From Kangiella koreensis DSM 16069 (GTDB lineage: Bacteria; Pseudomonadota; Gammaproteobacteria; Enterobacterales; Kangiellaceae), in contig NC_013166.1 of NCBI RefSeq assembly GCF_000024085.1, forward strand, positions 1,364,001 to 1,428,000: 64,000 nt of DNA. Reading direction: 5' to 3'. Position numbers and translations under genes: made by a program. Numbering within the stretch: position 1 is the first letter of the stretch; every line of letters begins with the position of its first letter. A model generated the notes under the pieces. The model worked only from the letters and a program-made list of their open reading frames with translations, searched no databases and was not told the origin of the DNA. This document shows, piece by piece, positions 1-64,000 of the stretch.

Positions 1-450
1 TATTTTGCCTTTGCTTCGGTTGGTCAGGCTATGCTGATTCTGGTAAATGTACCTCTAGCCGTTATTGGTGGGGTATTCTCACTCTGGCTGTCAGGGCAGT
101 ATTTATCAGTGCCCAGCTCGGTCGGATTTATTACCCTGTTTGGCGTCGCGGTACTTAACGGTGTAGTGATGGTTGAAAGTATCAATCAGCGTATCAAGGA
201 TGGCCTACCTGTCAGTGAAGCCGCTTTTGATGGTGCCGTATCCAGGCTTAGACCGGTATTGATGACAGCGGTGACATCTGCGTTAGGCTTAATACCGATG
301 TTGCTATCAAATGGTGTTGGCGCAGAGATACAAAAACCGCTTGCCAGTGTTATCGTAGGCGGGCTGATAACAGCCACATTTTTAACACTGTTTGTGTTGC
401 CCGTTCTGTTTGCCTGGTTTTCAAAAGGTAAGTTGAAGGAGAAACACTAA
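1..450 (+). CDS. RND heavy-metal efflux pump (CzcA/CusA type), C-terminal end only
   Basis: The reading frame is open from the first base, so this is the last 149 residues of a larger gene that begins before the window. It holds the final transmembrane helices of an inner-membrane resistance-nodulation-division metal pump. The segments GVAVLNGVVMVESI and RLRPVLMTAVTSALG are typical of the last helices of CzcA/CusA proteins, which use the proton gradient to export divalent or monovalent metal ions through a tripartite envelope complex. The corresponding region of the complete czcA at 11410-14538 is clearly similar (RLRPVLTTALVASLG). Metal specificity cannot be read from this end. The gene faces the cadR-like gene, with a hairpin between them. 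Confidence 0.9.
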   Translation, partial: YFAFASVGQAMLILVNVPLAVIGGVFSLWLSGQYLSVPSSVGFITLFGVAVLNGVVMVESINQRIKDGLPVSEAAFDGAVSRLRPVLMTAVTSALGLIPMLLSNGVGAEIQKPLASVIVGGLITATFLTLFVLPVLFAWFSKGKLKEKH

Positions 451-467
451 CGACTTAACTAACTCTC

Positions 468-492
468 TGCCGGTTCCCTTTAGGAGCCGGCA
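468..492. terminator. Hairpin between convergent RND pump and cadR-like genes
   Basis: TGCCGGTTCC and GGAGCCGGCA can pair over ten positions with one G-U type mismatch and a five-base loop. It lies between two genes that end towards each other. There is no T-run after it on either strand, so intrinsic termination is only suggested. Confidence 0.45.
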
Positions 493-535
493 ACCTTCTA
501 TATTGGAATAGGTTCTACCGCGTTAAAAAGTGCTA

Positions 536-943
536 TTAACTCATGATTTTTTGTGTCGCGATTAAATTTTTTAGGATTTCGCATTTTTTCACAGTTCCCT
601 GACTGGGACAGCTGTGTAGAAGTGAAGCCAGTTGATTTTCCAGATTGATTAATTCTTCAATCCGTGCCCGGACATGATTTATATGGGACGAAAGCATATG
701 GCTGACTTCATCGCAGGGAGCATTAGGCGAGTACCTTAACTCTAATAACTGCCGGATCTCAGATAAACTAAGGTCAAGGCTTCTACAACGCTTAATAAAC
801 AATAGATGTTCGACTGATGCATCATCGTACAGCCTGAAGTTGCCCTCACTCCGCTGAGTTTTTGGAAGTAGGTGTTCTTTTTCATAATAACGTATCGTTT
901 GAACCGAACACCCGGTTAATGTTGAAAGTTCACCAATTTTCAT
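536..943 (-). CDS. cadR: MerR-family Cd(II)/Pb(II)-responsive regulator (CadR/PbrR-like)
   Basis: This 135-residue protein has the MerR-family winged helix at the N-terminus (IGELSTLTGCSVQTIRYYE, residues 3-21), a long dimerisation helix, and three cysteines at 77, 112 and 121. A Cys near 77 plus a Cys-X8-Cys pair in the C-terminal loop is the ligand set of CadR/PbrR proteins, which untwist their promoter when they bind cadmium or lead. The gene is transcribed away from a CDF transporter, and the shared intergenic region carries a matching MerR-type operator. Most likely it activates the CDF genes at 1019 and 1956 and represses itself. Whether it prefers Cd, Pb or Zn cannot be settled from sequence. 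Confidence 0.88.
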   Translation of the reverse strand: MKIGELSTLTGCSVQTIRYYEKEHLLPKTQRSEGNFRLYDDASVEHLLFIKRCRSLDLSLSEIRQLLELRYSPNAPCDEVSHMLSSHINHVRARIEELINLENQLASLLHSCPSQGTVKKCEILKNLIATQKIMS

Positions 944-958
944 ATCTGAGCTTCGCCC

Positions 959-989
959 TTGACTCTATAGTGACTAGAGAGTTTAAACT
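959..989 (+). promoter_or_regulatory. CadR-type promoter/operator for the CDF exporter genes
   Basis: TTGACT (959-964) and TAAACT (984-989) are 19 bp apart. The spacer holds an interrupted dyad, ACTCTA-N7-TAGAGAGT. The overlong spacer with the operator inside it is the signature of MerR-family promoters, and the dyad resembles known CadR operators. It lies 30 bp before the start at 1019. Confidence 0.85.
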
Positions 990-1018
990 ACTAGTGTCCA
1001 TTAATACAAGGTATACCT

Positions 1019-1921
1019 ATGAGCCAGAAATGTAACCGTGACGGCAAAGCCGGTGCTACAGATAAAACACAAGATATTACTAACGACGATAAGTTATTTG
1101 AAGGGGCACATGTAAGCGAATACCACGTTCCTAAAATGGACTGCCCATCAGAGGAAGGCATGATCCGAATGGCACTGGACAGTCTTGAGCCAAGTGTAAT
1201 CCTTGAGTTTGATACACCTAAACGCATAGTTAGAGTGTTTCATCACCTTGAACTCAGGGACATGGTAGAAGACCGGATAACGTCTCTTGGACTTGGGGCT
1301 AGATTGGAATCAACCAACGCTGTGGACAGCGAGATTATCCACAAAGCAAGGTTGACGGCACAAAATGAAGAAGCAGAGGAAGCTGGGATACTTAAAATGC
1401 TATTAGCTATTAATGCAGTGATGTTTATTACAGAACTTGTTATCGGCTGGTGGGCACAATCGACTGGATTGATAGCTGATTCATTGGATATGTTTGCCGA
1501 TGCAGCAGTGTATGGGGTGGCACTATACGCCGTTGGGCATGGCGTCCGAAAAAAACTCCGTGCAGCGCATATATCAGGGTGGATACAGGTTATTTTAGCT
1601 CTGGGTGTATTAACCGAAGTTGTGAGGAGACTGGTTCAAGGGAGTGAGCCTGAGTCAAACCTTATGATGGTGTTTGGCTTAATTGCCTTGGTAGCAAATG
1701 TCTGGTGCTTAATCTTAATTGCCAAAAAGCGAAATGGCGGCGCTCACATGAGAGCAAGTTGGATTTTTTCTGCTAACGACGTCATCGCCAACCTTGGTGT
1801 TATTATTGCTGGGGGGTTGGTAGCATGGACGGGGTCGCAATACCCAGACTTAATCATTGGGTTTATCATTGGATTAATTGTTTTAGTTGGCGGTTTTCGT
1901 ATATTGAAGATCAAATCCTAA
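1019..1921 (+). CDS. Cation diffusion facilitator with N-terminal metal-binding-like domain
   Basis: This inner-membrane transporter of the cation diffusion facilitator family would export divalent metal in exchange for protons. Residues 1-110 form a cytosolic domain with MDCPSEE at 40-46, reminiscent of an HMA-type metal-binding motif but with a single Cys. About six membrane segments follow from residue 125. DSLDMFADA and SANDVIANL occupy the places of the two paired Asp/His metal-site motifs of the family. The second has S-x-x-D rather than the usual H-x-x-x-D. The gene is the first behind the CadR-type promoter and is followed 34 bp later by a second CDF gene. Cd, Pb or Zn export is inferred from the regulator. 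Confidence 0.85.
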   Translation: MSQKCNRDGKAGATDKTQDITNDDKLFEGAHVSEYHVPKMDCPSEEGMIRMALDSLEPSVILEFDTPKRIVRVFHHLELRDMVEDRITSLGLGARLESTNAVDSEIIHKARLTAQNEEAEEAGILKMLLAINAVMFITELVIGWWAQSTGLIADSLDMFADAAVYGVALYAVGHGVRKKLRAAHISGWIQVILALGVLTEVVRRLVQGSEPESNLMMVFGLIALVANVWCLILIAKKRNGGAHMRASWIFSANDVIANLGVIIAGGLVAWTGSQYPDLIIGFIIGLIVLVGGFRILKIKS

Positions 1922-1955
1922 AGTAGGAATAGAGTTCCACAAAAGGTAATCTTAA

Positions 1956-2843
1956 ATGCATGATCATTCGCACTCACATGGTTCAAATAATCGTATAGGT
2001 TGGGCATTTTTTCTGAATGTCACCTTTACCATTATCGAGTTTATAGGAGGCATCTTAACTAATAGTACCGCCATCATGGCCGACGCCGTTCATGATCTTG
2101 GCGACAGTTTATCCATCGGATTTGCTTGGTTCCTTAGTAAAGTTAGTGAAAAAGGTTCAAATTCAGAGTTCACCTATGGTTACCGCCGGTTATCATTGTT
2201 CGGTGCACTTATTAATGGTCTAGTTCTGATTATTGGTTCCGTCTGGGTTCTGACAGAAGCTATCCCTAAACTCCTGCAACCAGAAATGCCTATGGTTGAG
2301 GGCATGATCGCGTTAGCCGTGTTTGGGGTGCTAGTTAATGGTTTTGCGGCTTATAAATTAAGTAAAGGTAAAACTCTTAATGAGCGTATACTCAACTGGC
2401 ATTTACTGGAAGATGTACTTGGTTGGGTTGCAGTTTTAATCGTTTCCATCGTACTTCTTTTTGTTGACTGGCCCATTCTTGACCCAGCTTTGTCGTTTCT
2501 TTTCACTCTCTATATTTTAATTAATGTTGCTAAAAACCTTTGGCACACTATAAGGTTATTTTTACAGGCAATCCCTGACAAAGAACTGTCAAAATCAGTA
2601 TACAAAACCTTAATAGAACTTGAAGAAGTGGACAGTATCCATCACCTGCACTTGTGGTCATTGGATGGAGAGCATCACGTACTTACTGCTCATCTAGCTC
2701 TACAGGATGCACTATCTATGCAGCAACAGCTGGAGTTAAAAAAATCTATAGCAGAACGATTGAGTAAATTTAATTTAGAGCATACGACTATTGAGCTTGA
2801 AATGACTGACGAGCAATGCCGCGATGCTTCTGAAGCTTTGTAA
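1956..2843 (+). CDS. czcD: CzcD-type cation diffusion facilitator (Zn/Cd/Co)
   Basis: This is a 295-residue CDF transporter of normal length. It starts with a short His-rich stretch (MHDHSHSHG), has six predicted membrane helices, carries the paired metal-site motifs HDLGDS and HLLEDVLGW, and ends in the cytosolic ferredoxin-like domain (HHLHLWSLDGEHHVLTAHL) that dimerises and binds extra zinc. CzcD proteins export zinc, cadmium and cobalt by proton antiport. It probably shares the CadR promoter with the preceding CDF gene, from which it is separated by 34 bp. Confidence 0.92.
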   Translation: MHDHSHSHGSNNRIGWAFFLNVTFTIIEFIGGILTNSTAIMADAVHDLGDSLSIGFAWFLSKVSEKGSNSEFTYGYRRLSLFGALINGLVLIIGSVWVLTEAIPKLLQPEMPMVEGMIALAVFGVLVNGFAAYKLSKGKTLNERILNWHLLEDVLGWVAVLIVSIVLLFVDWPILDPALSFLFTLYILINVAKNLWHTIRLFLQAIPDKELSKSVYKTLIELEEVDSIHHLHLWSLDGEHHVLTAHLALQDALSMQQQLELKKSIAERLSKFNLEHTTIELEMTDEQCRDASEAL

Positions 2844-2902
2844 TTGGGAGAGTACAGCTATAATTTATATTGTGGCCGCACAGTAACTGGTACCCTTGAC
2901 TT

Positions 2903-3700
2903 ATGCGTCGATTAATTTATTTCGTTGAATCAAATCTTGTTTGGTTTGTGATTATTGTAGCTGGAGTTGGCCTGATATTGCCCGAATCCGGGAAGTACCT
3001 CGACTCCTCAATAGCCCCTTTACTTGTGATTCTGATGTTTGTGATCAGCCTTACATTTGATGCACATGCCGTACGAATAGTCTTTCGCAAACCGTCAAGA
3101 CAGTTTTTGGCAATGGGGCTCGTCTATGGCCCGATTCAATTGCAGGCTTCTTGACTGGTCGCCTTTTTCAATGCGGTCAATACAGCCTTTTCTCCTTTCG
3201 TAGTTCCGCTCCTTTTTCTATGGCTGACAGGGATACAGCTAGAAGTCCCTCTCGTTTCCATCATCCTGGAGTTAGCTCTAGTTGTTTTAGTGCCTACAAT
3301 TCTCGGTGTAACCTTACGCACCAACTTTCCGACGATTATTTCAAAGCATGATTCGACTTACGCAGGAATTGGGTCAGTCTTCTATCTTGTAATATTACTT
3401 GCGGTAGTGGCTTCCAATGCAGAAACCATCATTGGTTATGGATAGTATGCTTTTGTAATTGCTGGAGCAGCTTTAAGTCTAAATCTTTGTGGCTACTTAA
3501 TTGGAATGGTTTCACGGTTTATAACGACAGACCGACCGGAAGTCATCGCATACCTATTTACTGTCAGCAAAAAAGAATTTAGCATTGCAGCGGCTTTTGT
3601 GGCTGCATCCCGGTTGCCATCAGAAATAGTAATACCAGCCACATTCTTTGCAGTAATTCAGATGATCACATCTCCTATTGTGGCCAAATATCTTGCTTGA
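2903..3700 (+). pseudogene. Broken bile-acid:sodium symporter family transporter
   Basis: One reading frame (2903 to 3700) reads through a hydrophobic transporter interrupted by TGA at 3152-3154 and TAG at 3443-3445. The intact segments (LVAFFNAVNTAFSPFVVP, GIGSVFYLVILLAVVASNAE, YLFTVSKKEFSIAAAFVAAS) look like members of the bile acid:sodium symporter/arsenite-permease-like superfamily. The frame is about 265 codons, shorter than the roughly 300 usual for the family. The join at the first stop seems to lack a central helix, so an internal deletion as well as the two nonsense codons is likely. It follows czcD and was probably part of the same resistance operon. Because the frame is kept, the decay may be recent. 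Confidence 0.75.
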
Positions 3701-3823
3701 GGCTAGCTCTCAAACAGTTACTGAAGAAACTTTCCACGAAGAAATATGCAGTAAATTGGTAGTACCGTATCACTGGAAACCAAAAGCAGACTCATAAATA
3801 TCTTTTCTGACGAAAGATAAAGC

Positions 3824-5917
<2,094 letters not shown>

Positions 5918-5930
5918 TAGTATTCGTCCT

Positions 5931-6206
5931 TTATTGCTTTACCACAGATGGATAGCCGGCATTTTTTGTGGCCTCGGTCAGCTTTTCCACCGTAGTTTTT
6001 TCATCATCAAAAGTGACCACGGCTAACTTATCTTCGAAGGTCACTTCAGCTTTGGTAACTCCCTCAACCTGTTGCAATGCTTTTTCCACCGTAATCGGAC
6101 AAGTTACGCAGGTCATCGTGGGAACTTCAAGCATGACTGTTTGCTGCTTGGCAAACGCACCCAAGCTAAGTATTGATAGTAGGGATAATAGTGCAATTTT
6201 TTTCAT
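5931..6206 (-). CDS. merP: Periplasmic mercury-binding protein MerP
   Basis: This is a small HMA-domain protein with a cleavable signal peptide (MKKIALLSLLSILSLGAFA) and the motif TMTCVTC, whose two cysteines bind Hg(II) in the periplasm and hand it to MerT. The start at 6206 is chosen over an in-frame TTG 12 bases upstream because GGAG sits just before it and the signal peptide then begins at MKK. The length of 91 residues is normal for MerP. It lies between merT and the broken merC. Confidence 0.95.
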   Translation of the reverse strand: MKKIALLSLLSILSLGAFAKQQTVMLEVPTMTCVTCPITVEKALQQVEGVTKAEVTFEDKLAVVTFDDEKTTVEKLTEATKNAGYPSVVKQ

Positions 6207-6240
6207 CTTCTTCTCCAAGGGTTATTTCTCAACGATATAA

Positions 6241-6588
6241 TTAAGCAAACCAGATAATCCAGTAATTGCTAGTGACTAATATTAATGCAATGAAGGCGGT
6301 TACCCAGAAAATGATCTGCCGGCGCTTACGTACTTGTGGCATTGCACAAGCGGTTCCAGGCTCACACTCTTCTATAGGTCGATAAACTTTCCAACCGGCA
6401 AAACTAAATAAAACCAGTACCAGCAAGATAAAAATAGGGCGGTATGGCTCCAATACGGTCAGATTGCCAATCCAAGAACCACTAACGCCTAGTAGTAACA
6501 AGACTAAGGGCCCAGCACAACAAAGCCCAGCACCAATAGCAGCAGCAATACCACCAACTAGCGGTAAACTGGTATCGTTTTTTGCCAT
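6241..6588 (-). CDS. merT: Mercuric ion transporter MerT
   Basis: This inner-membrane Hg(II) importer takes mercury from MerP and delivers it to MerA. Three predicted helices are visible. The first contains the vicinal pair Cys23-Cys24 (GLCCAGP), and the cytosolic loop carries Cys75 and Cys81 (EECEPGTAC), the two cysteine pairs that define MerT. At 115 residues it has the usual length. It is the first structural gene after the MerR-controlled promoter at 6623-6654. Confidence 0.95.
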   Translation of the reverse strand: MAKNDTSLPLVGGIAAAIGAGLCCAGPLVLLLLGVSGSWIGNLTVLEPYRPIFILLVLVLFSFAGWKVYRPIEECEPGTACAMPQVRKRRQIIFWVTAFIALILVTSNYWIIWFA

Positions 6589-6622
6589 GGCTTACTCCAC
6601 TTCAAATGTTCTGATAGAAAAC

Positions 6623-6654
6623 AGTATAAACTCCGTATCCAAGTACGGAGTCAA
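6623..6654 (-). promoter_or_regulatory. MerR-controlled mer promoter/operator
   Basis: On the minus strand TTGACT (6654-6649) and TATACT (6628-6623) are 20 bp apart. The spacer contains a perfect eight-base dyad, ACTCCGTA-N6-TACGGAGT (6630-6651). This is essentially the classical mer operator of transposon mer operons. It lies between merR and merT, both on the same strand, and not in a divergent intergenic region. Confidence 0.95.
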
Positions 6655-6672
6655 GGGATTTAGCGATTGTTA

Positions 6673-7065
6673 TTAGTTGTTTTCTGGGAGAAGGGAAGTA
6701 ATAATCGGGCAATGTGCCTGTTCAGTGTTGCTTGCACATTGTTTCAGTAAATCATTAAGACTGGTTTCTAAGCGGCGTAGATCAGCCATTTTTGCACGAA
6801 CACTGGCAAGTTTGTGGTTTGCTATACTTTGTACTTCTTGGCAAGAAGTCTCTTCCAGCATCAGCAAGTTAGCGATCTCATCCAAGGAAAACCCTAACTC
6901 TTGAGCACGTTTGATAAACCGAATGCGATTCAAAGTCGTCTCAGGATAACGACGATAACCTTTAACGGGTTTTTGGGGCTGTTCAATTAAGCCGCACCGT
7001 TCATAATATCTAACGGTCTCAACGTTTACGCTTGCCAATTTGGCAAGTTGACCAATTACATACAT
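6673..7065 (-). CDS. merR: Mercury-responsive regulator MerR
   Basis: This 130-residue MerR protein has the N-terminal winged helix (IGQLAKLASVNVETVRYYE), a dimerisation helix, and Cys75, Cys110 and Cys119. The spacing (35, then 9) equals that of the three Hg(II)-binding cysteines of classical MerR. It binds the dyad at 6630-6651 and activates merTP(C)A when mercury is present. It is encoded upstream of merT on the same strand, so its own promoter must lie in 7066-7460. A weak ACCG-N6-CGGT dyad just before its start could be an autoregulatory site but is not convincing. Confidence 0.93.
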   Translation of the reverse strand: MYVIGQLAKLASVNVETVRYYERCGLIEQPQKPVKGYRRYPETTLNRIRFIKRAQELGFSLDEIANLLMLEETSCQEVQSIANHKLASVRAKMADLRRLETSLNDLLKQCASNTEQAHCPIITSLLPENN

Positions 7066-7460
7066 AATTTAACCGTATTGTCGGTACTGAAGTGGGTAGT
7101 AAAATTCTAAGTTGAAAGTACGAATATAACAAACAGTGTATCAATAGCGCAAAGTCTGCTGTTAGTTCGTTGAGATATTCAATATATTTCATATGGTTAA
7201 ACTATTTTTTGGTCGATTTATCACGAATCGTGGCCGTACCTCAATGAAATACCAGCATTGATTTCATCGTGGAAGACATTGAAGTAAAACAGCCTAACTT
7301 TGATTCAAAAAAATCCTGAAGTCCTCTTGTGAAGAGTTAGTATATGCTTCAGTTTAATACCTCATGAATCAACATAGAGGTCATTAATTATCAAAACCGA
7401 TTGACAGTCGGTTTTATCCTGTGCGAGGATGCCAACACATCAAATTGAACTGATATTTCA
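7066..7460. other. Divergent intergenic region between merR and the BlaI-like gene
   Basis: No gene is visible in these 395 bp. It should hold the merR promoter on the minus strand and the promoter of the blaI-like gene on the plus strand. The one clear structure is the inverted repeat at 7393-7415. Confidence 0.6.
7393..7415 (+). promoter_or_regulatory. Candidate BlaI-type operator, copy 1
   Basis: AAAACCGA (7393-7400) and TCGGTTTT (7408-7415) form a perfect eight-base inverted repeat around TTGACAG. The spacer itself contains a consensus -35 box, TTGACA (7401-7406), so a repressor bound here would block RNA polymerase. Nearly the same element recurs at 8870-8890, in front of or inside the start of czcC. 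Confidence 0.6.
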
Positions 7461-7838
7461 ATGGTTTTAGGCGAACTCGAAAAACAGGTGCTGCAATATT
7501 TATGGGCCCACCCAGACTCGGATGTAAAGCAGGTTCACTCTGTGCTGGCTACTCAGCGTGGTGGGGGAACACTGAATACTATCCAAAGCACCCTCGATCG
7601 TCTCTTTAAGAAAGGTGTGTTGTCGCGCCATAAAAAAGGGCTGGCTTATTATTACCAGGCTAAACTCGATCGTGAACATCTAATTGCCAAGCTGATTGAT
7701 AATGTCACCAGCGATTTCATTTCTGAAGGTGAAAACAGTCTAATTGCAGCTTTCTCTTCAATTTCCTCAGATCTTGATGACTCCCAACTTGAAGAGCTTG
7801 AAAATCTCATCAAGCAACAAAGAAAATCGAGGGGTTAA
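7461..7838 (+). CDS. BlaI/MecI/CopY-family winged-helix repressor
   Basis: This 125-residue protein has the BlaI-family fold. The N-terminal winged helix starts LGELEKQVLQYLW and includes TLNTIQSTLDRLFKKGVLSR and GLAYYYQA. It ends in a helical dimerisation tail. BlaI proteins are repressors that are inactivated when a partner membrane protease of the BlaR1 type is triggered, and the next gene, 8 bp downstream, is such a partner. The genes after it encode a Czc metal pump, not a beta-lactamase, so the pair probably senses a metal or envelope signal. The inverted repeat 46 bp upstream is the likely operator for autoregulation. Confidence 0.85.
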   Translation: MVLGELEKQVLQYLWAHPDSDVKQVHSVLATQRGGGTLNTIQSTLDRLFKKGVLSRHKKGLAYYYQAKLDREHLIAKLIDNVTSDFISEGENSLIAAFSSISSDLDDSQLEELENLIKQQRKSRG

Positions 7839-7846
7839 TAAGCAAT

Positions 7847-8824
7847 ATGGTAGTTGGTGATTGGGCTTTAATTCTAAATTTAGTCAGTATCGGGTTGCTG
7901 GGGTTGTTTATTATCCACGCACTACAATCGATATTTTGGCTTTTTATTTCTGAAAAGCTAGCGGACTTCAGCCCAAAGCATAGAAAGAGCTTACTACTGG
8001 TGTGGGTTGCATGCCCTTATGTGCTAAGTACAGTCATTACACTATTTTTCTACCTCTCTATCACAGGCCCTTTTGAACTACTCGATGAAGTAGCTCATTG
8101 GCATCATGCTTACGTTTTCCACTTTGATAGCTGGCATGGATTCTTATTATTGGGCTTCATTGCTTACATAGTCTGGCAGTTGTCTAAAGTCATTAGACGC
8201 TGGATGATTCACAGCTCTGACATAAATAGTCTCAATTTATTGAGCAGAGTTATTAGCAGCACAAGCAATAGTAACTCAAGTCCAGAAGTACCCAATTACT
8301 ATTTGCTGGATAGCGCTAAGCCTGCTGCTTTTGTTGCTGGGATCATTAAACCAAGATGCTATCTTACAAACGGTTTAAAGCGGCAGTTGACTGAAGAAGA
8401 GTTAAATATCGTATTACAGCATGAACAGGCGCACTTAACTTCCAATGATGCGTTATCTAAAGGTCTATTTAATTTACTTTGTATTTTCTATCCAGGTTTT
8501 ATTAAAAAGCCAATCAAGCAGAGTTACGCTTTAGCACTTGAGCAAATTGCTGATCAGAAGGTACTGAAGTCGCATACAGGATTAGATGTCGCAGCAACTT
8601 TGGTAAAAGTTGCCAAGCTTCAAAGCTCATACAAAACTAATTTTAGCTACTGCTATTTCGGTTCAGAGCACATAGCCCTGCGGGTTAATGAGTTAATTAC
8701 ACCCGGCCATAAAAAGAGTTTTCCTATAATAATCAGCCTAATCAGTTTTGCGTTATTGTTGTTCTCAACGCTGTCAGTTATTGACGCTTCGCATCATCTT
8801 ATCGAATCTTTATTTACACACTAA
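7847..8824 (+). CDS. BlaR1-like M56-family membrane metalloprotease
   Basis: This 325-residue membrane protein has several N-terminal helices, then a cytosolic zinc-protease domain with HEQAH at residues 192-196 and a downstream Glu232 in LEQIAD as the probable third zinc ligand, then a final transmembrane helix. This is the M56/BlaR1 protease core. It lacks the extracellular penicillin-binding sensor domain of BlaR1 and stops soon after the last helix. It should cleave or trigger the BlaI-like repressor encoded just upstream. What it senses is unknown; czcCBA directly downstream suggests a metal. Confidence 0.8.
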   Translation: MVVGDWALILNLVSIGLLGLFIIHALQSIFWLFISEKLADFSPKHRKSLLLVWVACPYVLSTVITLFFYLSITGPFELLDEVAHWHHAYVFHFDSWHGFLLLGFIAYIVWQLSKVIRRWMIHSSDINSLNLLSRVISSTSNSNSSPEVPNYYLLDSAKPAAFVAGIIKPRCYLTNGLKRQLTEEELNIVLQHEQAHLTSNDALSKGLFNLLCIFYPGFIKKPIKQSYALALEQIADQKVLKSHTGLDVAATLVKVAKLQSSYKTNFSYCYFGSEHIALRVNELITPGHKKSFPIIISLISFALLLFSTLSVIDASHHLIESLFTH

Positions 8825-8836
8825 TCAGGTTCCTTT

Positions 8837-10159
8837 ATGACGTTTAATTCCTCATCAAACAGGTCTTGTAAACCGATTACCAGTCGGTTTTATCAACGAA
8901 CACATTTTTGGTGTTCGCGATATCTATTAGCTTGTTTAATGCTCTTTAGTATCAGTGCAGTAGCAGAAACTACTGATAGCACCTACCCAGTTACTTTAGA
9001 CGAAGCTATTCAAATGACTTTGCAAAACCATCCCGAGATGTCTCGATACCAATACCAAAAGCAACGCTTTGATGGTCTGGTAAAACAGGCGAGTGTGGGT
9101 CAAAAGCCAAAACTTGACGTCACTATAGAAGATGCTTTTGGTTCAGGTGATTACAGTGGGTTTGATATAGCCCAAACAACGATTGGAATTACCTGGATAT
9201 TAGATGGTGATTTGATTGATGGGCGGGTTAAAGCATCAAAGCAAGCTGCATCACAAGTAAATTTTGAAAGAGATATTCAAGCCTTAGATTTATCGGCTAA
9301 CACAGCTAAGATATTTATCGAGCATGTAGCTTTGCAGGAACAAATCAAGTTAGCTCGATTGAATCTCAAACAAACAGAGGAAGCTTATCAATCCATTGTG
9401 AGCCGAAACCAAAAAGGTAAAGGCTCAACAATTGACACTATTCAGATGAAAGCCAATGTGGCGCGTGCAGAATTGATGATTGAGGATTTAGAGCATGAGC
9501 TGAAAGCCAGTCAGCGACGCTTCCTGAACCAGGTTGGAGAGCAAAGCAGGTTGCTGACTCCGAAAGGCAACCTTTTTTCAATTCCAGACATAAACTCTTT
9601 TGATGAGTCATTGGTTAAACTTAAGCAGCACCCAAGATTATCATCCTTTGCCAATAAAAGCCGTGTTCTTGAATCTCAAATCGAATTGGCTCGAATTGAA
9701 GCAGAACCCAAGTGGGAAATATCTACTGGCGTGAGGCGTTATGAAAGAACCAGTGATGTCGGTATCGTTGCAGGTTTTTCCGTGCCACTTGGCAGCAGTA
9801 GTAGCAATGCTGGCAAAATTCAATCTTTACGTGCAGAGCAATCTATTTATCAAGTCGAAGCAGAAGTTCTTAAGCGAGAACTCAACACCCAACTGTATGT
9901 CTTGTTGCAGGAAATTGAGCACAGCAAACATGTAATCGATGTTAATCAGGAAACCATTATTCCGCTTTTAAAAGAAGCCAAAGAAGAAGTTAATAAAGCC
10001 TATGAAATAGGCCGAACAAGTTACCTTCAATGGTTCAACATCCATCAAGACTACCTGGCCGCACATTTAAATTTAATCAGTACCTATAAAACGCTGCATC
10101 TGCAAAATATTGAGCTACAGCGACTGACCGGTACTTCATTAGAAACTTTAGAGAACTAA
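8837..10159 (+). CDS. czcC: Outer-membrane efflux protein CzcC-like (TolC family)
   Basis: This is the outer-membrane channel of the tripartite Czc pump. After a signal sequence (hydrophobic stretch YLLACLMLFSISAVA, about residues 29-43) come two TolC-family repeats rich in coiled coil (for example LARLNLKQTEEAYQSI). The total of 440 residues is usual for CzcC. The start is uncertain: from ATG 8837 the signal peptide has an unusually long polar lead, and the inverted repeat 8870-8890 falls inside these first codons. No better in-frame start was seen downstream. It is the first gene of a czcCBA operon, 12 bp after the BlaR1-like gene. Confidence 0.88.
   Translation: MTFNSSSNRSCKPITSRFYQRTHFWCSRYLLACLMLFSISAVAETTDSTYPVTLDEAIQMTLQNHPEMSRYQYQKQRFDGLVKQASVGQKPKLDVTIEDAFGSGDYSGFDIAQTTIGITWILDGDLIDGRVKASKQAASQVNFERDIQALDLSANTAKIFIEHVALQEQIKLARLNLKQTEEAYQSIVSRNQKGKGSTIDTIQMKANVARAELMIEDLEHELKASQRRFLNQVGEQSRLLTPKGNLFSIPDINSFDESLVKLKQHPRLSSFANKSRVLESQIELARIEAEPKWEISTGVRRYERTSDVGIVAGFSVPLGSSSSNAGKIQSLRAEQSIYQVEAEVLKRELNTQLYVLLQEIEHSKHVIDVNQETIIPLLKEAKEEVNKAYEIGRTSYLQWFNIHQDYLAAHLNLISTYKTLHLQNIELQRLTGTSLETLEN
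8870..8890 (+). promoter_or_regulatory. Candidate BlaI-type operator, copy 2
   Basis: AAACCGA (8870-8876), spacer TTACCAG, TCGGTTT (8884-8890). Over the 24 bases from AAACCGA to TTTTATC it differs from copy 1 at only two spacer positions. It lies inside the 5' end of the annotated czcC frame. The match beyond the palindrome (CAGTCGGTTTTATC in both) argues for a functional site and not chance. Confidence 0.6.
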
Positions 10160-10161
10160 TT

Positions 10162-11400
10162 ATGCATAAGTTTACTATCAAAGCGATTTTAATCAGTTTG
10201 TTAATGTTGGTTTCAGTTGGTTTTACGTCTGAAGTCGCTGCATTTTCTGGTTCTTCAGAAGTGGAAGAAGAAGTCGTAGAGAAAGGTCCACACAATGGAC
10301 GCATGCTACGCCAGGATGGTTTTGCGATTGAACTGTCAATCTTTGAAACAGGTGTGCCACCAGAGTTTCGTGTATGGGTAACTAAAGATGGCGACTCCGT
10401 TGCGCCAGAGCAGGTTGATTTGAACGTTAAGCTGACACGTCTGGGGGGAGTCGTTGATGATATCAACTTTCAGCCAGAAAATGATTACCTCAGAGGCGAT
10501 ATGGTGATCTATGAACCACACTCATTTTTGGTAACGGTTACGGCCAATCATCAAGGGACGTCCTATAGTTGGGAGTACGATAACTTTGAGGGTAGAACTG
10601 AAATCGCCGATAAGGTCGCGCAAGCAATGGGCATTGAAACTGGCATTGCCGGTCCAGCTACCTTGCACCAGACTATCGAGGTTTATGGTGAACTGAAATG
10701 GCCACCCGGAGCACAGCGCCAAATTAAAGCTCGTTTTGCAGGTGAAATTCGTAAGGTCTATGTTGACCTGGGTTCATCAGTAAAAAAAGGGGAGGTTTTA
10801 ATGACCATTGAAAGTAATGAGAGTCTAAAACCTTATTCTATCCGTTCACCGATTACTGGTGTAGTAACTGATTTATTCTCCAATGAAGGAGAGCAGGCCA
10901 ACGCTCAAGTTTTACTGGAGGTTACAACAACCGATAAGCTGGTTGCAGAGTTAGCTATTTACCCAACAGACAGGGCAAAGGTGAAACTTAATGCACCTGT
11001 TGAATTGATGATTAGCGGGTTTGATACTCCAGTTCGCTCAACCATTGATAGCAGCCTGCCTCAGACTCGCTCTGACCAGGCGAAGCTTTACCGCGTTAAA
11101 GTCGATAACACTGAACTCGGGCTTAGTGAAGGACAGTTTGTCACCGCTAAAATTGAAGTGAATACTCTGGAAGTTCCCTTGGCTGTAAAAAGAACTGGAT
11201 TACAGGCATTCAGAGATTTTACGGTCGTCTATGCCAAAGTAGGCGAGCAGTACGAAGTGAGAATGCTTGAGCTTGGTGAACAAGATAGCGAGTGGGTTGA
11301 AGTTCTGGGAGGACTTGAACCTGGCACCGAATACGTTACTGAAAACAGTTTTATTATCAAAGCCGATATCGAAAAATCCGGCGCGTCGCACGACCATTAG
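10162..11400 (+). CDS. czcB: Periplasmic adaptor CzcB-like (membrane fusion protein)
   Basis: This adaptor links the CzcA pump to the CzcC channel. It has a signal sequence (AILISLLMLVSVGFTSEVAA), then the N-terminal domain typical of CzcB proteins (GPHNGRMLRQDGFAIEL, about residues 34-50), then barrel-sandwich halves (KARFAGEIRKVYVDLGSSV and SPITGVVTDLFSNEGE), and the membrane-proximal domain. Length is 412 residues. It starts two bases after czcC ends and is followed by czcA after 9 bp, so the three are one operon. The N-terminal CzcB-type domain supports Zn/Co/Cd as substrate. Confidence 0.92.
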   Translation: MHKFTIKAILISLLMLVSVGFTSEVAAFSGSSEVEEEVVEKGPHNGRMLRQDGFAIELSIFETGVPPEFRVWVTKDGDSVAPEQVDLNVKLTRLGGVVDDINFQPENDYLRGDMVIYEPHSFLVTVTANHQGTSYSWEYDNFEGRTEIADKVAQAMGIETGIAGPATLHQTIEVYGELKWPPGAQRQIKARFAGEIRKVYVDLGSSVKKGEVLMTIESNESLKPYSIRSPITGVVTDLFSNEGEQANAQVLLEVTTTDKLVAELAIYPTDRAKVKLNAPVELMISGFDTPVRSTIDSSLPQTRSDQAKLYRVKVDNTELGLSEGQFVTAKIEVNTLEVPLAVKRTGLQAFRDFTVVYAKVGEQYEVRMLELGEQDSEWVEVLGGLEPGTEYVTENSFIIKADIEKSGASHDH

Positions 11401-11409
11401 GAGTGAGCA

Positions 11410-14400
11410 ATGCTGGATAAAATTTTACGATTTTCGATACATCGAAATTTTTTAATACTGATTGCAGTTCTCGCTTTAGCGGGGCTTGGGCTTTGGAATT
11501 TTAAAAAGCTGCCGATTGATGCGGTACCTGATATCACTAATGTGCAGGTTATGATCAATACGGAAGCGCCCGGTTATACGCCACTTGAGGTTGAGCAGCG
11601 TGTCACCTATCCATTAGAAACCGCATTAGCTGGCCTGCCTGGTTTAGCCAACACGCGCTCAGTTTCACGTTATGGCCTGTCACAGGTTATCGCTATATTT
11701 GACGACGAAACTGATGTCTATTTTGCAAGACAACTGGTCAATGAGCGACTTGTTTCTGCTAAATCAGAATTGCCATCGGGCCTTGAGCCAGAGCTTGGTC
11801 CTATAGCAACTGGCCTGGGTGAAATTTTCATGTTCACCGTTGATGCTGAACCTGGAGCGGTTAACGAAGAAGGTGAACCCATTACCCCAATGGATTTACG
11901 GACGGTCCATGACTGGATCATTCGACCGCAGTTAATGCGCGTTCCGGGTGTAGTCGAAGTTAACCCGATCGGCGGTTATGAGCGTGAAATTCTAGTCGCT
12001 TTTGAGCCGAAAAAACTGCTTGCGTTTAAATTAACTCAGGCTGATGTTATTTCAGCGATTCAACAGAACAATGCCAATCAGGGCGCCGGTTTCATTGAGC
12101 AAAGTGGTGCTCAATGGCTGATACGTATTCCCGGTCAGGCTGAAAACCTGGAGGCTATTGAATCTATTCCATTAAGCACTCAAAACGGTTCAAGCATCAG
12201 AGTATCGGATGTGGCTACAGTGAGCGAAGGCCACGGCTTGAGAACTGGCGCAGCCACACAAAATGGGCGTGAAGTTGTCATGAGCACCGTCTTCATGTTG
12301 ATTGGCGAGAACAGCCGCACCGTTGCGCATGCGGTTGGCGAAAAACTCAAAGAAATTAACGATACTCTTCCCGAAGGAGTGGTTGCGACTGCCGTTTACG
12401 ACAGAACCAAGCTGGTTGACGAAACCCTGAAAACGGTAACCACAAATCTCACAGAAGGTGCCTTATTGGTCATCGTCATTCTGTTCCTGTTGTTAGGCAA
12501 TATTCGTGCAGCTTTCTTGACCGCATTAGTTATTCCTTTTGCAATGCTGATGACTATTACCGGCATGGTGCAAACACGAGTCAGTGCCAATTTAATGAGT
12601 CTCGGTGCTTTAGATTTTGGTTTGTTAGTTGATGGAGCAATTATTATTGTTGAGAACTGTCTGCGGCGACTCAGTCAAAATAGTCATCAACAAGGTCAGC
12701 TAGCATTAAGAGAGCGTCTCGACATAGTCTTTAACGCTACGCGTGAAGTCATTCGTCCGGCCATGTTTGGTGTTTTTATCATCACTGCGGTATACCTTCC
12801 GATATTTGCGCTGGAAGGCGTCGAAGGCAAAATGTTCCACCCAATGGCCATCACTGTAGTCATAGCACTTTTAAGCGCTATGCTGCTGTCGATCACGTTC
12901 GTTCCTGCGGCTACTGCATTGCTGTTTAAAAAGCCTGTTCAGGAAAAGCACAATTACATAATGAAAGGCGCCGCGAAGATCTATCAACCAGCTCTTAGTT
13001 GGGTGTTAAAAGCTAGATGGATTGTGGTTTCAGTTGCTGCTTTGTTAGTGGTTATCAGTGGTTATCAGGCAACAAGATTAGGTAGCGAGTTTGTACCCAA
13101 TCTTGATGAAGGTGATATTGCTATGCATGCGCTACGCATTCCTGGGACATCCTTGAGTCAGGCCATTGCATTGCAAGAAAGTCTTGAAGACAAAATTAAG
13201 GAAATGCCAGAAGTCGAGAGGGTCTTCGCTAAAATTGGTACTGCTGATGTCGCTACTGACGCTGTTCCTCCAAGCGTTGCAGATAATTTTATTATTTTAA
13301 AACCTCGCAGCGAATGGCCTGATCCCGACAAAACTAAAAATCAGGTGGTTCAGGAGTTGTCGGATCTAGTCAATCAAATACCCGGCAATCGCTATGAATT
13401 CTTACAACCGATTCAAATGCGCTTCAATGAACTTTTAGCTGGTGTCAGAGCAGAGCTTGCGATTAAAGTTTTTGGTGACGATTTAGAGCAACTGGCTGCG
13501 CTGGGAGATGAGATTGAAGGAGCGATAAGTTCCGTTGAAGGTATAGCTGATCTACAGGTTGAGCAAATCACTGGGCTACCAATGTTAGTCATTGAACCAG
13601 ATGCAAAGAAACTGGCTCAATATGGCATCTCCAAAGCATTGTTACAGCAGCAACTTGCTACTGCCATGAGAGGAACTGTTGCCGGGAAATATTACGAAGG
13701 TGATATTCGTTCAGACATAGTTGTTCGACTGAATGAAACCAGTCGTTCCAATATGGATAACCTTAATCGCTTACCCATACAAATTAATGGCGATACGGCA
13801 GTTCCTTTACAGGAATTAGCAACGGTGAAACAAGTTATTGGCGCTAACCAGGTCAACCGTGAGAATGGTAAGAGGAGGGTGGTTGTAACTGCTAATGTCA
13901 GAGGTCGAGATCTCGGTTCATTCGTTGAAGATATTCAAACAGCTATCAATAGTAATGTTGATATCCCTGCTGGATATTGGGTCGAATACGGTGGTACCTA
14001 CCAGAAACTTCAATCAGCATCTGACCGGTTAAGCCTTGTGGTACCCTTGACGTTGCTGATGATCATTGGTTTGCTAATTTTAGCGCTGGGCTCAATTAAA
14101 GATGCACTGATAATCTTCTCAGGAGTACCACTGGCTTTAACCGGTGGCGTTGCCGCTTTGATGTTGCGTGACATTCCATTTTCAATTTCAGCAGCAGTTG
14201 GCTTTATTGCTCTATCCGGTATTGCAATTTTAAATGGACTGGTTATGGTGTCCTTCATCAGAGAGCTAATCAAAGATCGTATCACTCTGGATAAAGCTAT
14301 TTTCCAAGGCGCATTAACCCGTTTAAGACCTGTGTTAACAACCGCTTTGGTTGCCTCTCTAGGTTTTGTTCCGATGGCGTTAAATACTGGCATTGGTTCT

Positions 14401-14538
14401 GAAGTACAGCGTCCATTGGCAACCGTTGTGATTGGTGGCATTATCTCTTCCACCTTGCTAACCCTGTTCGTAATTCCGGCACTGTATAAATTACTACACA
14501 AAGAAAATACTCCCAATAAGGAGCAAGTAAGTGAATAA
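11410..14538 (+). CDS. czcA: RND heavy-metal pump CzcA
   Basis: This 1042-residue inner-membrane proton-driven pump has twelve helices and two large periplasmic loops. The motif DFGLLVDGA (residues 402-410 in helix 4) is the HME-1 signature of CzcA proteins that export Zn, Co and Cd, unlike the monovalent-metal CusA type further on. PIDAVPDITNVQV near the N-terminus and GSEFVPNLDEGDIAMHALR in the second half are family hallmarks. It completes czcCBA, and its 3' end overlaps the HupE-like gene by 8 bp, implying translational coupling. Confidence 0.95.
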   Translation: MLDKILRFSIHRNFLILIAVLALAGLGLWNFKKLPIDAVPDITNVQVMINTEAPGYTPLEVEQRVTYPLETALAGLPGLANTRSVSRYGLSQVIAIFDDETDVYFARQLVNERLVSAKSELPSGLEPELGPIATGLGEIFMFTVDAEPGAVNEEGEPITPMDLRTVHDWIIRPQLMRVPGVVEVNPIGGYEREILVAFEPKKLLAFKLTQADVISAIQQNNANQGAGFIEQSGAQWLIRIPGQAENLEAIESIPLSTQNGSSIRVSDVATVSEGHGLRTGAATQNGREVVMSTVFMLIGENSRTVAHAVGEKLKEINDTLPEGVVATAVYDRTKLVDETLKTVTTNLTEGALLVIVILFLLLGNIRAAFLTALVIPFAMLMTITGMVQTRVSANLMSLGALDFGLLVDGAIIIVENCLRRLSQNSHQQGQLALRERLDIVFNATREVIRPAMFGVFIITAVYLPIFALEGVEGKMFHPMAITVVIALLSAMLLSITFVPAATALLFKKPVQEKHNYIMKGAAKIYQPALSWVLKARWIVVSVAALLVVISGYQATRLGSEFVPNLDEGDIAMHALRIPGTSLSQAIALQESLEDKIKEMPEVERVFAKIGTADVATDAVPPSVADNFIILKPRSEWPDPDKTKNQVVQELSDLVNQIPGNRYEFLQPIQMRFNELLAGVRAELAIKVFGDDLEQLAALGDEIEGAISSVEGIADLQVEQITGLPMLVIEPDAKKLAQYGISKALLQQQLATAMRGTVAGKYYEGDIRSDIVVRLNETSRSNMDNLNRLPIQINGDTAVPLQELATVKQVIGANQVNRENGKRRVVVTANVRGRDLGSFVEDIQTAINSNVDIPAGYWVEYGGTYQKLQSASDRLSLVVPLTLLMIIGLLILALGSIKDALIIFSGVPLALTGGVAALMLRDIPFSISAAVGFIALSGIAILNGLVMVSFIRELIKDRITLDKAIFQGALTRLRPVLTTALVASLGFVPMALNTGIGSEVQRPLATVVIGGIISSTLLTLFVIPALYKLLHKENTPNKEQVSE

Positions 14539-15226
14539 CAAAGCGATTAATATCTGCTTAAAAATTATTGTGGCTTTGCTGGCATTGGTTTCTGCTAATG
14601 CCTTTGCACACGGCGTTGATGACAGCACGCGAAGCTTTCTCGAAAATAATACTGGTGTGCAGTTCATTCCCTTTCTATACATTGGCGCTAAGCATATGGT
14701 GACCGGTTATGATCATTTACTGTTCCTAGCCGGTGTTATTTTCTTTCTATACAAAAGCAAAGACGTACTGTTGTATGTCACCATGTTCACCATTGGCCAT
14801 AGCATCACGCTGCTGTATGGCGTGCTCAATGATATTAACGTTAATGCCTATCTGATTGATGCCATTATCGGCTTGTCCGTCGTCTATAAAGGCTTCGACA
14901 ATCTTGGTGGCTTTAAGCGTTTATTTGGCCGACAACCCAACACGCAGTTAGCCGTTTTGATATTTGGCTTATTCCATGGCTTTGGCCTGGCGACCAAATT
15001 GCAAGAATTTCAATTACCTGAAGATGGCTTGTTGAGCAATCTGATCGGATTCAATATTGGCGTAGAAATAGGGCAGTTTGCAGCTTTAGGCATCATCTTG
15101 TTGCTCATCAATGCCTGGCGGAAACTACCATCCTATGAAAGGTTTTCCGTTACTACCAATACACTATTGATGAGCGCTGGCTTTATGCTGATGGGCTTCC
15201 AGCTCACAGGCTACTTCTTAAACTAA
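14531..15226 (+). CDS. HupE/UreJ-family membrane protein
   Basis: This 231-residue protein has a signal-like N-terminal helix (ALLALVSANAFAHG) and about six further helices, with conserved GAKHMVTGYDHLLFLAGV and LIFGLFHGFGLA. These are marks of the HupE/UreJ_2 family, some members of which import nickel or cobalt. It overlaps the 3' end of czcA, so it belongs to the czc operon. Metal transport is inferred from the family and the setting; direction and substrate are unknown. Confidence 0.82.
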   Translation: MNNKAINICLKIIVALLALVSANAFAHGVDDSTRSFLENNTGVQFIPFLYIGAKHMVTGYDHLLFLAGVIFFLYKSKDVLLYVTMFTIGHSITLLYGVLNDINVNAYLIDAIIGLSVVYKGFDNLGGFKRLFGRQPNTQLAVLIFGLFHGFGLATKLQEFQLPEDGLLSNLIGFNIGVEIGQFAALGIILLLINAWRKLPSYERFSVTTNTLLMSAGFMLMGFQLTGYFLN

Positions 15227-15244
15227 TAAGACAAGAGATTAACT

Positions 15245-15778
15245 ATGCAACCAACAGTTAGTAATAAAAGTTTACTCAAAGCGAGCATTATCGCTTTAGT
15301 GATTGCGGCAATCGCCTTAGTAACCATTATTTTGCCGTCAGAGTACAACGTTGACCCAACGGGCATTGGCCAGAAGCTTGGGCTAACAGTTTTAGCCACC
15401 GGCAAGACTGAAGAAAACAAAGTAACGCCTGTTGAAAATGATGCGCAACTTGAGTCAGCCACCAAGACTATCGAGGTGACAGTTCCGGCTGGACGTGGTA
15501 TCGAATATAAGTTCGCCATGGAACAATTCTCAAAGATGGAATACGAATGGATGACTGATGGTCAGCCGCTCTATTTTGATCTGCATGGGGAACCTGAAGG
15601 TGATACTACCGGTTATTTTGAAAGTTATGTCATAGCAACCAATGCCGAAATGAAAGGATCATTTACAGCACCTTTCGCGGGTTCGCATGGTTGGTATTGG
15701 AAAAACAACTCAGATCAGGACGTTGCGATACAGTTAATCGTCGAAGGCGAATTTGAAGTTATTGGTTTAAAACAGTAA
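15245..15778 (+). CDS. Single-pass membrane-anchored periplasmic protein, function unknown
   Basis: This 177-residue protein has one N-terminal helix (ASIIALVIAAIALVTIIL) followed by EYNVDPTGIGQKLGLT and a periplasmic domain rich in aromatic and acidic residues (YFDLHGEPEGDTTGYFESY). Proteins with this anchor and DPTGIG motif are often annotated as transmembrane anchor proteins beside HupE and RND metal pumps. It follows the HupE-like gene by 18 bp and precedes a DUF6488-like gene with almost no gap. A role in metal handling is inferred only from position. Confidence 0.7.
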   Translation: MQPTVSNKSLLKASIIALVIAAIALVTIILPSEYNVDPTGIGQKLGLTVLATGKTEENKVTPVENDAQLESATKTIEVTVPAGRGIEYKFAMEQFSKMEYEWMTDGQPLYFDLHGEPEGDTTGYFESYVIATNAEMKGSFTAPFAGSHGWYWKNNSDQDVAIQLIVEGEFEVIGLKQ

Positions 15779-15791
15779 ATTGGAGACAGTT

Positions 15792-16133
15792 ATGAAAAAA
15801 ATATTAAGCATTTTAGCGTTGGTAATTGTGTTTGCATCGGGCAGTGTATTTGCACACGGTTCGCACGGTAAAATCAGCGGCCAGGACGCAAAGAGCATTG
15901 CCTATAAGTCAGTTAAGCAAATGACTTTTAAAGACTTAGGTTTTGAGCCAGGGAAGCTCAATGAAAGCTGGAAGAAAATCACTGATGCTGACATTTCAGT
16001 AGTCGAAGTCGGAACAGGTTATTTCGTCGTGAGTGCAAAAAACACATCGGAAGAAGCAACTATTTATTTCAAGATAGCCACTAATGGTCAGGTACTGGCT
16101 GCAAGCGAAACGAATAATTTCTTAGAGGAATAA
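15792..16133 (+). CDS. Small secreted protein, DUF6488-like
   Basis: This 113-residue exported protein has a signal peptide ([20 protein letters not shown]), mature start [13 protein letters not shown], and a compact alpha/beta domain of the PepSY-like size ([20 protein letters not shown], then [19 protein letters not shown]). The start at 15792 is preferred over an in-frame TTG four codons earlier because GGAG precedes it. It resembles DUF6488 proteins, which occur beside czc-type pumps. The two His near the mature N-terminus might bind metal. The function is not known. Confidence 0.7.
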
Positions 16134-16134
16134 C

Positions 16135-17190
16135 ATGATCGAAATCATTCCAAATTGGCACCCAATATTTGTTCACTTTACCGTAGCATTACTTGTTATC
16201 TGCGGTATTTTTCAGCTCGTGCTTTGGGTTTTCCCCAGAAAAGCAACTACTACGGCAATGAGTGCCCTGGGTTGGCTTGTCATACTTGGCGCTGTTGCTG
16301 TTCTTGCAACTGTTGGTACAGGCTTACAAGCTTATTATAGCGTTGCTCACGATACACCATCTCATTTAGCGATGACCGATCATCGCAATTGGGCGTTGGC
16401 GACAAGTGCTGTTTTTCTGATTGGCGCGGCTTTATTTTATCTCTTTCCAAGAAAACACCAGTATCTTGCAGGCCTCTTTTTCGTTGCAGCTTTAATCTTA
16501 GTGTCGATCACAGCTTATAAAGGCGGCGATCTTGTATATCGCCATGGGTTAGGGGTGATGTCACTTCCAGAGGTGTCTGGTGAAGGACATGATCACGACC
16601 ATGGTGACGGCAAAGGGCACGATGAGCAAAGCAATCACCACGGTGATACAGAAGAAAGCACTGCAAAAGCTAGTGTTGCTCATGCTCACGATGACACGCA
16701 TGCACATCAGGGTGATAGCCAAGCTCATCATGCAAATGAAGATGATAGAGCATACATCAACCAAATAATCGCTGATGTTAAATACGGTTGGGAAAATGGT
16801 GATGGAGCTCCGTTCCGGAAGCATTTCCTTGATTTTGAAGGTGCCCGATATGTAGAGTCAGGTGGTCAGAACGAAGGCCTTAACGATCTGGTGACTCATC
16901 ATGTAGAACCAGAAAAAGATACTCTTGAATATCTTTCTTTGGAATTCTCAAATATAGAAATACACTTTGAGAACGGCTTTGCCTGGGCAGTAGCCGATAC
17001 CCGAGTTAAAGGTAAAGTTAACAAAACGGGATATGAGTTTGATAAATCAGGCTACCAGACATTCCTGTTCCGCAAAGTAAACGACCAATGGAAAGTGATA
17101 CATACTCACTCATCATCGCGCGATTATCGTGGCGATGAGGTAAAAGACGATCCCAAAGAAGACACCAATGAAGAACCTCATGAGCATTAA
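16135..17190 (+). CDS. DUF2231 membrane domain fused through a His-rich linker to an NTF2-like domain
   Basis: The first about 140 residues are a four-helix DUF2231 membrane domain ([33 protein letters not shown]). A linker of about 55 residues follows that is very rich in His and Asp ([15 protein letters not shown]), then a C-terminal NTF2/SnoaL-like domain ([55 protein letters not shown]). The linker looks able to bind metal in the periplasm. It is the last gene of the czc operon and is followed by a strong terminator. The domain combination is unusual and the function unknown. Confidence 0.75.
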
Positions 17191-17221
17191 GTGTCATTTC
17201 TGAATATTAGCAGCACGTATA

Positions 17222-17254
17222 AAAGCCCCTAATAAAAAAACGGGGCTTTTTTTT
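17222..17254 (+). terminator. Rho-independent terminator of the czc operon
   Basis: AAAGCCCC (17222-17229) pairs with GGGGCTTT (17242-17249) around an A-rich loop, and a run of T residues follows. It lies 32 bp after the last gene of the operon. Confidence 0.95.
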
Positions 17255-17318
17255 ATTATTCAATCCCAAACCAAGACTCCAGTGCATCAAATAAGTACAA
17301 CACTTTGGAGTTTTAATA

Positions 17319-17465
17319 ATGACATCGATCTTTTCCAAGATACTGTACGGTATCACGTTAGCTATAGTGACTCAGCAAGTCAGCGCCCTTAGTTTAGCTG
17401 AAGAGCTTGCACAGCAAGATGCTGGGGTCTTTGAAAGAGGTTGTAATGCGTTTGATTCTGACTAG
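17319..17465 (+). CDS. Short secreted-protein ORF, probably the truncated 5' end of a gene
   Basis: ATG at 17319 is preceded by GGAG with eight bases spacing. It opens 48 codons with a good signal peptide (FSKILYGITLAIVTQQVSA) and then only about 25 mature residues before TAG at 17463. A ribosome site and signal peptide followed by almost no protein suggests the start of a larger exported-protein gene cut by the rearrangement that brought in the IS3 remnant. It could also be a genuine small periplasmic peptide. The family is not recognisable. Confidence 0.45.
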   Translation: MTSIFSKILYGITLAIVTQQVSALSLAEELAQQDAGVFERGCNAFDSD

Positions 17466-17682
17466 TTAAAACATCATGTTGGTGAAGATTTGTTGTAGTG
17501 GTCATTGGGTTAATCATTGATGTGATTGTATAAAGTGGCACTCGTCATATTTCACATTTGAAATCCTGAGGAAAAACTCGAACGATGAAATCTTATAAGC
17601 CACAATATTATATACCAGTTTTGAAATATTATGTGTAGTGGGAAAACAAACCCGAACACCATTTTAGGTAAATAGGTGTTCA

Positions 17683-18280
17683 ATGAAAAGAAAACAAACC
17701 CGAACGTTCACAGAGTTTAAATATGACACAGCGAGCTTAGTGCTTGATCAAGGTTATAGTTTTACAGAAGCCTGTCGAGTTCTTGATGTGCATGACAATA
17801 CTTTGCGTAACTGGGTAAAGCGCTTGAGTTAGAACGTGGTGGGCACACATCAAACAGTCAGGCCCTATCACCAGAGCAACAGCGGCTCCAGGAGCTTGAA
17901 ACTCGAGTAATCCCACACGAGCGTGAAAAAGCCATTTTAAAACAGGCTACAGCTCTCTTGATGTCCGACGACCTGAAAACTACGCGCTGACAGACCGGTT
18001 GAGGGAGCATGAAACAATAGCATTGATCTGTTCAGATTTAGGTGTTGGTTTAAGCAGTTACTATGAGTGCCGTAAGTGGCACCCTCAGATAGAGGCAAAG
18101 CGACGATTGCTTCGCACAAGAGTGAAGCGTTTGTTCGTCAAGTCACGTAACTCAGCCAGTACTTACACACTGGTCGACATGCTCAAAGATGAAGGCATTG
18201 TCATGGGGCGGTTCAAGGCGGGCCGCCTAATGAAGGAGCGAGGGCTGACAAGCAAGTACCCAGGGCCTAACCATCAGTAG
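17683..18280 (+). mobile_element. IS3-family insertion sequence remnant (orfA with frameshift, 5' part of orfB)
   Basis: The orfA start at 17683 reads a transposase helix-turn-helix (FKYDTASLVLDQGYSFTEA, RVLDVHDNTLRNWVKRL) and stops at TAG 17830 because one base is missing. The +1 frame continues with SQALSPEQQRLQELE, the leucine-zipper region of IS3 OrfA, to TGA 17988. OrfB starts in the overlapping frame (about 17987) and gives only the N-terminal part (ALICSDLGVGLSSYYECRK) until TAG 18278; the DDE catalytic domain is absent. The element is therefore dead. A 15-base direct repeat (AAAACAAACCCGAAC at 17643 and 17691) lies at its left end. Confidence 0.88.
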
Positions 18281-18356
18281 GTTTTACAATGAGAGTAAGC
18301 GTGTTTAAAACCGAGTTGATCAAGCCGTCAGCATCCGAGCCCGGAGAATGTTTGTT

Positions 18357-18883
18357 TGCTGTGTGACTGAAATCTTTAGTAAAATGATGAGAGTAAGCAA
18401 GCCAGAACTTCAGATAGGGGGACTTGATGCTGAACCGGAAACGCTTGAACAAGCCAAAAAACAGCCTTTTAGGAAGCGCGGCTTAAGTTACTACAAGGTT
18501 TTGCAAAATGGCTGCCATTCGATGAAGGCTCATTTGACCTAGTGGTATCAAGCTTGTTTTCCATCGTCTAAATACTGAGCAAAAAACAGGAGACTTTGAA
18601 GAGATAATTCATTTTTTAAAACGGGGAGGACACCTTTACGTTACTGACCGGGCGCATCTCCTTATGCTTAACGCGTCTTAGTTTGCATCATTCATATGCT
18701 AGATGACCTTGATACCACTTCAAACAGCGTTAAGAATGTTTTGCCTATTTTAATTAAAGACTCAGGACTGTGCGCTATCAAAAAATTTTATATTTCGCGA
18801 CTCCTTTAGGTATTATTCGATTGTGTCAAATTAAGCTCAGTGAGCTAATGTCTAGAAGTTTTAATGATGAGAGATATCCTTAA
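18357..18883 (+). pseudogene. Decayed class I SAM-dependent methyltransferase, N-terminus missing
   Basis: Pieces in three frames line up with the middle and end of a class I methyltransferase: GLDAEPETLEQAKK (motif after the SAM-binding loop), GFAKWLPFDEGSFDLVVSSL, FHRLNTEQKTGDFEEIIHFL, KRGGHLYVTD, LDDLDTTSNSVKNVLPILIK, YFATPLGIIRLCQIKL. At least three frameshifts and internal stops separate them. The first 50 or so residues, including the glycine-rich SAM loop, are missing. It abuts the IS3 remnant, which probably removed the 5' end. A matching N-terminal piece of the same kind of enzyme occurs at 55385-55531. Confidence 0.7.
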
Positions 18884-19195
18884 GGATAGGTTGCTACTGG
18901 AGGCTGACATCTTCAGTGACCAAGCATCTCAATCATCAGAGCTGGATGCAAATAGCTGAACTCGTATTTATTAGCGATGATTTTAGATCACTGGGAGGCC
19001 TTTTCCAATATCTACTTAGAAAAGATATTCCGATGGCCTTGTTAGTTAACCTTGTACCGTCGTCTAACTATTAAACGTAGCTATGGTTTGTTACTTGCCG
19101 AACTTCTATAAGACTATATCGCTAGCATATCTGTCGTTAGGTTTTAGTCTGTAACTATAAGTTCTTACTGATTAATTGACAATTTTTCTATTTAT
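18884..19195. other. Non-coding stretch after the methyltransferase remnant
   Basis: No convincing gene. A 42-codon frame (18946-19074, containing LGGLFQYLLRKDIPMALLV) has no ribosome site; it could be another protein fragment, but no family can be named. The end of the stretch holds the regulatory region of the gene at 19270. Confidence 0.5.
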
Positions 19196-19236
19196 TTGAT
19201 TTCGATCAATATGCGCACATTTCTAATCGGTAAGAT
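19196..19236 (+). promoter_or_regulatory. FNR/ANR-type box with suitably placed -10
   Basis: TTGATTTCGATCAA (19196-19209) matches the FNR consensus TTGAT-N4-ATCAA exactly. A -10-like TAAGAT lies at 19231-19236, which puts the box centre near -41 from the expected start of transcription, the usual class II activator position. It lies 61 bp before the gene at 19270. Confidence 0.7.
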
Positions 19237-19269
19237 TAATAGGCAGATATTTATATTGGGGAGAGTATA

Positions 19270-19659
19270 ATGCTACATGTCTTTAAACTACTGTTGGCAC
19301 TTATAGCTTTAGTGATATCAAGTAGTGTCTTGGCATGTGAATCGTATACAGATAGCAAATCTAAGGTATTACAAATTTCAAAGCTCGTTATTGAACCTCA
19401 CTCCGATACACAAAAGCTTAAAAAGTTATCATCACATCATTTTCAGCAAGAGACTGAGCGAGAAGAATTGCACCAATGTCGTTGTTGTGACCTAGGTTGC
19501 AATGGTAGTTGTGCAGATTGTATAACTTGTGTTGTTGCTTATCCAGCGATGGACAATTTGCCTGACAAAGCACTTGGAATTGTTAACCTTCGTGTAAATG
19601 TTTATCAAAAGTGTGACGTTACCCCCCCTTTTTTTTCCATAGAACACCCGCCTCAATAA
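19270..19659 (+). CDS. Small secreted Cys-rich protein with Pro-rich tail
   Basis: This 129-residue protein has a signal peptide (LLLALIALVISSSVLA). The mature part has a dense cysteine cluster (CRCCDLGCNGSCADCITC, about residues 73-90) and a tail ending TPPFFSIEHPPQ. A second protein in the window (31166) has the same layout, with cysteines and a tail reading SPPPYFPLIKPPI, so the two look like distant paralogues. Small exported proteins of this kind often stand before czc/cus genes (CzcI-like), but similarity here is only in layout. The cysteines suggest metal binding. It is first behind the FNR-type box. Confidence 0.65.
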   Translation: MLHVFKLLLALIALVISSSVLACESYTDSKSKVLQISKLVIEPHSDTQKLKKLSSHHFQQETEREELHQCRCCDLGCNGSCADCITCVVAYPAMDNLPDKALGIVNLRVNVYQKCDVTPPFFSIEHPPQ

Positions 19660-19781
19660 AAATCTACTAACCACATATTTTTTAATCTATGGCTGGCAGT
19701 AAGAGAATACCTGCTCCAGAATAAGCAAGGTAAACGACGTCAGCGTAGCACCTTTAGAATTAATGATAACGGAGATGTACC

Positions 19782-20915
19782 ATGAAACTTGGTAGACTAA
19801 CCTTATTTTTTGGGGCCGGCTTAACTATCCTTTCGGCAAACGCACAAACCAATGATGATGAAGATGGTCGCTTTGCATTTGGAGGGTATGGTGAGACGAC
19901 TTACACTCGTACTGAAGATGTAGTTGATAGCTTTAAGACTAAATTTGTTCCAATTTTTCTAGTAAAAGTATCCGATAAACTTCATGTTGAAGCTGAATTA
20001 GAGTTTTCGATAGGTGAAGACGGTGAAACGGAAACAGAACTAGAATACGGTGATATTCATTATTTCATCAATGATCAATGGACTTTTACCGCAGGGAAGT
20101 TTTTACTCCCTTTTGGGCAGTTCGGTGCAAACCTACATCCTAGCTGGATAAATAAATTGCCCTCTGTACCCGGAACCTATGGTGGACACGGTGGCAATGG
20201 ACTAATGTCGGGTGTTATACCAGTGCTCAGTGATACGGGGGTTGCAATCCAGTTTACCCAACCTATCGGCAAGCATAGTAAATGGTTTATTGATCTTTAT
20301 TTGGTGAATGGAGCTAGAGAAGAGGTTGAAGAACACTCTGAAGAAGCGGAGGTGGGTGAAATTGATGGGCATGGGGAAAATCTATTTCCAGAAATTGAGT
20401 TTGAAGGTGGTAGTTCAGACAACAATGATAACAAAGCGCTTGGTGGACGAGTTGGTTTAGCCTTCCTTCCTGAGTGGGAAGTAGGGTATTCGTTCTATCG
20501 GAGTAAATACGATGCATCGGGAGATTTAAGCTATAACGCATCGGCATTTGATATCAACTGGATTAGTGATTATGTTTCGGTTCGCGGAGAATATATTCGA
20601 AGCGAGGCTGACGCCTTAGTTGAAGAATTGCACGAAGGCGAATACGTAGATGAGCTGTATCGTATTGACCGCTCCGGTTGGTATATTCAAGGAACTTATA
20701 GTCTGCGCCAGCTAAATATTGAGTCATTAAATACTGTAGAGGCTGTGGTGAGGCACAGTCGATTAAAGGGTATAGACGAAGGTGAGCGCTGGACCTATGG
20801 AGTTAACTATTGGCTTTCGCCTAGTACAGCTCTGAAATTTGCCTTTGAAGACACCAAGATGTTCAACGGTGATAAAGATACTCGTGTCTTTGCACAATTT
20901 GCTTACGGTTTTTGA
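19782..20915 (+). CDS. Outer-membrane beta-barrel porin-like protein
   Basis: This 377-residue protein has a signal peptide ending at ILSANA, then alternating short strands typical of a porin (GGYGETTYTRTED, FTAGKFLLPFGQFGANLHPS, YSFYRSKYDASGDLSYNAS) and the C-terminal aromatic residue of outer-membrane barrels (FAQFAYGF). A loop at about residues 175-210 is very acidic and His-containing (EEVEEHSEEAEVGEIDGHGE), suggesting affinity for cations. The closest recognisable type is a phosphate-selective-porin/LbtU-like barrel. It is followed 11 bp later by a cytochrome gene. Confidence 0.75.
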   Translation: MKLGRLTLFFGAGLTILSANAQTNDDEDGRFAFGGYGETTYTRTEDVVDSFKTKFVPIFLVKVSDKLHVEAELEFSIGEDGETETELEYGDIHYFINDQWTFTAGKFLLPFGQFGANLHPSWINKLPSVPGTYGGHGGNGLMSGVIPVLSDTGVAIQFTQPIGKHSKWFIDLYLVNGAREEVEEHSEEAEVGEIDGHGENLFPEIEFEGGSSDNNDNKALGGRVGLAFLPEWEVGYSFYRSKYDASGDLSYNASAFDINWISDYVSVRGEYIRSEADALVEELHEGEYVDELYRIDRSGWYIQGTYSLRQLNIESLNTVEAVVRHSRLKGIDEGERWTYGVNYWLSPSTALKFAFEDTKMFNGDKDTRVFAQFAYGF

Positions 20916-20926
20916 GGAGAATATCA

Positions 20927-21451
20927 ATGAATTTCGCTAAATTATTTTTTACAGTCACTTTTGCTGTTATCTCTATTCAGGCTCATGGAGTAGAAGTAGG
21001 TAGTGGCGCAGAAATATATAATGACAATTGTGCTCGTTGCCACAATCCACGTCCTATTCAGGAGTTTACAGGAGCGGACTGGTCGGTGATAGTTCCTCAT
21101 ATGCGAGAGAAAGGGCACCTTACAGGCGAAGAAGCACGTGTTTTAGAAAAATACATTCAGGACATGTTGGAACCGTCAGAAAGCGCTAGTCAAAAATCTG
21201 AATCTGCTTTGGATGAATTACCCGATGGACGAACTCTTGTTTCCCGATTTGGGTGTATGGGCTGTCATAGCTTCGATGGTTCTGGTGGGAGCATAGGTCC
21301 CGCTCTCGATAATATTGTTGCTCAAAGAGGAAAGGATTTTGTTAAAGCTAAGTTAAAAAACCCACAGTTTAATAATCCTGCTTCAGCAATGCCAAGAATA
21401 TCACTGAGTGAGGAACAAATTGAATCGATTATAGAATATCTTGAAAAGTAA
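20927..21451 (+). CDS. Periplasmic diheme cytochrome c
   Basis: This 174-residue exported protein has two haem-binding motifs, CARCH (about residue 36) and CMGCH (about residue 105), each followed by a Met-containing domain of class I type (for example PASAMPRISLSEEQIESII). The signal peptide is NFAKLFFTVTFAVISIQAHG. The start at 20927 is chosen because GAGGAG precedes it; an earlier in-frame ATG overlaps the porin. It should carry electrons in the periplasm. Together with the porin and the following Rieske protein it suggests a small redox branch within the metal island. Confidence 0.88.
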   Translation: MNFAKLFFTVTFAVISIQAHGVEVGSGAEIYNDNCARCHNPRPIQEFTGADWSVIVPHMREKGHLTGEEARVLEKYIQDMLEPSESASQKSESALDELPDGRTLVSRFGCMGCHSFDGSGGSIGPALDNIVAQRGKDFVKAKLKNPQFNNPASAMPRISLSEEQIESIIEYLEK

Positions 21452-21460
21452 ACACAGAGC

Positions 21461-21494
21461 CACAGGTCAAGTTATTGTATCAGCTTGACCTGTG
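21461..21494. terminator. Perfect 11-bp hairpin after the cytochrome gene
   Basis: CACAGGTCAAG and CTTGACCTGTG pair perfectly around a 12-base loop, 9 bp after the cytochrome stop. No T-run follows, so it may act in RNA stability or as a Rho-type terminator structure. Confidence 0.5.
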
Positions 21495-21671
21495 TGTAGA
21501 GTAAAGCATGTATTCGATTAATGCTTGGTTTTGAAACACGAAGAGTTTGACGAGTGTGAAAAGTTACACTATTAAGTGTATAAAAAAAATTAACATTACA
21601 AACACAATAGTTGTTGTGATGCATAGATATGGAACACATCAGTCTATTTAAAGTCTATTAGGTGAAATACT

Positions 21672-22253
21672 ATGAATTCAGCTAACCATGGTAAGCGACG
21701 ATTTCTTACCATAGCAACTTCTTTTATAGCAGGGGCCGGATTGGTGGGTCTTTCTATACCTTTTATTAAGTCTTGGAATCCGAGTGCGCAGACTAGGGCT
21801 GAAGGAGCGCCTGTAAAGGTTGATGTATCAAAAATTGATCCGGGGTTTATGGTGACCGTAAAATGGCGAAGCAAACCTGTTTGGGTTCTAAGAAGAACGG
21901 AAGAGCAAGTCAAAGGCTTAAGTAATACTAATCATATTACCCGATTGCGTGACCCTGACTCAATTATTGAACATCAACCCGAGTATGCGCGAAATTCATT
22001 GCGTAGTATTCGAGATGAAATCTTAGTTGTAGTTGGCATATGCACTCATCTTGGTTGTGTGCCTAAATATCAACCTTTTGGGGTTCAGGATGACTACCAC
22101 GCAATGTACTTTTGTCCTTGCCATGGTTCCAAATTCGATTTGGCAGGGCGAGTTTATAAAAGTGTACCCGCACCATCAAATTTGATTATTCCACCTCACC
22201 GTTATGTAGACGAAAACCTGTTGGAGATTGGCGTTCATCAGAGACCAGTTTGA
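21672..22253 (+). CDS. Rieske [2Fe-2S] protein (cytochrome bc1 PetA-like), stand-alone
   Basis: This 193-residue protein has a twin-arginine type N-terminus (KRRFLTIATSFIAGAGLVG) that also serves as membrane anchor. The cluster-binding boxes are CTHLGC (about residues 124-129) and CPCHGS (about 149-154), and a final stretch (RVYKSVPAPSNLIIPPH) is typical of ubiquinol-cytochrome c reductase iron-sulfur subunits. It is unusual that no cytochrome b or c1 gene accompanies it. It may exchange into the bc1 complex under metal stress or anaerobiosis, or pair with the upstream cytochrome. It has its own 220-bp leader. Confidence 0.88.
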   Translation: MNSANHGKRRFLTIATSFIAGAGLVGLSIPFIKSWNPSAQTRAEGAPVKVDVSKIDPGFMVTVKWRSKPVWVLRRTEEQVKGLSNTNHITRLRDPDSIIEHQPEYARNSLRSIRDEILVVVGICTHLGCVPKYQPFGVQDDYHAMYFCPCHGSKFDLAGRVYKSVPAPSNLIIPPHRYVDENLLEIGVHQRPV

Positions 22254-22520
22254 AAATGAGAACGAAACATGAATAGATGAGAACCAGTTAGCTCAGAAAC
22301 TTAACTGACGTTTATAAGGAGAGTTCTCCTTGGATTATTTGCTCGCTAACAACTTTCAGATATACCCTCTCGATTAACACCTTTTGTTTGCTCTGGCGAA
22401 CCATCAGGCTATTTAACTAGGCAATAGTTTCCGTTGTATATTATGTTGCTGGTCAACTATATTTGGTATCGACATGGAGAACATTGATTAACTAACTAAT
22501 AATCACAGGAATAATTATTG

Positions 22521-23789
22521 ATGGAAACGCTATGGATTATTTTTATATTGCTTGTTATTACCCGGCTATGTGGTGCGATAGCGGCACGACTCAGTTTGCC
22601 TGTACTAGCCGGTGAAATTATTGCAGGTGTCATGCTTGGGGTGTTGATTGGCTGGATTGGTAAGGACTGGGAATTATTTAATCTTAACGATAGTCATCAC
22701 TTTATGACTTTAGCCGACTTAGGGATTTTCTTTCTCATGCTTCTAGGTGGTCTTGAAATGCAACCTCAAGAATTGCTGGAGTCTCGCTTTACTGCTTTGT
22801 CAGTTGCAATTTTGGCCATGCTTATTCCTTTGGTGTCAGGGTTTGGTATAGCCTGGCTATGGCTTCCCAGTTCGGAGTTCCAATTTGCACAATCCTTTTT
22901 TGTCGGAACAGCACTCGCAATAACCGCAGTTCCAGTTACAATTAAAGTTCTTATTGATATGAAGATGTTAAAGACTGCTATAGGAAAACTGATTGTCTCA
23001 GCAGCAGTTATTGATGATCTTCTTAGTTTGATTTTACTAAGTATACTTACAGCAATTTTAAATACAGGGAGACTACCTAGTGCTAATGACATTATAATTA
23101 TATTTGGTCAAACGTTTTTATTTGTCTCTCTCGTATATTTCTTGGGACGATGGCTAGTAAAGCCAACAGCACGTTATATTAACCGTCTCGGGATTGAAGA
23201 GATGGTTTTCAGTTTCCTCTTAATCCTTGGTACTATATTTGCTATGATCGCCGAAGTACTGGGGCTACATTTTATTCTGGGCGCGTTTGCAGCAGGACTT
23301 TCTTTTGGACGGAATACCATTAATCAAAAAGTTTTTAACGACGTAAAAAAGAAAGTTTCTGCGATCACTACAGGTTTTTTAGCTCCAATATTTTTTGCAT
23401 CGATTGGGATGGAAATAGAATTGTCAGCGATTACAGAAACACCTTTATTTTTGATTACTTTAATTACTATCGCGTTTCTCGGTAAAATCTTAGGTGCAGC
23501 CATTCCATGTTATCTTTTTGGCTATTCAATAAGGCAGTCAGTCTCGGTGGGGGTTGCAATGAGTTCGCGTGGTGTAGTGGAATTAATTATTGCTGGTATT
23601 GCATTGCGAGCTGGCTTATTTGAAGTGAGTGACACTAGTAGCTCTCAGATTGTGGAAAACTTATTCTCAACCATTGTCCTTGTGGCGATTATTACTACCT
23701 TAGTAGCTCCCATAGGTTTTAGACTTCTCCTTTCTCAACAAGCAAAGAAAAACAGAGTAAATGATGGTGGTGGGAATAATCTTGAGTGA
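22521..23789 (+). CDS. CPA2-family cation:proton antiporter (KefB-like membrane domain)
   Basis: This 422-residue protein is hydrophobic throughout, about 12-13 helices, with the features of sodium or potassium/proton antiporters: LSLPVLAGEIIAGVMLG in helix 1-2, ADLGIFFLMLLGGLEM, and FAAGLSFGR. It lacks the C-terminal nucleotide-binding domain of KefB/KefC. The start ATG 22521 is preceded immediately by an in-frame TTG. The 267-bp region before it contains a 16-bp palindrome (AAGGAGA-GT-TCTCCTT, 22316-22331) of unknown purpose. It may adjust cytoplasmic pH or potassium while proton-driven metal pumps work. Confidence 0.85.
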   Translation: METLWIIFILLVITRLCGAIAARLSLPVLAGEIIAGVMLGVLIGWIGKDWELFNLNDSHHFMTLADLGIFFLMLLGGLEMQPQELLESRFTALSVAILAMLIPLVSGFGIAWLWLPSSEFQFAQSFFVGTALAITAVPVTIKVLIDMKMLKTAIGKLIVSAAVIDDLLSLILLSILTAILNTGRLPSANDIIIIFGQTFLFVSLVYFLGRWLVKPTARYINRLGIEEMVFSFLLILGTIFAMIAEVLGLHFILGAFAAGLSFGRNTINQKVFNDVKKKVSAITTGFLAPIFFASIGMEIELSAITETPLFLITLITIAFLGKILGAAIPCYLFGYSIRQSVSVGVAMSSRGVVELIIAGIALRAGLFEVSDTSSSQIVENLFSTIVLVAIITTLVAPIGFRLLLSQQAKKNRVNDGGGNNLE

Positions 23790-23845
23790 GTTTTATGGAA
23801 GTTATTAAGTCTTTGCCAGTAGGGGCGAGGAGCGATTCACTAAGT

Positions 23846-25258
23846 TCACTTTGATTTTGGTAAAAAAAGTGTAAAGGTGGTTGTATTCTGGTTCGAAACT
23901 GCCTCGACATATCCTCTGTGCGCATCAACAATAGAGCGTACTATTGCTAACCCCAATCCTACCCCTTCACTTTGTCGCGTTCTTGATGGATCTGCACGAT
24001 AAAAACGATCGAACACTCTTGGAAGGTGTTCCGTGGAGATTGGGGAGGCTGGGTTAATCACACTAAGAGATACTTCGCCTTTCGTTGGTGTGTCAAGCCG
24101 AATTTTGATCCATTGACCTTCAGGAGTATGACGAATAGCATTTGATAAAAGATTTGATATAGCTCTACGAATCATGGAACGATCACAATGAATAGATGAA
24201 GCTTGGCCCTCTAGAGACAGACTAATATTTTTTTCATCTGCTAATGCTTCAAAGAATTCAAACAAGTCTTCTATTTCACCAGCTAGATCTAAGTTCACTA
24301 GAGTGGGTTTGAGAAAGCCATGGTCACTTTTTGCTAGCCAAAGCATGTCGTTGACCATCTTGGCTAGGCGTTCTTGCTCCTCTAAATTTGAGTAGAGTAA
24401 TTCACGGTATTCGTTGAGGGTTCTAGCCTTTCCTAATACTACCTGAGTTTGGGTGATTAGATTAGTCAGAGGGGTTCTCAATTCGTGTGCTATATCTGCA
24501 GAAAAATGTGATAGACGAGCAAAACTTTCTTCTAATCTCTCCATCATCTGATTAAATGCGGTAGCAAGGTCCTGCAACTCTAAGGGTAACGTATTGATGT
24601 TTAGTCGCACATGGAGGCGATCAACTTGAATTTTACGCATGTTCTCGGAAAGCCCACGTAAAGGAGCATGTCCCTGATGAACTCCTAACCAGGTGGCAAG
24701 GAGAGTAATACCGCCAGTGAATAACATAATTAGCCACAAACTACGACGAAATCCTGACAAAAACTGTATGTGAAAGCTCATGTCGATTCCCGTTACAACT
24801 CTGTACTCTTTGCCATTACTGATAAGGCTTGTGACAACACCACGATAGGTTTTTCCATTTCTCTTCCAAGTACTTAAGCCTTCTGCTTGAATAGGGTTTA
24901 CTGGTGGTAATGTTGAAATAATCTCTGAGAAATCGACATCGGGTGTATTAAATATTGGCTGGGTGCCATCGTCACCCCAGACCTCAAAGTATACACCATG
25001 ATGTCCGGATACTGCATTAGATAAGGTATTCTGTTGCTGGTATAACTCTTCTGCGCTTTGTATGGCTTCAAATATTGCACTGTTTATTACCGTTAACTCT
25101 TCTGCGTCCTGCTCAGCAAAATGCCGCTCTACTGTACTTAAAACTAAACTGCCGATCAGTAGCAAGCTGACGCCAATAGCCAGTGCAACAAAGACCATGA
25201 CTCTTGTAGTTAACGATAGAGGTCTTCGTTCAGGCAAGATCATTATCTGATTCAGCAT
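23846..25258 (-). CDS. copS: Heavy-metal sensor histidine kinase (CusS/CopS-like)
   Basis: This 470-residue inner-membrane kinase has two helices (about residues 17-40 and 170-195) that flank a periplasmic sensor domain. HAMP, dimerisation with the phospho-accepting His ([16 protein letters not shown]) and ATPase boxes ([29 protein letters not shown]) follow. This order and length are those of CusS/CopS kinases that sense periplasmic copper or silver. Its start lies inside the 3' end of the response-regulator gene (29-bp overlap), so the two are translated together. It converges with the antiporter gene. Confidence 0.9.
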
Positions 25259-25922
25259 CTAGCATGTAACCCATACCTCGCACGGTATGAATTAGTTTTG
25301 TTTCAAAGTTGTCGTCGATTTTGGCTCTTAATCGTCGAATGGCTACATCAATGACATTAGTGTCCGAATCAAAGTTCATGTCCCATACCTGCGAAGCAAT
25401 AAGTGAGCGTGGTAACACCTCACCTTGGCGCCTTACTAACAATTCCAAAAGGCAGAATTCCTTGTGACTTAGGTTGATTTTGTAGCCTGACCGTTCGACT
25501 CGATGCTTGATTAGGTCAAGGGTAAGATCGGAGATCTTGAGTTGATTTGAGCTCGGCGGAGAGGCTCCTCTTCGTAATAATGTACGTACACGAGCTAGAA
25601 GCTCAGCAAATGCAAAAGGTTTCACTAAATAGTCATCTGCGCCAAGCTCCAGCCCTTTGACGCGGTCATCTACACTATCACGAGCAGTAAGAAACAATAC
25701 TGGTGTTCGGCATCCGATTTGGCGCAGTGCTTTTACTATTTGCCAACCGTCTACGTCAGGAAGCATTACATCAAGAATTATCAGGTCAAAGGATTCGGTC
25801 ATAGCTAAATGGTGACCATCAAGCCCATTTCGTACAAGGACAACCACGAAGCCAGCTTCACCTAAGCCTTGTCGCAAGTAATCCCCTGTTTTCGGTTCGT
25901 CCTCAACCAGTAGTAGCTTCAT
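25230..25922 (-). CDS. copR: Copper-responsive OmpR-family response regulator (CusR/CopR-like)
   Basis: This 230-residue regulator has a receiver domain with LLLVEDEP, the phospho-acceptor Asp in [13 protein letters not shown] and the Lys of LVKPFAF, then a winged-helix output domain ([33 protein letters not shown]). The start at 25922 gives the standard MKLLLVEDE; the frame is open for 13 further codons upstream without support. The 18-bp palindrome at 25989-26006 lies 67 bp before it and is the best candidate CopR binding site, shared with the divergent gene at 26119. Confidence 0.92.
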
Positions 25923-25988
25923 AAATACTCTCGTTATATATCTCGTCAATATTTTAAACAAACTGATCCAACCACAAGATTACCTAAA

Positions 25989-26006
25989 GATTACATTTTT
26001 GTAATC
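25989..26006. promoter_or_regulatory. Candidate CopR box 1
   Basis: GATTACATTTTTGTAATC is a perfect palindrome with seven-base arms and a four-base centre, between the divergent copRS and the copper-binding gene at 26119. A further half-site, GATTACC, lies 11 bp upstream (25978-25984), one helical turn away. The same GATTACA-N4-TGTAA pattern recurs at 31027 and 53844. Confidence 0.75.
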
Positions 26007-26118
26007 ATGGAGTCATCTAACTGTTACTGATATTTGATATATTACTACGAAAGTAGTTAGCACGCTAAAGAATAACTGGTGTGCATAAAATATTAAGATA
26101 CGACCAAGGAGTCATTTA

Positions 26119-26409
26119 ATGAAACATCAATTGTTTAATATCGTTTTAACTATATCTGTTCTAGTATTCACATCATCTGTTCAAGCTCACGATCCGAAAG
26201 AGCATATGAAAGAAGTTGAAAAACCTAACTGTGAGAGCATGAAAGCTGATGAACACTCAAAAATGGATATGAAAGATCCCGTAATTCAAGCCATGATGAA
26301 AAAGTGTCAACAGGAAATGAAGCATGACCAAGAAGACATAGGCTCAGAATATAATGAGCATGGTAGTAAAACTGAGGGAACAGAATCTTCAAAAAAACAT
26401 CAGCATTAA
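26119..26409 (+). CDS. Small periplasmic Met/His-rich protein, probable copper binder
   Basis: This 96-residue protein has a signal peptide (QLFNIVLTISVLVFTSSVQA). The short mature part has His, Met and acidic residues (HDPKEHMKEVEK, MKADEHSKMDMKDP, QAMMKKCQQEMKH) and ends in KKHQH. The composition suggests binding of Cu(I)/Cu(II). No named family is certain. It is the first gene on the plus strand after CopR box 1, with AAGGAG before the start, and leads into cytochrome c, copA and copB. Confidence 0.7.
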   Translation: MKHQLFNIVLTISVLVFTSSVQAHDPKEHMKEVEKPNCESMKADEHSKMDMKDPVIQAMMKKCQQEMKHDQEDIGSEYNEHGSKTEGTESSKKHQH

Positions 26410-26441
26410 GTCTAGCATATGTGTCTTACTAAGGAGGCAAC

Positions 26442-26990
26442 ATGGCTGTTTCGTGCGTTAAGTGTATAGTTATTACTATTGGTGTAGCTGTTGTGGGTGG
26501 CATAGGCTTCTTGTATTCTGGGTTCTACCAAGTTGGTGCTGACAATCAACATAATGGCTTCACTTACTGGGCTTTAGAAACTTTACGTGAGCGCTCAATT
26601 TCACGAGCTTCCTCTAATATTAAGGTACCGCCCGATCTTGATAATCCTAACCGTTTATTGGTAGGTGGAGCAGATTATAATGATATGTGCTCAGGCTGCC
26701 ACCTAAAACCAGGTAAAGTTGAGAGCGATCTTGCCTTAGGGCTTTACCCGGCACCTCCAAACCTAACCGATACCGTGCAGCAAATTGTTGCATCGGATGA
26801 ACAGGCTCGGCGGCGTTTTTGGATCATTAAACATGGTATCAAGGCTTCAGGTATGCCTGCCTGGGGTGTAGGGCATGACGATGAACGGATCTGGAATATG
26901 GTGGCTTTCTTACAACGTCTTCCAGACTTGTCGCCTGAGCAATACCAAATTTTGACTGCTCGCGGAACTGCGAGTCAAGATGTTCATTAA
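26442..26990 (+). CDS. Membrane-anchored monohaem cytochrome c
   Basis: This 182-residue protein has an uncleaved or cleavable N-terminal helix (CIVITIGVAVVGGIGFLYSG) and one haem motif CSGCH (about residues 84-88). A probable Met ligand lies in GIKASGMPAWGV. AGGAGG stands before the start. Similar cytochromes are encoded with CopA-type oxidases and may accept electrons from them or protect the haem pathway during copper stress; this is inferred from context only. It lies between the Met/His-rich gene and copA. Confidence 0.85.
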   Translation: MAVSCVKCIVITIGVAVVGGIGFLYSGFYQVGADNQHNGFTYWALETLRERSISRASSNIKVPPDLDNPNRLLVGGADYNDMCSGCHLKPGKVESDLALGLYPAPPNLTDTVQQIVASDEQARRRFWIIKHGIKASGMPAWGVGHDDERIWNMVAFLQRLPDLSPEQYQILTARGTASQDVH

Positions 26991-27067
26991 CAGAAGAATA
27001 TCTAATATTACTACAAATAAAATGCCGGAGTTAAATACAAGACTGTAAATGATGAGGACATGATGCG

Positions 27068-28843
27068 ATGGACAAGCCAATCAAACAAGACCGTAGACGG
27101 TTTATCAAGTCCGTTGTTGGAGCAGGGGCTGTGTTTGCCTTAGCTAGAATAGTACCCACCTGGGCCAATCCAACTGGGCGAAGCTATGGTGATAAGATCA
27201 AGTTAGATAGCGTTGTAGATCTGCATATTCATCAAGAAGAAATGAGTATCGGTGGCCAAGTTGGTAGACCAATAACCATTAACGGAAGTATGCCCGGTCC
27301 CCTAATAAGATTGAAAGAAGGGCAAAGAGCCCGGCTGAATGTCACCAACGCTCTTGATGAGGATACATCAATTCACTGGCATGGCATTATTCTCCCAGAG
27401 AACATGGATGGTGTTCCTGGAGTTAGCTTTCCCGGTATAAAGCCGGGAGAGACCTTCCACTACGAGTTCGATGTTAAGCAAAATGGAACATATTGGTATC
27501 ACAGTCACTCAGGACTGCAGGAACAGCTAGGCCACCTGGGCCCTCTTGTGATTGACCCAGCCGATGAGGATTTAGGTGCGGATAGAGAACACGTTATTAT
27601 TCTAAGTGATTGGACATTTGAAGACCCTTATGAGGTATTCCGCAACCTGAAAGTGGCTGAAGGATATTATAATTACCAGCAACGAACATTAAGTGACACT
27701 CTAAACGATATCCGTCGTCAGGGGCTAGGAAAAACTTGGGAAGAGCGAGCCATGTGGAACAGAATGCGTATGAGCTCGCGGGATCTTTTGGATGTAACTG
27801 CCTCCTCCTATACCTATCTTATGAATGGTCTTGATAACGAATCTAACTGGACGGCTCTATATAAACCTGGTGAAAAAATTAGGCTAAGAGTTATTAACGG
27901 CTCTGCCATGTCTTTTTTTGACTTTCGAATTCCTGGCTTGGAAATGACTGTGGTTTCTGCAGATGGTCAGCCTGTAAAGCCAGTCACAATAGATGAGTTT
28001 CGAATCGGTGTGGCGGAAACCTATGATGTTATTGTGCAACCGAAAGGTGGTAAAGCTTATACTTTATTTGCAGAAAGCATGGATCGTAGTGGCTATGTGC
28101 GTGGCACGTTAGCAACAGAATTAGGCCTAGAGGCGGCAGTTCCCGAATTGCGGCCAGTGCCAGAACGAGATATGGCAGCTATGGGGATGTCGCATGAAAA
28201 GGATGATATAAATATGGATTTTTCTGAAAGAAGTCAATCCAGCATGACGTCCCATCATCAGAAGCATGAGGACCATGGTAAAAAAATGGCTAAGAGAGCA
28301 TCTCCACCATCAGCTCCCGACTTGGATTTCAAGCATGCAGAGGATGAACATGGCTCGGGTGCAGCTATGATTGCCAGAAATCCTGTCAGTCGGTTGAACG
28401 AAGCAGGTGTGGGTCTTGACGGTGTAAGTCATCGAGTTTTGGTTTATGGTGATCTTATTGGTGCCCATTCTTGGCCTGATGAAAGGGAACCGGCGCGTGA
28501 AATCGAGCTCCACCTTACAGGCAATATGGAAAGGTACATGTGGTCTTTTGATGGTGTGAAGTTTACCGAAGTCGATGGGCCAGTAAAGTTTAGCTATGGT
28601 GAGCGTCTGCGTTTGATCATGGTAAATGATACTATGATGGAGCATCCAATTCATTTGCATGGTATGTGGATGGAACTTGAGAATGGGCAGTATCCTCGAC
28701 CAAGAAAACATACTATGAGTCTCAAACCCAGCGAGATTGTCTCATTACTAATTAGTGCTGACTCACGTGGTAGTTGGGCCTTTCATTGTCATCTCCTTTA
28801 TCACATGAAGGCGGGAATGTTCCGAGTTGTCAATGTTAGCTGA
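27068..28843 (+). CDS. copA: Copper-resistance multicopper oxidase CopA
   Basis: This 591-residue periplasmic oxidase is exported by the Tat system (RRRFIKSVVGAGAVFALA). All four copper-ligand boxes are visible: HWHG (about 103), HSHSG (about 145), HPIHLHGMW (about 526) and HCHLLYHM (about 573), giving type 1, 2 and 3 sites. Between the second and third cupredoxin domains is a Met/His-rich insert (MAAMGMSHEKDDINMDF, TSHHQKHEDHGKKM, about residues 375-420) that would bind extra copper. CopA (PcoA) oxidises Cu(I) and sequesters copper. It is followed 9 bp later by copB. Confidence 0.95.
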   Translation: MDKPIKQDRRRFIKSVVGAGAVFALARIVPTWANPTGRSYGDKIKLDSVVDLHIHQEEMSIGGQVGRPITINGSMPGPLIRLKEGQRARLNVTNALDEDTSIHWHGIILPENMDGVPGVSFPGIKPGETFHYEFDVKQNGTYWYHSHSGLQEQLGHLGPLVIDPADEDLGADREHVIILSDWTFEDPYEVFRNLKVAEGYYNYQQRTLSDTLNDIRRQGLGKTWEERAMWNRMRMSSRDLLDVTASSYTYLMNGLDNESNWTALYKPGEKIRLRVINGSAMSFFDFRIPGLEMTVVSADGQPVKPVTIDEFRIGVAETYDVIVQPKGGKAYTLFAESMDRSGYVRGTLATELGLEAAVPELRPVPERDMAAMGMSHEKDDINMDFSERSQSSMTSHHQKHEDHGKKMAKRASPPSAPDLDFKHAEDEHGSGAAMIARNPVSRLNEAGVGLDGVSHRVLVYGDLIGAHSWPDEREPAREIELHLTGNMERYMWSFDGVKFTEVDGPVKFSYGERLRLIMVNDTMMEHPIHLHGMWMELENGQYPRPRKHTMSLKPSEIVSLLISADSRGSWAFHCHLLYHMKAGMFRVVNVS

Positions 28844-28852
28844 GAAAATGCC

Positions 28853-29602
28853 ATGAAAGTACTAAATAATTTTATAATCCTTGGGCTGGCAGGAATGTGC
28901 GCTTCCGCATTCGCCAATCATGCTGAAGATAATTGGCCAGAGCCTATAAAAGAGTATAGAACTGGGCAAGTTCTATTTGATCGACTCGAAGTTATTCGCA
29001 CGAATAATGATGATGATCAGTTGGTATGGGATATGCTAGCTTGGTATGGTGGTGATGAGAATCGCATATATTTCAAAAGTGAAGGAGAAAGTACATGGGA
29101 TGATGGCGAGCCTGTATATCTAGAGAGTACAGAGTTGCTAGCTAGTCATTTAATTTCTCCATTCTGGGAATTACAAGGAGGTGTTGGTACTCGCGGAACA
29201 GTAGGTTCGGATGCCAATCGTGAAAACTACTTGGTGTTTAGTTTATTCGGGTTAGCACCTTATCAGTTTGAAATGGATAACTCCATTACGATAAATGAAG
29301 ATGGTGATATTTCTATGAGTCTAGAGGCTGAATATGATGTACGTTTGTCTCAAGTGTCGTATATACAGCCACGTATAGAAATGGCTGCATCATTAAGTGA
29401 CGCTGAAGAGTACAAGCGCCCTAAAGGTTTAAACAACATTCGTCTCGGATTGCGTTATCGCTATGAACTGTCCAGAGAATTCGCACCTTACATAGGCGTT
29501 TACTGGAGTCGAGCATTGGGAGATATGGCCGAACAAATAAAGGCTGAAGGAAAAAACGTATCAGAAACTGGTATCATGATAGGGGTTCGACTGTGGTTTT
29601 AG
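28853..29602 (+). CDS. copB: Outer-membrane copper-resistance protein CopB
   Basis: This 249-residue exported protein has a signal peptide (FIILGLAGMCASAFANH) and a beta-barrel domain of the CopB/PcoB family (LVWDMLAWYGGDENRIYFKS, LGLRYRYELSREFAPYIGV), ending in an aromatic residue (GVRLWF). It lacks the long Met-rich N-terminal repeat found in many CopB proteins. It acts in the outer membrane with CopA. The start is 9 bp after copA ends. Confidence 0.92.
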   Translation: MKVLNNFIILGLAGMCASAFANHAEDNWPEPIKEYRTGQVLFDRLEVIRTNNDDDQLVWDMLAWYGGDENRIYFKSEGESTWDDGEPVYLESTELLASHLISPFWELQGGVGTRGTVGSDANRENYLVFSLFGLAPYQFEMDNSITINEDGDISMSLEAEYDVRLSQVSYIQPRIEMAASLSDAEEYKRPKGLNNIRLGLRYRYELSREFAPYIGVYWSRALGDMAEQIKAEGKNVSETGIMIGVRLWF

Positions 29603-29647
29603 CCAATACTTTAATTATTGATATAATTCAAATCTAGGGGGACGGTT

Positions 29648-30979
29648 GTGGAAAAAAACCGAACAACAGAATATCAAAAAGAAAGCTTAACGTTATCCGG
29701 AACTGTGATGCTTGGAACTGGAGTCATGATTGGTGCGGGTATATTTGCGCTTACGGGGCAGATGGCTCAGATGACAGGGGTTCTTTTTCCACTTGCGTTT
29801 CTCGCCGCTGCCGTGATTATAAGTTTCAGCGCGTATTCCTATATAAAGATTTCTAATACCTGGCCTTCCGCTGGTGGCATCGGTATGTATCTACATAAAG
29901 CTTATGGTAACCGTCTGCCCACCGCATTTAATGCTCTACTAATGTATTTTTCGATGGTAATTGCTCAGAGCTTTTTGGCTCGTACTTTCGGAGCCTATAC
30001 GATGCAGCTTTTTGGGGGGGATGAGACTGGTCGCATGGTACCCATTCTGGGTGTATCGCTAATACTGGCAGCTTTTTTACTCAATCTGCTTGGCAATCGG
30101 ATGATACAAGGTACTGCATCATTCATCGGGTTTCTGAAAATTGGAGGGATATTGATTTTCGGACTGGCGGGGGTTTGGATTGCTGATAGCCTGTCAGTTG
30201 ACTTCTCAACCTCGGGAGAAACAGGAAGCATTGGTAACTTCCTTGGAGCAACCGCTCTCGGCATACTGGCTTTTAAAGGCTTCACAACTATCACAAACAG
30301 TGGCTCTGAAGTGAAAGAGCCTCATCGGAATATCAGCCGTGCAATTGTAATCTCTATTGTGATCTGTGTGGTCATTTACACACTAGTTGGTTTTGCCGTA
30401 GCTAGCAATTTATCATTAGCAGAAATCATTGAAACACAAGATTACTCCCTTGCAGCGGCAGCACGCCCAGCACTGGGCGATTACGGTGTCTGGTTTACGG
30501 TCGCTATAGCCATGACGGCAACGGCAGGCGGCATTCTCGCCAGTATTTTTGCAGTATCACGTATGTTGGCCATGCTGACCGAGATGAAATTGGTTCCCCA
30601 TAGTCACCTTGGTATGCCTGGCAATATCCAAAAGCATACCTTGGTCTATACAGTAGCTCTTGGACTATTCCTGACAGCCTTTTTTGATCTTTCACGGATT
30701 GCTGCTTTGGGTATTGTATTCTACCTAATTATGGATGTTGCTATTCATTGGGGGATTCTTCGTTATTTACGGGAGGACGTGAAAGCTAAAGCGTGGGTCC
30801 CAGCCACGGCCATTCTACTGGATTTACTCGCGCTTGGTGGTTTTGTTTGGGTCAAAATTAACACCGATCCGTTTGTAATTGGGGTTGCGGTAGCAACAAT
30901 GCTTGTCATTGCCATTGCCGAGCTATTTTTTCTGAGACATTCTACAGCAAGCACAGGTAGCAAACAGCATGATCACTAG
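29648..30979 (+). CDS. APC-superfamily amino-acid/cation permease
   Basis: This 443-residue protein has about 12 helices. MLGTGVMIGAGIFALTG in helix 1 and SEVKEPHRNISRAIV after helix 6 are landmarks of the amino acid-polyamine-organocation superfamily. GTG at 29648 follows AGGGGGA. It lies 45 bp after copB in the same direction and may share its transcript. The substrate is unknown. A role in supplying an amino acid ligand or exporting a metal-amino acid complex is only conjecture. Confidence 0.82.
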   Translation: MEKNRTTEYQKESLTLSGTVMLGTGVMIGAGIFALTGQMAQMTGVLFPLAFLAAAVIISFSAYSYIKISNTWPSAGGIGMYLHKAYGNRLPTAFNALLMYFSMVIAQSFLARTFGAYTMQLFGGDETGRMVPILGVSLILAAFLLNLLGNRMIQGTASFIGFLKIGGILIFGLAGVWIADSLSVDFSTSGETGSIGNFLGATALGILAFKGFTTITNSGSEVKEPHRNISRAIVISIVICVVIYTLVGFAVASNLSLAEIIETQDYSLAAAARPALGDYGVWFTVAIAMTATAGGILASIFAVSRMLAMLTEMKLVPHSHLGMPGNIQKHTLVYTVALGLFLTAFFDLSRIAALGIVFYLIMDVAIHWGILRYLREDVKAKAWVPATAILLDLLALGGFVWVKINTDPFVIGVAVATMLVIAIAELFFLRHSTASTGSKQHDH

Positions 30980-31026
30980 GTCTGTACTTACTGTTTATTC
31001 CCGAATGGCTGTAGGTAATAACTTAA

Positions 31027-31044
31027 GATTACACAAATGTAACC
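31027..31044. promoter_or_regulatory. Candidate CopR box 2
   Basis: GATTACA-CAAA-TGTAACC has the same pattern as box 1, with one mismatch in the last arm. A TATAGT -10 lies at 31077-31082, so the box would be centred near -53. A lone half-site TGTAATC follows at 31067. Downstream are the Cys-rich protein, DUF411 and cusCBA genes. Confidence 0.65.
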
Positions 31045-31165
31045 TTGGGGTAATAATTGAGTAAGTTGTAATCTGTTATAGTACTTACGTGTTTTTACTA
31101 GCGTATCTGTCTTTTTAGTAAAGATTATCGTATTTATGCTAGTTTCTATTATAGATAATATTTAG

Positions 31166-31528
31166 GTGACTTGGTTGACGATAGATGTACGTGGATTCTG
31201 CTTTACACTATTCATAATTTTCGTTGTGAATAATGTTTCAGCTACTTCCGACTATTGTAATGTGTCTCTTGACTCAACATATACTGTTGATTCTTTGAAT
31301 AGCCAAGCACACTTAGCTCATACTTATTCAGAGGCAGAAAAGAATACTCATATATGTTGTTCTGGGGATCAAATAGAAGGTGATTGCTTTATGGGTGGTT
31401 GTTTGCCCATCATACAATATGTAGAAAATTTACAGTTAGATACTATGAGTTATTCTGACGCTGCTTGTTCGCAAATCTTTTTATTCTCACCCCCTCCTTA
31501 TTTCCCTCTTATAAAACCTCCTATTTAA
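31166..31528 (+). CDS. Small secreted Cys-containing protein with Pro-rich tail
   Basis: This protein of up to 120 residues has a signal-like helix (GFCFTLFIIFVVNNVSA). The mature part contains several cysteines (ICCSGDQIEGDCFMGGC) and ends SPPPYFPLIKPPI. Layout and tail match the protein at 19270, although overall identity is low. GTG 31166 opens the frame, but TTG 31175, five bases after AGGTGA, is an equally good start. It stands directly behind CopR box 2 and before the DUF411 and cus genes. Metal binding or metal sensing in the periplasm is inferred. Confidence 0.6.
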   Translation: MTWLTIDVRGFCFTLFIIFVVNNVSATSDYCNVSLDSTYTVDSLNSQAHLAHTYSEAEKNTHICCSGDQIEGDCFMGGCLPIIQYVENLQLDTMSYSDAACSQIFLFSPPPYFPLIKPPI

Positions 31529-31659
31529 TCGAATATAAATTACTTTCATTCTATTCTTTATATAAACAACACTCTTACTATTAATCATAGATTGGTTTAA
31601 ATGATTAGTTACATATTAATGTATGTGCCATTAGAAATGGCATTGAAACAGGAGGCAGT

Positions 31660-32202
31660 ATGCTTCGATTTATTTTGAAAGGTTTGATGATATGGCTACC
31701 AATATTCGTTTTTCTTGTAGGCTGCAATCAGGAGTCCAGTAACTCACACACTTCTGAACAAACTACCACAGATATTGAAACGGTAACGGTTTATAAAAGT
31801 CAATCGTGCGGTTGCTGTAAAAAATGGATCGATCACCTTGAAGTGGGTGGGTATAAAGTCATGACCCAACATCCAAATGATTTATTAGCTGTAAAAGAGC
31901 GATTTGGAATAGCACCCAATTTACGCTCGTGCCATACAGCTGTATCTTCAGATGGTTACGTCTTTGAGGGCCACATTTCCATTCGTTATATTCAGCAATT
32001 TTTGGCCAATCCACCAAGTGATTCTATAGGGCTGTCTGTGCCTGCTATGCCAGTAGGTAGTCCAGGAATGGAGTTTGGCAATAAGTTTATGCCTTATCAG
32101 ATATTGCTTATGAAAAAAGACGGCACTTCTGAGGTATTTATGCAAGTTGATAGCAAACACCAGCAATATCAGTTAGAAGAAAAACAGGAAATGAACCCAT
32201 GA
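31660..32202 (+). CDS. DUF411 periplasmic metal-binding lipoprotein
   Basis: This 180-residue lipoprotein has a lipobox (FLVGC, Cys22) and a DUF411 domain. The domain begins with a thioredoxin-like strand and cysteine cluster (VYKSQSCGCCKKWIDHL), then SCHTAVSSDGYVFEGHI and VPAMPVGSPGME. DUF411 proteins are found with copper and silver efflux genes and are thought to bind Cu(I) through these cysteines. AGGAGG stands before the start, and its last four bases overlap the start of the cusC-like gene. Confidence 0.88.
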   Translation: MLRFILKGLMIWLPIFVFLVGCNQESSNSHTSEQTTTDIETVTVYKSQSCGCCKKWIDHLEVGGYKVMTQHPNDLLAVKERFGIAPNLRSCHTAVSSDGYVFEGHISIRYIQQFLANPPSDSIGLSVPAMPVGSPGMEFGNKFMPYQILLMKKDGTSEVFMQVDSKHQQYQLEEKQEMNP

Positions 32203-33521
32203 AAATACTTACTACAATTCTTATCGCACTACTTGGCATTGGAGTAGAGAGAGCTGTCGCTGAATTTGTTCCAGAAAGCCTAACGTTAGAAGATACGGTG
32301 AGAATTGCTATTGAAACTGATCCTTGGCTCCGCAGCAGTAAATATACCGAAGAAGCACTAAATAACGAAGCTATTGCCTCATCAAGTTTACCAGATCCGC
32401 GCATGAGCCTTATGGCGGGAAACTTTCCTGTAGATAGCTTTGATACTAACCAAGAAGCTATGACCCAATTGTCGGTGGGTATTAGCCAAATGTTTCCACG
32501 TGGAGATAGTCTCGTATTAGCTAAGAAGCAGAAAAAGCAGCTTGCAATGCAGCATCCGTTCTTACGACTTGATCGACGAGCTAAAGTAACCGCCATGGTA
32601 ACTCAACTATGGCTTGAAGTGTTCAAGGCACAGGAGAGTATTCGATTGATCGAACTAGACCGCGCATTGTTTGAGCAATTAGCAGATGCAGCTGAATCCA
32701 GTTACTCCTCAGCTCTAGGGCGGGCACACCAGCAGGATATTATTCGTGCGCAACTGGAGCTGACACAATTATCTGATCGGCTAACAGTGCTCAAGCAACA
32801 ACAGGAGAGTGCACAGAAGCGACTGTCCGAATGGATTGGTGTATATGCTACGGTACGCTTGAGCTCGTCATTGCCATCAAACTCCATCTCGAAGTCGCTG
32901 GTAGTTCCCACCAATGCGCAGGACAGTGAGAATATGCAGTACAAATTGATTAGCCATCATCCAGCATTGAAAGCGTTGGGACAAAGAATCAACGCAACAC
33001 AAACGAGTATTGAGCTTGCTAAACAGAAATACAAACCTGAGTGGGGGGTTACAGCCCAATATGGCTATAGGGCCAGCGATCCACTCGGGCGTGATAGAGC
33101 AGATTTGTTCTCTATTGGCGTTAGTTTCGATCTGCCTATTTTTACAGATAACCGGCAGGATCAGGAGGTTAGCGCAGCGGTAAACCGGACTGAGGCTATT
33201 AAAGCTGAGAAGTACATGCTAGGCCGTAGACTGATGGCGGAGTTGGAGACTGCAAGTGCAGAACTGAAACATCTTGATGAACGCCACGCGCTTTATACTG
33301 AACAATTACTGCCCCAAATGGCAGAGCAGGCTGAGGCTTCGCTGAGTAGCTACAAAAATGACGATGGTGACTTTGCCGAAGCTGTGCGAGCCAGAATCGC
33401 TGAGCTAAATGCCAAGATTGACGCGCTAACCATTGCAGTTGAACGTCAAAAAACTATCGCCCAAATTAATTACTTACTTACTCAAGAGTCAGATGATGCT
33501 CGGTCAGTAATATCGTTTTAA
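32199..33521 (+). CDS. cusC: Outer-membrane channel of copper/silver RND system (CusC-like)
   Basis: This 440-residue TolC-family outer-membrane factor has a signal peptide (TILIALLGIGVERAVA), two coiled-coil repeats and the family segment RADLFSIGVSFDLPIFTDNR. It is coupled to the DUF411 gene by ATGA overlap and followed by the cusB-like gene after 11 bp. The pairing with a CusA-type pump assigns it to copper/silver efflux. The name is positional: sequence alone shows a TolC-type channel. Confidence 0.88.
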   Translation: MKILTTILIALLGIGVERAVAEFVPESLTLEDTVRIAIETDPWLRSSKYTEEALNNEAIASSSLPDPRMSLMAGNFPVDSFDTNQEAMTQLSVGISQMFPRGDSLVLAKKQKKQLAMQHPFLRLDRRAKVTAMVTQLWLEVFKAQESIRLIELDRALFEQLADAAESSYSSALGRAHQQDIIRAQLELTQLSDRLTVLKQQQESAQKRLSEWIGVYATVRLSSSLPSNSISKSLVVPTNAQDSENMQYKLISHHPALKALGQRINATQTSIELAKQKYKPEWGVTAQYGYRASDPLGRDRADLFSIGVSFDLPIFTDNRQDQEVSAAVNRTEAIKAEKYMLGRRLMAELETASAELKHLDERHALYTEQLLPQMAEQAEASLSSYKNDDGDFAEAVRARIAELNAKIDALTIAVERQKTIAQINYLLTQESDDARSVISF

Positions 33522-33532
33522 AGGAGTTTAAC

Positions 33533-35152
33533 ATGAAAGCAGTACAGAAAACCCTACTGGTCGCGTTAGTTAGTGCCTTACTTGGTGCATCTGCCGTTTG
33601 GCTACTGAGTAGCAATAATGAGACGATCGCAACAGCTTCAAACGATGAGCGCAAACCTATTTACTGGGTGGCTCCGATGGATGCGAATTATAAGCGTGAC
33701 AAACCTGGAAAATCACCGATGGGGATGGACTTAATCCCTGTGTATGAGAGTGGTAGCGATAATGGTGAAGTCGGCACCGTCTTAATCTCCCCAGAGGTAA
33801 TCAACAATCTTGGGGTACGCACTGCGATAGTGCAACGCGGGCGACTGAGTCTTAATATTAAAACTGTCGGTTATGTTCAGTACGACGAGAACAAACTGGT
33901 TCATATCAGTCCACGAGTGGAAGGCTGGGTCGAAAAACTCTATGTTCGGGCGATTGGTGATCCGGTTAAGGCGGGTGAGCCTTTATATAGCCTATATTCA
34001 CCCACACTTGTTAACGCTCAGGAAGAGTTACTCTTGGCATCGAAACGAGGTAATCAGGTATTAATAAATGCAGCTGTTCAAAGGTTGTTAGCGCTTCAGG
34101 TAGCGCAGGCTGACATTGATAGGCTGCGAAAAACTCGAAGGGTTACTCAGACTATTACCATTACCGCGCCACAATCTGGGGTATTGGATAGCCTCGCGGT
34201 GCGAGAAGGTATGTTTATTAATCCTGGTATGAGCTTGATGAGTATCGGCCAGCTTGAGCATCTTTGGGTCATTGGAGAGGTATTTGAACGTCAGGCAAGT
34301 ATGGTCCAAGAGGGCGATCAGGTAAGTCTGTGGTTGGACTATCTGCCTGGTCGTGAATGGACAGGCCAGGTTGATTATGTTTATCCCTCTTTAAACAAAA
34401 AGACTCGAACCGCACAAGTTCGGGTGCAGGTCAATAATTCTGATACCTTACTAAAACCTGGTATGTTTGCACAGATGGAGATTAACACTCGGAAGGGATC
34501 GGAAGCACTGCTAATTCCGCGTGAAGCCCTGATTCGAACTGGGGGGCAAGCTAGAGTAGTGTTAGCGCTCGGCGATGGCAAGTTTAAATCAGTGGCCGTA
34601 GATGTGGGTCGAGAAGGCGTTCGAAAGCTAGAGATTACTAGTGGTCTAAATGCCGGTGAGCGCATCGTCACCTCTGCACAATTCCTGATAGACTCGGAAT
34701 CAAGTAAAACCTCTGATTTCATGCGTATGACTCAGCAGGACAGTGGGGCAAACAAAGAAGCTAATACCGAGGTCAATTCGGTCTGGACTGAAGCGCAAGT
34801 TGAGAGTCTCATGCCTGGTCATCGTATGATAACCTTAAAGCATGAGGCAATTCCCGACTGGAAATGGCCTGCGATGACCATGGACTTTAACATTGCTACA
34901 GGGGTAGATATTGATACTCTCAAACAGGGAATGCGCTTGCATGTGCAGCTCACCAAATACAGTAGTGATGATTACCGCTTGACCGAGATACAGATCCCAG
35001 AGCAAGAGGCAACAGAGGACTCTAACCCTATTGAAATGAATCATAGCCAACACAAGGGTATGAATCACGGTGAAACACCAACACTAGAATCCAATCAGCA
35101 TGAAAATATGAATCACGACAATCACGAACAAAAGGGGCAATATCATGATTGA
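33533..35152 (+). CDS. cusB: CusB-like periplasmic adaptor with C-terminal CusF-like domain
   Basis: This 539-residue adaptor has a signal anchor (TLLVALVSALLGASAVWLL), a heavy-metal-binding domain (YWVAPMDANYKRDKPGKSPM, about residues 43-62), and barrel-sandwich and beta-barrel domains (VEGWVEKLYVRAIGDPV, VLDSLAVREGMFINPGM). A C-terminal domain follows (about residues 415-490) with HEAIPDWKWPAMTMDF, the Trp-Met copper site of CusF. The last 40 residues are His/Met-rich (HSQHKGMNHGE). CusF is usually a separate periplasmic chaperone that feeds Cu(I)/Ag(I) to CusB, so here it is tethered. The gene overlaps cusA by 8 bp. Confidence 0.93.
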   Translation: MKAVQKTLLVALVSALLGASAVWLLSSNNETIATASNDERKPIYWVAPMDANYKRDKPGKSPMGMDLIPVYESGSDNGEVGTVLISPEVINNLGVRTAIVQRGRLSLNIKTVGYVQYDENKLVHISPRVEGWVEKLYVRAIGDPVKAGEPLYSLYSPTLVNAQEELLLASKRGNQVLINAAVQRLLALQVAQADIDRLRKTRRVTQTITITAPQSGVLDSLAVREGMFINPGMSLMSIGQLEHLWVIGEVFERQASMVQEGDQVSLWLDYLPGREWTGQVDYVYPSLNKKTRTAQVRVQVNNSDTLLKPGMFAQMEINTRKGSEALLIPREALIRTGGQARVVLALGDGKFKSVAVDVGREGVRKLEITSGLNAGERIVTSAQFLIDSESSKTSDFMRMTQQDSGANKEANTEVNSVWTEAQVESLMPGHRMITLKHEAIPDWKWPAMTMDFNIATGVDIDTLKQGMRLHVQLTKYSSDDYRLTEIQIPEQEATEDSNPIEMNHSQHKGMNHGETPTLESNQHENMNHDNHEQKGQYHD

Positions 35153-38100
35153 GTCAGTGATCCGTTGGTCCATCCGCAACCGTTTCTTTGTGCTATTGGC
35201 CACTTTAATGCTTGTAGGCATTGGCCTGTATTCCCTTAAGAATACGCCAGTGGACGCTCTCCCTGATTTGTCGGATGTACAGGTCATCATCAAAACCAGC
35301 TATCCCGGCCAAGCACCACAGGTAGTGGAGGATCAGGTAACTTACCCTCTTACCACCTCTATGCTTTCAGTCCCCGGTGCTGTGACTGTACGTGGATATT
35401 CTTTCTTTGGTGATTCATATGTGTACGTTATCTTCGATGAAGACACAGATGCTTATTGGGCGCGCTCACGAGTCCTGGAGTATCTGTCACAAGTTGCACC
35501 AACATTACCAACCAGCGCCCGCCCACAATTGGGCCCGGATGCTACCGGTGTTGGCTGGGTTTACTTATACGCTTTGGTTGACCGCACCGGTAAACACGAT
35601 CTTAGCCAGTTACGTAGTCTGCAGGACTGGTTTTTGAAGTACGAGTTACAAACCGTTCCAGGTGTTTCAGAAGTCTCTTCACTTGGCGGTATGGTCAAGC
35701 AGTATCAGGTAAAAGTAAACCCTGAGAAATTACGTGCTTTCGGTATCCCTCTATCTCATATTCAAACAGCAATTAAACGTGGTAATCAGGAAGTGGGGGC
35801 CTCAGTGATAGAGATGGCAGAAGCCGAATATATGATACGTGCAAGTGGTTATATTCAAGGAATTGAAGATTTGGCAACCATTCCGCTTGGGGTTGACAGC
35901 AATGGTACGCCTTTACTACTAAGGGACGTAGCAGAAATTGAAGTAGGACCACAGATTCGCCGTGGTATAGCGGAACTCAACGGTGAGGGTGAAACCGTTG
36001 GTGGCATCGTTGTGATGCGTATCGGTGAAAACGCGCAGAAAACTATCAATGGTGTTAAAGCTAAACTTGAGAAACTTAAGGCTGGGTTGCCCGAGGGCGT
36101 GGAAGTGGTTACCGTTTATGACCGCTCAGGACTAATAGAACGAGCAGTCGAAAATCTTTGGCATAAGTTACTCGAGGAGTTTTTAGTAGTAGCTTTAGTA
36201 TGCATGATCTTTCTATTTCATATTCGTTCTTCTTTGGTTGCGATAATTAGCTTACCGGTCGGAATTCTGACAGCTTTTATCGTTATGCATTGGCAGGGGT
36301 TAAATGCCAATATCATGTCATTGGGAGGCATTGCTATTGCCATTGGGGCTATGATCGACGGTGCTATTGTGATGATTGAGAACATGCACAAACACATGGA
36401 GCGTACTCCGCTAACAGACAAAAACCGTTGGCAAATAGTAACAGAATCGGCTGCTGAAGTGGGGCCTGCATTATTCTTTAGTTTGTTGATTATCACAGTG
36501 AGTTTTGTTCCGGTCTTTACCTTGGAAGCTCAAGAGGGGCGAATGTTTAGCCCTTTGGCATTTACCAAGACTTATGCGATGGCAGCCAGTGCTGCGCTTG
36601 CAGTAACGCTGGTTCCTGTACTGATGGGGTACTTTATCCGCGGAAAGATATTACCTGAAAACAAAAACCCCATTAACCGGGTTCTCACGGGGCTCTATAT
36701 GCCCGCATTAAAAACAGTCCTACGCTTTCCTAAAGTAACATTAGCCCTAGCTTTATTATTAACTTTAGTAGGGTTCTGGCCAGTCAATAAAATTGGGAGC
36801 GAATTTATCCCTAACTTGGACGAAGGAGACTTAATGTATATGCCTACTACCTATCCAGGTTTGTCGATTGGTAAGGCTCGTGAAGTTCTGCAACAAACAG
36901 ATAAGTTGATTGCCACTATCCCTGAAGTTAAAACAGTCTTTGGAAAGATTGGCCGTGCTGAAACAGCTACTGACCCTGCACCGCTAACTATGATTGAAAC
37001 GTTCATACAACTGAAACCCAAAAACGAATGGCGAGAGGGTATGACTACCGATAAGCTCAAAAAGGAAATGGATGCGCTGATAAAATTTCCTGGTTTAACT
37101 AACGCTTGGGTAATGCCAATCAAGACCCGCATCGATATGCTTGCTACCGGTATCAAAACACCAGTAGGTATAAAGGTCGCGGGTGAGGAACTAAAAGAAA
37201 TTCAACAAATTGGCCAGCAACTGGAGCAGATTCTAAAGGATGTACCCGGTACCGCCTCTGTCTATTCTGAGCGAGTAGCTGGCGGACGCTACATTAAGGT
37301 AGACATTCAGCGCGAGAAAGCAGCCAGATATGGACTCAATATTGCTGATGTACAACAAGTAGTTGCAACCGCTATAGGTGGCATGAATGTGACACAGACA
37401 GTAGAAGGTTTGGAGCGGTATCCAGTGAACCTGCGCTATCCACAAGACTATCGCAACTCACCGGAGCAGATCGGATTATTACCGATAGTTACATCTAGCG
37501 GTCAACGTATCGCGTTAGCAGATGTGGCGAAAATTTACGTTGAGGACGGTCCTCCAGCCATTAAAAGTGAAAACGCACGGCTTAATGGCTGGACCTTTGT
37601 GGATATTGAGAATGTGGACGTAGGAACGTACGTGAAAGCTGCAATGGAAACTGTTCAGCAACGGCTAGATTTGCCGGCAGGTTACTCTGTGACCTGGTCT
37701 GGTCAGTACGAATACATGCTTCGGGCCAAAGAAAAGCTAACCTATGTTGTGCCTTTGACTTTACTCATCATTATAGTATTGCTGTATATGAACTTCCGAA
37801 GTTTTGCTGAAGTAGCCATTATTATGGGTACTTTACCGTTGGCCATGATTGGCTCTTTCTGGCTTATGTATCTACTTGGCTATAACTTTTCAGTGGCCGT
37901 GGGAGTAGGCTTTATTGCTCTCGCTGGGGTTGCGGTGGAGATTGGTGTCATTATGCTGGTATATCTTAATCAGGCTTATGTCCGCATGCAGATAGAATGT
38001 GAAGCTGAAGGTACTACACCAAAACGAGATGAGTTGCATCATGCAGTGTTGCATGGTGCAGGGCAACGTGTACGACCAGTGATGATGACAGCGGCGGCAA

Positions 38101-38267
38101 TTGTTGTTGGCTTATTACCGATCATGTACGGTAGTGGTACTGGCTCAGAAGTAATGAGTCGTATTGCAGCACCTATGGTTGGTGGCATGCTTAGTGCGGT
38201 TCTTTTGACTTTGCTGGTATTACCAGCAGTTTACTTTTTGTGGCGTGAACGTGTGTTACGTGATTAG
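35145..38267 (+). CDS. cusA: Copper/silver RND pump CusA
   Basis: This 1040-residue inner-membrane RND pump carries IAIGAMIDGAIVMIEN in helix 4 (about residues 396-411), the HME-4 signature of monovalent-metal (Cu(I)/Ag(I)) pumps, whereas the pump at 11410 has the HME-1 form. Other family marks are TPVDALPDLSDVQVIIK and GSEFIPNLDEGDLMYMPTTY. With cusC and cusB it forms the envelope-spanning CusCBA complex that exports copper from the periplasm. A GGTGC/GCACC hairpin without T-run follows the stop. Confidence 0.95.
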   Translation: MIESVIRWSIRNRFFVLLATLMLVGIGLYSLKNTPVDALPDLSDVQVIIKTSYPGQAPQVVEDQVTYPLTTSMLSVPGAVTVRGYSFFGDSYVYVIFDEDTDAYWARSRVLEYLSQVAPTLPTSARPQLGPDATGVGWVYLYALVDRTGKHDLSQLRSLQDWFLKYELQTVPGVSEVSSLGGMVKQYQVKVNPEKLRAFGIPLSHIQTAIKRGNQEVGASVIEMAEAEYMIRASGYIQGIEDLATIPLGVDSNGTPLLLRDVAEIEVGPQIRRGIAELNGEGETVGGIVVMRIGENAQKTINGVKAKLEKLKAGLPEGVEVVTVYDRSGLIERAVENLWHKLLEEFLVVALVCMIFLFHIRSSLVAIISLPVGILTAFIVMHWQGLNANIMSLGGIAIAIGAMIDGAIVMIENMHKHMERTPLTDKNRWQIVTESAAEVGPALFFSLLIITVSFVPVFTLEAQEGRMFSPLAFTKTYAMAASAALAVTLVPVLMGYFIRGKILPENKNPINRVLTGLYMPALKTVLRFPKVTLALALLLTLVGFWPVNKIGSEFIPNLDEGDLMYMPTTYPGLSIGKAREVLQQTDKLIATIPEVKTVFGKIGRAETATDPAPLTMIETFIQLKPKNEWREGMTTDKLKKEMDALIKFPGLTNAWVMPIKTRIDMLATGIKTPVGIKVAGEELKEIQQIGQQLEQILKDVPGTASVYSERVAGGRYIKVDIQREKAARYGLNIADVQQVVATAIGGMNVTQTVEGLERYPVNLRYPQDYRNSPEQIGLLPIVTSSGQRIALADVAKIYVEDGPPAIKSENARLNGWTFVDIENVDVGTYVKAAMETVQQRLDLPAGYSVTWSGQYEYMLRAKEKLTYVVPLTLLIIIVLLYMNFRSFAEVAIIMGTLPLAMIGSFWLMYLLGYNFSVAVGVGFIALAGVAVEIGVIMLVYLNQAYVRMQIECEAEGTTPKRDELHHAVLHGAGQRVRPVMMTAAAIVVGLLPIMYGSGTGSEVMSRIAAPMVGGMLSAVLLTLLVLPAVYFLWRERVLRD

Positions 38268-38341
38268 TGCTTTTATTCAGGTGCAAGGACGCACCATCAG
38301 GAAAGCATGTGTTGTCAATCTTAAGAATTGTATCAGGAGCA

Positions 38342-38386
38342 ATGATCTAGATCAAAAGGAAGGTGTTGCTTACACGTTACTATAAG
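38342..38386 (+). promoter_or_regulatory. FNR-type box upstream of the copper ATPase operon
   Basis: ATGATCTAGATCAA (38342-38355) differs from the FNR consensus TTGAT-N4-ATCAA at one position. TATAAG at 38381-38386 could be the -10, putting the box near -44. It is about 190 bp before the MerR-type gene and separate from the MerR-type promoter at 38450. Confidence 0.5.
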
Positions 38387-38449
38387 AGGCAGAAGATTAG
38401 AGTCAGGTGCTGTTTATTTCTATCGTGTATGTCTTCTGAGTTATTGCAG

Positions 38450-38481
38450 TTGACCTATGTGCTGCACGCAGGTAGTAGACT
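38450..38481 (+). promoter_or_regulatory. MerR-type promoter of the regulator-copper ATPase operon
   Basis: TTGACC (38450-38455) and TAGACT (38476-38481) are 20 bp apart. The spacer contains a dyad, ACCTATGTGC-T-GCACGCAGGT, eight of ten paired positions matching. This arrangement is that of CueR-controlled copper ATPase promoters. Confidence 0.72.
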
Positions 38482-38541
38482 GTCAAGCGACACTTAATTT
38501 CAGGGATTTAAAAATATAAGTCCTGTTTTAGAGGAATAGTT

Positions 38542-38970
38542 ATGCGAGTAAGAGAGCTAGCCACCAGCCTTGATATAACACCGGACACGGTACGTTATTA
38601 CACTCGGATTGGGTATTTGAAACCCATCAAAAACCCAAGAAATGGGTATAAAGAGTTTTGCAAGAAAGACTGGCAAAGGCTTCGCTTTATTCTGAGCGCC
38701 AGACAGATAGGTTTTTCGGTTAACGATATTGGTCAGATTCTTAAGGAGGCCGATATGCAAAAAACTCCTTGCCCAACAACAAGGAGGATAATGGAACTTA
38801 GATTACGTGGAACCGAGCAGAGATTTCGTGAAACTGCTTTACTCAGAACAAAGATAAAAACTGCACTAAAGATTTGGAAAGATAAACCAGATCAAGCTCC
38901 TACAGGAAAAATGATCTGTTATTTAATTGAGGAGTTTAGTGCTCGACAAGTGGAGAATGCATCAGTATGA
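38542..38970 (+). CDS. MerR-family regulator of the copper ATPase operon (CueR-like)
   Basis: This 142-residue protein has the MerR winged helix ([20 protein letters not shown]) and dimerisation helix. It has only two cysteines after the DNA-binding domain in likely sensor positions (TPCPTTRR and MICYLIEE), which differs from the CCHH loop of classical CueR. Such proteins are usually annotated as heavy-metal-responsive regulators. Its last codons overlap the start of a copper P-type ATPase gene (ATGA), so copper sensing is the natural inference. The promoter at 38450-38481 has the overlong spacer and dyad it should bind. Confidence 0.82.
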
Positions 38971-41267
38971 AAGAACATAGGCAAGAAAATATCAGTTCCT
39001 TTGTGACTGTGAAAAGCGAAGAGCAGGGTGCTCAGGTCGGTATGTTGGAACTGTTGGTTGAAGGAGCGAGTTGTGGTAGCTGCGTCAGAAAAATTGAAAG
39101 GGCATTGTTGGCTATTCCTGGAGTTGAGAGTGCTGAGATGAATTTTGCTCAGCGTACAGTAAGCGTGACTGGCAATGTAGAGGCATCTGCTTTAATTAAG
39201 GCGGTAGAAAAGGCCGGTTATAATGCCAAACTTACCGCTATTGAGAGCGAAGATGATGCATTAAAGGAAAAAGAAAAAGCCGATCAAGTTTATTATAAGC
39301 GTTTGGTGAAGGAAACTTGGATTGCCCTCTCACTGGGTATCCCCTTAATGGCCTACGCACTAATTACTGGTGAAGTTAACGTTAACACTACAACAGAGCG
39401 TATAGCGTGGCTAATAGTGGGCATATTGACATTTGGTGTTCTCTACTTTTCTGGTAAACATTTTTTTGTCGGTGCCTGGAAGTCCTTTCTTAATCATTCC
39501 GCCAATATGGATACGCTGATAGCGCTTGGAACCGGCACTGCATGGTTGTACTCAATGGTAGTGGTATTTTTTCCAGGCAGTGTACCCGATCAGGCACGCC
39601 ATGTTTACTTCGAGGCTACTGCGATAATTATAGGCTTGATTGACCTTGGTCTAGCGCTGGAAATTAAAGCACGTGGTCGGACTTCGGATGCTATCAAGAG
39701 ACTGATCGGACTGCAGGCAAAAACGGCTCGAGTGGTCCGTGATGGCAAAGAGTTGGATATCGCCATTGACCAGGTCTTAATAGATGATGTAGTGAGGGTA
39801 CGTCCGGGTGAAAAAATTCCTGTTGATGGAGAGGTGATTGAAGGGCATACAGCAATTGACGAATCAATGCTAACTGGCGAGCCAATGCCGGTTGAAAAGA
39901 GCCAGGGTGATACCATAGCAGCGGGCACCATTAATAAATCTGGTTCGATTCTTTTTAAAGCTACGCGGGTTGGCAAAGACACTGCATTAGCGCAGATTAT
40001 CAATATGGTAAAGCGCGCGCAAAATTCTAAACCTCCTATTGGCCGCCTAGCTGATGTGATTTCAGCATATTTTGTACCGGTGGTTATGATTATTGCTGTA
40101 ATAAGCGCCTTGACTTGGCTTAATTTTGGACCTGAACCGGCAGTAGCTTTCGCCATTGTATCAGCTACTACGGTCTTGATTATCGCTTGCCCCTGCGCGC
40201 TGGGACTGGCAACACCAATGTCGGTGATGGTGGGTGTAGGTAAGGCAGCGGAGGCAGGTGTATTAATTCGTAACGGAGAAGCCTTGCAAATGGCATCGAA
40301 GATATCGGCAATGGTTCTTGATAAAACCGGTACCATTACCTTGGGAGCTCCCAAGGTCACCGATGTGCTGGTGGCCGGTGAGCATGATCAGCAGTCCGTT
40401 TTACGGTTGGCTGCAACGCTTGAGTCAGGCTCTGAGCATCCTTTAGCTATGGCTATTGTAGAGAGTGCTAAGGATAGAGGTATCGAAACTGGCAAGGTAT
40501 CCAATTTTAACGCCATTGCCGGACATGGGGTGCAGGCCGAAGTGGAGGGTAAAACTCTGTTGTTTGGCAATGAAAAACTCATGCACGAACGAAATATTTA
40601 TCTTGGAACCTTCATTGAAAAAGCTCAATCATTGGCTTCCGATGCAAAAACACCAATGTATTTTGCGGTAGATAATCAATTAGCAGCCATTATTGCCGTG
40701 GCCGATCCTATCAAAGAAGACTCAATTGCTGCCATTAAGCGCCTCCAGCATAACGGCATCCGGGTGGTTATGCTTACTGGTGATAATCGAGCCACAGCCA
40801 AAGCCGTAGCGGAAAAAGCGGGTATAAAAGAATTTTTTGCCGAAGTATTGCCCGAAGAAAAATCCAAGAAGGTGCAAGAGTTGCAAATGGAAGGCGAAGT
40901 AGTAGGTATGACAGGTGACGGCATCAATGATGCCCCTGCTTTAGCGATTGCTAATGTCGGTTTTGCCATCGGTACGGGTACTGATGTGGCCATTGAAAGT
41001 GCGGACATCACTTTGATGCGCGGTTCGCTGCACGGCCTTGCCGATGCCATAGCTGTTAGCAAGGCGACATTGCGCAATATTAAACAGAATTTATTCGGTG
41101 CCTTTATCTATAACGTGGCTGGTGTGCCCTTCGCGGCTGGAGTTTTGTATCCGTTTTTGGGCATGTTACTAAACCCTGTTATCGCAGGAGCTGCGATGGC
41201 ATTTTCATCACTAACCGTCGTGACTAATGCCAACCGACTGCGTTTATTTAAAGCGCAGGAACACTAA
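38967..41267 (+). CDS. Copper-exporting P1B-type ATPase CopA/CtpV-like
   Basis: This 766-residue ATPase has one N-terminal HMA domain (GASCGSC, residues 33-39) and eight predicted helices. The copper-binding CPC is in [11 protein letters not shown] (about residue 408), the phosphorylated Asp in DKTGT (about 452), and the nucleotide-domain landmarks are SEHPLA, MLTGDN and [10 protein letters not shown]. The CPC motif and HMA domain assign Cu(I) (or Ag(I)) export from the cytosol to the periplasm, from where CusCBA can remove it. It is translationally coupled to the MerR-type regulator. Confidence 0.95.
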
Positions 41268-41291
41268 TTTCAAGAGTAGAAGGAAAGCAAC

Positions 41292-41645
41292 ATGTTATTG
41301 ATCAATATTACAGGTTTGGTGTTAATTGCCCTGATTATGTGGTGGTTCTGGCTTTACAAGCCAAAAGAAGCCGTGCTAGGTGACAACGATCTGCTTATTA
41401 CCGTGGAAAACGGTACCTACTCACCGTCGCGCATTAAAGTTCCAGCTGGTTCTGTGGTTGAAATCAAGTTTATCCGCAAGGATCAATCACCATGCTCTGA
41501 AACTTTGTTGATTCCTAAGCTGCAAATCAGCGAGACTTTGCCGCTGAATAAGATAAAAACAATCCAATTGTCCAGCTTGAAAGCGGGCGAATACGACTTT
41601 CATTGTCAGATGCAGATGTACCGCGGACAAATTGTAGCGCAATAA
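41292..41645 (+). CDS. Membrane-anchored cupredoxin-like protein
   Basis: This 117-residue protein has an N-terminal helix (LLINITGLVLIALIMWWFWL) and a single cupredoxin domain. Beta strands such as LLITVENGTYSPSRIKVPAG and a C-terminal GEYDFHCQMQMYRGQIVAQ are visible. The C-H-x-M order of a classical type 1 site is partly present (DFHCQMQM and Cys in SPCSETLL). It follows the copper ATPase by 24 bp and probably receives or buffers periplasmic copper. Cupredoxin_1/EfeO-like domains are its nearest relatives. Confidence 0.82.
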   Translation: MLLINITGLVLIALIMWWFWLYKPKEAVLGDNDLLITVENGTYSPSRIKVPAGSVVEIKFIRKDQSPCSETLLIPKLQISETLPLNKIKTIQLSSLKAGEYDFHCQMQMYRGQIVAQ

Positions 41646-41649
41646 CATA

Positions 41650-41937
41650 ATGAGGAAAGTAGCAGAAAAAGCCTTGATAATAAACGGGATAAGACGATGT
41701 ACCCTACACCCGGTCCGTAGTCGAGGCTATTATTTAAATAGCTTTTTCGAAGACCACTTGATCAGGCGTATTCAAAAGGAGATATACACTGAGGAAGAGC
41801 AGGTAGTGCAGCTGTTTGTCGATACAGGGTATGTAAATACTGATAGCGAAGAATTGTACCGAACAATGATTTACCGCGGGTTCATGAGAAAAACAGAGCA
41901 ACGGACAACGATTTTTAGTAACACAACTGAGGTGTGA
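41650..41937 (+). CDS. Conserved-context hypothetical protein
   Basis: This 95-residue soluble, basic protein (RRCTLHPVRSRGYYLNSFF, EDHLIRRIQKEIYTEEEQVV) has no signal peptide or membrane helix. I do not recognise its family. It sits 4 bp after the cupredoxin gene and 1 bp before the DUF2933 gene, so it is probably in the same operon. The ribosome-binding site is poor, so it may be translated by reinitiation. Confidence 0.55.
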   Translation: MRKVAEKALIINGIRRCTLHPVRSRGYYLNSFFEDHLIRRIQKEIYTEEEQVVQLFVDTGYVNTDSEELYRTMIYRGFMRKTEQRTTIFSNTTEV

Positions 41938-41938
41938 T

Positions 41939-42223
41939 ATGGCAATACAAAAATCATTCTGGTTTACCCCAAAAGGCTTAGCCGCCCTAGGGCTAATAGC
42001 TGCAGCAACCTACTTTTTACTAGTCGAGCACAGACAACATGTCTGGCAGTATTCACCCTTCCTGATTCTTTTGGCTTGTCTATTTATGCATTTGTTTATG
42101 CATGGTGGACACGGAGGGCACGATAACCGCCATGACCAGTATAAGGACGAGTCCAAGCAAGATGCCAATCAATGTGGCTTAGAAAAGGGTCGCCGAGAGC
42201 AAGAACATCCTCATCATGATTAA
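41939..42223 (+). CDS. Small membrane protein, DUF2933-like, with His-rich tail
   Basis: This 94-residue protein has two helices (GLAALGLIAAATYFLLVE and FLILLACLFMHLFMHG) and a His/Gly tail (HGGHGGHDNRHDQ, EQEHPHHD). This is the size and layout of DUF2933 proteins encoded in copper-resistance operons. The tail probably binds metal. It lies in the operon of the copper ATPase, between the hypothetical gene and the methyltransferase-like gene. Confidence 0.75.
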   Translation: MAIQKSFWFTPKGLAALGLIAAATYFLLVEHRQHVWQYSPFLILLACLFMHLFMHGGHGGHDNRHDQYKDESKQDANQCGLEKGRREQEHPHHD

Positions 42224-42249
42224 CCCCAACAGAGAATAGGAGAAAAATA

Positions 42250-42891
42250 ATGCACGGAGAGTCAGGTTATGGCCTATGGACACTAGTAATACTCAATTCA
42301 GCAATATTTATTTTCTTTGCATTTAGTTTTACCAAGCCGAAAACAAAAACTGATTGGCGTAGCTTTGGTGCCTTCTCTGCATTTGTTATTGCCTTGTTTA
42401 CCGAGATGTACGGATTCCCACTAACTATTTATTTTCTCTCAGGCTGGTTAACTGAAAAGTATCCTGATATTGATTTCCTTTCCCATGAGAACGGCCATCT
42501 ACTGCATACCCTTTTAGGTATTGAAGGCAATCCCCATTGGGATCCATTGCATATTGCCAGTAATATCCTGATTATACTCGGTTTCTTCTTATTGGCCTCG
42601 GCATGGAACGTTCTACACAAGGCACAACAAACCCGCTCATTGGCCACCACTGGCTGGTATGCGCGTTGCCGCCACCCACAATATCTTGCATTCATTATGA
42701 TTATGTTCGGATTTCTATTGCAATGGCCAACGTTACCAACCTTGATCATGTTTCCGGTTCTGGTTTTGGTTTATGTTCACCTCGCAAAACGTGAAGAGAG
42801 GGTGGCACAACAGGAGTTTGGCGCAGATTATATAGAGTACAAGCGACGGACGCCTAGCTGGATTCCGTTATTTACATCTCATCAAACTTGA
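42250..42891 (+). CDS. Isoprenylcysteine carboxyl methyltransferase-like integral membrane protein
   Basis: This 213-residue protein has about five helices and the ICMT/phospholipid-methyltransferase signature near the C-terminus: TTGWYARCRHPQYLAFIMIM, then EERVAQQEFGADYIEYKRRT. Prokaryotes lack prenylated proteins of the eukaryotic type, so the substrate is unknown; such proteins are common in copper operons. It follows the DUF2933 gene by 26 bp and GGAGAA precedes the start. Confidence 0.82.
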   Translation: MHGESGYGLWTLVILNSAIFIFFAFSFTKPKTKTDWRSFGAFSAFVIALFTEMYGFPLTIYFLSGWLTEKYPDIDFLSHENGHLLHTLLGIEGNPHWDPLHIASNILIILGFFLLASAWNVLHKAQQTRSLATTGWYARCRHPQYLAFIMIMFGFLLQWPTLPTLIMFPVLVLVYVHLAKREERVAQQEFGADYIEYKRRTPSWIPLFTSHQT

Positions 42892-42984
42892 TTATGGTAG
42901 TGGACTGTTGCAAAGAGGTAAGTGGCTCAGAGTAACTGGTTAGATCAAGTGATGCGGTATTCGCAAACCTTAAGGAGCTAAAGT

Positions 42985-43356
42985 ATGAAACATCAAGAAC
43001 ATCGACTCGGCGTTTCAGAAATCAACTTAGTCGCTAGACATCTGAAACTTGAACCCTGTGCTGAGCAATGCATAGAGGCAGCTATTCAAACGATAGACCA
43101 GTTGTACGGATTGGATCATATATCCTTTGATGAAGCATCTCAGGTACTGAGCCTCGCTTATGATGCTTCGCGGCTAAGCCTTGATCTTATTGAAGAGATA
43201 ATGGAGAAAAATGGTGTTGAAGTGAGTCATGGATGGTGGACACATTTCAAAGAAGATTATTACAAGTTTGTCGACCAAAATGTTAAAGACAATGCTAATC
43301 ATAAACCGTGGAGTTGCCATAGTTCACCTCGGATACCAAGGAAAAAGCAAAAATGA
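42985..43356 (+). CDS. Hypothetical protein with an HMA-like fold pattern lacking the CxxC
   Basis: This 123-residue protein has no signal peptide. The middle part (ISFDEASQVLSLAYDASRLS, DLIEEIMEKNGVEV) resembles the second half of HMA-type metal domains, and the N-terminal part contains LEPCAEQC in place of the usual MxCxxC. The C-terminus (HKPWSCHSS) adds a Cys-His pair. It may be a cytosolic metal-binding protein. It has AAGGAG before its start and overlaps the phosphorylase gene by ATGA. Confidence 0.6.
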   Translation: MKHQEHRLGVSEINLVARHLKLEPCAEQCIEAAIQTIDQLYGLDHISFDEASQVLSLAYDASRLSLDLIEEIMEKNGVEVSHGWWTHFKEDYYKFVDQNVKDNANHKPWSCHSSPRIPRKKQK

Positions 43357-44885
43357 TTCGTCAGGTGAATAAAGGAAGTCATAACCAGCTGAAAGTTGTC
43401 GACATTGGAATTAACACTCATCAGGAGCCAGTGATTTATATGCGTGAGGATTGCCATATTTGTCGCTCAGAAGGTTTCACATCTAGTTCGCGAATAACTG
43501 TTAGTTCTTCAACCCTCTCAATAGTGGCAAGCCTCAACGTTGTTGATAACCATGTATTGGAACAAGGGTATGTAGGCTTGTCGAAGGTTGCCATGCAACG
43601 ACTTAAACCGGATTTGAATGAGATGGTAACAGTGGGGCATGCTGATGTGGTCAGCTCGTTGACAGCTCTACGCAAAAAGGTTTTTGGTAACACGCTTAAC
43701 TATACGGAACTACAGGCGATTATTACTGATATCAGTGAGCACCTATATAGTGATATCGAGATCTCAAGCTTTTTGACTGTGTGCGCTGGTGGTCGGTTGC
43801 TACCCGATGAAATCATTGACTTGACCAAGGCTATGGTAAATGCTGGTAAAAGTTTACGTTGGCCCAAATACGATCAGGTTTTAGACAAACACTGTATCGG
43901 GGGTATTCCGGGTAATCGAACGACCCCTCTCGTTGTTTCTATTGTTAGTGCCGCAGGCCATATCATGCCAAAAACTTCATCAAGAGCTATCACTTCTCCA
44001 GCTGGCACAGCTGACACCATGGAAACCCTAACCGAAGTAAATCTCGATCTTTCCGCTATTCAACGTGTAGTTCAGGAAACGGGCGCTTGCCTGTGCTGGG
44101 GTGGTGCAGTCAATTTAAGTCCTGCCGACGATCTGTTAATCAGAATTGAACGTGCTCTAGACTTGGATGGTGAAGGTCAGCTGATTGCTTCAGTTCTATC
44201 TAAAAAGATTGCTGCTGGCTCTACACATACCATTATTGACATACCCGTAGGTGACACAGCCAAAGTTCGAAACCGTGAATCGGCTGAGCGATTAGCTAAT
44301 TTATTTACCAAGGTCGGAGCTGCGTGTGGTATCCACGTTCGTTGCATTATTACTGATGGAAGCAAGCCCATTGGTTCTGGTATCGGCCCCGTTGAAGAAG
44401 CTCGTGATCTACTTGCCATCTTCAAACGTCAACAGGACGCCTCCCAGGAACTACGTGAACGAGCTTTATTATTAGCTTCTCACTTACTTGATCTGGCCGA
44501 AAACTGTGGCCTTGCTTCTGGACTAGAAAGAGCTACGTCGATACTGGAAAGTGGCAAAGCTTATGAACAATTCAAACGTATTCTTAGCGCACAAGGCGGG
44601 GGAAAGTCACTTCCCTCTTCACGGTTTCAGCATGTTCAACCCTCAAGTAAAAGTGGCACTATTGTGGCTATTGACAATCGGAAACTGGCACGACTTGCTA
44701 AACTAGCTGGAGCACCATTTACTCCAGTGTCCGGCCTTAGACTCCATTCCAATGTTGGCGATAGTGTTACCTCCCAAACACCTTTATTTACTTTGTTTAG
44801 CGACAGTCAAGGTGAGCTCGAATATGCGATGTCGTATTACAATGATAATACTGATATATTCTCAATTAGCGGGAGGTTACAATGA
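43353..44885 (+). CDS. AMP phosphorylase/thymidine phosphorylase-like enzyme
   Basis: This 510-residue protein belongs to the nucleoside phosphorylase II family, in the long form with an extra N-terminal domain (residues 1-95) as in archaeal AMP phosphorylase. The phosphate and sugar site reads DKHCIGGIPGNRTTPLVVSI, followed by KTSSRAITSPAGTADTMETL. Such enzymes split a nucleoside or nucleoside 5'-monophosphate with phosphate. AMP would give adenine and ribose 1,5-bisphosphate. The substrate cannot be decided from sequence. The gene is coupled by ATGA overlap to the genes on both sides, the next being PRPP-synthase-like. Confidence 0.87.
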   Translation: MIRQVNKGSHNQLKVVDIGINTHQEPVIYMREDCHICRSEGFTSSSRITVSSSTLSIVASLNVVDNHVLEQGYVGLSKVAMQRLKPDLNEMVTVGHADVVSSLTALRKKVFGNTLNYTELQAIITDISEHLYSDIEISSFLTVCAGGRLLPDEIIDLTKAMVNAGKSLRWPKYDQVLDKHCIGGIPGNRTTPLVVSIVSAAGHIMPKTSSRAITSPAGTADTMETLTEVNLDLSAIQRVVQETGACLCWGGAVNLSPADDLLIRIERALDLDGEGQLIASVLSKKIAAGSTHTIIDIPVGDTAKVRNRESAERLANLFTKVGAACGIHVRCIITDGSKPIGSGIGPVEEARDLLAIFKRQQDASQELRERALLLASHLLDLAENCGLASGLERATSILESGKAYEQFKRILSAQGGGKSLPSSRFQHVQPSSKSGTIVAIDNRKLARLAKLAGAPFTPVSGLRLHSNVGDSVTSQTPLFTLFSDSQGELEYAMSYYNDNTDIFSISGRLQ

Positions 44886-45793
44886 AAGGAAAAACGAACC
44901 CGATATTATTTTCACTTGAGGAACACCCTCTTGCAAATTCGCTTTGCCGTGAATTAAATTTAATCAAAGGACAATATACAAAACGACTCTTTCCTGATGG
45001 AGAGTCTTATCTGAAAATCGACTCAACCGTAACAGATACTCCTTGCATATTGTTAGCAGACTTATCGCGGCCAAACGCGAAATATCTTCCACTCATTTTT
45101 TTGCTGGACACGTTACGCGAACTGGGTGCCAAATCTATAGGACTGGTTACACCGTATCTACCATACATGCGGCAGGATCGTCGGTTTGTTGAAGGCGAAG
45201 CAGTGACATCACGACTGTTTGCTCGGACACTCTCACAACATATCGACTGGTTAGTGACTGTTGATCCACACTTACACCGTTATTACTCACTGAATGAAAT
45301 ATACAATGTTCCAACTCAAGTGGTTCAAGGGGCTCCAGCCCTAGCCGATTGGCTACAACAAAAACATGATGTACTACTGGTGGGGCCTGATACAGAAAGC
45401 GAGCAGTGGGTTTCTGAGATTTCTCGGTACAGCGGTCATCCTTATGTCATTGGTGAAAAGCATCGCTATGGTGATTTCGAAGTCGAAGTAACCTTACCCG
45501 ATATAGCTCTGCACAAGCATCGAACGGCAGTCATCATAGATGATGTTATTTCAAGTGGAGAGACCATTTTAAAATGTGTTGAAGCATTACAAAAGCAAAA
45601 TATAAAGGACATTCAATGTGCTGCCATTCATGGTTTGTTTGCTGATGACAGCGATATACGGCTATTACAATCGGGATTGCAGAAACTCTTTACTAGCAAC
45701 ACACTTCCTCACACATCTAATGTGTTTGACGTGACACTGTTACTGATAGAGCCCATCCTAAGCAGCTTGCAAATACAGGAGCTCAATAAATGA
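44882..45793 (+). CDS. Ribose-phosphate pyrophosphokinase-like protein
   Basis: This 303-residue protein is of the PRPP synthase family. The catalytic flexible-loop and ATP region reads TPYLPYMRQDRRFVEGEAV, the divalent-metal site is VTVDPHLHRY, and the PRPP-binding loop is AVIIDDVISSGETI. It is divergent from housekeeping PrsA and more like the short forms found beside AMP phosphorylase. The normal reaction makes PRPP from ribose 5-phosphate and ATP. In this gene setting it could instead connect ribose bisphosphate or PRPP with ATP recovery. ATGA overlaps occur at both ends. Confidence 0.85.
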   Translation: MKGKTNPILFSLEEHPLANSLCRELNLIKGQYTKRLFPDGESYLKIDSTVTDTPCILLADLSRPNAKYLPLIFLLDTLRELGAKSIGLVTPYLPYMRQDRRFVEGEAVTSRLFARTLSQHIDWLVTVDPHLHRYYSLNEIYNVPTQVVQGAPALADWLQQKHDVLLVGPDTESEQWVSEISRYSGHPYVIGEKHRYGDFEVEVTLPDIALHKHRTAVIIDDVISSGETILKCVEALQKQNIKDIQCAAIHGLFADDSDIRLLQSGLQKLFTSNTLPHTSNVFDVTLLLIEPILSSLQIQELNK

Positions 45794-47145
45794 AAATCAC
45801 TTTCCTCGGCGGCACTGAAACAGTTACCGGCTCAAAATTTTTGGTAGAAACCACTACTAGTCGTGTACTGGTTGATTGTGGATTATTTCAAGGCTATAAA
45901 TGGTTGCGTGAACGTAACTGGCAGGAGCCTCTTTTTGATATTAAATCATTGGATGCCGTAATTTTAACTCATGCACACCTGGATCATTCTGGCTATATCC
46001 CAGCATTATACAAGCAAGGATACAGAGGACCAGTTTATACACACCATGCTACTAAAGATTTATGCGCCATACTGCTTGCTGATAGTGGGCACATACAGGA
46101 AGAGGATGCAAAATATTATTCAAAACATAAATTAGGCAAACACGCTCATCCACAACCGCTTTATGACAGAGCTACAGCCGAAGAGTCTATGACCTTATTT
46201 CAATCGTTGGAATTTGGTGAAATTATAGTGGTTGGCGACTTGTCGTTTCATCTACAATCAGCCGGCCATATTTTAGGTGCAGGTAGCGTGATTCTTGAGG
46301 CCGAAGGAAAGCGAATAGGTTTTTCCGGCGATGTTGGGCGTCCAGATGATATATTGACACTTCCTCCCAAACCACTTCCAGATCTAGATCTATTGCTCCT
46401 TGAATCAACCTACGGTAATAGACGTCATGATACCGAAAATCCTTATAAACAGCTTGCAAAAATAGTTAATGAAGCAGCGCAAAGAGGAGGCGCTGTGCTG
46501 ATCCCTAGCTTTGCCGTGGGTCGGGCTCAAACATTACAACATATGCTCACTACACTGATGAAATCGGGTGATATTCCAAAATTACCAATCTATCTTGATA
46601 GTCCCATGGCAATCAATGTCTCTGATATCTATTGCCATTATAGCAAACTGCATCGATTGACTGATGAGGAATGCCACCGTATGTGTCAAACGACAACTTA
46701 TACCCGAAGTGTAGAGGATTCCAAAGCGTTAGCTCAACAGCATTATCCCCATATCATTATTGCAGGTAGCGGCATGGCTAGTGGCGGTAGGATATTACAT
46801 CACTTTAAACGATTGCTGGGAGATCCAAAAACAACCGTTCTTTTCAGTGGTTATCAAGCTGGCGGTACACGAGGCGCTAAAATGTTAGATGGAGCAGAAA
46901 CGGTAAAAATTCATGGTAAATGGATACCAATAAAGGCGAGGGTGGAAGTGTTACAGCACCTCTCTGGACATGGAGATTATGTTGAAATCGAACAGTGGCT
47001 AAAAAGCTCAGACCTTAAAAAACAATTATCTATCCAGTTAATCCACGGTGATCCAGAGGCGTTAGAGTCTATGCAAAATTACTTGCAGAGCGAGACCAAT
47101 TTTGAGGTAGATGTCGCAAGTTATCACAGAACATTACATGTTTAG
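45790..47145 (+). CDS. Metallo-beta-lactamase fold RNase of the beta-CASP type
   Basis: This 451-residue protein has all the motifs of bacterial beta-CASP nucleases related to CPSF73: FLGGTETVTGSKF at the N-terminus, the zinc-ligand box HAHLDHSG, SGDVGR, the beta-CASP motifs LLESTYGNR and SGMASGGR, FSGYQAGGTRGAKM, and the C-terminal LSGHGD. It should cleave RNA endo- or exonucleolytically using two zinc ions. It is coupled by ATGA overlap to the PRPP-synthase-like gene, so RNA breakdown may supply nucleotides for the phosphorylase; this link is inferred. Confidence 0.9.
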   Translation: MKITFLGGTETVTGSKFLVETTTSRVLVDCGLFQGYKWLRERNWQEPLFDIKSLDAVILTHAHLDHSGYIPALYKQGYRGPVYTHHATKDLCAILLADSGHIQEEDAKYYSKHKLGKHAHPQPLYDRATAEESMTLFQSLEFGEIIVVGDLSFHLQSAGHILGAGSVILEAEGKRIGFSGDVGRPDDILTLPPKPLPDLDLLLLESTYGNRRHDTENPYKQLAKIVNEAAQRGGAVLIPSFAVGRAQTLQHMLTTLMKSGDIPKLPIYLDSPMAINVSDIYCHYSKLHRLTDEECHRMCQTTTYTRSVEDSKALAQQHYPHIIIAGSGMASGGRILHHFKRLLGDPKTTVLFSGYQAGGTRGAKMLDGAETVKIHGKWIPIKARVEVLQHLSGHGDYVEIEQWLKSSDLKKQLSIQLIHGDPEALESMQNYLQSETNFEVDVASYHRTLHV

Positions 47146-47164
47146 AAATTTAGGAGATCAAAGG

Positions 47165-47623
47165 ATGAATATTAAAACCTTAAAAGATGTACTGCACTGG
47201 ACCAGTGAGTTTCACCAGCACCTTTCTAATTGCTTAAGCCATTGTGCCAAAAATAATAAGAATATTCGAGCAAAGCTGTACCTAGACTATTTAGCTATGC
47301 ACGAGATGTCCTTATCGAAGGCGCTGAATAGATCTGAAATAGACAGTGACATTAAAGCACTTGATACTTGGTGTTATGAATATTTAGAAAACCACCCAAT
47401 TCATAGATATAGCAACTGTGACCGCCCCTTTGCTGAGCTAGATATTGATGAGATCATTACTGAAATTCTGCACATCAATAAACAATTAATTGAGCTATAC
47501 AAGAACCTATCCGCGCGTACTGTCGCGCCAAGCGCCCAAGAGTTGCTACAAAATATTTTGGAGCTAGAAGAGCATGATGCTATGTTTATGACGAAGGGAT
47601 TTAATCGATTAAATGACTTGTAA
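47165..47623 (+). CDS. Hypothetical helical protein
   Basis: This 152-residue protein is nearly all helical (VLHWTSEFHQHLSNCLSHC, LDYLAMHEMSLSKALNR, LLQNILELEEHDAMFMTKG), which would suit a four-helix bundle of the ferritin or hemerythrin type. Scattered His, Glu and Asp residues are present, but no family metal site can be assigned. The start at 47165 follows GGAG; an earlier in-frame ATG overlaps the nuclease. The family is not recognised. Confidence 0.62.
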   Translation: MNIKTLKDVLHWTSEFHQHLSNCLSHCAKNNKNIRAKLYLDYLAMHEMSLSKALNRSEIDSDIKALDTWCYEYLENHPIHRYSNCDRPFAELDIDEIITEILHINKQLIELYKNLSARTVAPSAQELLQNILELEEHDAMFMTKGFNRLNDL

Positions 47624-47682
47624 ATAGTGCTTAATCAGTTTGGCAAGCAAGAAGGTTGTAAGATAACCTAAGGAGAAAGATC

Positions 47683-47937
47683 ATGAAAATCAATGAACTG
47701 AAATTTGGTTTGGCTACGGCTATTTCATTTGGGTTGGTGTGGCTGATTTGTAGTCTGTTAGTCTGGCTTATGCCGTCTCTGATGTTGGGTATTACTGGTC
47801 ACATGATACATGGTGATTGGTCACAGATGGGATGGCAACTTACACTAAAAGGAGTTGTTTACGGGTTGGTTGGCTGGATGCTTCTGGCTGGATTTTCCGG
47901 TTGGCTACTGGCAGTATGTTACAACAAACTTCGCTGA
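47683..47937 (+). CDS. Small membrane protein, DUF5676 type
   Basis: This 84-residue protein has two helices (ATAISFGLVWLICSLLVWLM, and LKGVVYGLVGWMLLAGFSGW) separated by a short loop with HMIHGDWSQMGW. This is the typical layout of DUF5676 proteins encoded near copper and phosphoketolase genes. The function is unknown. AAGGAG precedes the start. Confidence 0.75.
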   Translation: MKINELKFGLATAISFGLVWLICSLLVWLMPSLMLGITGHMIHGDWSQMGWQLTLKGVVYGLVGWMLLAGFSGWLLAVCYNKLR

Positions 47938-47966
47938 TGCAAAATTGATTCGATTGAATAAACCCC

Positions 47967-49094
47967 ATGAAAACTTCGGCTATAGGCATTATTAATCCAG
48001 GAAGTGCCACGCTTAAATGGGCAATATACGACTCTATAACAACAGTTGATGTCAGCGCAGAGGGGCAGTGTAAAGCCGATGAGATATCATCGCTATTACA
48101 ATCTCTAAATACAGCAGGCATCTCAATTTATATTGTCCGTTTTGTTCATGGTGGCCCCAGTTTATTCAAGCCAACTTTGATCACTGAAAGTACTTTAAGG
48201 TCTCTGGAGTCGTTAGCTGATCTGGCACCTCTTCATAACAAACTAAGCTTGAAATGTATTGTTCAACTGTTGCAATTAGATTCTCAAGCAAAAATTATCA
48301 CCGTTTTTGATACCGAGTTTTTCCATGAGTTGCCGCTAACGGCACAGCTGCTTGGATTGCCAATGTCCTTGCAGAATAAATATTCATTACGGCGCTACGG
48401 CTTCCACGGTTTTGCACATGCTGGCATGTTGGATTTCTGGCAATCGACTACGTCTGAATTTTCGCTAAAAGTTAACTCTCGTCGCTTAGTGACCATGCAG
48501 TTAGGTAGTGGTTGTTCTATGGCCGCGATACTCGATAACCGACCAATTGAGACAACCATGGGATTTACTCCGAGTGAAGGATTGCTTATGAGTACCCGCT
48601 GTGGTGACTTAGATCCCGGCCTTCTGACATGGCTACAGAAGCGTGAAGGTTGGACTCCCTTTGAAACTGAAGAGATCTTAAATAATCAGTCTGGGTGGTT
48701 TGGGGTATCAGGTGAGAGTGGGAATATGGCAGATTTATTGAGTAGCACATCGCCACAAGCTCTATTAGCTGTTGAGCTCTTCCTCCACCGAATCCGAAAA
48801 ACCTTAGGTAGTTATATTGCTTTGCTGGGTGGGCTTGATGGCATTGTCCTCAGCGGTGGTATTGCTGAGAATGCAGTATCACTTTGTTTGCGCATACTGC
48901 GAGAACTCGAATTTTTCAACATTCACGTCATAGAGCCGCAGACTGAGAAGTTTCCAACAACTCTTGGTAATCGCCAAGCCTTGTGCTTGTCCGTAGATAA
49001 TAACCAAGGTGTCCAATGTTGGATCATGAAAGGTAACGAACATCAAACCATGTTGCAGTCTGTTGCTCGCTGCAAGTGGTTTTACAAACTCTAA
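47967..49094 (+). CDS. ackA: Acetate kinase (divergent)
   Basis: This 375-residue enzyme of the acetate/propionate kinase family catalyses acetyl phosphate + ADP to acetate + ATP in this context. Family motifs are present but altered: NPGSATLKW near the N-terminus, LRRYGFHGFAHAG, the phosphate loop QLGSGCSMAAI, ETTMGFTPSEGLLMSTRCGD and LSGGIAEN. It is shorter than usual (about 400). It ends 14 bp before the phosphoketolase, which makes acetyl phosphate, so the two form an ATP-yielding pair. The ribosome site is weak. Confidence 0.92.
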   Translation: MKTSAIGIINPGSATLKWAIYDSITTVDVSAEGQCKADEISSLLQSLNTAGISIYIVRFVHGGPSLFKPTLITESTLRSLESLADLAPLHNKLSLKCIVQLLQLDSQAKIITVFDTEFFHELPLTAQLLGLPMSLQNKYSLRRYGFHGFAHAGMLDFWQSTTSEFSLKVNSRRLVTMQLGSGCSMAAILDNRPIETTMGFTPSEGLLMSTRCGDLDPGLLTWLQKREGWTPFETEEILNNQSGWFGVSGESGNMADLLSSTSPQALLAVELFLHRIRKTLGSYIALLGGLDGIVLSGGIAENAVSLCLRILRELEFFNIHVIEPQTEKFPTTLGNRQALCLSVDNNQGVQCWIMKGNEHQTMLQSVARCKWFYKL

Positions 49095-49108
49095 TAAAGG
49101 GGAAGTTG

Positions 49109-51475
49109 ATGTACCCAATTAATGAACAAGACCTACATCGCATTCAACAGCGTGCGAACTTGTATCGTTCACATTATCCAGCTTTTGCGCGCTGGGCCAA
49201 AGGATACGGTGTTATCCGACATACCGACGAAACCCAGGTACGAGTTTTCGACTTATGCCAGCAGTTACTATGTCATGGACGATATGCAAGATTTGAGGAT
49301 ATTGTAGCTATATTGTGTGCCGCTGATCGACTGGCGAGTGCTTCCATGTGGCTGGTTACACATATGACTTATGCTAGAAATGTATATCTGGATGGACATG
49401 AGCTTAACAACGAAGATTTCAAAGAGAACCCTCAGGGACACACTGGGGGATCGCTTAATATGGTTCCTGGTTATGTGGGATACCTTGCAGCTAACGTGCT
49501 AGCCGGCCATACCAGAAGCTGGTTGATGGGACAGGGGCACTGTGTGGCTGCAATTGACGCAGTCAATGTTTTGCTAGGCAATGTGTATAAAGAGCAAGAG
49601 GAGCGCTATTCACTTAACGAGCAAGGGTTATCTCGTTTGGTGCGAGACTTTTATGGCTATGCTACTGATGAAGATGGACGTCCTGAGGCGCCTTTAGGCA
49701 GTCATGTGAGCCCACACACAGCAGGCGGGTTGATCGAAGGTGGATATCTTGGGTTTGCTGAGCTGCAGTATGTTCATATGCCGTTACCAGGTGAGCGGTT
49801 AGTTGCCTTTATTAGTGATGGAGCGTTTGAGGAGCAGCGAGGCAGTGACTGGGCTCCTCGCTGGTGGAGAGCGGAGGACTGTGGTTTGGTTACGCCTGTG
49901 ATGATTGCCAATGGTCGCCGGATTGATCAACGCTCCATCATGTACCAACAAGGGGGGCTCGAGTGGTTCTACAATCATTTACAGCATAATGGTTTTAGCC
50001 CAATAACAATTGATGGTAGGGATCCTGCAGCATTTATTTGGGGAATCTTTGAATCAGAAAATAGACTCTCGGCTTGTGCAGAACAGATTGCTTCTGATCA
50101 AATGCATTACCCAGTAAGGCTACCTTATCTGATCGCGGAAACAGTAAAAGGATACGGGTTTTATGGTGCAGGAACCAATGCCTCTCATGGTACACCTTTG
50201 CCTGCAAACCCTAGATACGATGCTAAGTCCCGGACATACTTCAACCAGTATGCGCAACAGTTATATGTACCCAAAATTGAACTTGACTTAGCAATTAGTG
50301 CATTCCTCACTCATGATATTGATCTGCGGGTCAGGGAAAAAGATCATGCCCTGACACAACGTAATCCGCATATTAATGAGGTACCGAAGGCTGGCTGGCT
50401 GCAAGTCGGAAAGCTCGAATCACCTATGATTGCAGTGGATCGTGAGGTACGCGCTCTTCTGGAAGCTAATCCTGAGCTCAGGCCTCGTTTGGGCAATCCA
50501 GATGAGCTACGGAGCAACCTTATGAACCTAACACTAGACTACTTGAATCATCGGGTATTAACACCAGAAAAAGGGGTTGCAGAGTCGATACATGGTGGGG
50601 TGATTACCGCCCTGAATGAAGAGGCGGTTGTCAGTGCTGCTTTAGCAAATAAGGGGGGAATCAATCTGGTTGTATCTTATGAAGCTTTCGCCGTGAAAAT
50701 GCTGGGCGCTTTACGGCAGGAGATTATTTTTGTTCGTCATCAAAAGGTATTGAACCGACAGCCGCAATGGCTTTCTGTGCCCGTTATTGTAACATCTCAC
50801 CTTTGGGAAAATGGTAAAAACGAACAATCCCATCAGGATCCAACTTTTGGCGAAGCTTTTTTAGGTGAAATGAGTGATACTTCCCGGGCTATATATCCTG
50901 GTGACAGCAATACAGCGATTGCTTGTATTCGTGAGTGTTATAGAACTAGGGGGCAGATCTGGGCGCTCACTATACCCAAACAGTCGCTGGAAACATTTTT
51001 TACTCCTGAACAGACCAAAATGCTGTTGCAGTATGGTGCATTCACCCTATTTGGGGAAGGTGATATACAGCTGGTTGCTGTTGGTGCCTACCAATTGCGC
51101 GTTTGCTTCGAGGTGCATCAGCGGCTTAGTGCGGCAGGAGTCAAAAGTTGTGTCACCTATATGATCGAGCCAGGACGTTTCCGCAATGCAAGAGATTCGC
51201 TGGAAAGTTCTTTCATAGTCGACGATGTTACTCGAGAAAATTTGTTTCCACCAGATATAGCATTACGTGTATTCGTCGCTCACATGCGACCTGAAACTCT
51301 GGCAGGCATTTGTCGGCCTTTAGATCTCGGGATCAGCAAAACTCTCTATTTTGGATTCATTAATCACGGTGGTACATTGGACACACAGGGGCTGTTAAAA
51401 GCAAATCACTCGGATACCGACAGCGTTCATACAGCGATTTGTCAAAGACTCTTAAGAAATGAACCTAGACAGTGA
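49109..51475 (+). CDS. xfp: Phosphoketolase (divergent XFP family)
   Basis: This 788-residue thiamine-diphosphate enzyme would split xylulose 5-phosphate (and perhaps fructose 6-phosphate) with phosphate to acetyl phosphate plus glyceraldehyde 3-phosphate (or erythrose 4-phosphate). Recognisable parts are HTGGSLNMVPGYVGYLAANV, GQGHCVAAIDAVNVLLGN and SHLWENGKNEQSHQDPTFGE. The pyrophosphate-binding motif is changed: AFISDGAFEEQRGSDW followed by IANGRRIDQRS replaces the GDGEAETG and NGYKI forms of well-known phosphoketolases. The start at 49109 follows AAAGGGGAAG. It directly follows acetate kinase. Confidence 0.9.
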   Translation: MYPINEQDLHRIQQRANLYRSHYPAFARWAKGYGVIRHTDETQVRVFDLCQQLLCHGRYARFEDIVAILCAADRLASASMWLVTHMTYARNVYLDGHELNNEDFKENPQGHTGGSLNMVPGYVGYLAANVLAGHTRSWLMGQGHCVAAIDAVNVLLGNVYKEQEERYSLNEQGLSRLVRDFYGYATDEDGRPEAPLGSHVSPHTAGGLIEGGYLGFAELQYVHMPLPGERLVAFISDGAFEEQRGSDWAPRWWRAEDCGLVTPVMIANGRRIDQRSIMYQQGGLEWFYNHLQHNGFSPITIDGRDPAAFIWGIFESENRLSACAEQIASDQMHYPVRLPYLIAETVKGYGFYGAGTNASHGTPLPANPRYDAKSRTYFNQYAQQLYVPKIELDLAISAFLTHDIDLRVREKDHALTQRNPHINEVPKAGWLQVGKLESPMIAVDREVRALLEANPELRPRLGNPDELRSNLMNLTLDYLNHRVLTPEKGVAESIHGGVITALNEEAVVSAALANKGGINLVVSYEAFAVKMLGALRQEIIFVRHQKVLNRQPQWLSVPVIVTSHLWENGKNEQSHQDPTFGEAFLGEMSDTSRAIYPGDSNTAIACIRECYRTRGQIWALTIPKQSLETFFTPEQTKMLLQYGAFTLFGEGDIQLVAVGAYQLRVCFEVHQRLSAAGVKSCVTYMIEPGRFRNARDSLESSFIVDDVTRENLFPPDIALRVFVAHMRPETLAGICRPLDLGISKTLYFGFINHGGTLDTQGLLKANHSDTDSVHTAICQRLLRNEPRQ

Positions 51476-51553
51476 AAATGGTCATAGACTGTCCCACTGA
51501 TTTCTTTTTCGTGAGCGAGCTGAATGCTTCAGGGTGATAACATAGGTCTATAA

Positions 51554-52687
51554 ATGAAAAGTACTAGCTGTGAAAAAAAATGCGCCCCCAATAAAGGTGA
51601 GATATCGACTTCACCCTCTGTTAATAGCTTTCAGTTATTTACAGAAGGTGATGATCTATACTCATCCATGTTGACCGCAATAACTGGAGCCAAAGAAGCT
51701 ATAAGGCTTGAAAGCTATATCTTTTCTGATGACTCGATAGGGAGCCAATTTTGCGAGGCACTTGCTGAACGGGCTAGGGCTGGTATCAAGGTAAGGGTTC
51801 ATATAGACGCGGCAGGTTCATTATTTTGGTTTTCGCGTAAAATGCAACACCAACTACGTAGCAACTATGTTGAGCTTCATTGGTTTCACCGTTGGAGTTG
51901 GCACAAACCTTGGCGCTATAATCGACGAAATCATCGCAAGTTACTTGTAGTAGATAACCATGTTGCCTTTCTTGGTGGATTCAATATTCATAAAGAAAAC
52001 TCTCAAGCTATGTATGGAGATTTGCGTTGGCGAGATACTCATATAAGCATCAGAGGACCACTTGTTGAGGTGGCTTCACAGTTGTTTGACTCATTTTGGC
52101 AACGTCGCCTGTATTGGTTACCCGAGCAGGAGCAGGAGCAGCAGGGCGGTAGACTGCTACACAATCATACTCGGACCTGTCGTCACCGTCTTCGATGCAT
52201 ATATAGTGGTGCGTTTGCGAATGCCAAAAAGTATATTTATCTTACAACACCATATTTTGTCCCCGACAGTTATACGCTTGAACAATTACGCAAGGCCGCA
52301 GAGCGCGGTGTGGACGTCAGATTATTACTCCCTCGTAAGAGTGATGTGCGTATTACAAGCTGGGCCGCTCACCATGTTTACGCTTCTTTATTTGCGTTCG
52401 GAGTAAGGGTTTATGAGTACCTTCCAAGAGTGCTACATGCAAAAACTGTTGTTATTGATGATGACTGGATTATAGTGGGAACTGCTAACCTTGACTATCG
52501 TAGTTTATTTATTAATTACGAAATTAATCTAGAAGCTACAGATCGGAAATTGGCGGCAGAACTAAAAGAGCAGTTCTTACAAGATTTATCACAGTCGGAG
52601 TTCATATTATCTAGAAATTGGGAGCGGCGTGGGTTAAAGTCGCGTTGTTTGGAGCTGCTTGCAATAATCTTAAAACGATGGCTGTAA
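51554..52687 (+). CDS. Phospholipase D-family protein, cardiolipin synthase-like
   Basis: This 377-residue protein has two HKD motifs: NHRKLLVVDNHVAFLGGFN (about residues 126-144) and HAKTVVIDDDWIIVGTANLD (about 295-314). Both catalytic His-Lys-Asp sets are complete. It has no N-terminal membrane helices, unlike ClsA, and is nearest to ClsB-type cardiolipin synthases. It would transfer phosphatidyl groups between lipids. It is the last gene of the long plus-strand run, 78 bp after the phosphoketolase. Confidence 0.85.
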   Translation: MKSTSCEKKCAPNKGEISTSPSVNSFQLFTEGDDLYSSMLTAITGAKEAIRLESYIFSDDSIGSQFCEALAERARAGIKVRVHIDAAGSLFWFSRKMQHQLRSNYVELHWFHRWSWHKPWRYNRRNHRKLLVVDNHVAFLGGFNIHKENSQAMYGDLRWRDTHISIRGPLVEVASQLFDSFWQRRLYWLPEQEQEQQGGRLLHNHTRTCRHRLRCIYSGAFANAKKYIYLTTPYFVPDSYTLEQLRKAAERGVDVRLLLPRKSDVRITSWAAHHVYASLFAFGVRVYEYLPRVLHAKTVVIDDDWIIVGTANLDYRSLFINYEINLEATDRKLAAELKEQFLQDLSQSEFILSRNWERRGLKSRCLELLAIILKRWL

Positions 52688-52747
52688 GCATATTCTTTTT
52701 TAGTATGAGTTGATTTGAGCGTTAGCCATAGCTGGCTTCCTATATCC

Positions 52748-53593
52748 TCAAACTATCCGGTTTCTGGATGATAATATTACAAGCGGTATTGTGCCTATGA
52801 TCATAAGTATACCCAACCATTGTACTAAAGATAGGGATTCGGAAAAATATACTAAGCCAAAATAAAGCCCAAAAACTGGAGTTAAAAAACTATAAATATT
52901 CAGTTTATAGAGTGGAGCCTTGTCCATCAACCAGAACCACAGAATAAATGGCAGGGCAGTTCCCGGTAGCGCTAATGCGAGCAATATCCAAGTATAGTCC
53001 CAATTAAAAGAAAAGGGTAACAAGGGAACTTGAAATACCGTGATCAACCCTAAAGGAATTGACCCCAGCAATAGTTGAAAACCCATGGCATAGAGAATGT
53101 TGATACTATTGGCCATTTTTTTTAGTAGAACGTTACTGATTGCAATACCTAAAGCTGCAATAAGAACAAATAAAATACCACTTACAGGTTGGCTCCCAAC
53201 TGTCAAAAAACTTTCTACGCTAATGATAATAACACCTGTAAATCCGAGTATTGTACCAAATAAAGCCAACTTTCCTATGCGCTCCTTCAGAAAGAACCAT
53301 CCAAGAATGCCAGCTATCAATGGCTGCGTATTCGTAATCACGGTAGCCAAGCCCGGTGTTATTAAGCTCCCTGCGTAAAACATTCCCCAAAAACCGATAC
53401 TGGTTGCAGTGATGCCAATGGCTATGATGTAACCGTATTCTTTTATTCCTTTGGGCACGGGGCGATTCAGAAGTCTAGCAATACAAAGCAGAGTAATTCC
53501 TGCTATCACGGATCTAAGGAATGCGGTTAGCATTATAGGAGCATATGGCAGACTGAGTCGAATAAGTGGATAACAAATTGACCAAAGTGCCAT
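52748..53593 (-). CDS. EamA/DMT-superfamily transporter
   Basis: This transporter has two EamA repeats (AFLRSVIAGITLLCIARLL, then LLLGSIPLGLITVF) and about ten helices. The ATG at 53593 lies in the middle of the first helix (TLIAVLVMALWSICYPLI), and the frame stays open for at least 15 codons upstream (KTNPFLNSTT before the helix). The true start is probably upstream at a non-ATG codon. The substrate is unknown. It faces the phospholipase-like gene, with no clear terminator between. Confidence 0.8.
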   Translation of the reverse strand: MALWSICYPLIRLSLPYAPIMLTAFLRSVIAGITLLCIARLLNRPVPKGIKEYGYIIAIGITATSIGFWGMFYAGSLITPGLATVITNTQPLIAGILGWFFLKERIGKLALFGTILGFTGVIIISVESFLTVGSQPVSGILFVLIAALGIAISNVLLKKMANSINILYAMGFQLLLGSIPLGLITVFQVPLLPFSFNWDYTWILLALALPGTALPFILWFWLMDKAPLYKLNIYSFLTPVFGLYFGLVYFSESLSLVQWLGILMIIGTIPLVILSSRNRIV

Positions 53594-54040
53594 GACCAGA
53601 ACAGCTATTAAAGTGGTGGAGTTTAGAAAAGGATTTGTCTTATTAATAATAGCAATGCTCCAATCTATGCGTAGCGTGCTTAGATAAAAAAATTAGCTAA
53701 TGACTGCCAATACCTAAAGTTGTGTCTGGCGCTATACTAGCACGCCACCAAGCTTTCCGTGTACTAATGCTTATGCAAATAAGGCCAAAGATGTCAGAGC
53801 GTTGATTGTTACATCAATAAAAAGAGGACCTTTGCCACTAGGAGATTACAGATTTGTAATTTTTTGGTCATCTGCATGACAGCTAAAATTGGTTACTGTA
53901 ATTGTATCATATGATTGTTTAATGACTATCTTTAGTTAGTCCCTAGTCATCAAGATAGGCGTAACTAATTGCTCACGCATTAACCCCAAACAATAATCAG
54001 CGAGGTCTCTACTTATTCATGCTGATTGCCAAGGAGAAAA
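53594..54040. other. Intergenic region with CopR box
   Basis: These 447 bp contain the likely upstream start of the DMT gene on the minus strand (53594 to about 53660), CopR box 3 at 53844-53861 and a possible -10 (TATCAT) about 50 bp beyond. No other gene is visible. Confidence 0.5.
53844..53861. promoter_or_regulatory. Candidate CopR box 3
   Basis: GATTACA-GATT-TGTAATT matches boxes 1 and 2 in the GATTACA and TGTAA halves. As in box 1, a GTCATCT sequence follows a few bases later. It lies about 190 bp before the NTF2-like pseudogene and the PII-like gene. Confidence 0.6.
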
Positions 54041-54377
54041 AATGTACTTAATTATATGCACAACAACAACAAATTTAATTAAAAAAAAAGTCTTGGCAAG
54101 CTCTGATATTATTGACGGCGTCATATATATCATCACCAAGTTTGATGGCAGGAGTTGCTCCTGGTTCACATGAGGTAATACAGTCTGGCCCTTATTCGCA
54201 AGCTGGCCAAATTGTCGTTGATTCCACAAGGCACTCCGCTGTGGGGGTACCAAAGCTTCACTCAAATCATTATCAGATGATGTGTATATTTATGAGGGAA
54301 AAAGTGTCGAGACGTTGGAACTAATTAAGCAAGATGGTAATTGGAAAGTTGTGCATGTTCACTGGTCCCAGAGGTGA
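54041..54377 (+). pseudogene. Decayed NTF2/SnoaL-like (DUF4440) gene
   Basis: An excellent ribosome site (AAGGAGA) leads into ATG 54041, but that frame stops after 43 codons. Other frames give SHEVIQSGPYSQAGQIVVD, then after a shift HKALRCGGTKASLKSLSDDV with YIYEGKSVE, then TLELIKQDGNWKVVHVHWSQ to TGA at 54375. This is the beginning and end of an NTF2-like domain with the central sheet deleted between SVE and TLEL. The end resembles the NTF2-like domain at 16135-17190 ([12 protein letters not shown]). It stands behind CopR box 3. Confidence 0.65.
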
Positions 54378-54408
54378 ATTTTAGAAACTTGAATAAAAGG
54401 TAAGGCTT

Positions 54409-54726
54409 ATGAAGAAAAGTGTAAAAGTAGTAGCAATTTTTCCAGAGTTGTTATGGGTAAAGTTGGAAAAATTATTAGTTCAATTTCCTATCAAGGGACT
54501 AACCCTGATATCAGTTAGTGGGTTTGGTAGTTATCGAAATTATTTTCGTGAGGATATGCTCTCTAGAGGTTTGAAGCTAGAGATATATACAACCACAGAA
54601 TACGCCAAAATCTTAGTCCCAAAGTTGGAGTCATTTATCAATACTCATACTGATGCTTCAGAGCATGGTTTGGTTGCAGTGGAGCCTGTCAATCATATTA
54701 ATCTGGAGCTTAATGATGAGGTTTAA
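54409..54726 (+). CDS. PII-like small protein
   Basis: This 105-residue protein has the alternating pattern of the PII/CutA-like ferredoxin fold: VVAIFPELLWVKLEKLLVQF, LTLISVSGFGSYRNYF, LKLEIYTTTEYAKILVPKLE, HGLVAVEPVNHI. The middle segment resembles the T-loop side of P-II relatives found with RND metal-efflux genes. It lacks the adenylate-binding motifs of nitrogen PII. Its likely task is regulation of a transporter or metal binding; this is inferred. It may be under CopR box 3, about 550 bp upstream through the pseudogene. Confidence 0.68.
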   Translation: MKKSVKVVAIFPELLWVKLEKLLVQFPIKGLTLISVSGFGSYRNYFREDMLSRGLKLEIYTTTEYAKILVPKLESFINTHTDASEHGLVAVEPVNHINLELNDEV

Positions 54727-55091
54727 TGAGGAAGAGACTTTTTAATAATATATTGTGAATGAAGTATTTGAAATATAATAACGGCTATTCTGAAATAGCT
54801 CATTGAGCTTTCCAGACAAACAATAAACTAGCGGATGAAACTACATGCGTTATGCGTGTTTGATAAATTTGAGCCGAGATAAGTCTTTGTCGCAGTACGT
54901 CCGTAAACTAGGGGAGCTCGGTGAGATCGCTGGAAGTAAGTGAAATTTTTTATAGTAGCGAAAGGTATCGGCACTGACGTTAAACTGCTAAGTGACTTCA
55001 CCTATCTGATACATTCAAGAACTCCTCATATAAGAAAGAGTCTTTAGGTAGATATTAGCGGTTCTAAGGTTTATTTTTAGCATGAGTTCGT
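54727..55091. other. Intergenic region without recognisable content
   Basis: These 365 bp lie between the convergent PII-like and thioredoxin-like genes. No open frame with a ribosome site, repeat or clear terminator was seen. Confidence 0.5.
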
Positions 55092-55367
55092 TCATATCTC
55101 ATCCAAACGTTGTTGTACATGATTTCGAAGTTGCTCCATGGATGGCATTGCAGTAAAAACCAGTTTACCATCAATGGCGATAGCCGGTGTGATCAAGATT
55201 CCCAATGACACCGTATAATCCAATTCATCAAGCACATCGATTTCTCGATAATGAATGGCATCATATTCACCAAGCCCATCTACGATAGCCTGAACGCGCT
55301 GTTTAGCTGCGCTACAGCGATTAAAACTGGATGCTGAAAACAGTTCTATCGTGATTGATATGACCAT
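55092..55367 (-). CDS. Thioredoxin-like small protein of a mer-like operon
   Basis: This 91-residue cytosolic protein has the thioredoxin/glutaredoxin-like fold of small redox-active proteins: IELFSASSFNRCSAAKQRV, IHYREIDVLDEL, then the cis-Pro segment ILITPAIAIDGKLVFTAMPS. The active site reads NRCSAAK, so only the first cysteine of the usual CxxC is present. AAAGGAGG precedes the start. It is the last gene of the minus-strand operon that begins at 57123 and could reduce or traffic the metal moved by the MerT-like protein. Confidence 0.72.
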   Translation of the reverse strand: MVISITIELFSASSFNRCSAAKQRVQAIVDGLGEYDAIHYREIDVLDELDYTVSLGILITPAIAIDGKLVFTAMPSMEQLRNHVQQRLDEI

Positions 55368-55384
55368 AACCAGTGTTACCTCCT

Positions 55385-55531
55385 TTATTCGACTCGCTCT
55401 TTGTCAAAATAGACGTTTGATGTCCACTTAACAATCCCTTCGTACAGTGATGTAAGCCAGTGAAACCGTAAAGCTGGTATAAATTTTTCCTCTTTGTAAT
55501 CATCAGCACCTTTTAAAATGAGTTTTATCTT
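55385..55531 (-). pseudogene. N-terminal fragment of a class I methyltransferase
   Basis: The frame ending at 55385 reads KGADDYKEEKFIPALRFHWL, then TSLYEGIVKWTSNVYFDKE and a stop. ALRFHWLTxLY is the characteristic N-terminus of the class I methyltransferases whose middle and end are seen, decayed, at 18357-18883. The SAM-binding domain is missing. No ATG is present near the expected start, and the frame overlaps the end of the MerT-like gene. It appears to be a deletion remnant inside the operon. Confidence 0.62.
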
Positions 55532-55923
55532 TCTAACCAAATTTGTAGTGGTAACGCCAAAAATGCGGCCAAAAAGCCAGCACACCATAAAATGATGGAT
55601 AGCCAAAAAATTCGACGGTTCCACCGCTGACTTTTATTGCACAATACGCCAAGTTCCGGATCAGTCGAGCAATTGCGTCTAGGCCGATAAATCATCCAAG
55701 CAGAAAACGCCAGCAGTGCTCCGGATATAACAAAGACCCAAATTTTGTGTTCACTTAATGTCACCAAAAAAGGCATACTGCTGACTAAAGAAGCCACAGT
55801 AGCCCCCATGCCCAGAGTTACGAGAGCAATGGGTAGCGCACAGCAGACAAGAGTGCCCATGGTGCTAAATAATGCAAACCAAGTCAGCCTCGTTTCTTTG
55901 TTTTCGGTTGTATTCTTAGTCAT
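55525..55923 (-). CDS. MerT-like mercuric/metal transporter
   Basis: This 132-residue protein of the MerT type has three helices. The first has a vicinal pair Cys27-Cys28 (TLVCCALPIALVTLG), and the cytosolic loop has Cys85 and Cys95 (RNCSTDPELGVLC). It resembles the MerT at 6241 in plan but little in sequence. Without a nearby merA it might import or move another soft metal, or feed mercury to the other operon. It lies between the HMA protein and the methyltransferase fragment. Confidence 0.8.
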   Translation of the reverse strand: MTKNTTENKETRLTWFALFSTMGTLVCCALPIALVTLGMGATVASLVSSMPFLVTLSEHKIWVFVISGALLAFSAWMIYRPRRNCSTDPELGVLCNKSQRWNRRIFWLSIILWCAGFLAAFLALPLQIWLER

Positions 55924-55981
55924 CGAGTCATCCTATACTTCACTTTTGTTAAGCTGTGAATCTTTCTTGCCGTAGAAACGA

Positions 55982-56281
55982 TTATTGATTATTGATTAAT
56001 TCAACCTTTTCTATTTTACGGAAGGTAAATCCTGCATCGTTAAACAGCGTTTTTAACTGTGAGTCTTTTAATACCAGTGTTTCATTCCCAACCACTATCA
56101 CTAGGCCTTTTTTTAAGTCAATATCTACGTGGGTTACACCGTCAATTTTCATCAGTTTTTTCTCAATACCATACGCGCAATAGGGGCACGCTAATCCATC
56201 TACTCTTATTTGATAGTGTTTGGAGGCAGAAAAAGCGGACGCACTCCATACCAGCGCAGAAAATACCACCAGAAAACTCAT
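55982..56281 (-). CDS. Periplasmic HMA-domain (MerP-like) protein
   Basis: This 99-residue exported protein has a signal peptide (LVVFSALVWSASAFSA) and one HMA domain with GLACPYCAYGIEKKL, in which the two cysteines bind metal, and GVTHVDIDLKKGLVIV. The CPYC form differs from the CVTC of the MerP at 5931. It should pass metal to the MerT-like protein encoded 58 bp downstream. Confidence 0.85.
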   Translation of the reverse strand: MSFLVVFSALVWSASAFSASKHYQIRVDGLACPYCAYGIEKKLMKIDGVTHVDIDLKKGLVIVVGNETLVLKDSQLKTLFNDAGFTFRKIEKVELINNQ

Positions 56282-56328
56282 TAATGCCTTTAATAGATTA
56301 CTAATAAGTCACTACACCTCTTGTTAAT

Positions 56329-57123
56329 TTATAGATGCCACTCAAATTCCTGACGCGCCCGATAATCTGCGCGGGGCTGATCACCGTTAAGATTTGATAG
56401 CACAGGGAGCTGAATCCCTGCTTTAACGGCAAAATTTCTGTACGTCAACATGATCCCAGGAGAAACGAACCACTGATTGCCACCAGTATTGTTAAGATCA
56501 AGACCGTTGAAGGCGTTGCGCTTTATAAACTCACCATTCAGTTCAAGCAACCATACAGTATCAGCTTCTCGATAATCGTTTAGTTGAGAGCGATATCCGC
56601 CAGCAAGATCGACAAACAACCGATCACCTCGTTGTAGTTGGTCATTGTTTTGATTAAATCGATACCATGTCAGACTTTCATAGCCGTAGGTAAAGCCCAA
56701 CACTGGGTCCACTGTATCGGTTGTTAATGCATCATTAGATGAATCCAGTTTTACTTTTACTAAAACCGCTGCCGATTCCTGAACACCAGGAGTATCTTCA
56801 CGCCAAAAGCGATACTTTGTTGATAAAAGAATATCACCAACACCGCTCTGGGAACCAAATTCATCTTTAATGATCTGATAGGGCTGTTCAATTCCGATCA
56901 CCCAATCACCAGTTATTCCATACTTTAGTGCAATGGCTTGCTCGCTATCGGATTCATCTCCTTGCTCGGAACGGACAAATTCAGTGTGGATTTCAAATCC
57001 ATCCTTAAACAGAACATGAGGGCCAGGGCTAAAGATCGGATCATGTGCGAATAAGCTAACAGGCAAGAAAAGCCAACAACCCATCGCCGTGATGGTTTGT
57101 TTTAATGATTGCTTGTAAAGCAT
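56329..57123 (-). CDS. Outer-membrane beta-barrel protein with signal peptide
   Basis: This 264-residue protein has a signal peptide (AMGCWLFLPVSLFA), then HDPIFSPGPHVLFKDGFEIH and a repeating beta-strand pattern (GVGDILLSTKYRFWRED, DRLFVDLAGGYRSQL) ending in the aromatic-terminated EFEWHL. It resembles barrel proteins of the transporter/Phenol_MetA_deg group found with metal-resistance genes. It is the first gene of the minus-strand operon and lies directly behind a MerR-type promoter. Confidence 0.75.
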   Translation of the reverse strand: MLYKQSLKQTITAMGCWLFLPVSLFAHDPIFSPGPHVLFKDGFEIHTEFVRSEQGDESDSEQAIALKYGITGDWVIGIEQPYQIIKDEFGSQSGVGDILLSTKYRFWREDTPGVQESAAVLVKVKLDSSNDALTTDTVDPVLGFTYGYESLTWYRFNQNNDQLQRGDRLFVDLAGGYRSQLNDYREADTVWLLELNGEFIKRNAFNGLDLNNTGGNQWFVSPGIMLTYRNFAVKAGIQLPVLSNLNGDQPRADYRARQEFEWHL

Positions 57124-57155
57124 TTTTTTCCCTGTCTAAGTCATAAATAAGTTAA

Positions 57156-57186
57156 ACGATAACGTATGGAGTTAACTCCATGTCAA
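57156..57186 (-). promoter_or_regulatory. MerR-type promoter with perfect 16-bp palindrome
   Basis: On the minus strand TTGACA (57186-57181) and TATCGT (57161-57156) are 19 bp apart. The palindrome ATGGAGTTAACTCCAT (57166-57181) overlaps the spacer. The overlong spacer and dyad mark a MerR-family promoter, but no MerR-type gene is adjacent. Confidence 0.75.
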
Positions 57187-57427
57187 TCCTTATTTTAACT
57201 TATCCTTATGAGAAATGATCGTTAAATGACTTAAAATGAGGTTGCAGATAGTGCGCTTTAAGGATGTTTCAAAAGTAAAGGTGCGCTATAACCACCGTTA
57301 TTAGAGGGCTACAGACATAGCCCCAGAACCCCAAACAACTTAGTATTGTACTAACATTGGAGGCACAGAATTCTAAGCGCTGATGAGGGCGGGGCGGCTA
57401 TTTGCACTTAGCGGGGTCAATATAAAG

Positions 57428-57455
57428 TCCGTAAAATGGTATTTTTACGGATTTT
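57428..57455. terminator. Probable terminator after the small orphan gene
   Basis: TCCGTAAAA and TTTTACGGA form a nine-base stem with a six-base loop (57428-57451) followed by TTTT on the plus strand and CTTTAT on the minus strand. It lies 22 bp after the stop of the minus-strand gene at 57473. The 57124-57472 interval holds this, the MerR-type promoter and nothing else recognisable. Confidence 0.6.
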
Positions 57456-57472
57456 CTGTCTGAGGGGGCCGT

Positions 57473-57724
57473 TTAAGCTATTTCATACAGGGTGCATTCA
57501 CACCCATTTTCTACAGCGTATACATCCTTAATCTTACGAAGTAAATTCTGATTAAAGTAATACTCGGCTGACTTCAAGACTTCCTGGTTCTTGATTTCAT
57601 GAAATACATATCTACCCATACCATCATAACCGTACCAACCCCAGCAATTATCATAGTTGTTATATGCAAGTGTTAATTTTGGAGATTGGCCTTCAATTAT
57701 CTCGATAAATAAGTCATGATTCAT
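57473..57724 (-). CDS. Small hypothetical protein
   Basis: This 83-residue acidic, aromatic-rich protein (LAYNNYDNCWGWYGYDGMGR, VENGCECTLYEIA) has no signal peptide or membrane helix. I do not recognise its family. It stands divergent from the rep-like gene and is followed by a terminator-like hairpin. It may belong to the plasmid-derived segment. Confidence 0.5.
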   Translation of the reverse strand: MNHDLFIEIIEGQSPKLTLAYNNYDNCWGWYGYDGMGRYVFHEIKNQEVLKSAEYYFNQNLLRKIKDVYAVENGCECTLYEIA

Positions 57725-57847
57725 GATACGAAGCTACTTGATTGATGTACCATATGTCCGTATTACACATCCTTTATTCGAGTAAGACAAGGCTTCTTTA
57801 AACCTGTGCCTTTGTTATCGCAGTATATAAGAAGGATTTTAATTATT

Positions 57848-58537
57848 ATGGAAAAATACGTGATCCATATTGATGATGTGATAAGTGAATTCAGTCCAGT
57901 TCTTAGACTTTGGCTAAACAATGGATTAAGTAAATACAGTTACAGACTAGCTGCGTTTGTAATTCTACAAATTGCAGAAAATTCTATTGATAATTTTCCC
58001 ATAACTATAGCACCAATGGAATTTAATACTGAATATTACAAAAACGACCTAGTTAACATTTCCAGCAGAGTTAACGTTGGTATCGACGAAATAAAAGCAT
58101 TCTATTGTAGCAGTGAAAGTTGTTATATAGATTTTGACATAAAAAAAGTGGGGCGGACAAAAACTATTCTTGTTAACTCATATTCCAACCAATACTCTGA
58201 AATATCGCTGGATAATAAATCAATACTAAAAAATATTCTGGGACTAAAAAGCCTCTATGCAACAAGATTGTATCTACTCATCAATCATATCTTGGAGTGT
58301 AGTGAAAAACAGTTAGGCTTTTACTCGTTTCATATGGATGAAATTCTGAGCTATTTAGCTCAAAGCAACCAATCTAAATATCAGAATAGATTTACTGATA
58401 TATGCAGAAGGCTTCTGGATCCATCAATCGAGCAAATTAACGAGGTCACCAATATTCAATTAACCCTAGATCAAATGCATGGCGATTTCTGTCGAGAAAA
58501 AAAGGGGATGATAGGTCTATTCGCTTATAAAACCTAA
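57848..58537 (+). CDS. Rep_3-superfamily plasmid replication initiator
   Basis: This 229-residue protein shows the pattern of iteron-binding initiators. The clearest part is the C-terminal winged helix: GLKSLYATRLYLLINHILEC, then FHMDEILSYLAQSNQ, YQNRFTDICRRLLDPSIEQI and NEVTNIQLTLDQ. The N-terminal domain (YSYRLAAFVILQIAENSID) fits the first winged helix. It would open a plasmid origin by binding direct repeats, and two such repeats lie 56 bp downstream. The start at 57848 is used because AAGGA stands before it and the earlier ATG adds an unlikely stretch. Its presence in a chromosomal setting suggests an integrated plasmid. Confidence 0.75.
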   Translation: MEKYVIHIDDVISEFSPVLRLWLNNGLSKYSYRLAAFVILQIAENSIDNFPITIAPMEFNTEYYKNDLVNISSRVNVGIDEIKAFYCSSESCYIDFDIKKVGRTKTILVNSYSNQYSEISLDNKSILKNILGLKSLYATRLYLLINHILECSEKQLGFYSFHMDEILSYLAQSNQSKYQNRFTDICRRLLDPSIEQINEVTNIQLTLDQMHGDFCREKKGMIGLFAYKT

Positions 58538-59194
58538 TCAATATATCGAGCACTATAACTCATTGATTTTTTTGTATACTTTTTTTACAAAGGTTTGTGT
58601 CATTTTATAAACGTTTATGTCATAAAATTACAAACCTATATGTTCACGAGGGGATATATATATAGGGCAATCTAATTACAAATACTCAATTTAACATAAT
58701 ATAAGTTATGCGAATATATAGGTATGGTTAGTCTATACATTGATAAGCGGGAATTGAAGTGCGCTTGCGTTGGCGGTTCCAGCAATGTTCCACTTGGATT
58801 CATATCATTGACCGAAAACTTAATCATGATCGGCATGGGAATCTGGGTAGGTTTAAGTGCTCTGGGAGTTGCTTTGAGTTAGTAGCTATAACAGAAATGT
58901 CAATTATCGACTGCGTAAACAATTGCAGAAACATGGTTGGCATTTGTTCTTTTACAAAGCAAAAGTATCAAATTAATTTAACCTGACCCCATTATTTCAG
59001 TAAAGCTAACTCAAAACTCGCAAAGATTCCTGAGCATTCATCTGGGCTACTCGCGCATTCCGAGAAATCATAAAGTGCATAAGCAACGCCACCAAGGCAA
59101 CGGATGCCACTACGGTCATGGCTACTGGTGCAGCTCCAACGGTAAAAAAATCAGCGTTTGATGCAAAAACTTAAATGAACCCTTTACATGAAAT
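58538..59194. other. Low-coding region downstream of rep
   Basis: This 657-bp AT-rich stretch contains the iteron-like repeats (58593-58623) and no convincing gene. A GTG-started 75-codon plus-strand frame (58759-58986) has no family resemblance or ribosome site. A 37-codon minus-strand frame (59006-59119, with VVASVALVALLMHFMISRN) looks like a membrane-protein fragment and could be debris. Confidence 0.45.
58593..58623 (+). repeat. Iteron-like direct repeats beside rep
   Basis: GTTTGTGTCAT (58593-58603) and GTTTATGTCAT (58613-58623) are 20 bp apart, about two helical turns, with AT-rich surroundings. A partial inverted copy (ATTACAAACC) follows. This is the arrangement of iterons bound by Rep_3 initiators, though only two copies are visible. 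Confidence 0.45.
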
Positions 59195-59698
59195 TCAAGA
59201 AGCTAAGTAAATCATAGAAATAATTAGCCCAATAAATCCAATCAATATTGTAAAACTTCTCCACTTTGCATAACCTTCAACCCTGTCATGCAGTTTCATA
59301 TAATCTTTTTGATGCGTTTTTTCACCTTCTCCTAACTCGCTAATAATATAGTTCGCTTCCTCTCTATTAATTGGCAAATCCATCCAAATCATACTTGATG
59401 CCCCATCTCTAAATTGTTGAATAATTCCCTCTTTATTATCCTTGCTTTCCAAAAAACAATAGTTCTTCCAATAGAGTTTTGCATTTCCCAATAGCTTAAG
59501 AAACCCTAAAATAAGCCCGGCAAGTACAAGGCCTGTCGAAAGCTCAAATATAAACTCTCCAGCTTTACTATAATTTTCGCTTGAATAGCTGTTGCTAATA
59601 TACCCTAAAATCCCAGCACTTATCGCTACTACCCATCTGTCTGTTTTTTCTACACTGTCTCTGTAAGCACTTGCTAAACTAGCTTTTATTTCTTTCAT
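59195..59698 (-). CDS. Hypothetical three-helix membrane protein
   Basis: This 167-residue protein starts at ATG 59698, preceded by AAGGA; an earlier in-frame ATG (59740) has no such site. Helices are predicted at WVVAISAGILGYISNS, LSTGLVLAGLILGFLKLLG and the C-terminal FTILIGFIGLIISMIYLAS, with a charged cytosolic loop of about 80 residues between the second and third. No family is recognised. The layout is reminiscent of small membrane effectors in phage-defence or toxin systems, but nothing proves that. Confidence 0.6.
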   Translation of the reverse strand: MKEIKASLASAYRDSVEKTDRWVVAISAGILGYISNSYSSENYSKAGEFIFELSTGLVLAGLILGFLKLLGNAKLYWKNYCFLESKDNKEGIIQQFRDGASSMIWMDLPINREEANYIISELGEGEKTHQKDYMKLHDRVEGYAKWRSFTILIGFIGLIISMIYLAS

Positions 59699-59786
59699 TT
59701 TCTTATCCTTAAATATACTTGTGTAAAGGCCTAGTCCCATACCTATACACTTTACTCGATCCTCTTAAATACAATCAAATCTACAT

Positions 59787-59808
59787 AAAAAAGCCGTCTT
59801 TCGACGGC
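59787..59808 (-). terminator. Rho-independent terminator on the minus strand
   Basis: GCCGTC-GAAA-GACGGC followed by TTTTTT on the minus strand (59808 to 59787). It ends the transcript of the gene at 59873-60253. Confidence 0.88.
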
Positions 59809-59872
59809 CATCAGTTATGAGCTAGTAAGCGAATAAAGACCAGGGCGAAGCCCTACTCATGCTAAACATCTT

Positions 59873-60253
59873 TTAGCCAATATCTTTAAACTTTTCAGCT
59901 AGTCTTATAATCTTTCCTTTTATTGCAAACGCTTTTCGATTACTAGATTCAAAAAGTTTATCCAGTTCTTCTAATTTCTCATCTTTGTTATCTATTTCAG
60001 CTACGCCGTAGCTCATAAGTTCAATATCATGTATTTTTAAATTAATCTTCCTCAGTTCATCTAATTCATCTCTTAATTCATGAAAGTATAACTCAATCAT
60101 CATTTTAAGCTTTCTTTCGCAATCATCATTGATCTCTATTCCAAATATGTCCTCAAAATACCACATTGCTTTGCAGATTTTCTTTAATATCCGTTTATCA
60201 ACAAATGCACCCAGATGCTGGCTGCGTAGCCTAGTGCGATGACTGGTGTCCAT
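59873..60253 (-). CDS. Hypothetical coiled-coil protein
   Basis: This is a frame of up to 126 residues. From about residue 30 it is charged and helical (YFEDIFGIEINDDCERKLKM, FHELRDELDELRKINLKIHD, KLEELDKLFESSNRKAFAIK), probably a coiled coil. The first 25 residues are read from DNA that in another frame encodes the end of a transporter (60184-60267). The real start may therefore be ATG 60166, although neither ATG has a clear ribosome site. No family is recognised. It is followed by a good terminator. Confidence 0.5.
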   Translation of the reverse strand: MDTSHRTRLRSQHLGAFVDKRILKKICKAMWYFEDIFGIEINDDCERKLKMMIELYFHELRDELDELRKINLKIHDIELMSYGVAEIDNKDEKLEELDKLFESSNRKAFAIKGKIIRLAEKFKDIG

Positions 60254-60267
60254 TTGAGGTGCGTCAT
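60184..60267 (-). pseudogene. 3' end of a membrane-transporter gene (junction remnant)
   Basis: A minus-strand frame reads MTHLKWTPVIALGY and ASIWVHLLINGY before TAA at 60186-60184. This looks like the last transmembrane helix and C-terminus of a secondary transporter (NhaD-like antiporters end similarly, but I am not certain). There is no upstream coding part, as the frame is closed 27 bases before. It probably marks where a chromosomal gene was cut when the segment to its left was inserted or rearranged, 160 bp before moaC. Confidence 0.4.
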
Positions 60268-60425
60268 GAAGATGTTAGTGGCTTGTTCCTAGCTAAGGCT
60301 GGAAAGGCTTCCATATCTACTGTTATTCGCTGCTCTAACGAGTTAGCAAACACTTGATCTAGATTAAGTTCCTGGCTTTTTATTACTGTATTATTGTGAA
60401 ATCGAACCTCTATGTGAACTAGATT

Positions 60426-60914
60426 ATGCTGACACACCTGGATGATAAAGGGCATGCCCATATGGTTGATGTTACAGACAAAAACAACAGCTCACGCGTT
60501 GCTGTGGCTGAGTCTGTGGTGAGTTTTAACGCTGATACCTATCGGTTGTTGCTGGATGATGCTTTGCCGAAGGGCGATGTGTTCGCTACGGCGAGGATTG
60601 CGGGGATTCAGGCTGCTAAGAAATGCAGCGATTTGATTCCTTTATGTCATCCTTTGATGCTAACGTCGGTTAAAATTGCTTTTGCTTTCAACGATGAGAA
60701 TCATCAGGTGACGATTGAGGCGATGTGCAAGGTGTCTGGCCAGACGGGAGTTGAGATGGAGGCGTTAACTGCGGCCTCGGTTGCTGCTTTAACACTGTAC
60801 GATATGTGTAAAGCGGTAGATAAAGGAATTGTTATTGGCCCTACTCGTCTGCTGGAAAAATCAGGCGGTAAGTCAGGCCATTGGGTCGCGGACCAATCTG
60901 AATCGGGTGAGTGA
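60426..60914 (+). CDS. moaC: Cyclic pyranopterin monophosphate synthase MoaC
   Basis: This 162-residue enzyme acts in molybdenum-cofactor synthesis and makes cyclic pyranopterin monophosphate from the MoaA product. It has the N-terminal [10 protein letters not shown], the active-site stretch [18 protein letters not shown] and [20 protein letters not shown]. The start ATG 60426 lies at the edge of the inserted DNA, and no moaA or moaB stands upstream as often found. The 158-bp region before it must now supply the promoter. Its stop overlaps the region before moaD. Confidence 0.95.
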
Positions 60915-60919
60915 TTATT

Positions 60920-61165
60920 ATGATTAATGTTTTATTCTTTGCTAAATATCGCGAGCAGCTAAACATGGATTCCCTGCAGCTTGATGCTGATTTCAGCTCG
61001 GTGCAGTCAGTTATTGAAGCCTTGAAAAATAAAGGCGACACCTGGCATCAGGTGTTTACCCAGTCCGGCTTAATGATTGCCGTAAACCAGCAGATGGCTA
61101 AACTGAACAGTCCTCTGAAAGATGGTGATGAAGTGGCCTTTTTCCCTCCTGTTACGGGTGGTTAA
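60920..61165 (+). CDS. moaD: Molybdopterin synthase small subunit MoaD
   Basis: This 81-residue ubiquitin-like sulfur carrier ends in the Gly-Gly tail (PPVTGG) that carries the thiocarboxylate sulfur. It has INVLFFAKYREQL at the start and LKDGDEVAFFPPV before the tail. ATG 60920 is preferred over the in-frame GTG at 60911, which overlaps moaC. It is followed by moaE after 2 bp. Confidence 0.95.
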   Translation: MINVLFFAKYREQLNMDSLQLDADFSSVQSVIEALKNKGDTWHQVFTQSGLMIAVNQQMAKLNSPLKDGDEVAFFPPVTGG

Positions 61166-61167
61166 CC

Positions 61168-61662
61168 ATGTTAGTTAAAGTACAGCATGAAGACTTTGAT
61201 CTGGCGTTGGTGCGCGACTATTTTAAGCAGTACGGAGCGGAAGTTGGCGCTGTGGTTACCTTCACCGGTTTGGTCAGAGATTTTCAGCATCAGCCTGGTG
61301 ATAAGGAGCGCGTAGAAGCGTTAACCTTGGAGCATTATCCGGGGATGACCGAGTCGGTTTTAACCCAGCTGGCTGAAGACGCCAAGTCGCGATGGAATCT
61401 TACCGGAGTGGTTATTATTCACCGGGTTGGCACTTTGCATCCTGGAGATAACATTGTTTTAGTGGCTACCGCGAGCGCGCATCGACAAGATGCATTTAAC
61501 AGCTGTCAGTACATTATGGATACGCTAAAAACTACGGCGCCTTTCTGGAAAAAAGAAGAAACCGATCATGGTGCTCGATGGGTTGAGGCTAAACAAAGTG
61601 ATCACGGTGAAATGGATAAGTGGCAGGCTAGCGCGGCTCCAGAAGATCAGAAGGCGAATTAA
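61168..61662 (+). CDS. moaE: Molybdopterin synthase catalytic subunit MoaE
   Basis: This 164-residue catalytic subunit adds the dithiolene sulfurs to cyclic pyranopterin with MoaD. Landmarks are GAVVTFTGLVRDF, EHYPGMTE, HRVGTLHPGDNIVLVATAS, HRQDAF and FWKKEE (with the catalytic Lys). Its end overlaps the convergent mobA gene by 35 bp. Confidence 0.96.
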   Translation: MLVKVQHEDFDLALVRDYFKQYGAEVGAVVTFTGLVRDFQHQPGDKERVEALTLEHYPGMTESVLTQLAEDAKSRWNLTGVVIIHRVGTLHPGDNIVLVATASAHRQDAFNSCQYIMDTLKTTAPFWKKEETDHGARWVEAKQSDHGEMDKWQASAAPEDQKAN

Positions 61663-62227
61663 TATTCGCCAGTTTGTCCGCTTGGTTAGAGCAATCAATG
61701 GTATTGGGATTCTGCAACATCACCCACTCCTGCGCCCTCCTATTCCCACTCTTTAAATAATCAAATAGCGAGTCTTTTAATTGACTGCTTAGCACGCAAT
61801 GCAATGGTTGTATCCGTTCACCAATGCTGAGGCAGCTGATCAAAGATGAGCCGTTTTTATAATCATCAATAAGCTTCGTTATTAAAGCTATGTTGAGCTG
61901 TGGTGTATCGCATGGCAGAACAAGCCAGGCATCGGCTGGGTACGTTTCCATAGCGGACAGAACACCGAGCAATGGCCCCGCAAATGCTTCTATTTCTTCA
62001 TAACTTTTATCGCTAACCAGATGTTCACTGTAGTGGCTGTATTGCTCATGGTTTCGATTACAACTGATCACCAGCTGATGGATGTCCGACATAGGCAATT
62101 GCTCAATAAGGTGCTCTATCATCGGTTTGCCTTGATACTCAATCAGCGCCTTATCTTCGCCGCCCATGCGCGACGACTTGCCGCCTGCGAGTAGTAATAC
62201 ATTGAGCTGTGCGTGATTATTGGTCAT
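61628..62227 (-). CDS. mobA: Molybdenum cofactor guanylyltransferase MobA
   Basis: This 199-residue enzyme joins GMP to molybdopterin. The nucleotide-binding LLLAGGKSSRMGGEDKAL is at residues 10-27, then PLLGVLSAM and LVLPCDTPQL. The start at 62227 gives a standard N-terminus; a 17-residue longer frame exists but overlaps the modC stop region. It lies 16 bp after modC, and its 3' end overlaps moaE on the other strand. Confidence 0.94.
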   Translation of the reverse strand: MTNNHAQLNVLLLAGGKSSRMGGEDKALIEYQGKPMIEHLIEQLPMSDIHQLVISCNRNHEQYSHYSEHLVSDKSYEEIEAFAGPLLGVLSAMETYPADAWLVLPCDTPQLNIALITKLIDDYKNGSSLISCLSIGERIQPLHCVLSSQLKDSLFDYLKSGNRRAQEWVMLQNPNTIDCSNQADKLANINSPSDLLEPR

Positions 62228-62243
62228 TGGCAAATAGTACCTG

Positions 62244-63326
62244 TTAGGCCTTAATTGAAACGGCTTTAATTTGTGCAATCACGTTTTGGCCTTGATGAAT
62301 ATTGAGCTCTGCCGCCGACTTTTTGGTGATTAAAGAAAACAAAGTTTGCTGGCCCAGTTTTAACTGTAATAAGTTGCTGGTGCTTGAGTAATCGATAATC
62401 TGTTCAATGGTGACTTCAAGCAGATTTAAAATACTGCTTTGGGTTACTTTGGTCAGGCTGATAGAAACGTCTTTGGCATAGATAATAATTTTCATTGGCT
62501 CGTTTGTGGCCAGGGCTCGCGGGATATACAAATCCTGATGCTCACAGCTTAAGCGACAGAGACCGTATTCTTGCTCGCGATCTCTGGTTGGTTCTATTTG
62601 GCCTAGCAACACAGAGCATAACTGTTCGGCGGGAAGTGCCTGATTGTTGTAATTGGAGCAATAATCCTCAAGTGGGTAGCAACCTGTAACTCTGCCTTTT
62701 TTAACCGGCACAACATGGTCGGCCAATTTCAACAGCTCTTCATATGAATGGGTGACATAAACAATCGGTACATTAAACAATCTTGGGATTTGCACTAAAT
62801 AGCTGATGATTGATTGCCGGGCCTGATCATCCAGTGCTGACAAGGGCTCGTCCATCAACAGCAATTTTGGGTAAGACAGGAGTGCCTGAGCAATTGCACA
62901 GCGTTGCTTTTGTCCCCCTGATAAGGTGGCAGGTTTCTTGCTTAAGAATTCCGCCAGCCCTAAAGCTGTGACTACTTCATTAAAAGAGTATGCACGTGGT
63001 TCTGACTCGCCTCTTCGCTTGTACCCATATTCCAGATTCTGCTTGACCGTTAAATGGGCAAACAACTCGGGTTGCTGGGCGACATAGGCAATGTGTCTCT
63101 GGTAAGGCTGTATGAACACTGAAGTTTGACTACTCAGCAGCGTCATGCCATCAAGCATTAATGTACCCTGCGGCTGCTCGAAGCCAGCAATGGATCGCAG
63201 AAGAAGACTTTTTCCGCTGCCGCTTTGCCCCCAGATAACAGTAATACCCTGCAAGGATAGGTTTTGTCTGGCAGTCACCTGAAAGCCTGCCTTTTGCAAT
63301 TTTAGATCGAGGGCTAGTTCACTCAT
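62244..63326 (-). CDS. modC: Molybdate ABC transporter ATP-binding protein ModC
   Basis: This 360-residue ATPase has Walker A GQSGSGKS (about residues 33-40), signature LSGGQKQR, Walker [12 protein letters not shown], the switch His in YVTHSYEE, and a C-terminal molybdate-binding TOBE/MOP domain ([20 protein letters not shown]). It drives molybdate import with ModB. Its start overlaps the end of modB by ATGA. Confidence 0.96.
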
Positions 63327-64000
63327 GACTCGGCCCTTTTGCGATGATTTAATCGGTATGAAATCAGCATTAATAGAACGGAAATAATCACAATAATAAT
63401 GGCTAGCTTATGAGCATCTGCGTAGTTCAGCATTTCAACCTGTTCATAGATGGCCACCGATGCCACTTTAGTTTCGCCGGGAATGCTGCCACCAATCATT
63501 AAGATAACGCCGAATTCGCCCATGGTATGCGCGAAGCCTAAAATTGAAGCGGTAATAAAACTATTACGACATAAAGGAACCACTACTGAGAAAAACGTAT
63601 CCAGTGGTTTTGCACCCAGGCTATAAGCGGTTTCAATCGGTTTGCGTCCGAGCGCTTCGAAAGCGTTATGGAGTGGCTGAACAACGAAGGGTAATGAGTA
63701 AATGATTGAGCCAATCACCAGACCACTAAAACTAAACAACAGACTGCCAATGCCTAATGCTTCGGTTAACTGCCCTATCCAGCCATTTGGAGACAGCAGG
63801 ATCAATAAATAGAAACCGATAACGGTTGGCGGCAATACTAATGGCAGTGCAACAATGATGGACACGATGTGCTTAATCCAGCCTGTGCTTTGCGATAATT
63901 TCCAGGCAATTGGGGTACCAATTAACAACAGGAAAATGGTGGTCACGAAAGCCAGTTTGAGCGATAAAAGAATCGGCTGCCAATCAATGATAAAGAAGTC
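63323..64000 (-). CDS. modB: Molybdate ABC transporter permease ModB, start beyond window
   Basis: The inner-membrane permease reads to the window edge. GTG at 63946 is not the real start, because the frame upstream continues with family-like residues ([15 protein letters not shown]) to base 64000. Visible are several helices, the transport-loop EAA-type motif ([20 protein letters not shown]) and [20 protein letters not shown]. It is coupled to modC. modA would be expected just outside the window. Confidence 0.94.

Follow-up and report, generated by a model that had tools for sequence, protein, structure and literature searches.

A locus of Kangiella koreensis places a phosphorylase gene, a PRPP-synthase-like gene and a ribonuclease gene ahead of genes for acetate kinase and phosphoketolase, which raises the question of whether these families serve one pathway and, if so, which. 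A preliminary description of the 64,000-nt stretch of NC_013166.1 analysed here (the window) had proposed a route from RNA or nucleotides to ATP that would operate under copper stress. The + strand carries all five genes in the order described, and Pfam and NCBIfam searches give the named families: an NMP-phosphorylase-like protein (510 aa; 43353..44885) of the PRK04350 family, whose usual annotation is 'thymidine phosphorylase family'; a PRPP-synthase-like protein (303 aa; 44882..45793) of the PRK07199 family, hereafter the partner; a beta-CASP metallo-beta-lactamase ribonuclease (451 aa; 45790..47145; Pfam Beta-Casp 2.3e-36, RMMBL 1e-13); an acetate kinase (375 aa; 47967..49094; Pfam Acetate_kinase, PF00871, 8.8e-71, 239.1 bits); and a divergent (K-type) phosphoketolase (788 aa; 49109..51475; Pfam XFP 1.3e-38), which most likely starts at ATG 49109 and not at GTG 49076. 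ATGA overlaps are located at 43353-43356, 44882-44885 and 45790-45793. They chain the first three genes as had been described, but the chain also includes an upstream 123-aa ORF of unassigned function (42985..43356, +), which heads it with an RBS-like AAGGAG. A Pfam search with this ORF found no match, and a similar ORF occurs, often adjoining the phosphorylase gene, in 13/80 loci of set A, which consists of the best 80 among 568 related stretches listed and is hence biased to close relatives. Acetate kinase and phosphoketolase follow in the same direction, but not in immediate succession, and they are not overlap-chained to the trio because two genes intervene after the ribonuclease gene. The first is a 152-aa ORF of unassigned function (47165..47623, +), whose likely start, with an RBS, is 47165 and not 47111; it gave nothing above cut-off in a Pfam search, stands at the same position in two Methylophaga plasmids, where the Methylophaga annotation is 'ATPase', and has a counterpart in 8/80 set A loci (best 80 of 568). 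The second encodes a DUF5676 two-TM membrane protein (47683..47937, +; PF18926, 6e-25). A cardiolipin-synthase-like phospholipase D gene downstream (51554..52687, +; PLDc_2 7.5e-46) is a possible passenger, present in 5/80 set A loci (best 80 of 568). A MerR regulator and a copper P-type ATPase (38542..41267, +; Pfam) lie outside the module as its context. Further cargo of the island comprises transporters and efflux systems besides the cardiolipin synthase, and a Rep gene of plasmid type lies at 57806-58537.

We examined how often these families are inherited together in a sample of 299 genomes of Pseudomonadota. Set B comprises 36 loci from this unselected sample, excluding the own genome's two loci and one split locus (G236) and including one locus below cut-off (G255); 10 of its 33 non-own genomes with a locus over the cut-off belong to a single family (f33). 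In a profile search, the phosphorylase family was over cut-off in 35 genomes and the PRPP-synthase-like family in 33, all within those 35, and of the 33 genomes having both, 32 have the two genes as direct neighbours (hypergeometric P ~6e-42 for the joint occurrence, relatedness ignored). They overlap or abut in 47 of 67 adjacent pairs in set A (best 80 of 568) and in 20 of 28 in set B. The partner gene was not found in 6/80 set A loci (best 80 of 568), among them L070, L083, L087 and L094 with ample flanks, nor in G249, nor in one of 12 plasmid loci (L185). The phosphorylase and PRPP-synthase-like genes are a near-obligate pair, and the other three families recur nearby as optional partners of it (RNase in 17/36, phosphoketolase in 5/36 and acetate kinase in 4/36 set B loci), so that the expected co-occurrence elsewhere was found. 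All five families stand together in only 3/36 set B loci and the pair occurs without the other three in 15/36; therefore, the function of the pair cannot depend on a phosphoketolase gene nearby. In several phyla the module genes are found side by side again, on plasmids as well as in genomes, and in varied order and surroundings. Other recurrent neighbours are type II GAPDH, 2-hydroxyacid dehydrogenase, PPK2, glucan phosphorylase and universal stress proteins, and an alternate ATP synthase was a neighbour once. The second copy in the own genome is preceded by a gene for an exo/endonuclease/phosphatase-family protein. Megablast returned no near-identical plasmid copies of the module from a collection that may omit the window's near relatives, and none of the open-licence papers listed in literature searches describes this combination of genes.

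The gene identities, which had been called well supported, hold at the level of family, but the phosphorylase, the acetate kinase and the phosphoketolase miss equivalog or subfamily cut-offs. The phosphorylase belongs to the NF003338 (PRK04350) subfamily with 640.6 bits (cut-off 434) and falls short of the AMP phosphorylase equivalog TIGR03327 with 457.1 bits (cut-off 535), in a match that spans residues 12-507 of 510 and includes the N-terminal extra region. Its best solved relative is 4ga5 (311.5 bits), with which it shares the site motifs (SSRAIT-AGTAD), unlike those of five thymidine phosphorylases. These motif positions are kept in 106-117 of 117 phosphorylase sequences (taken in full length from set A, set B and six plasmid loci, together with the window and the second copy) and differ in 5/5 thymidine phosphorylases. 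Where DeoA has the site motif GRGLGHTGGTLDK, the window phosphorylase reads SRAITSPAGTADT. On the site motif and the profile scores, thymidine phosphorylase was rejected as the function.

The partner scored 328.3 bits against NF005537 (PRK07199; cut-off 322), and the nearest fold to its AF2 model (pLDDT 94.4) is the PRPP synthase 3mbi (TM 0.86/0.91). We compared 105 partner sequences (full-length and without duplicates, drawn from the sources named for the 117 phosphorylases) with ten canonical PRPP synthase paralogs, one per host genome, from ten hosts including the window's own. D170, K193, R195, D221 and T228 are kept in 105/105 partners and D220 in 104/105, and His130 is also kept. The partner has the catalytic Lys/Arg, the metal Asp and the DD and T of the R5P loop that mark a PRPP synthase; it lacks the D-x-G-G(A) pyrophosphate loop and the R5P-loop D224 and G227. 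In the window, the pyrophosphate loop is D170-T-E172-S173 and the R5P loop is S224-S-G-E227-T228. The former is D-x-E-S in the partner family, as against D-x-G-G in ordinary PRPP synthases: E172 is present in 104/105 and S173 in 102/105 partner sequences, and G-G in 10/10 canonical paralogs. Likewise, S224 occurs in 104/105 partners and G at 227 in 2/105, compared with D and G in 10/10 paralogs. The sole member with G-G (L149) is closer to canonical PRPP synthase (150 vs 77 bits). Ser at position 224 is also found in three archaeal PDB sequences. What is new here, as read from the alignment of 105 sequences with 10 canonical paralogs, is the partner's altered pyrophosphate (D-x-E-S) and R5P loops beside kept catalytic residues. 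The partner may thus be a changed enzyme. The case made from the pyrophosphate loop draws on sequence, and a ligand-bound structure could put E172 elsewhere than a distal-phosphate reading assumes.

Were the partner an ordinary PRPP synthase, the pair would act in nucleotide salvage or PRPP supply for stress repair, and phosphoketolase and acetate kinase would be a separate fermentation unit. The retained catalytic Lys/Arg, metal Asp, His130 and R5P-loop Asp pair and Thr would fit this reading, as would the NCBI family name, ribose-phosphate diphosphokinase, and the absence of XFP from the stretch fetched for 31/36 set B loci. Moreover, the available part of a 2026 preprint (PMC13252144) takes the catalytic residues kept across PRPP-synthase classes, divergent ones included, to mean that the reaction is preserved. 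However, a canonical PRPP synthase besides the partner is already present in 10/10 hosts fetched, plain redundancy does not explain the near-invariant replacement of G-G by E-S in 105 sequences, and an ordinary synthase would leave unexplained why its gene is paired so tightly with that of an NMP-phosphorylase-like protein. We consider an ordinary PRPP synthase unlikely. Quite improbable, in our estimation, is a non-catalytic regulator of the phosphorylase, comparable to the PRPP-synthase-associated proteins, that would sense adenylates and leave R15P (ribose 1,5-bisphosphate) to another phosphatase or kinase. The close translational coupling suggests a complex, an exo/endonuclease/phosphatase-family gene precedes the second copy, and PRPP-synthase pseudoenzymes are widespread in eukaryotes according to the available part of PMC13252144. 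Nevertheless, human PRPSAP2 lacks D171, K194 and R196 in the portion of PMC12238573 that was accessible, whereas the equivalents D170, K193 and R195 are present in every one of the 105 partners.

The fate of R15P bears on what a changed enzyme could do. The isomerase that had not been seen in the window is missing genome-wide, with no TIGR00511 match in the own genome; over cut-off, it is found in 0/35 host genomes and in 3/14 control genomes. Weaker matches in 18/35 hosts (at most 187 bits against a cut-off of 314.1) are probably methylthioribose-1-phosphate isomerases. An archaeal-type pathway with this isomerase was rejected for these hosts, given the 0/35 over the TIGR00511 cut-off. A PhnN-type kinase (R15P to PRPP) was rejected in the own genome, where the best match reached only 50.5 bits (cut-off 156) and is probably guanylate kinase. 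The absence of the isomerase may be no gap, because the partner would be a changed enzyme placed for that very step. We propose, tentatively and as a suggestion that we ourselves rate well below even, that the partner replaces the isomerase by catalysing R15P + AMP -> R5P + ADP. This would amount to the PRPP-synthase reaction with the distal phosphate left out, and an isomerase would therefore not be needed. At standard conditions the reaction is probably uphill and would need AMP to be abundant and R5P to be drawn off.

The remaining proteins agree with their families in the residues expected to matter. The nearest solved relative of the RNase is TTHA0252 (255.7 bits), followed by Cas14; the HxHxDH metal site, the beta-CASP motifs and RMMBL are present, and the metal and beta-CASP motifs are kept in 65 family members. 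The phosphoketolase, the sole XFP of the genome, is closer in fold to solved phosphoketolases than to transketolases and scores 71.4 bits with the closest of the solved enzymes, and its best score against the NCBIfam subfamilies is 112.3 bits, below all cut-offs (at least 777). H122, H155, H210, H371, E536, H586 and K635 (numbering of the 799-aa ORF), whose active-site roles we take from the Bifidobacterium enzyme, are present in 28/28 phosphoketolases. In the W-x-x-x-[HK]-N motif, Lys replaces the His before Asn, presumably H548 of the Bifidobacterium phosphoketolase, in 22/28, the window's included. By these sequence features, the window phosphoketolase is a deeply divergent subtype. XFP occurs in 12/35 hosts vs 36/264 other genomes (Fisher P 0.004) and lies less than 10 kb from the phosphorylase gene in 6 of the 12 XFP-bearing hosts (~0.1 expected within 12 kb). 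The divergent XFP adjoins a beta-CASP gene in 6/8 genomes without the pair; all six belong to family f11, and the phosphorylase/PRPP-synthase-like pair was not over cut-off in them. This pairing of XFP and RNase outside the module is known from that one family only. The acetate kinase, the genome's single copy, scored 242.6 bits against TIGR00016 (cut-off 293.4), and N10 (16/17, with one gap) and R58, D115, H147 and R211 (17/17), which we assume to be its catalytic residues, are kept. The Pfam match begins at profile position 88, but a truncated enzyme is ruled out because the N-terminal NPGSATLKW motif is intact in the ORF. Rpi and Rpe, for R5P to xylulose 5-phosphate, are encoded in the genome.

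Taken as one route, the RNase would help to free 5'-NMPs, and the phosphorylase would convert NMP + Pi to base and R15P. The partner would then move the C1 phosphate to AMP, in a step that is the least certain and that we would not expect to hold. Chromosomal Rpi and Rpe would give xylulose 5-phosphate, from which phosphoketolase would make acetyl phosphate and glyceraldehyde 3-phosphate, and acetate kinase would form ATP. All of these reactions and the direction of flux we infer. Gene content, co-inheritance, kept catalytic residues, altered loops and the lack of an R15P isomerase above cut-off are the observed basis. Salvage of NMP ribose to acetyl phosphate and ATP without respiration, whatever the path from R15P to a pentose 5-phosphate, is in our judgement slightly short of an even chance. 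The pathway suggested earlier thus gains from the co-occurrence, from Rpi and Rpe and from single-copy acetate kinase and XFP, but copper as its defining context was not borne out. The pair could also run anabolically (R5P + ADP -> R15P + AMP, then R15P + base -> NMP) as an ATP-sparing base salvage, since both reactions are reversible in principle and purine nucleotide phosphorolysis tends towards synthesis. Adenine and other phosphoribosyltransferases usually cover base salvage, however, and the linkage to RNase and phosphoketolase suits breakdown better, which makes the anabolic direction very doubtful to us.

An ATPase similar to the window's copper ATPase is nearby in 45/80 set A loci (best 80 of 568) and in 8/36 set B loci. 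Copper genes often neighbour the module but do not always do so, and copper is one context among others: the link drawn earlier stands in that such genes often adjoin, but the 8/36 unselected loci do not make copper the defining context. Hitch-hiking of unrelated stress genes on the copper island with no common pathway would agree with the island's other cargo and its Rep gene, but it is highly improbable, and for the phosphorylase/PRPP-synthase-like pair already unlikely, given that the same genes stand together in several phyla, in genomes and plasmids, with differing order and surroundings, and that a copper-type ATPase is not in the stretch fetched for 28/36 set B loci. In P. aeruginosa, PA3613 (phosphoketolase) and PA3614 (metallo-beta-lactamase protein) are up at low oxygen according to the accessible part of PMC8575079. 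By analogy with this response, the salvage route is likely triggered by any block of respiration, copper being one such case. The FNR-box signal was weak: boxes were found upstream of 5/116 phosphorylase, 2/29 XFP, 0/64 RNase, 0/104 partner and 0/18 acetate kinase genes, compared with 30/1614 other ORFs, and no exact box occurs in 8 loci of the divergent XFP or close to the module of the window. With 59 permuted half-sites as control, the mean count was 6.5 and the highest 28, compared with 38 FNR boxes in the 116 loci, of which few lie before module genes.

Many bacteria and plasmids thus carry two families, annotated as thymidine phosphorylase and PRPP synthase, that are passed on almost as a unit and whose names are probably both wrong. 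Should the chemistry hold as proposed, bacteria would have a nucleotide-ribose route unused by the archaeal pathway. Such a route would account for cells gaining energy from RNA when they lack oxygen or functional respiration, and for the fermentation genes on metal-resistance islands. In its boldest form, a conjecture from sequence features that is more probably wrong than right, the partner would have a new activity, ribose-1,5-bisphosphate:AMP phosphotransferase. The pair would then retain the C1 phosphate in the form of ADP while by-passing R15P isomerase and RuBisCO; together with the divergent phosphoketolase and the RNase, it would allow bacteria whose respiration is blocked, for example by copper, to use their own RNA as fuel.

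Among known systems, the Thermococcus NMP shunt (AMP phosphorylase, R15P isomerase and form III RuBisCO) shares the first step by family, including the archaeal N-terminal region and site motifs; in the archaeal pentose bisphosphate pathway, the NMP phosphorylase step yields R15P (PMC9700705, available part). Unlike the shunt, the module hosts have no R15P isomerase above cut-off (0/35) and carry the near-obligate PRPP-synthase-like partner instead, and the proposed outlet is phosphoketolase or central metabolism, not RuBisCO. According to the same part of PMC9700705, the non-carboxylating pentose bisphosphate pathway of halophilic archaea likewise breaks down nucleosides through R15P without RuBisCO, but it starts from guanosine via R1P kinase and needs R15P isomerase, RuBP phosphatase and aldolase. 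With PRPP synthases, among them the divergent bacterial classes II and IV-XI described in the available part of PMC13252144, the partner has in common the fold, the catalytic Lys/Arg and the metal Asp, and it differs in the E-S pyrophosphate loop, the altered R5P loop and the pairing with the phosphorylase; the terms thymidine phosphorylase and gene cluster are absent from the main text of the preprint as available. Like the phosphoketolase/acetate kinase route of fermenters, the module is proposed to lead from pentose phosphate through acetyl phosphate to ATP, and the active-site residues are kept. In contrast to fermenters' phosphoketolase, the window's is deeply divergent, has Lys for His before Asn and is linked to an RNase. 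PA3613 and PA3614 of P. aeruginosa bear the same annotations as the window phosphoketolase and RNase, a correspondence by annotation only, and the XFP and RNase families stand side by side in the six f11 genomes.

All five gene families of the module were found in the window as previously described, as confirmed by ORF and Pfam/NCBIfam checks: an NMP-phosphorylase-like gene (43353-44885), a PRPP-synthase-like partner (44882-45793), a beta-CASP RNase (45790-47145), acetate kinase (47967-49094) and phosphoketolase (XFP; 49109-51475), all on the forward strand. The claimed chain of ATGA overlaps through the first three genes also held, and it additionally takes in a 123-aa ORF, with three overlaps in total. 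A 152-aa ORF and then a DUF5676 gene separate the RNase gene from acetate kinase and phosphoketolase, each of which has its only genomic copy here. Among the matches listed, the closest named relatives of the module belong to Kangiella, Methylophaga and further marine gammaproteobacteria.

To assess co-occurrence, we used 299 genomes drawn evenly from the phylum. The phosphorylase family was above the cut-off in 35 genomes and the partner family in 33, all of them among those 35, so that the check for co-occurrence elsewhere was passed. Of the remaining two, G285 has a partner slightly below the cut-off (299.6 vs 322 bits), and the family search found none in G249. In 32 of these 33 genomes, match positions put the partner directly next to the phosphorylase (in G236, next to a contig-end piece); RNase and phosphoketolase lie between the pair members, within 4.5 kb, in G293 and in one of the two G154 copies. 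The hypergeometric P for the pair is ~6e-42, a value that overstates independence as relatives are counted. The two genes are thus a near-obligate pair, which had not been recognized in the preliminary description.

Phosphoketolase (XFP, PF03894) was found in 48 of the 299 genomes, namely in 12/35 with the phosphorylase vs 36/264 without it (Fisher P 0.004), and lies less than 10 kb from the phosphorylase in six of the 12 genomes having both, where ~0.1 would be expected within 12 kb. A divergent XFP class (134 to 154 bits) comprises 13 genes in 12 genomes; five of the genes, in four genomes and including that of the window, adjoin the pair. Stretches around the divergent XFP were fetched from the other eight genomes; the WENGKN motif is present in all eight, and in six, all of family f11, the XFP and a beta-CASP gene lie back to back. 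No RNase gene was found in the stretches from the two f16 genomes. Given this arrangement in six of eight genomes, the link of RNase to divergent phosphoketolase also exists where the nucleotide pair is absent, which is a new observation too. The model of the window phosphoketolase is of moderate confidence (pLDDT 78), and its closest folds are phosphoketolases, followed by transketolases.

We compared residues of 105 PRPP-synthase-like sequences with those of canonical paralogs from ten host genomes (one per genome). In the PP loop, residues 171-174, which binds the pyrophosphate, position 172 is Glu in 104/105 and position 173 Ser in 102/105, vs Gly at both positions in 10/10 canonical paralogs. 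Position 224 is Ser in 104/105 vs Asp in 10/10, and position 227 is Arg (53), His (18), Gln (17), Gly (2) or another residue vs Gly in 10/10. Asp170, Lys193, Arg195, Asp221 and Thr228 are shared by both groups, as is Asp220 (104/105 in the family). The sole G-G member of the family (L149) is closer to canonical PRPP synthase (150 vs 77 bits). The AF2 model of the partner is confident (pLDDT 94.4) and closest to PRPP synthases (3mbi). A glutamate in the PP loop would oppose the distal phosphate. Both loop names, PP and R5P, are as used in an excerpt of PMC12238573. In E. coli PRPP synthase, Asp170 holds the metal at ribose 5-phosphate (R5P), which is bound by Asp170, Asp220, Asp221, Thr225 and Thr228 (PMC9232217, in part), and the human K194A or R196A variants are described in a passage of PMC4363470 as having no detectable activity.

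From these residues, the partner could be a candidate enzyme for ribose 1,5-bisphosphate (R15P) + AMP -> R5P + ADP, although we regard this as rather unlikely. The reaction is proposed because AMP attack on the C1 phosphorus of R15P would be chemically the reverse PRPP-synthase reaction minus the outer phosphate. Against it, a section of a preprint (PMC13252144) reads the catalytic residues kept in divergent classes as a kept PRPP-synthase reaction. The R15P isomerase (TIGR00511) was above the cut-off in none of the 35 host genomes, with no match of any score in the K. koreensis genome, and in 3/14 control genomes. The altered partner could close this isomerase gap, a point new to the present analysis. 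Since Rpi and Rpe are present in the K. koreensis genome, R5P could reach xylulose 5-phosphate. The earlier idea of a route from nucleotides to ATP and acetate stands in outline, having survived the co-occurrence test, while every enzymatic step is one that we infer.

Recurrent neighbours point to ATP supply under stress. Type II GAPDH lies near the module in 13/124 clustered loci (L073 7465-8517 and 12 others; the one tested, from L073, is archaeal-type II, NF003251, 419.6 bits), which fits use of phosphoketolase-made glyceraldehyde 3-phosphate, and a 2-hydroxyacid dehydrogenase in 8/124. Among the best 80 of at least 568 named loci, an ATP-cone protein is nearby in 16 and PPK2 in nine. The ATP-cone protein, possibly an adenylate sensor, often precedes the RNase gene (L078 7431-8270 and 16 other loci; Bacteroidota and some others), and in the one tested, from L078, it is combined with an Mrr-like nuclease domain. 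Near the module, named plasmids encode an alternate F1F0 ATPase, universal stress proteins, Pta-AckA and alcohol dehydrogenases. Immediately after the pair on a Legionella anisa plasmid (L182, record 1-9577) comes an operon for an alternate F1F0 ATP synthase. Module-bearing plasmids and islands commonly carry copper genes, which are missing in the fetched stretches of other loci.

Gene content varies among loci. The 36 loci fetched from the 299-genome sample, one of them below the cut-off, include the partner in 34, the beta-CASP gene in 17, a gene like the copper ATPase of the window in eight, XFP in five and acetate kinase in four. For the best 80 of at least 568 named loci, with record titles from Pseudomonadota, Bacteroidota, Verrucomicrobia, Acidobacteria and Planctomycetota, the corresponding counts are 74, 51, 45, 24 and 14; the partner was not found in six of these 80, four of them with ample flanks. 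Twelve annotated plasmid loci have the partner in 11 and a full beta-CASP gene in eight. A Shinella sumterensis plasmid (L185, 8753-10500) carries the phosphorylase without the partner; it is preceded by only a piece of an RNase gene and followed by a cytochrome gene. All five families, together with a glucan phosphorylase, occur on a Chlamydiota plasmid. Because gene order differs among lineages, we infer that the set was rearranged more than once. In Methylophaga thalassica (L004 17718-18316), the annotation splits acetate kinase into two short pieces, and the gene looks broken.

The window covers 1364001-1428000 of a one-contig, 2.85-Mb genome, which holds a second phosphorylase copy, 47% identical, ~50 kb downstream. 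This second copy of the trio (L009, G000:C1:1448000-1467000, 8611-14764) runs through a phosphatase-family protein, phosphorylase, PRPP-synthase-like protein, Na/Pi cotransporter and beta-CASP RNase; a copper-type ATPase is again nearby, and there is no phosphoketolase at the locus. An exact FNR-type palindrome lies at L009 8203, just upstream of the gene run; the sole one in the window, at 19196, is far from the module. In 116 loci, FNR-type boxes number 38, vs a mean of 6.5 (highest 28) for 59 permuted half-sites, but few of them precede module genes. A plasmid-type replication initiator at 57806-58537 (Rep3_C, E 5e-8) suggests that the copper island derives from an integrated plasmid.

The module can also be compared with known systems. 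The phosphorylase shares the SSRAIT..AGTAD motif with the archaeal AMP phosphorylase (4ga5), whereas five true DeoA proteins have SGRGLGHTGGTLDK there. Of 117 family members, 106 to 117 conserve the individual positions of the motif. Metal and motif residues of the beta-CASP RNase are conserved in 65 members. The best NCBIfam model for the beta-CASP proteins of the window (45790-47145) and L009 (13373-14764) is type VII CRISPR Cas14, at 358.8 and 348.6 bits vs a cut-off of 800, so that Cas14 may have arisen from close to this family. The pair-independent link of RNase and phosphoketolase has a probable counterpart in P. aeruginosa PA3614 (metallo-beta-lactamase superfamily) and PA3613 (phosphoketolase), matched by annotation and adjacent locus numbers rather than by sequence, which an excerpt of PMC8575079 reports as upregulated at low oxygen.
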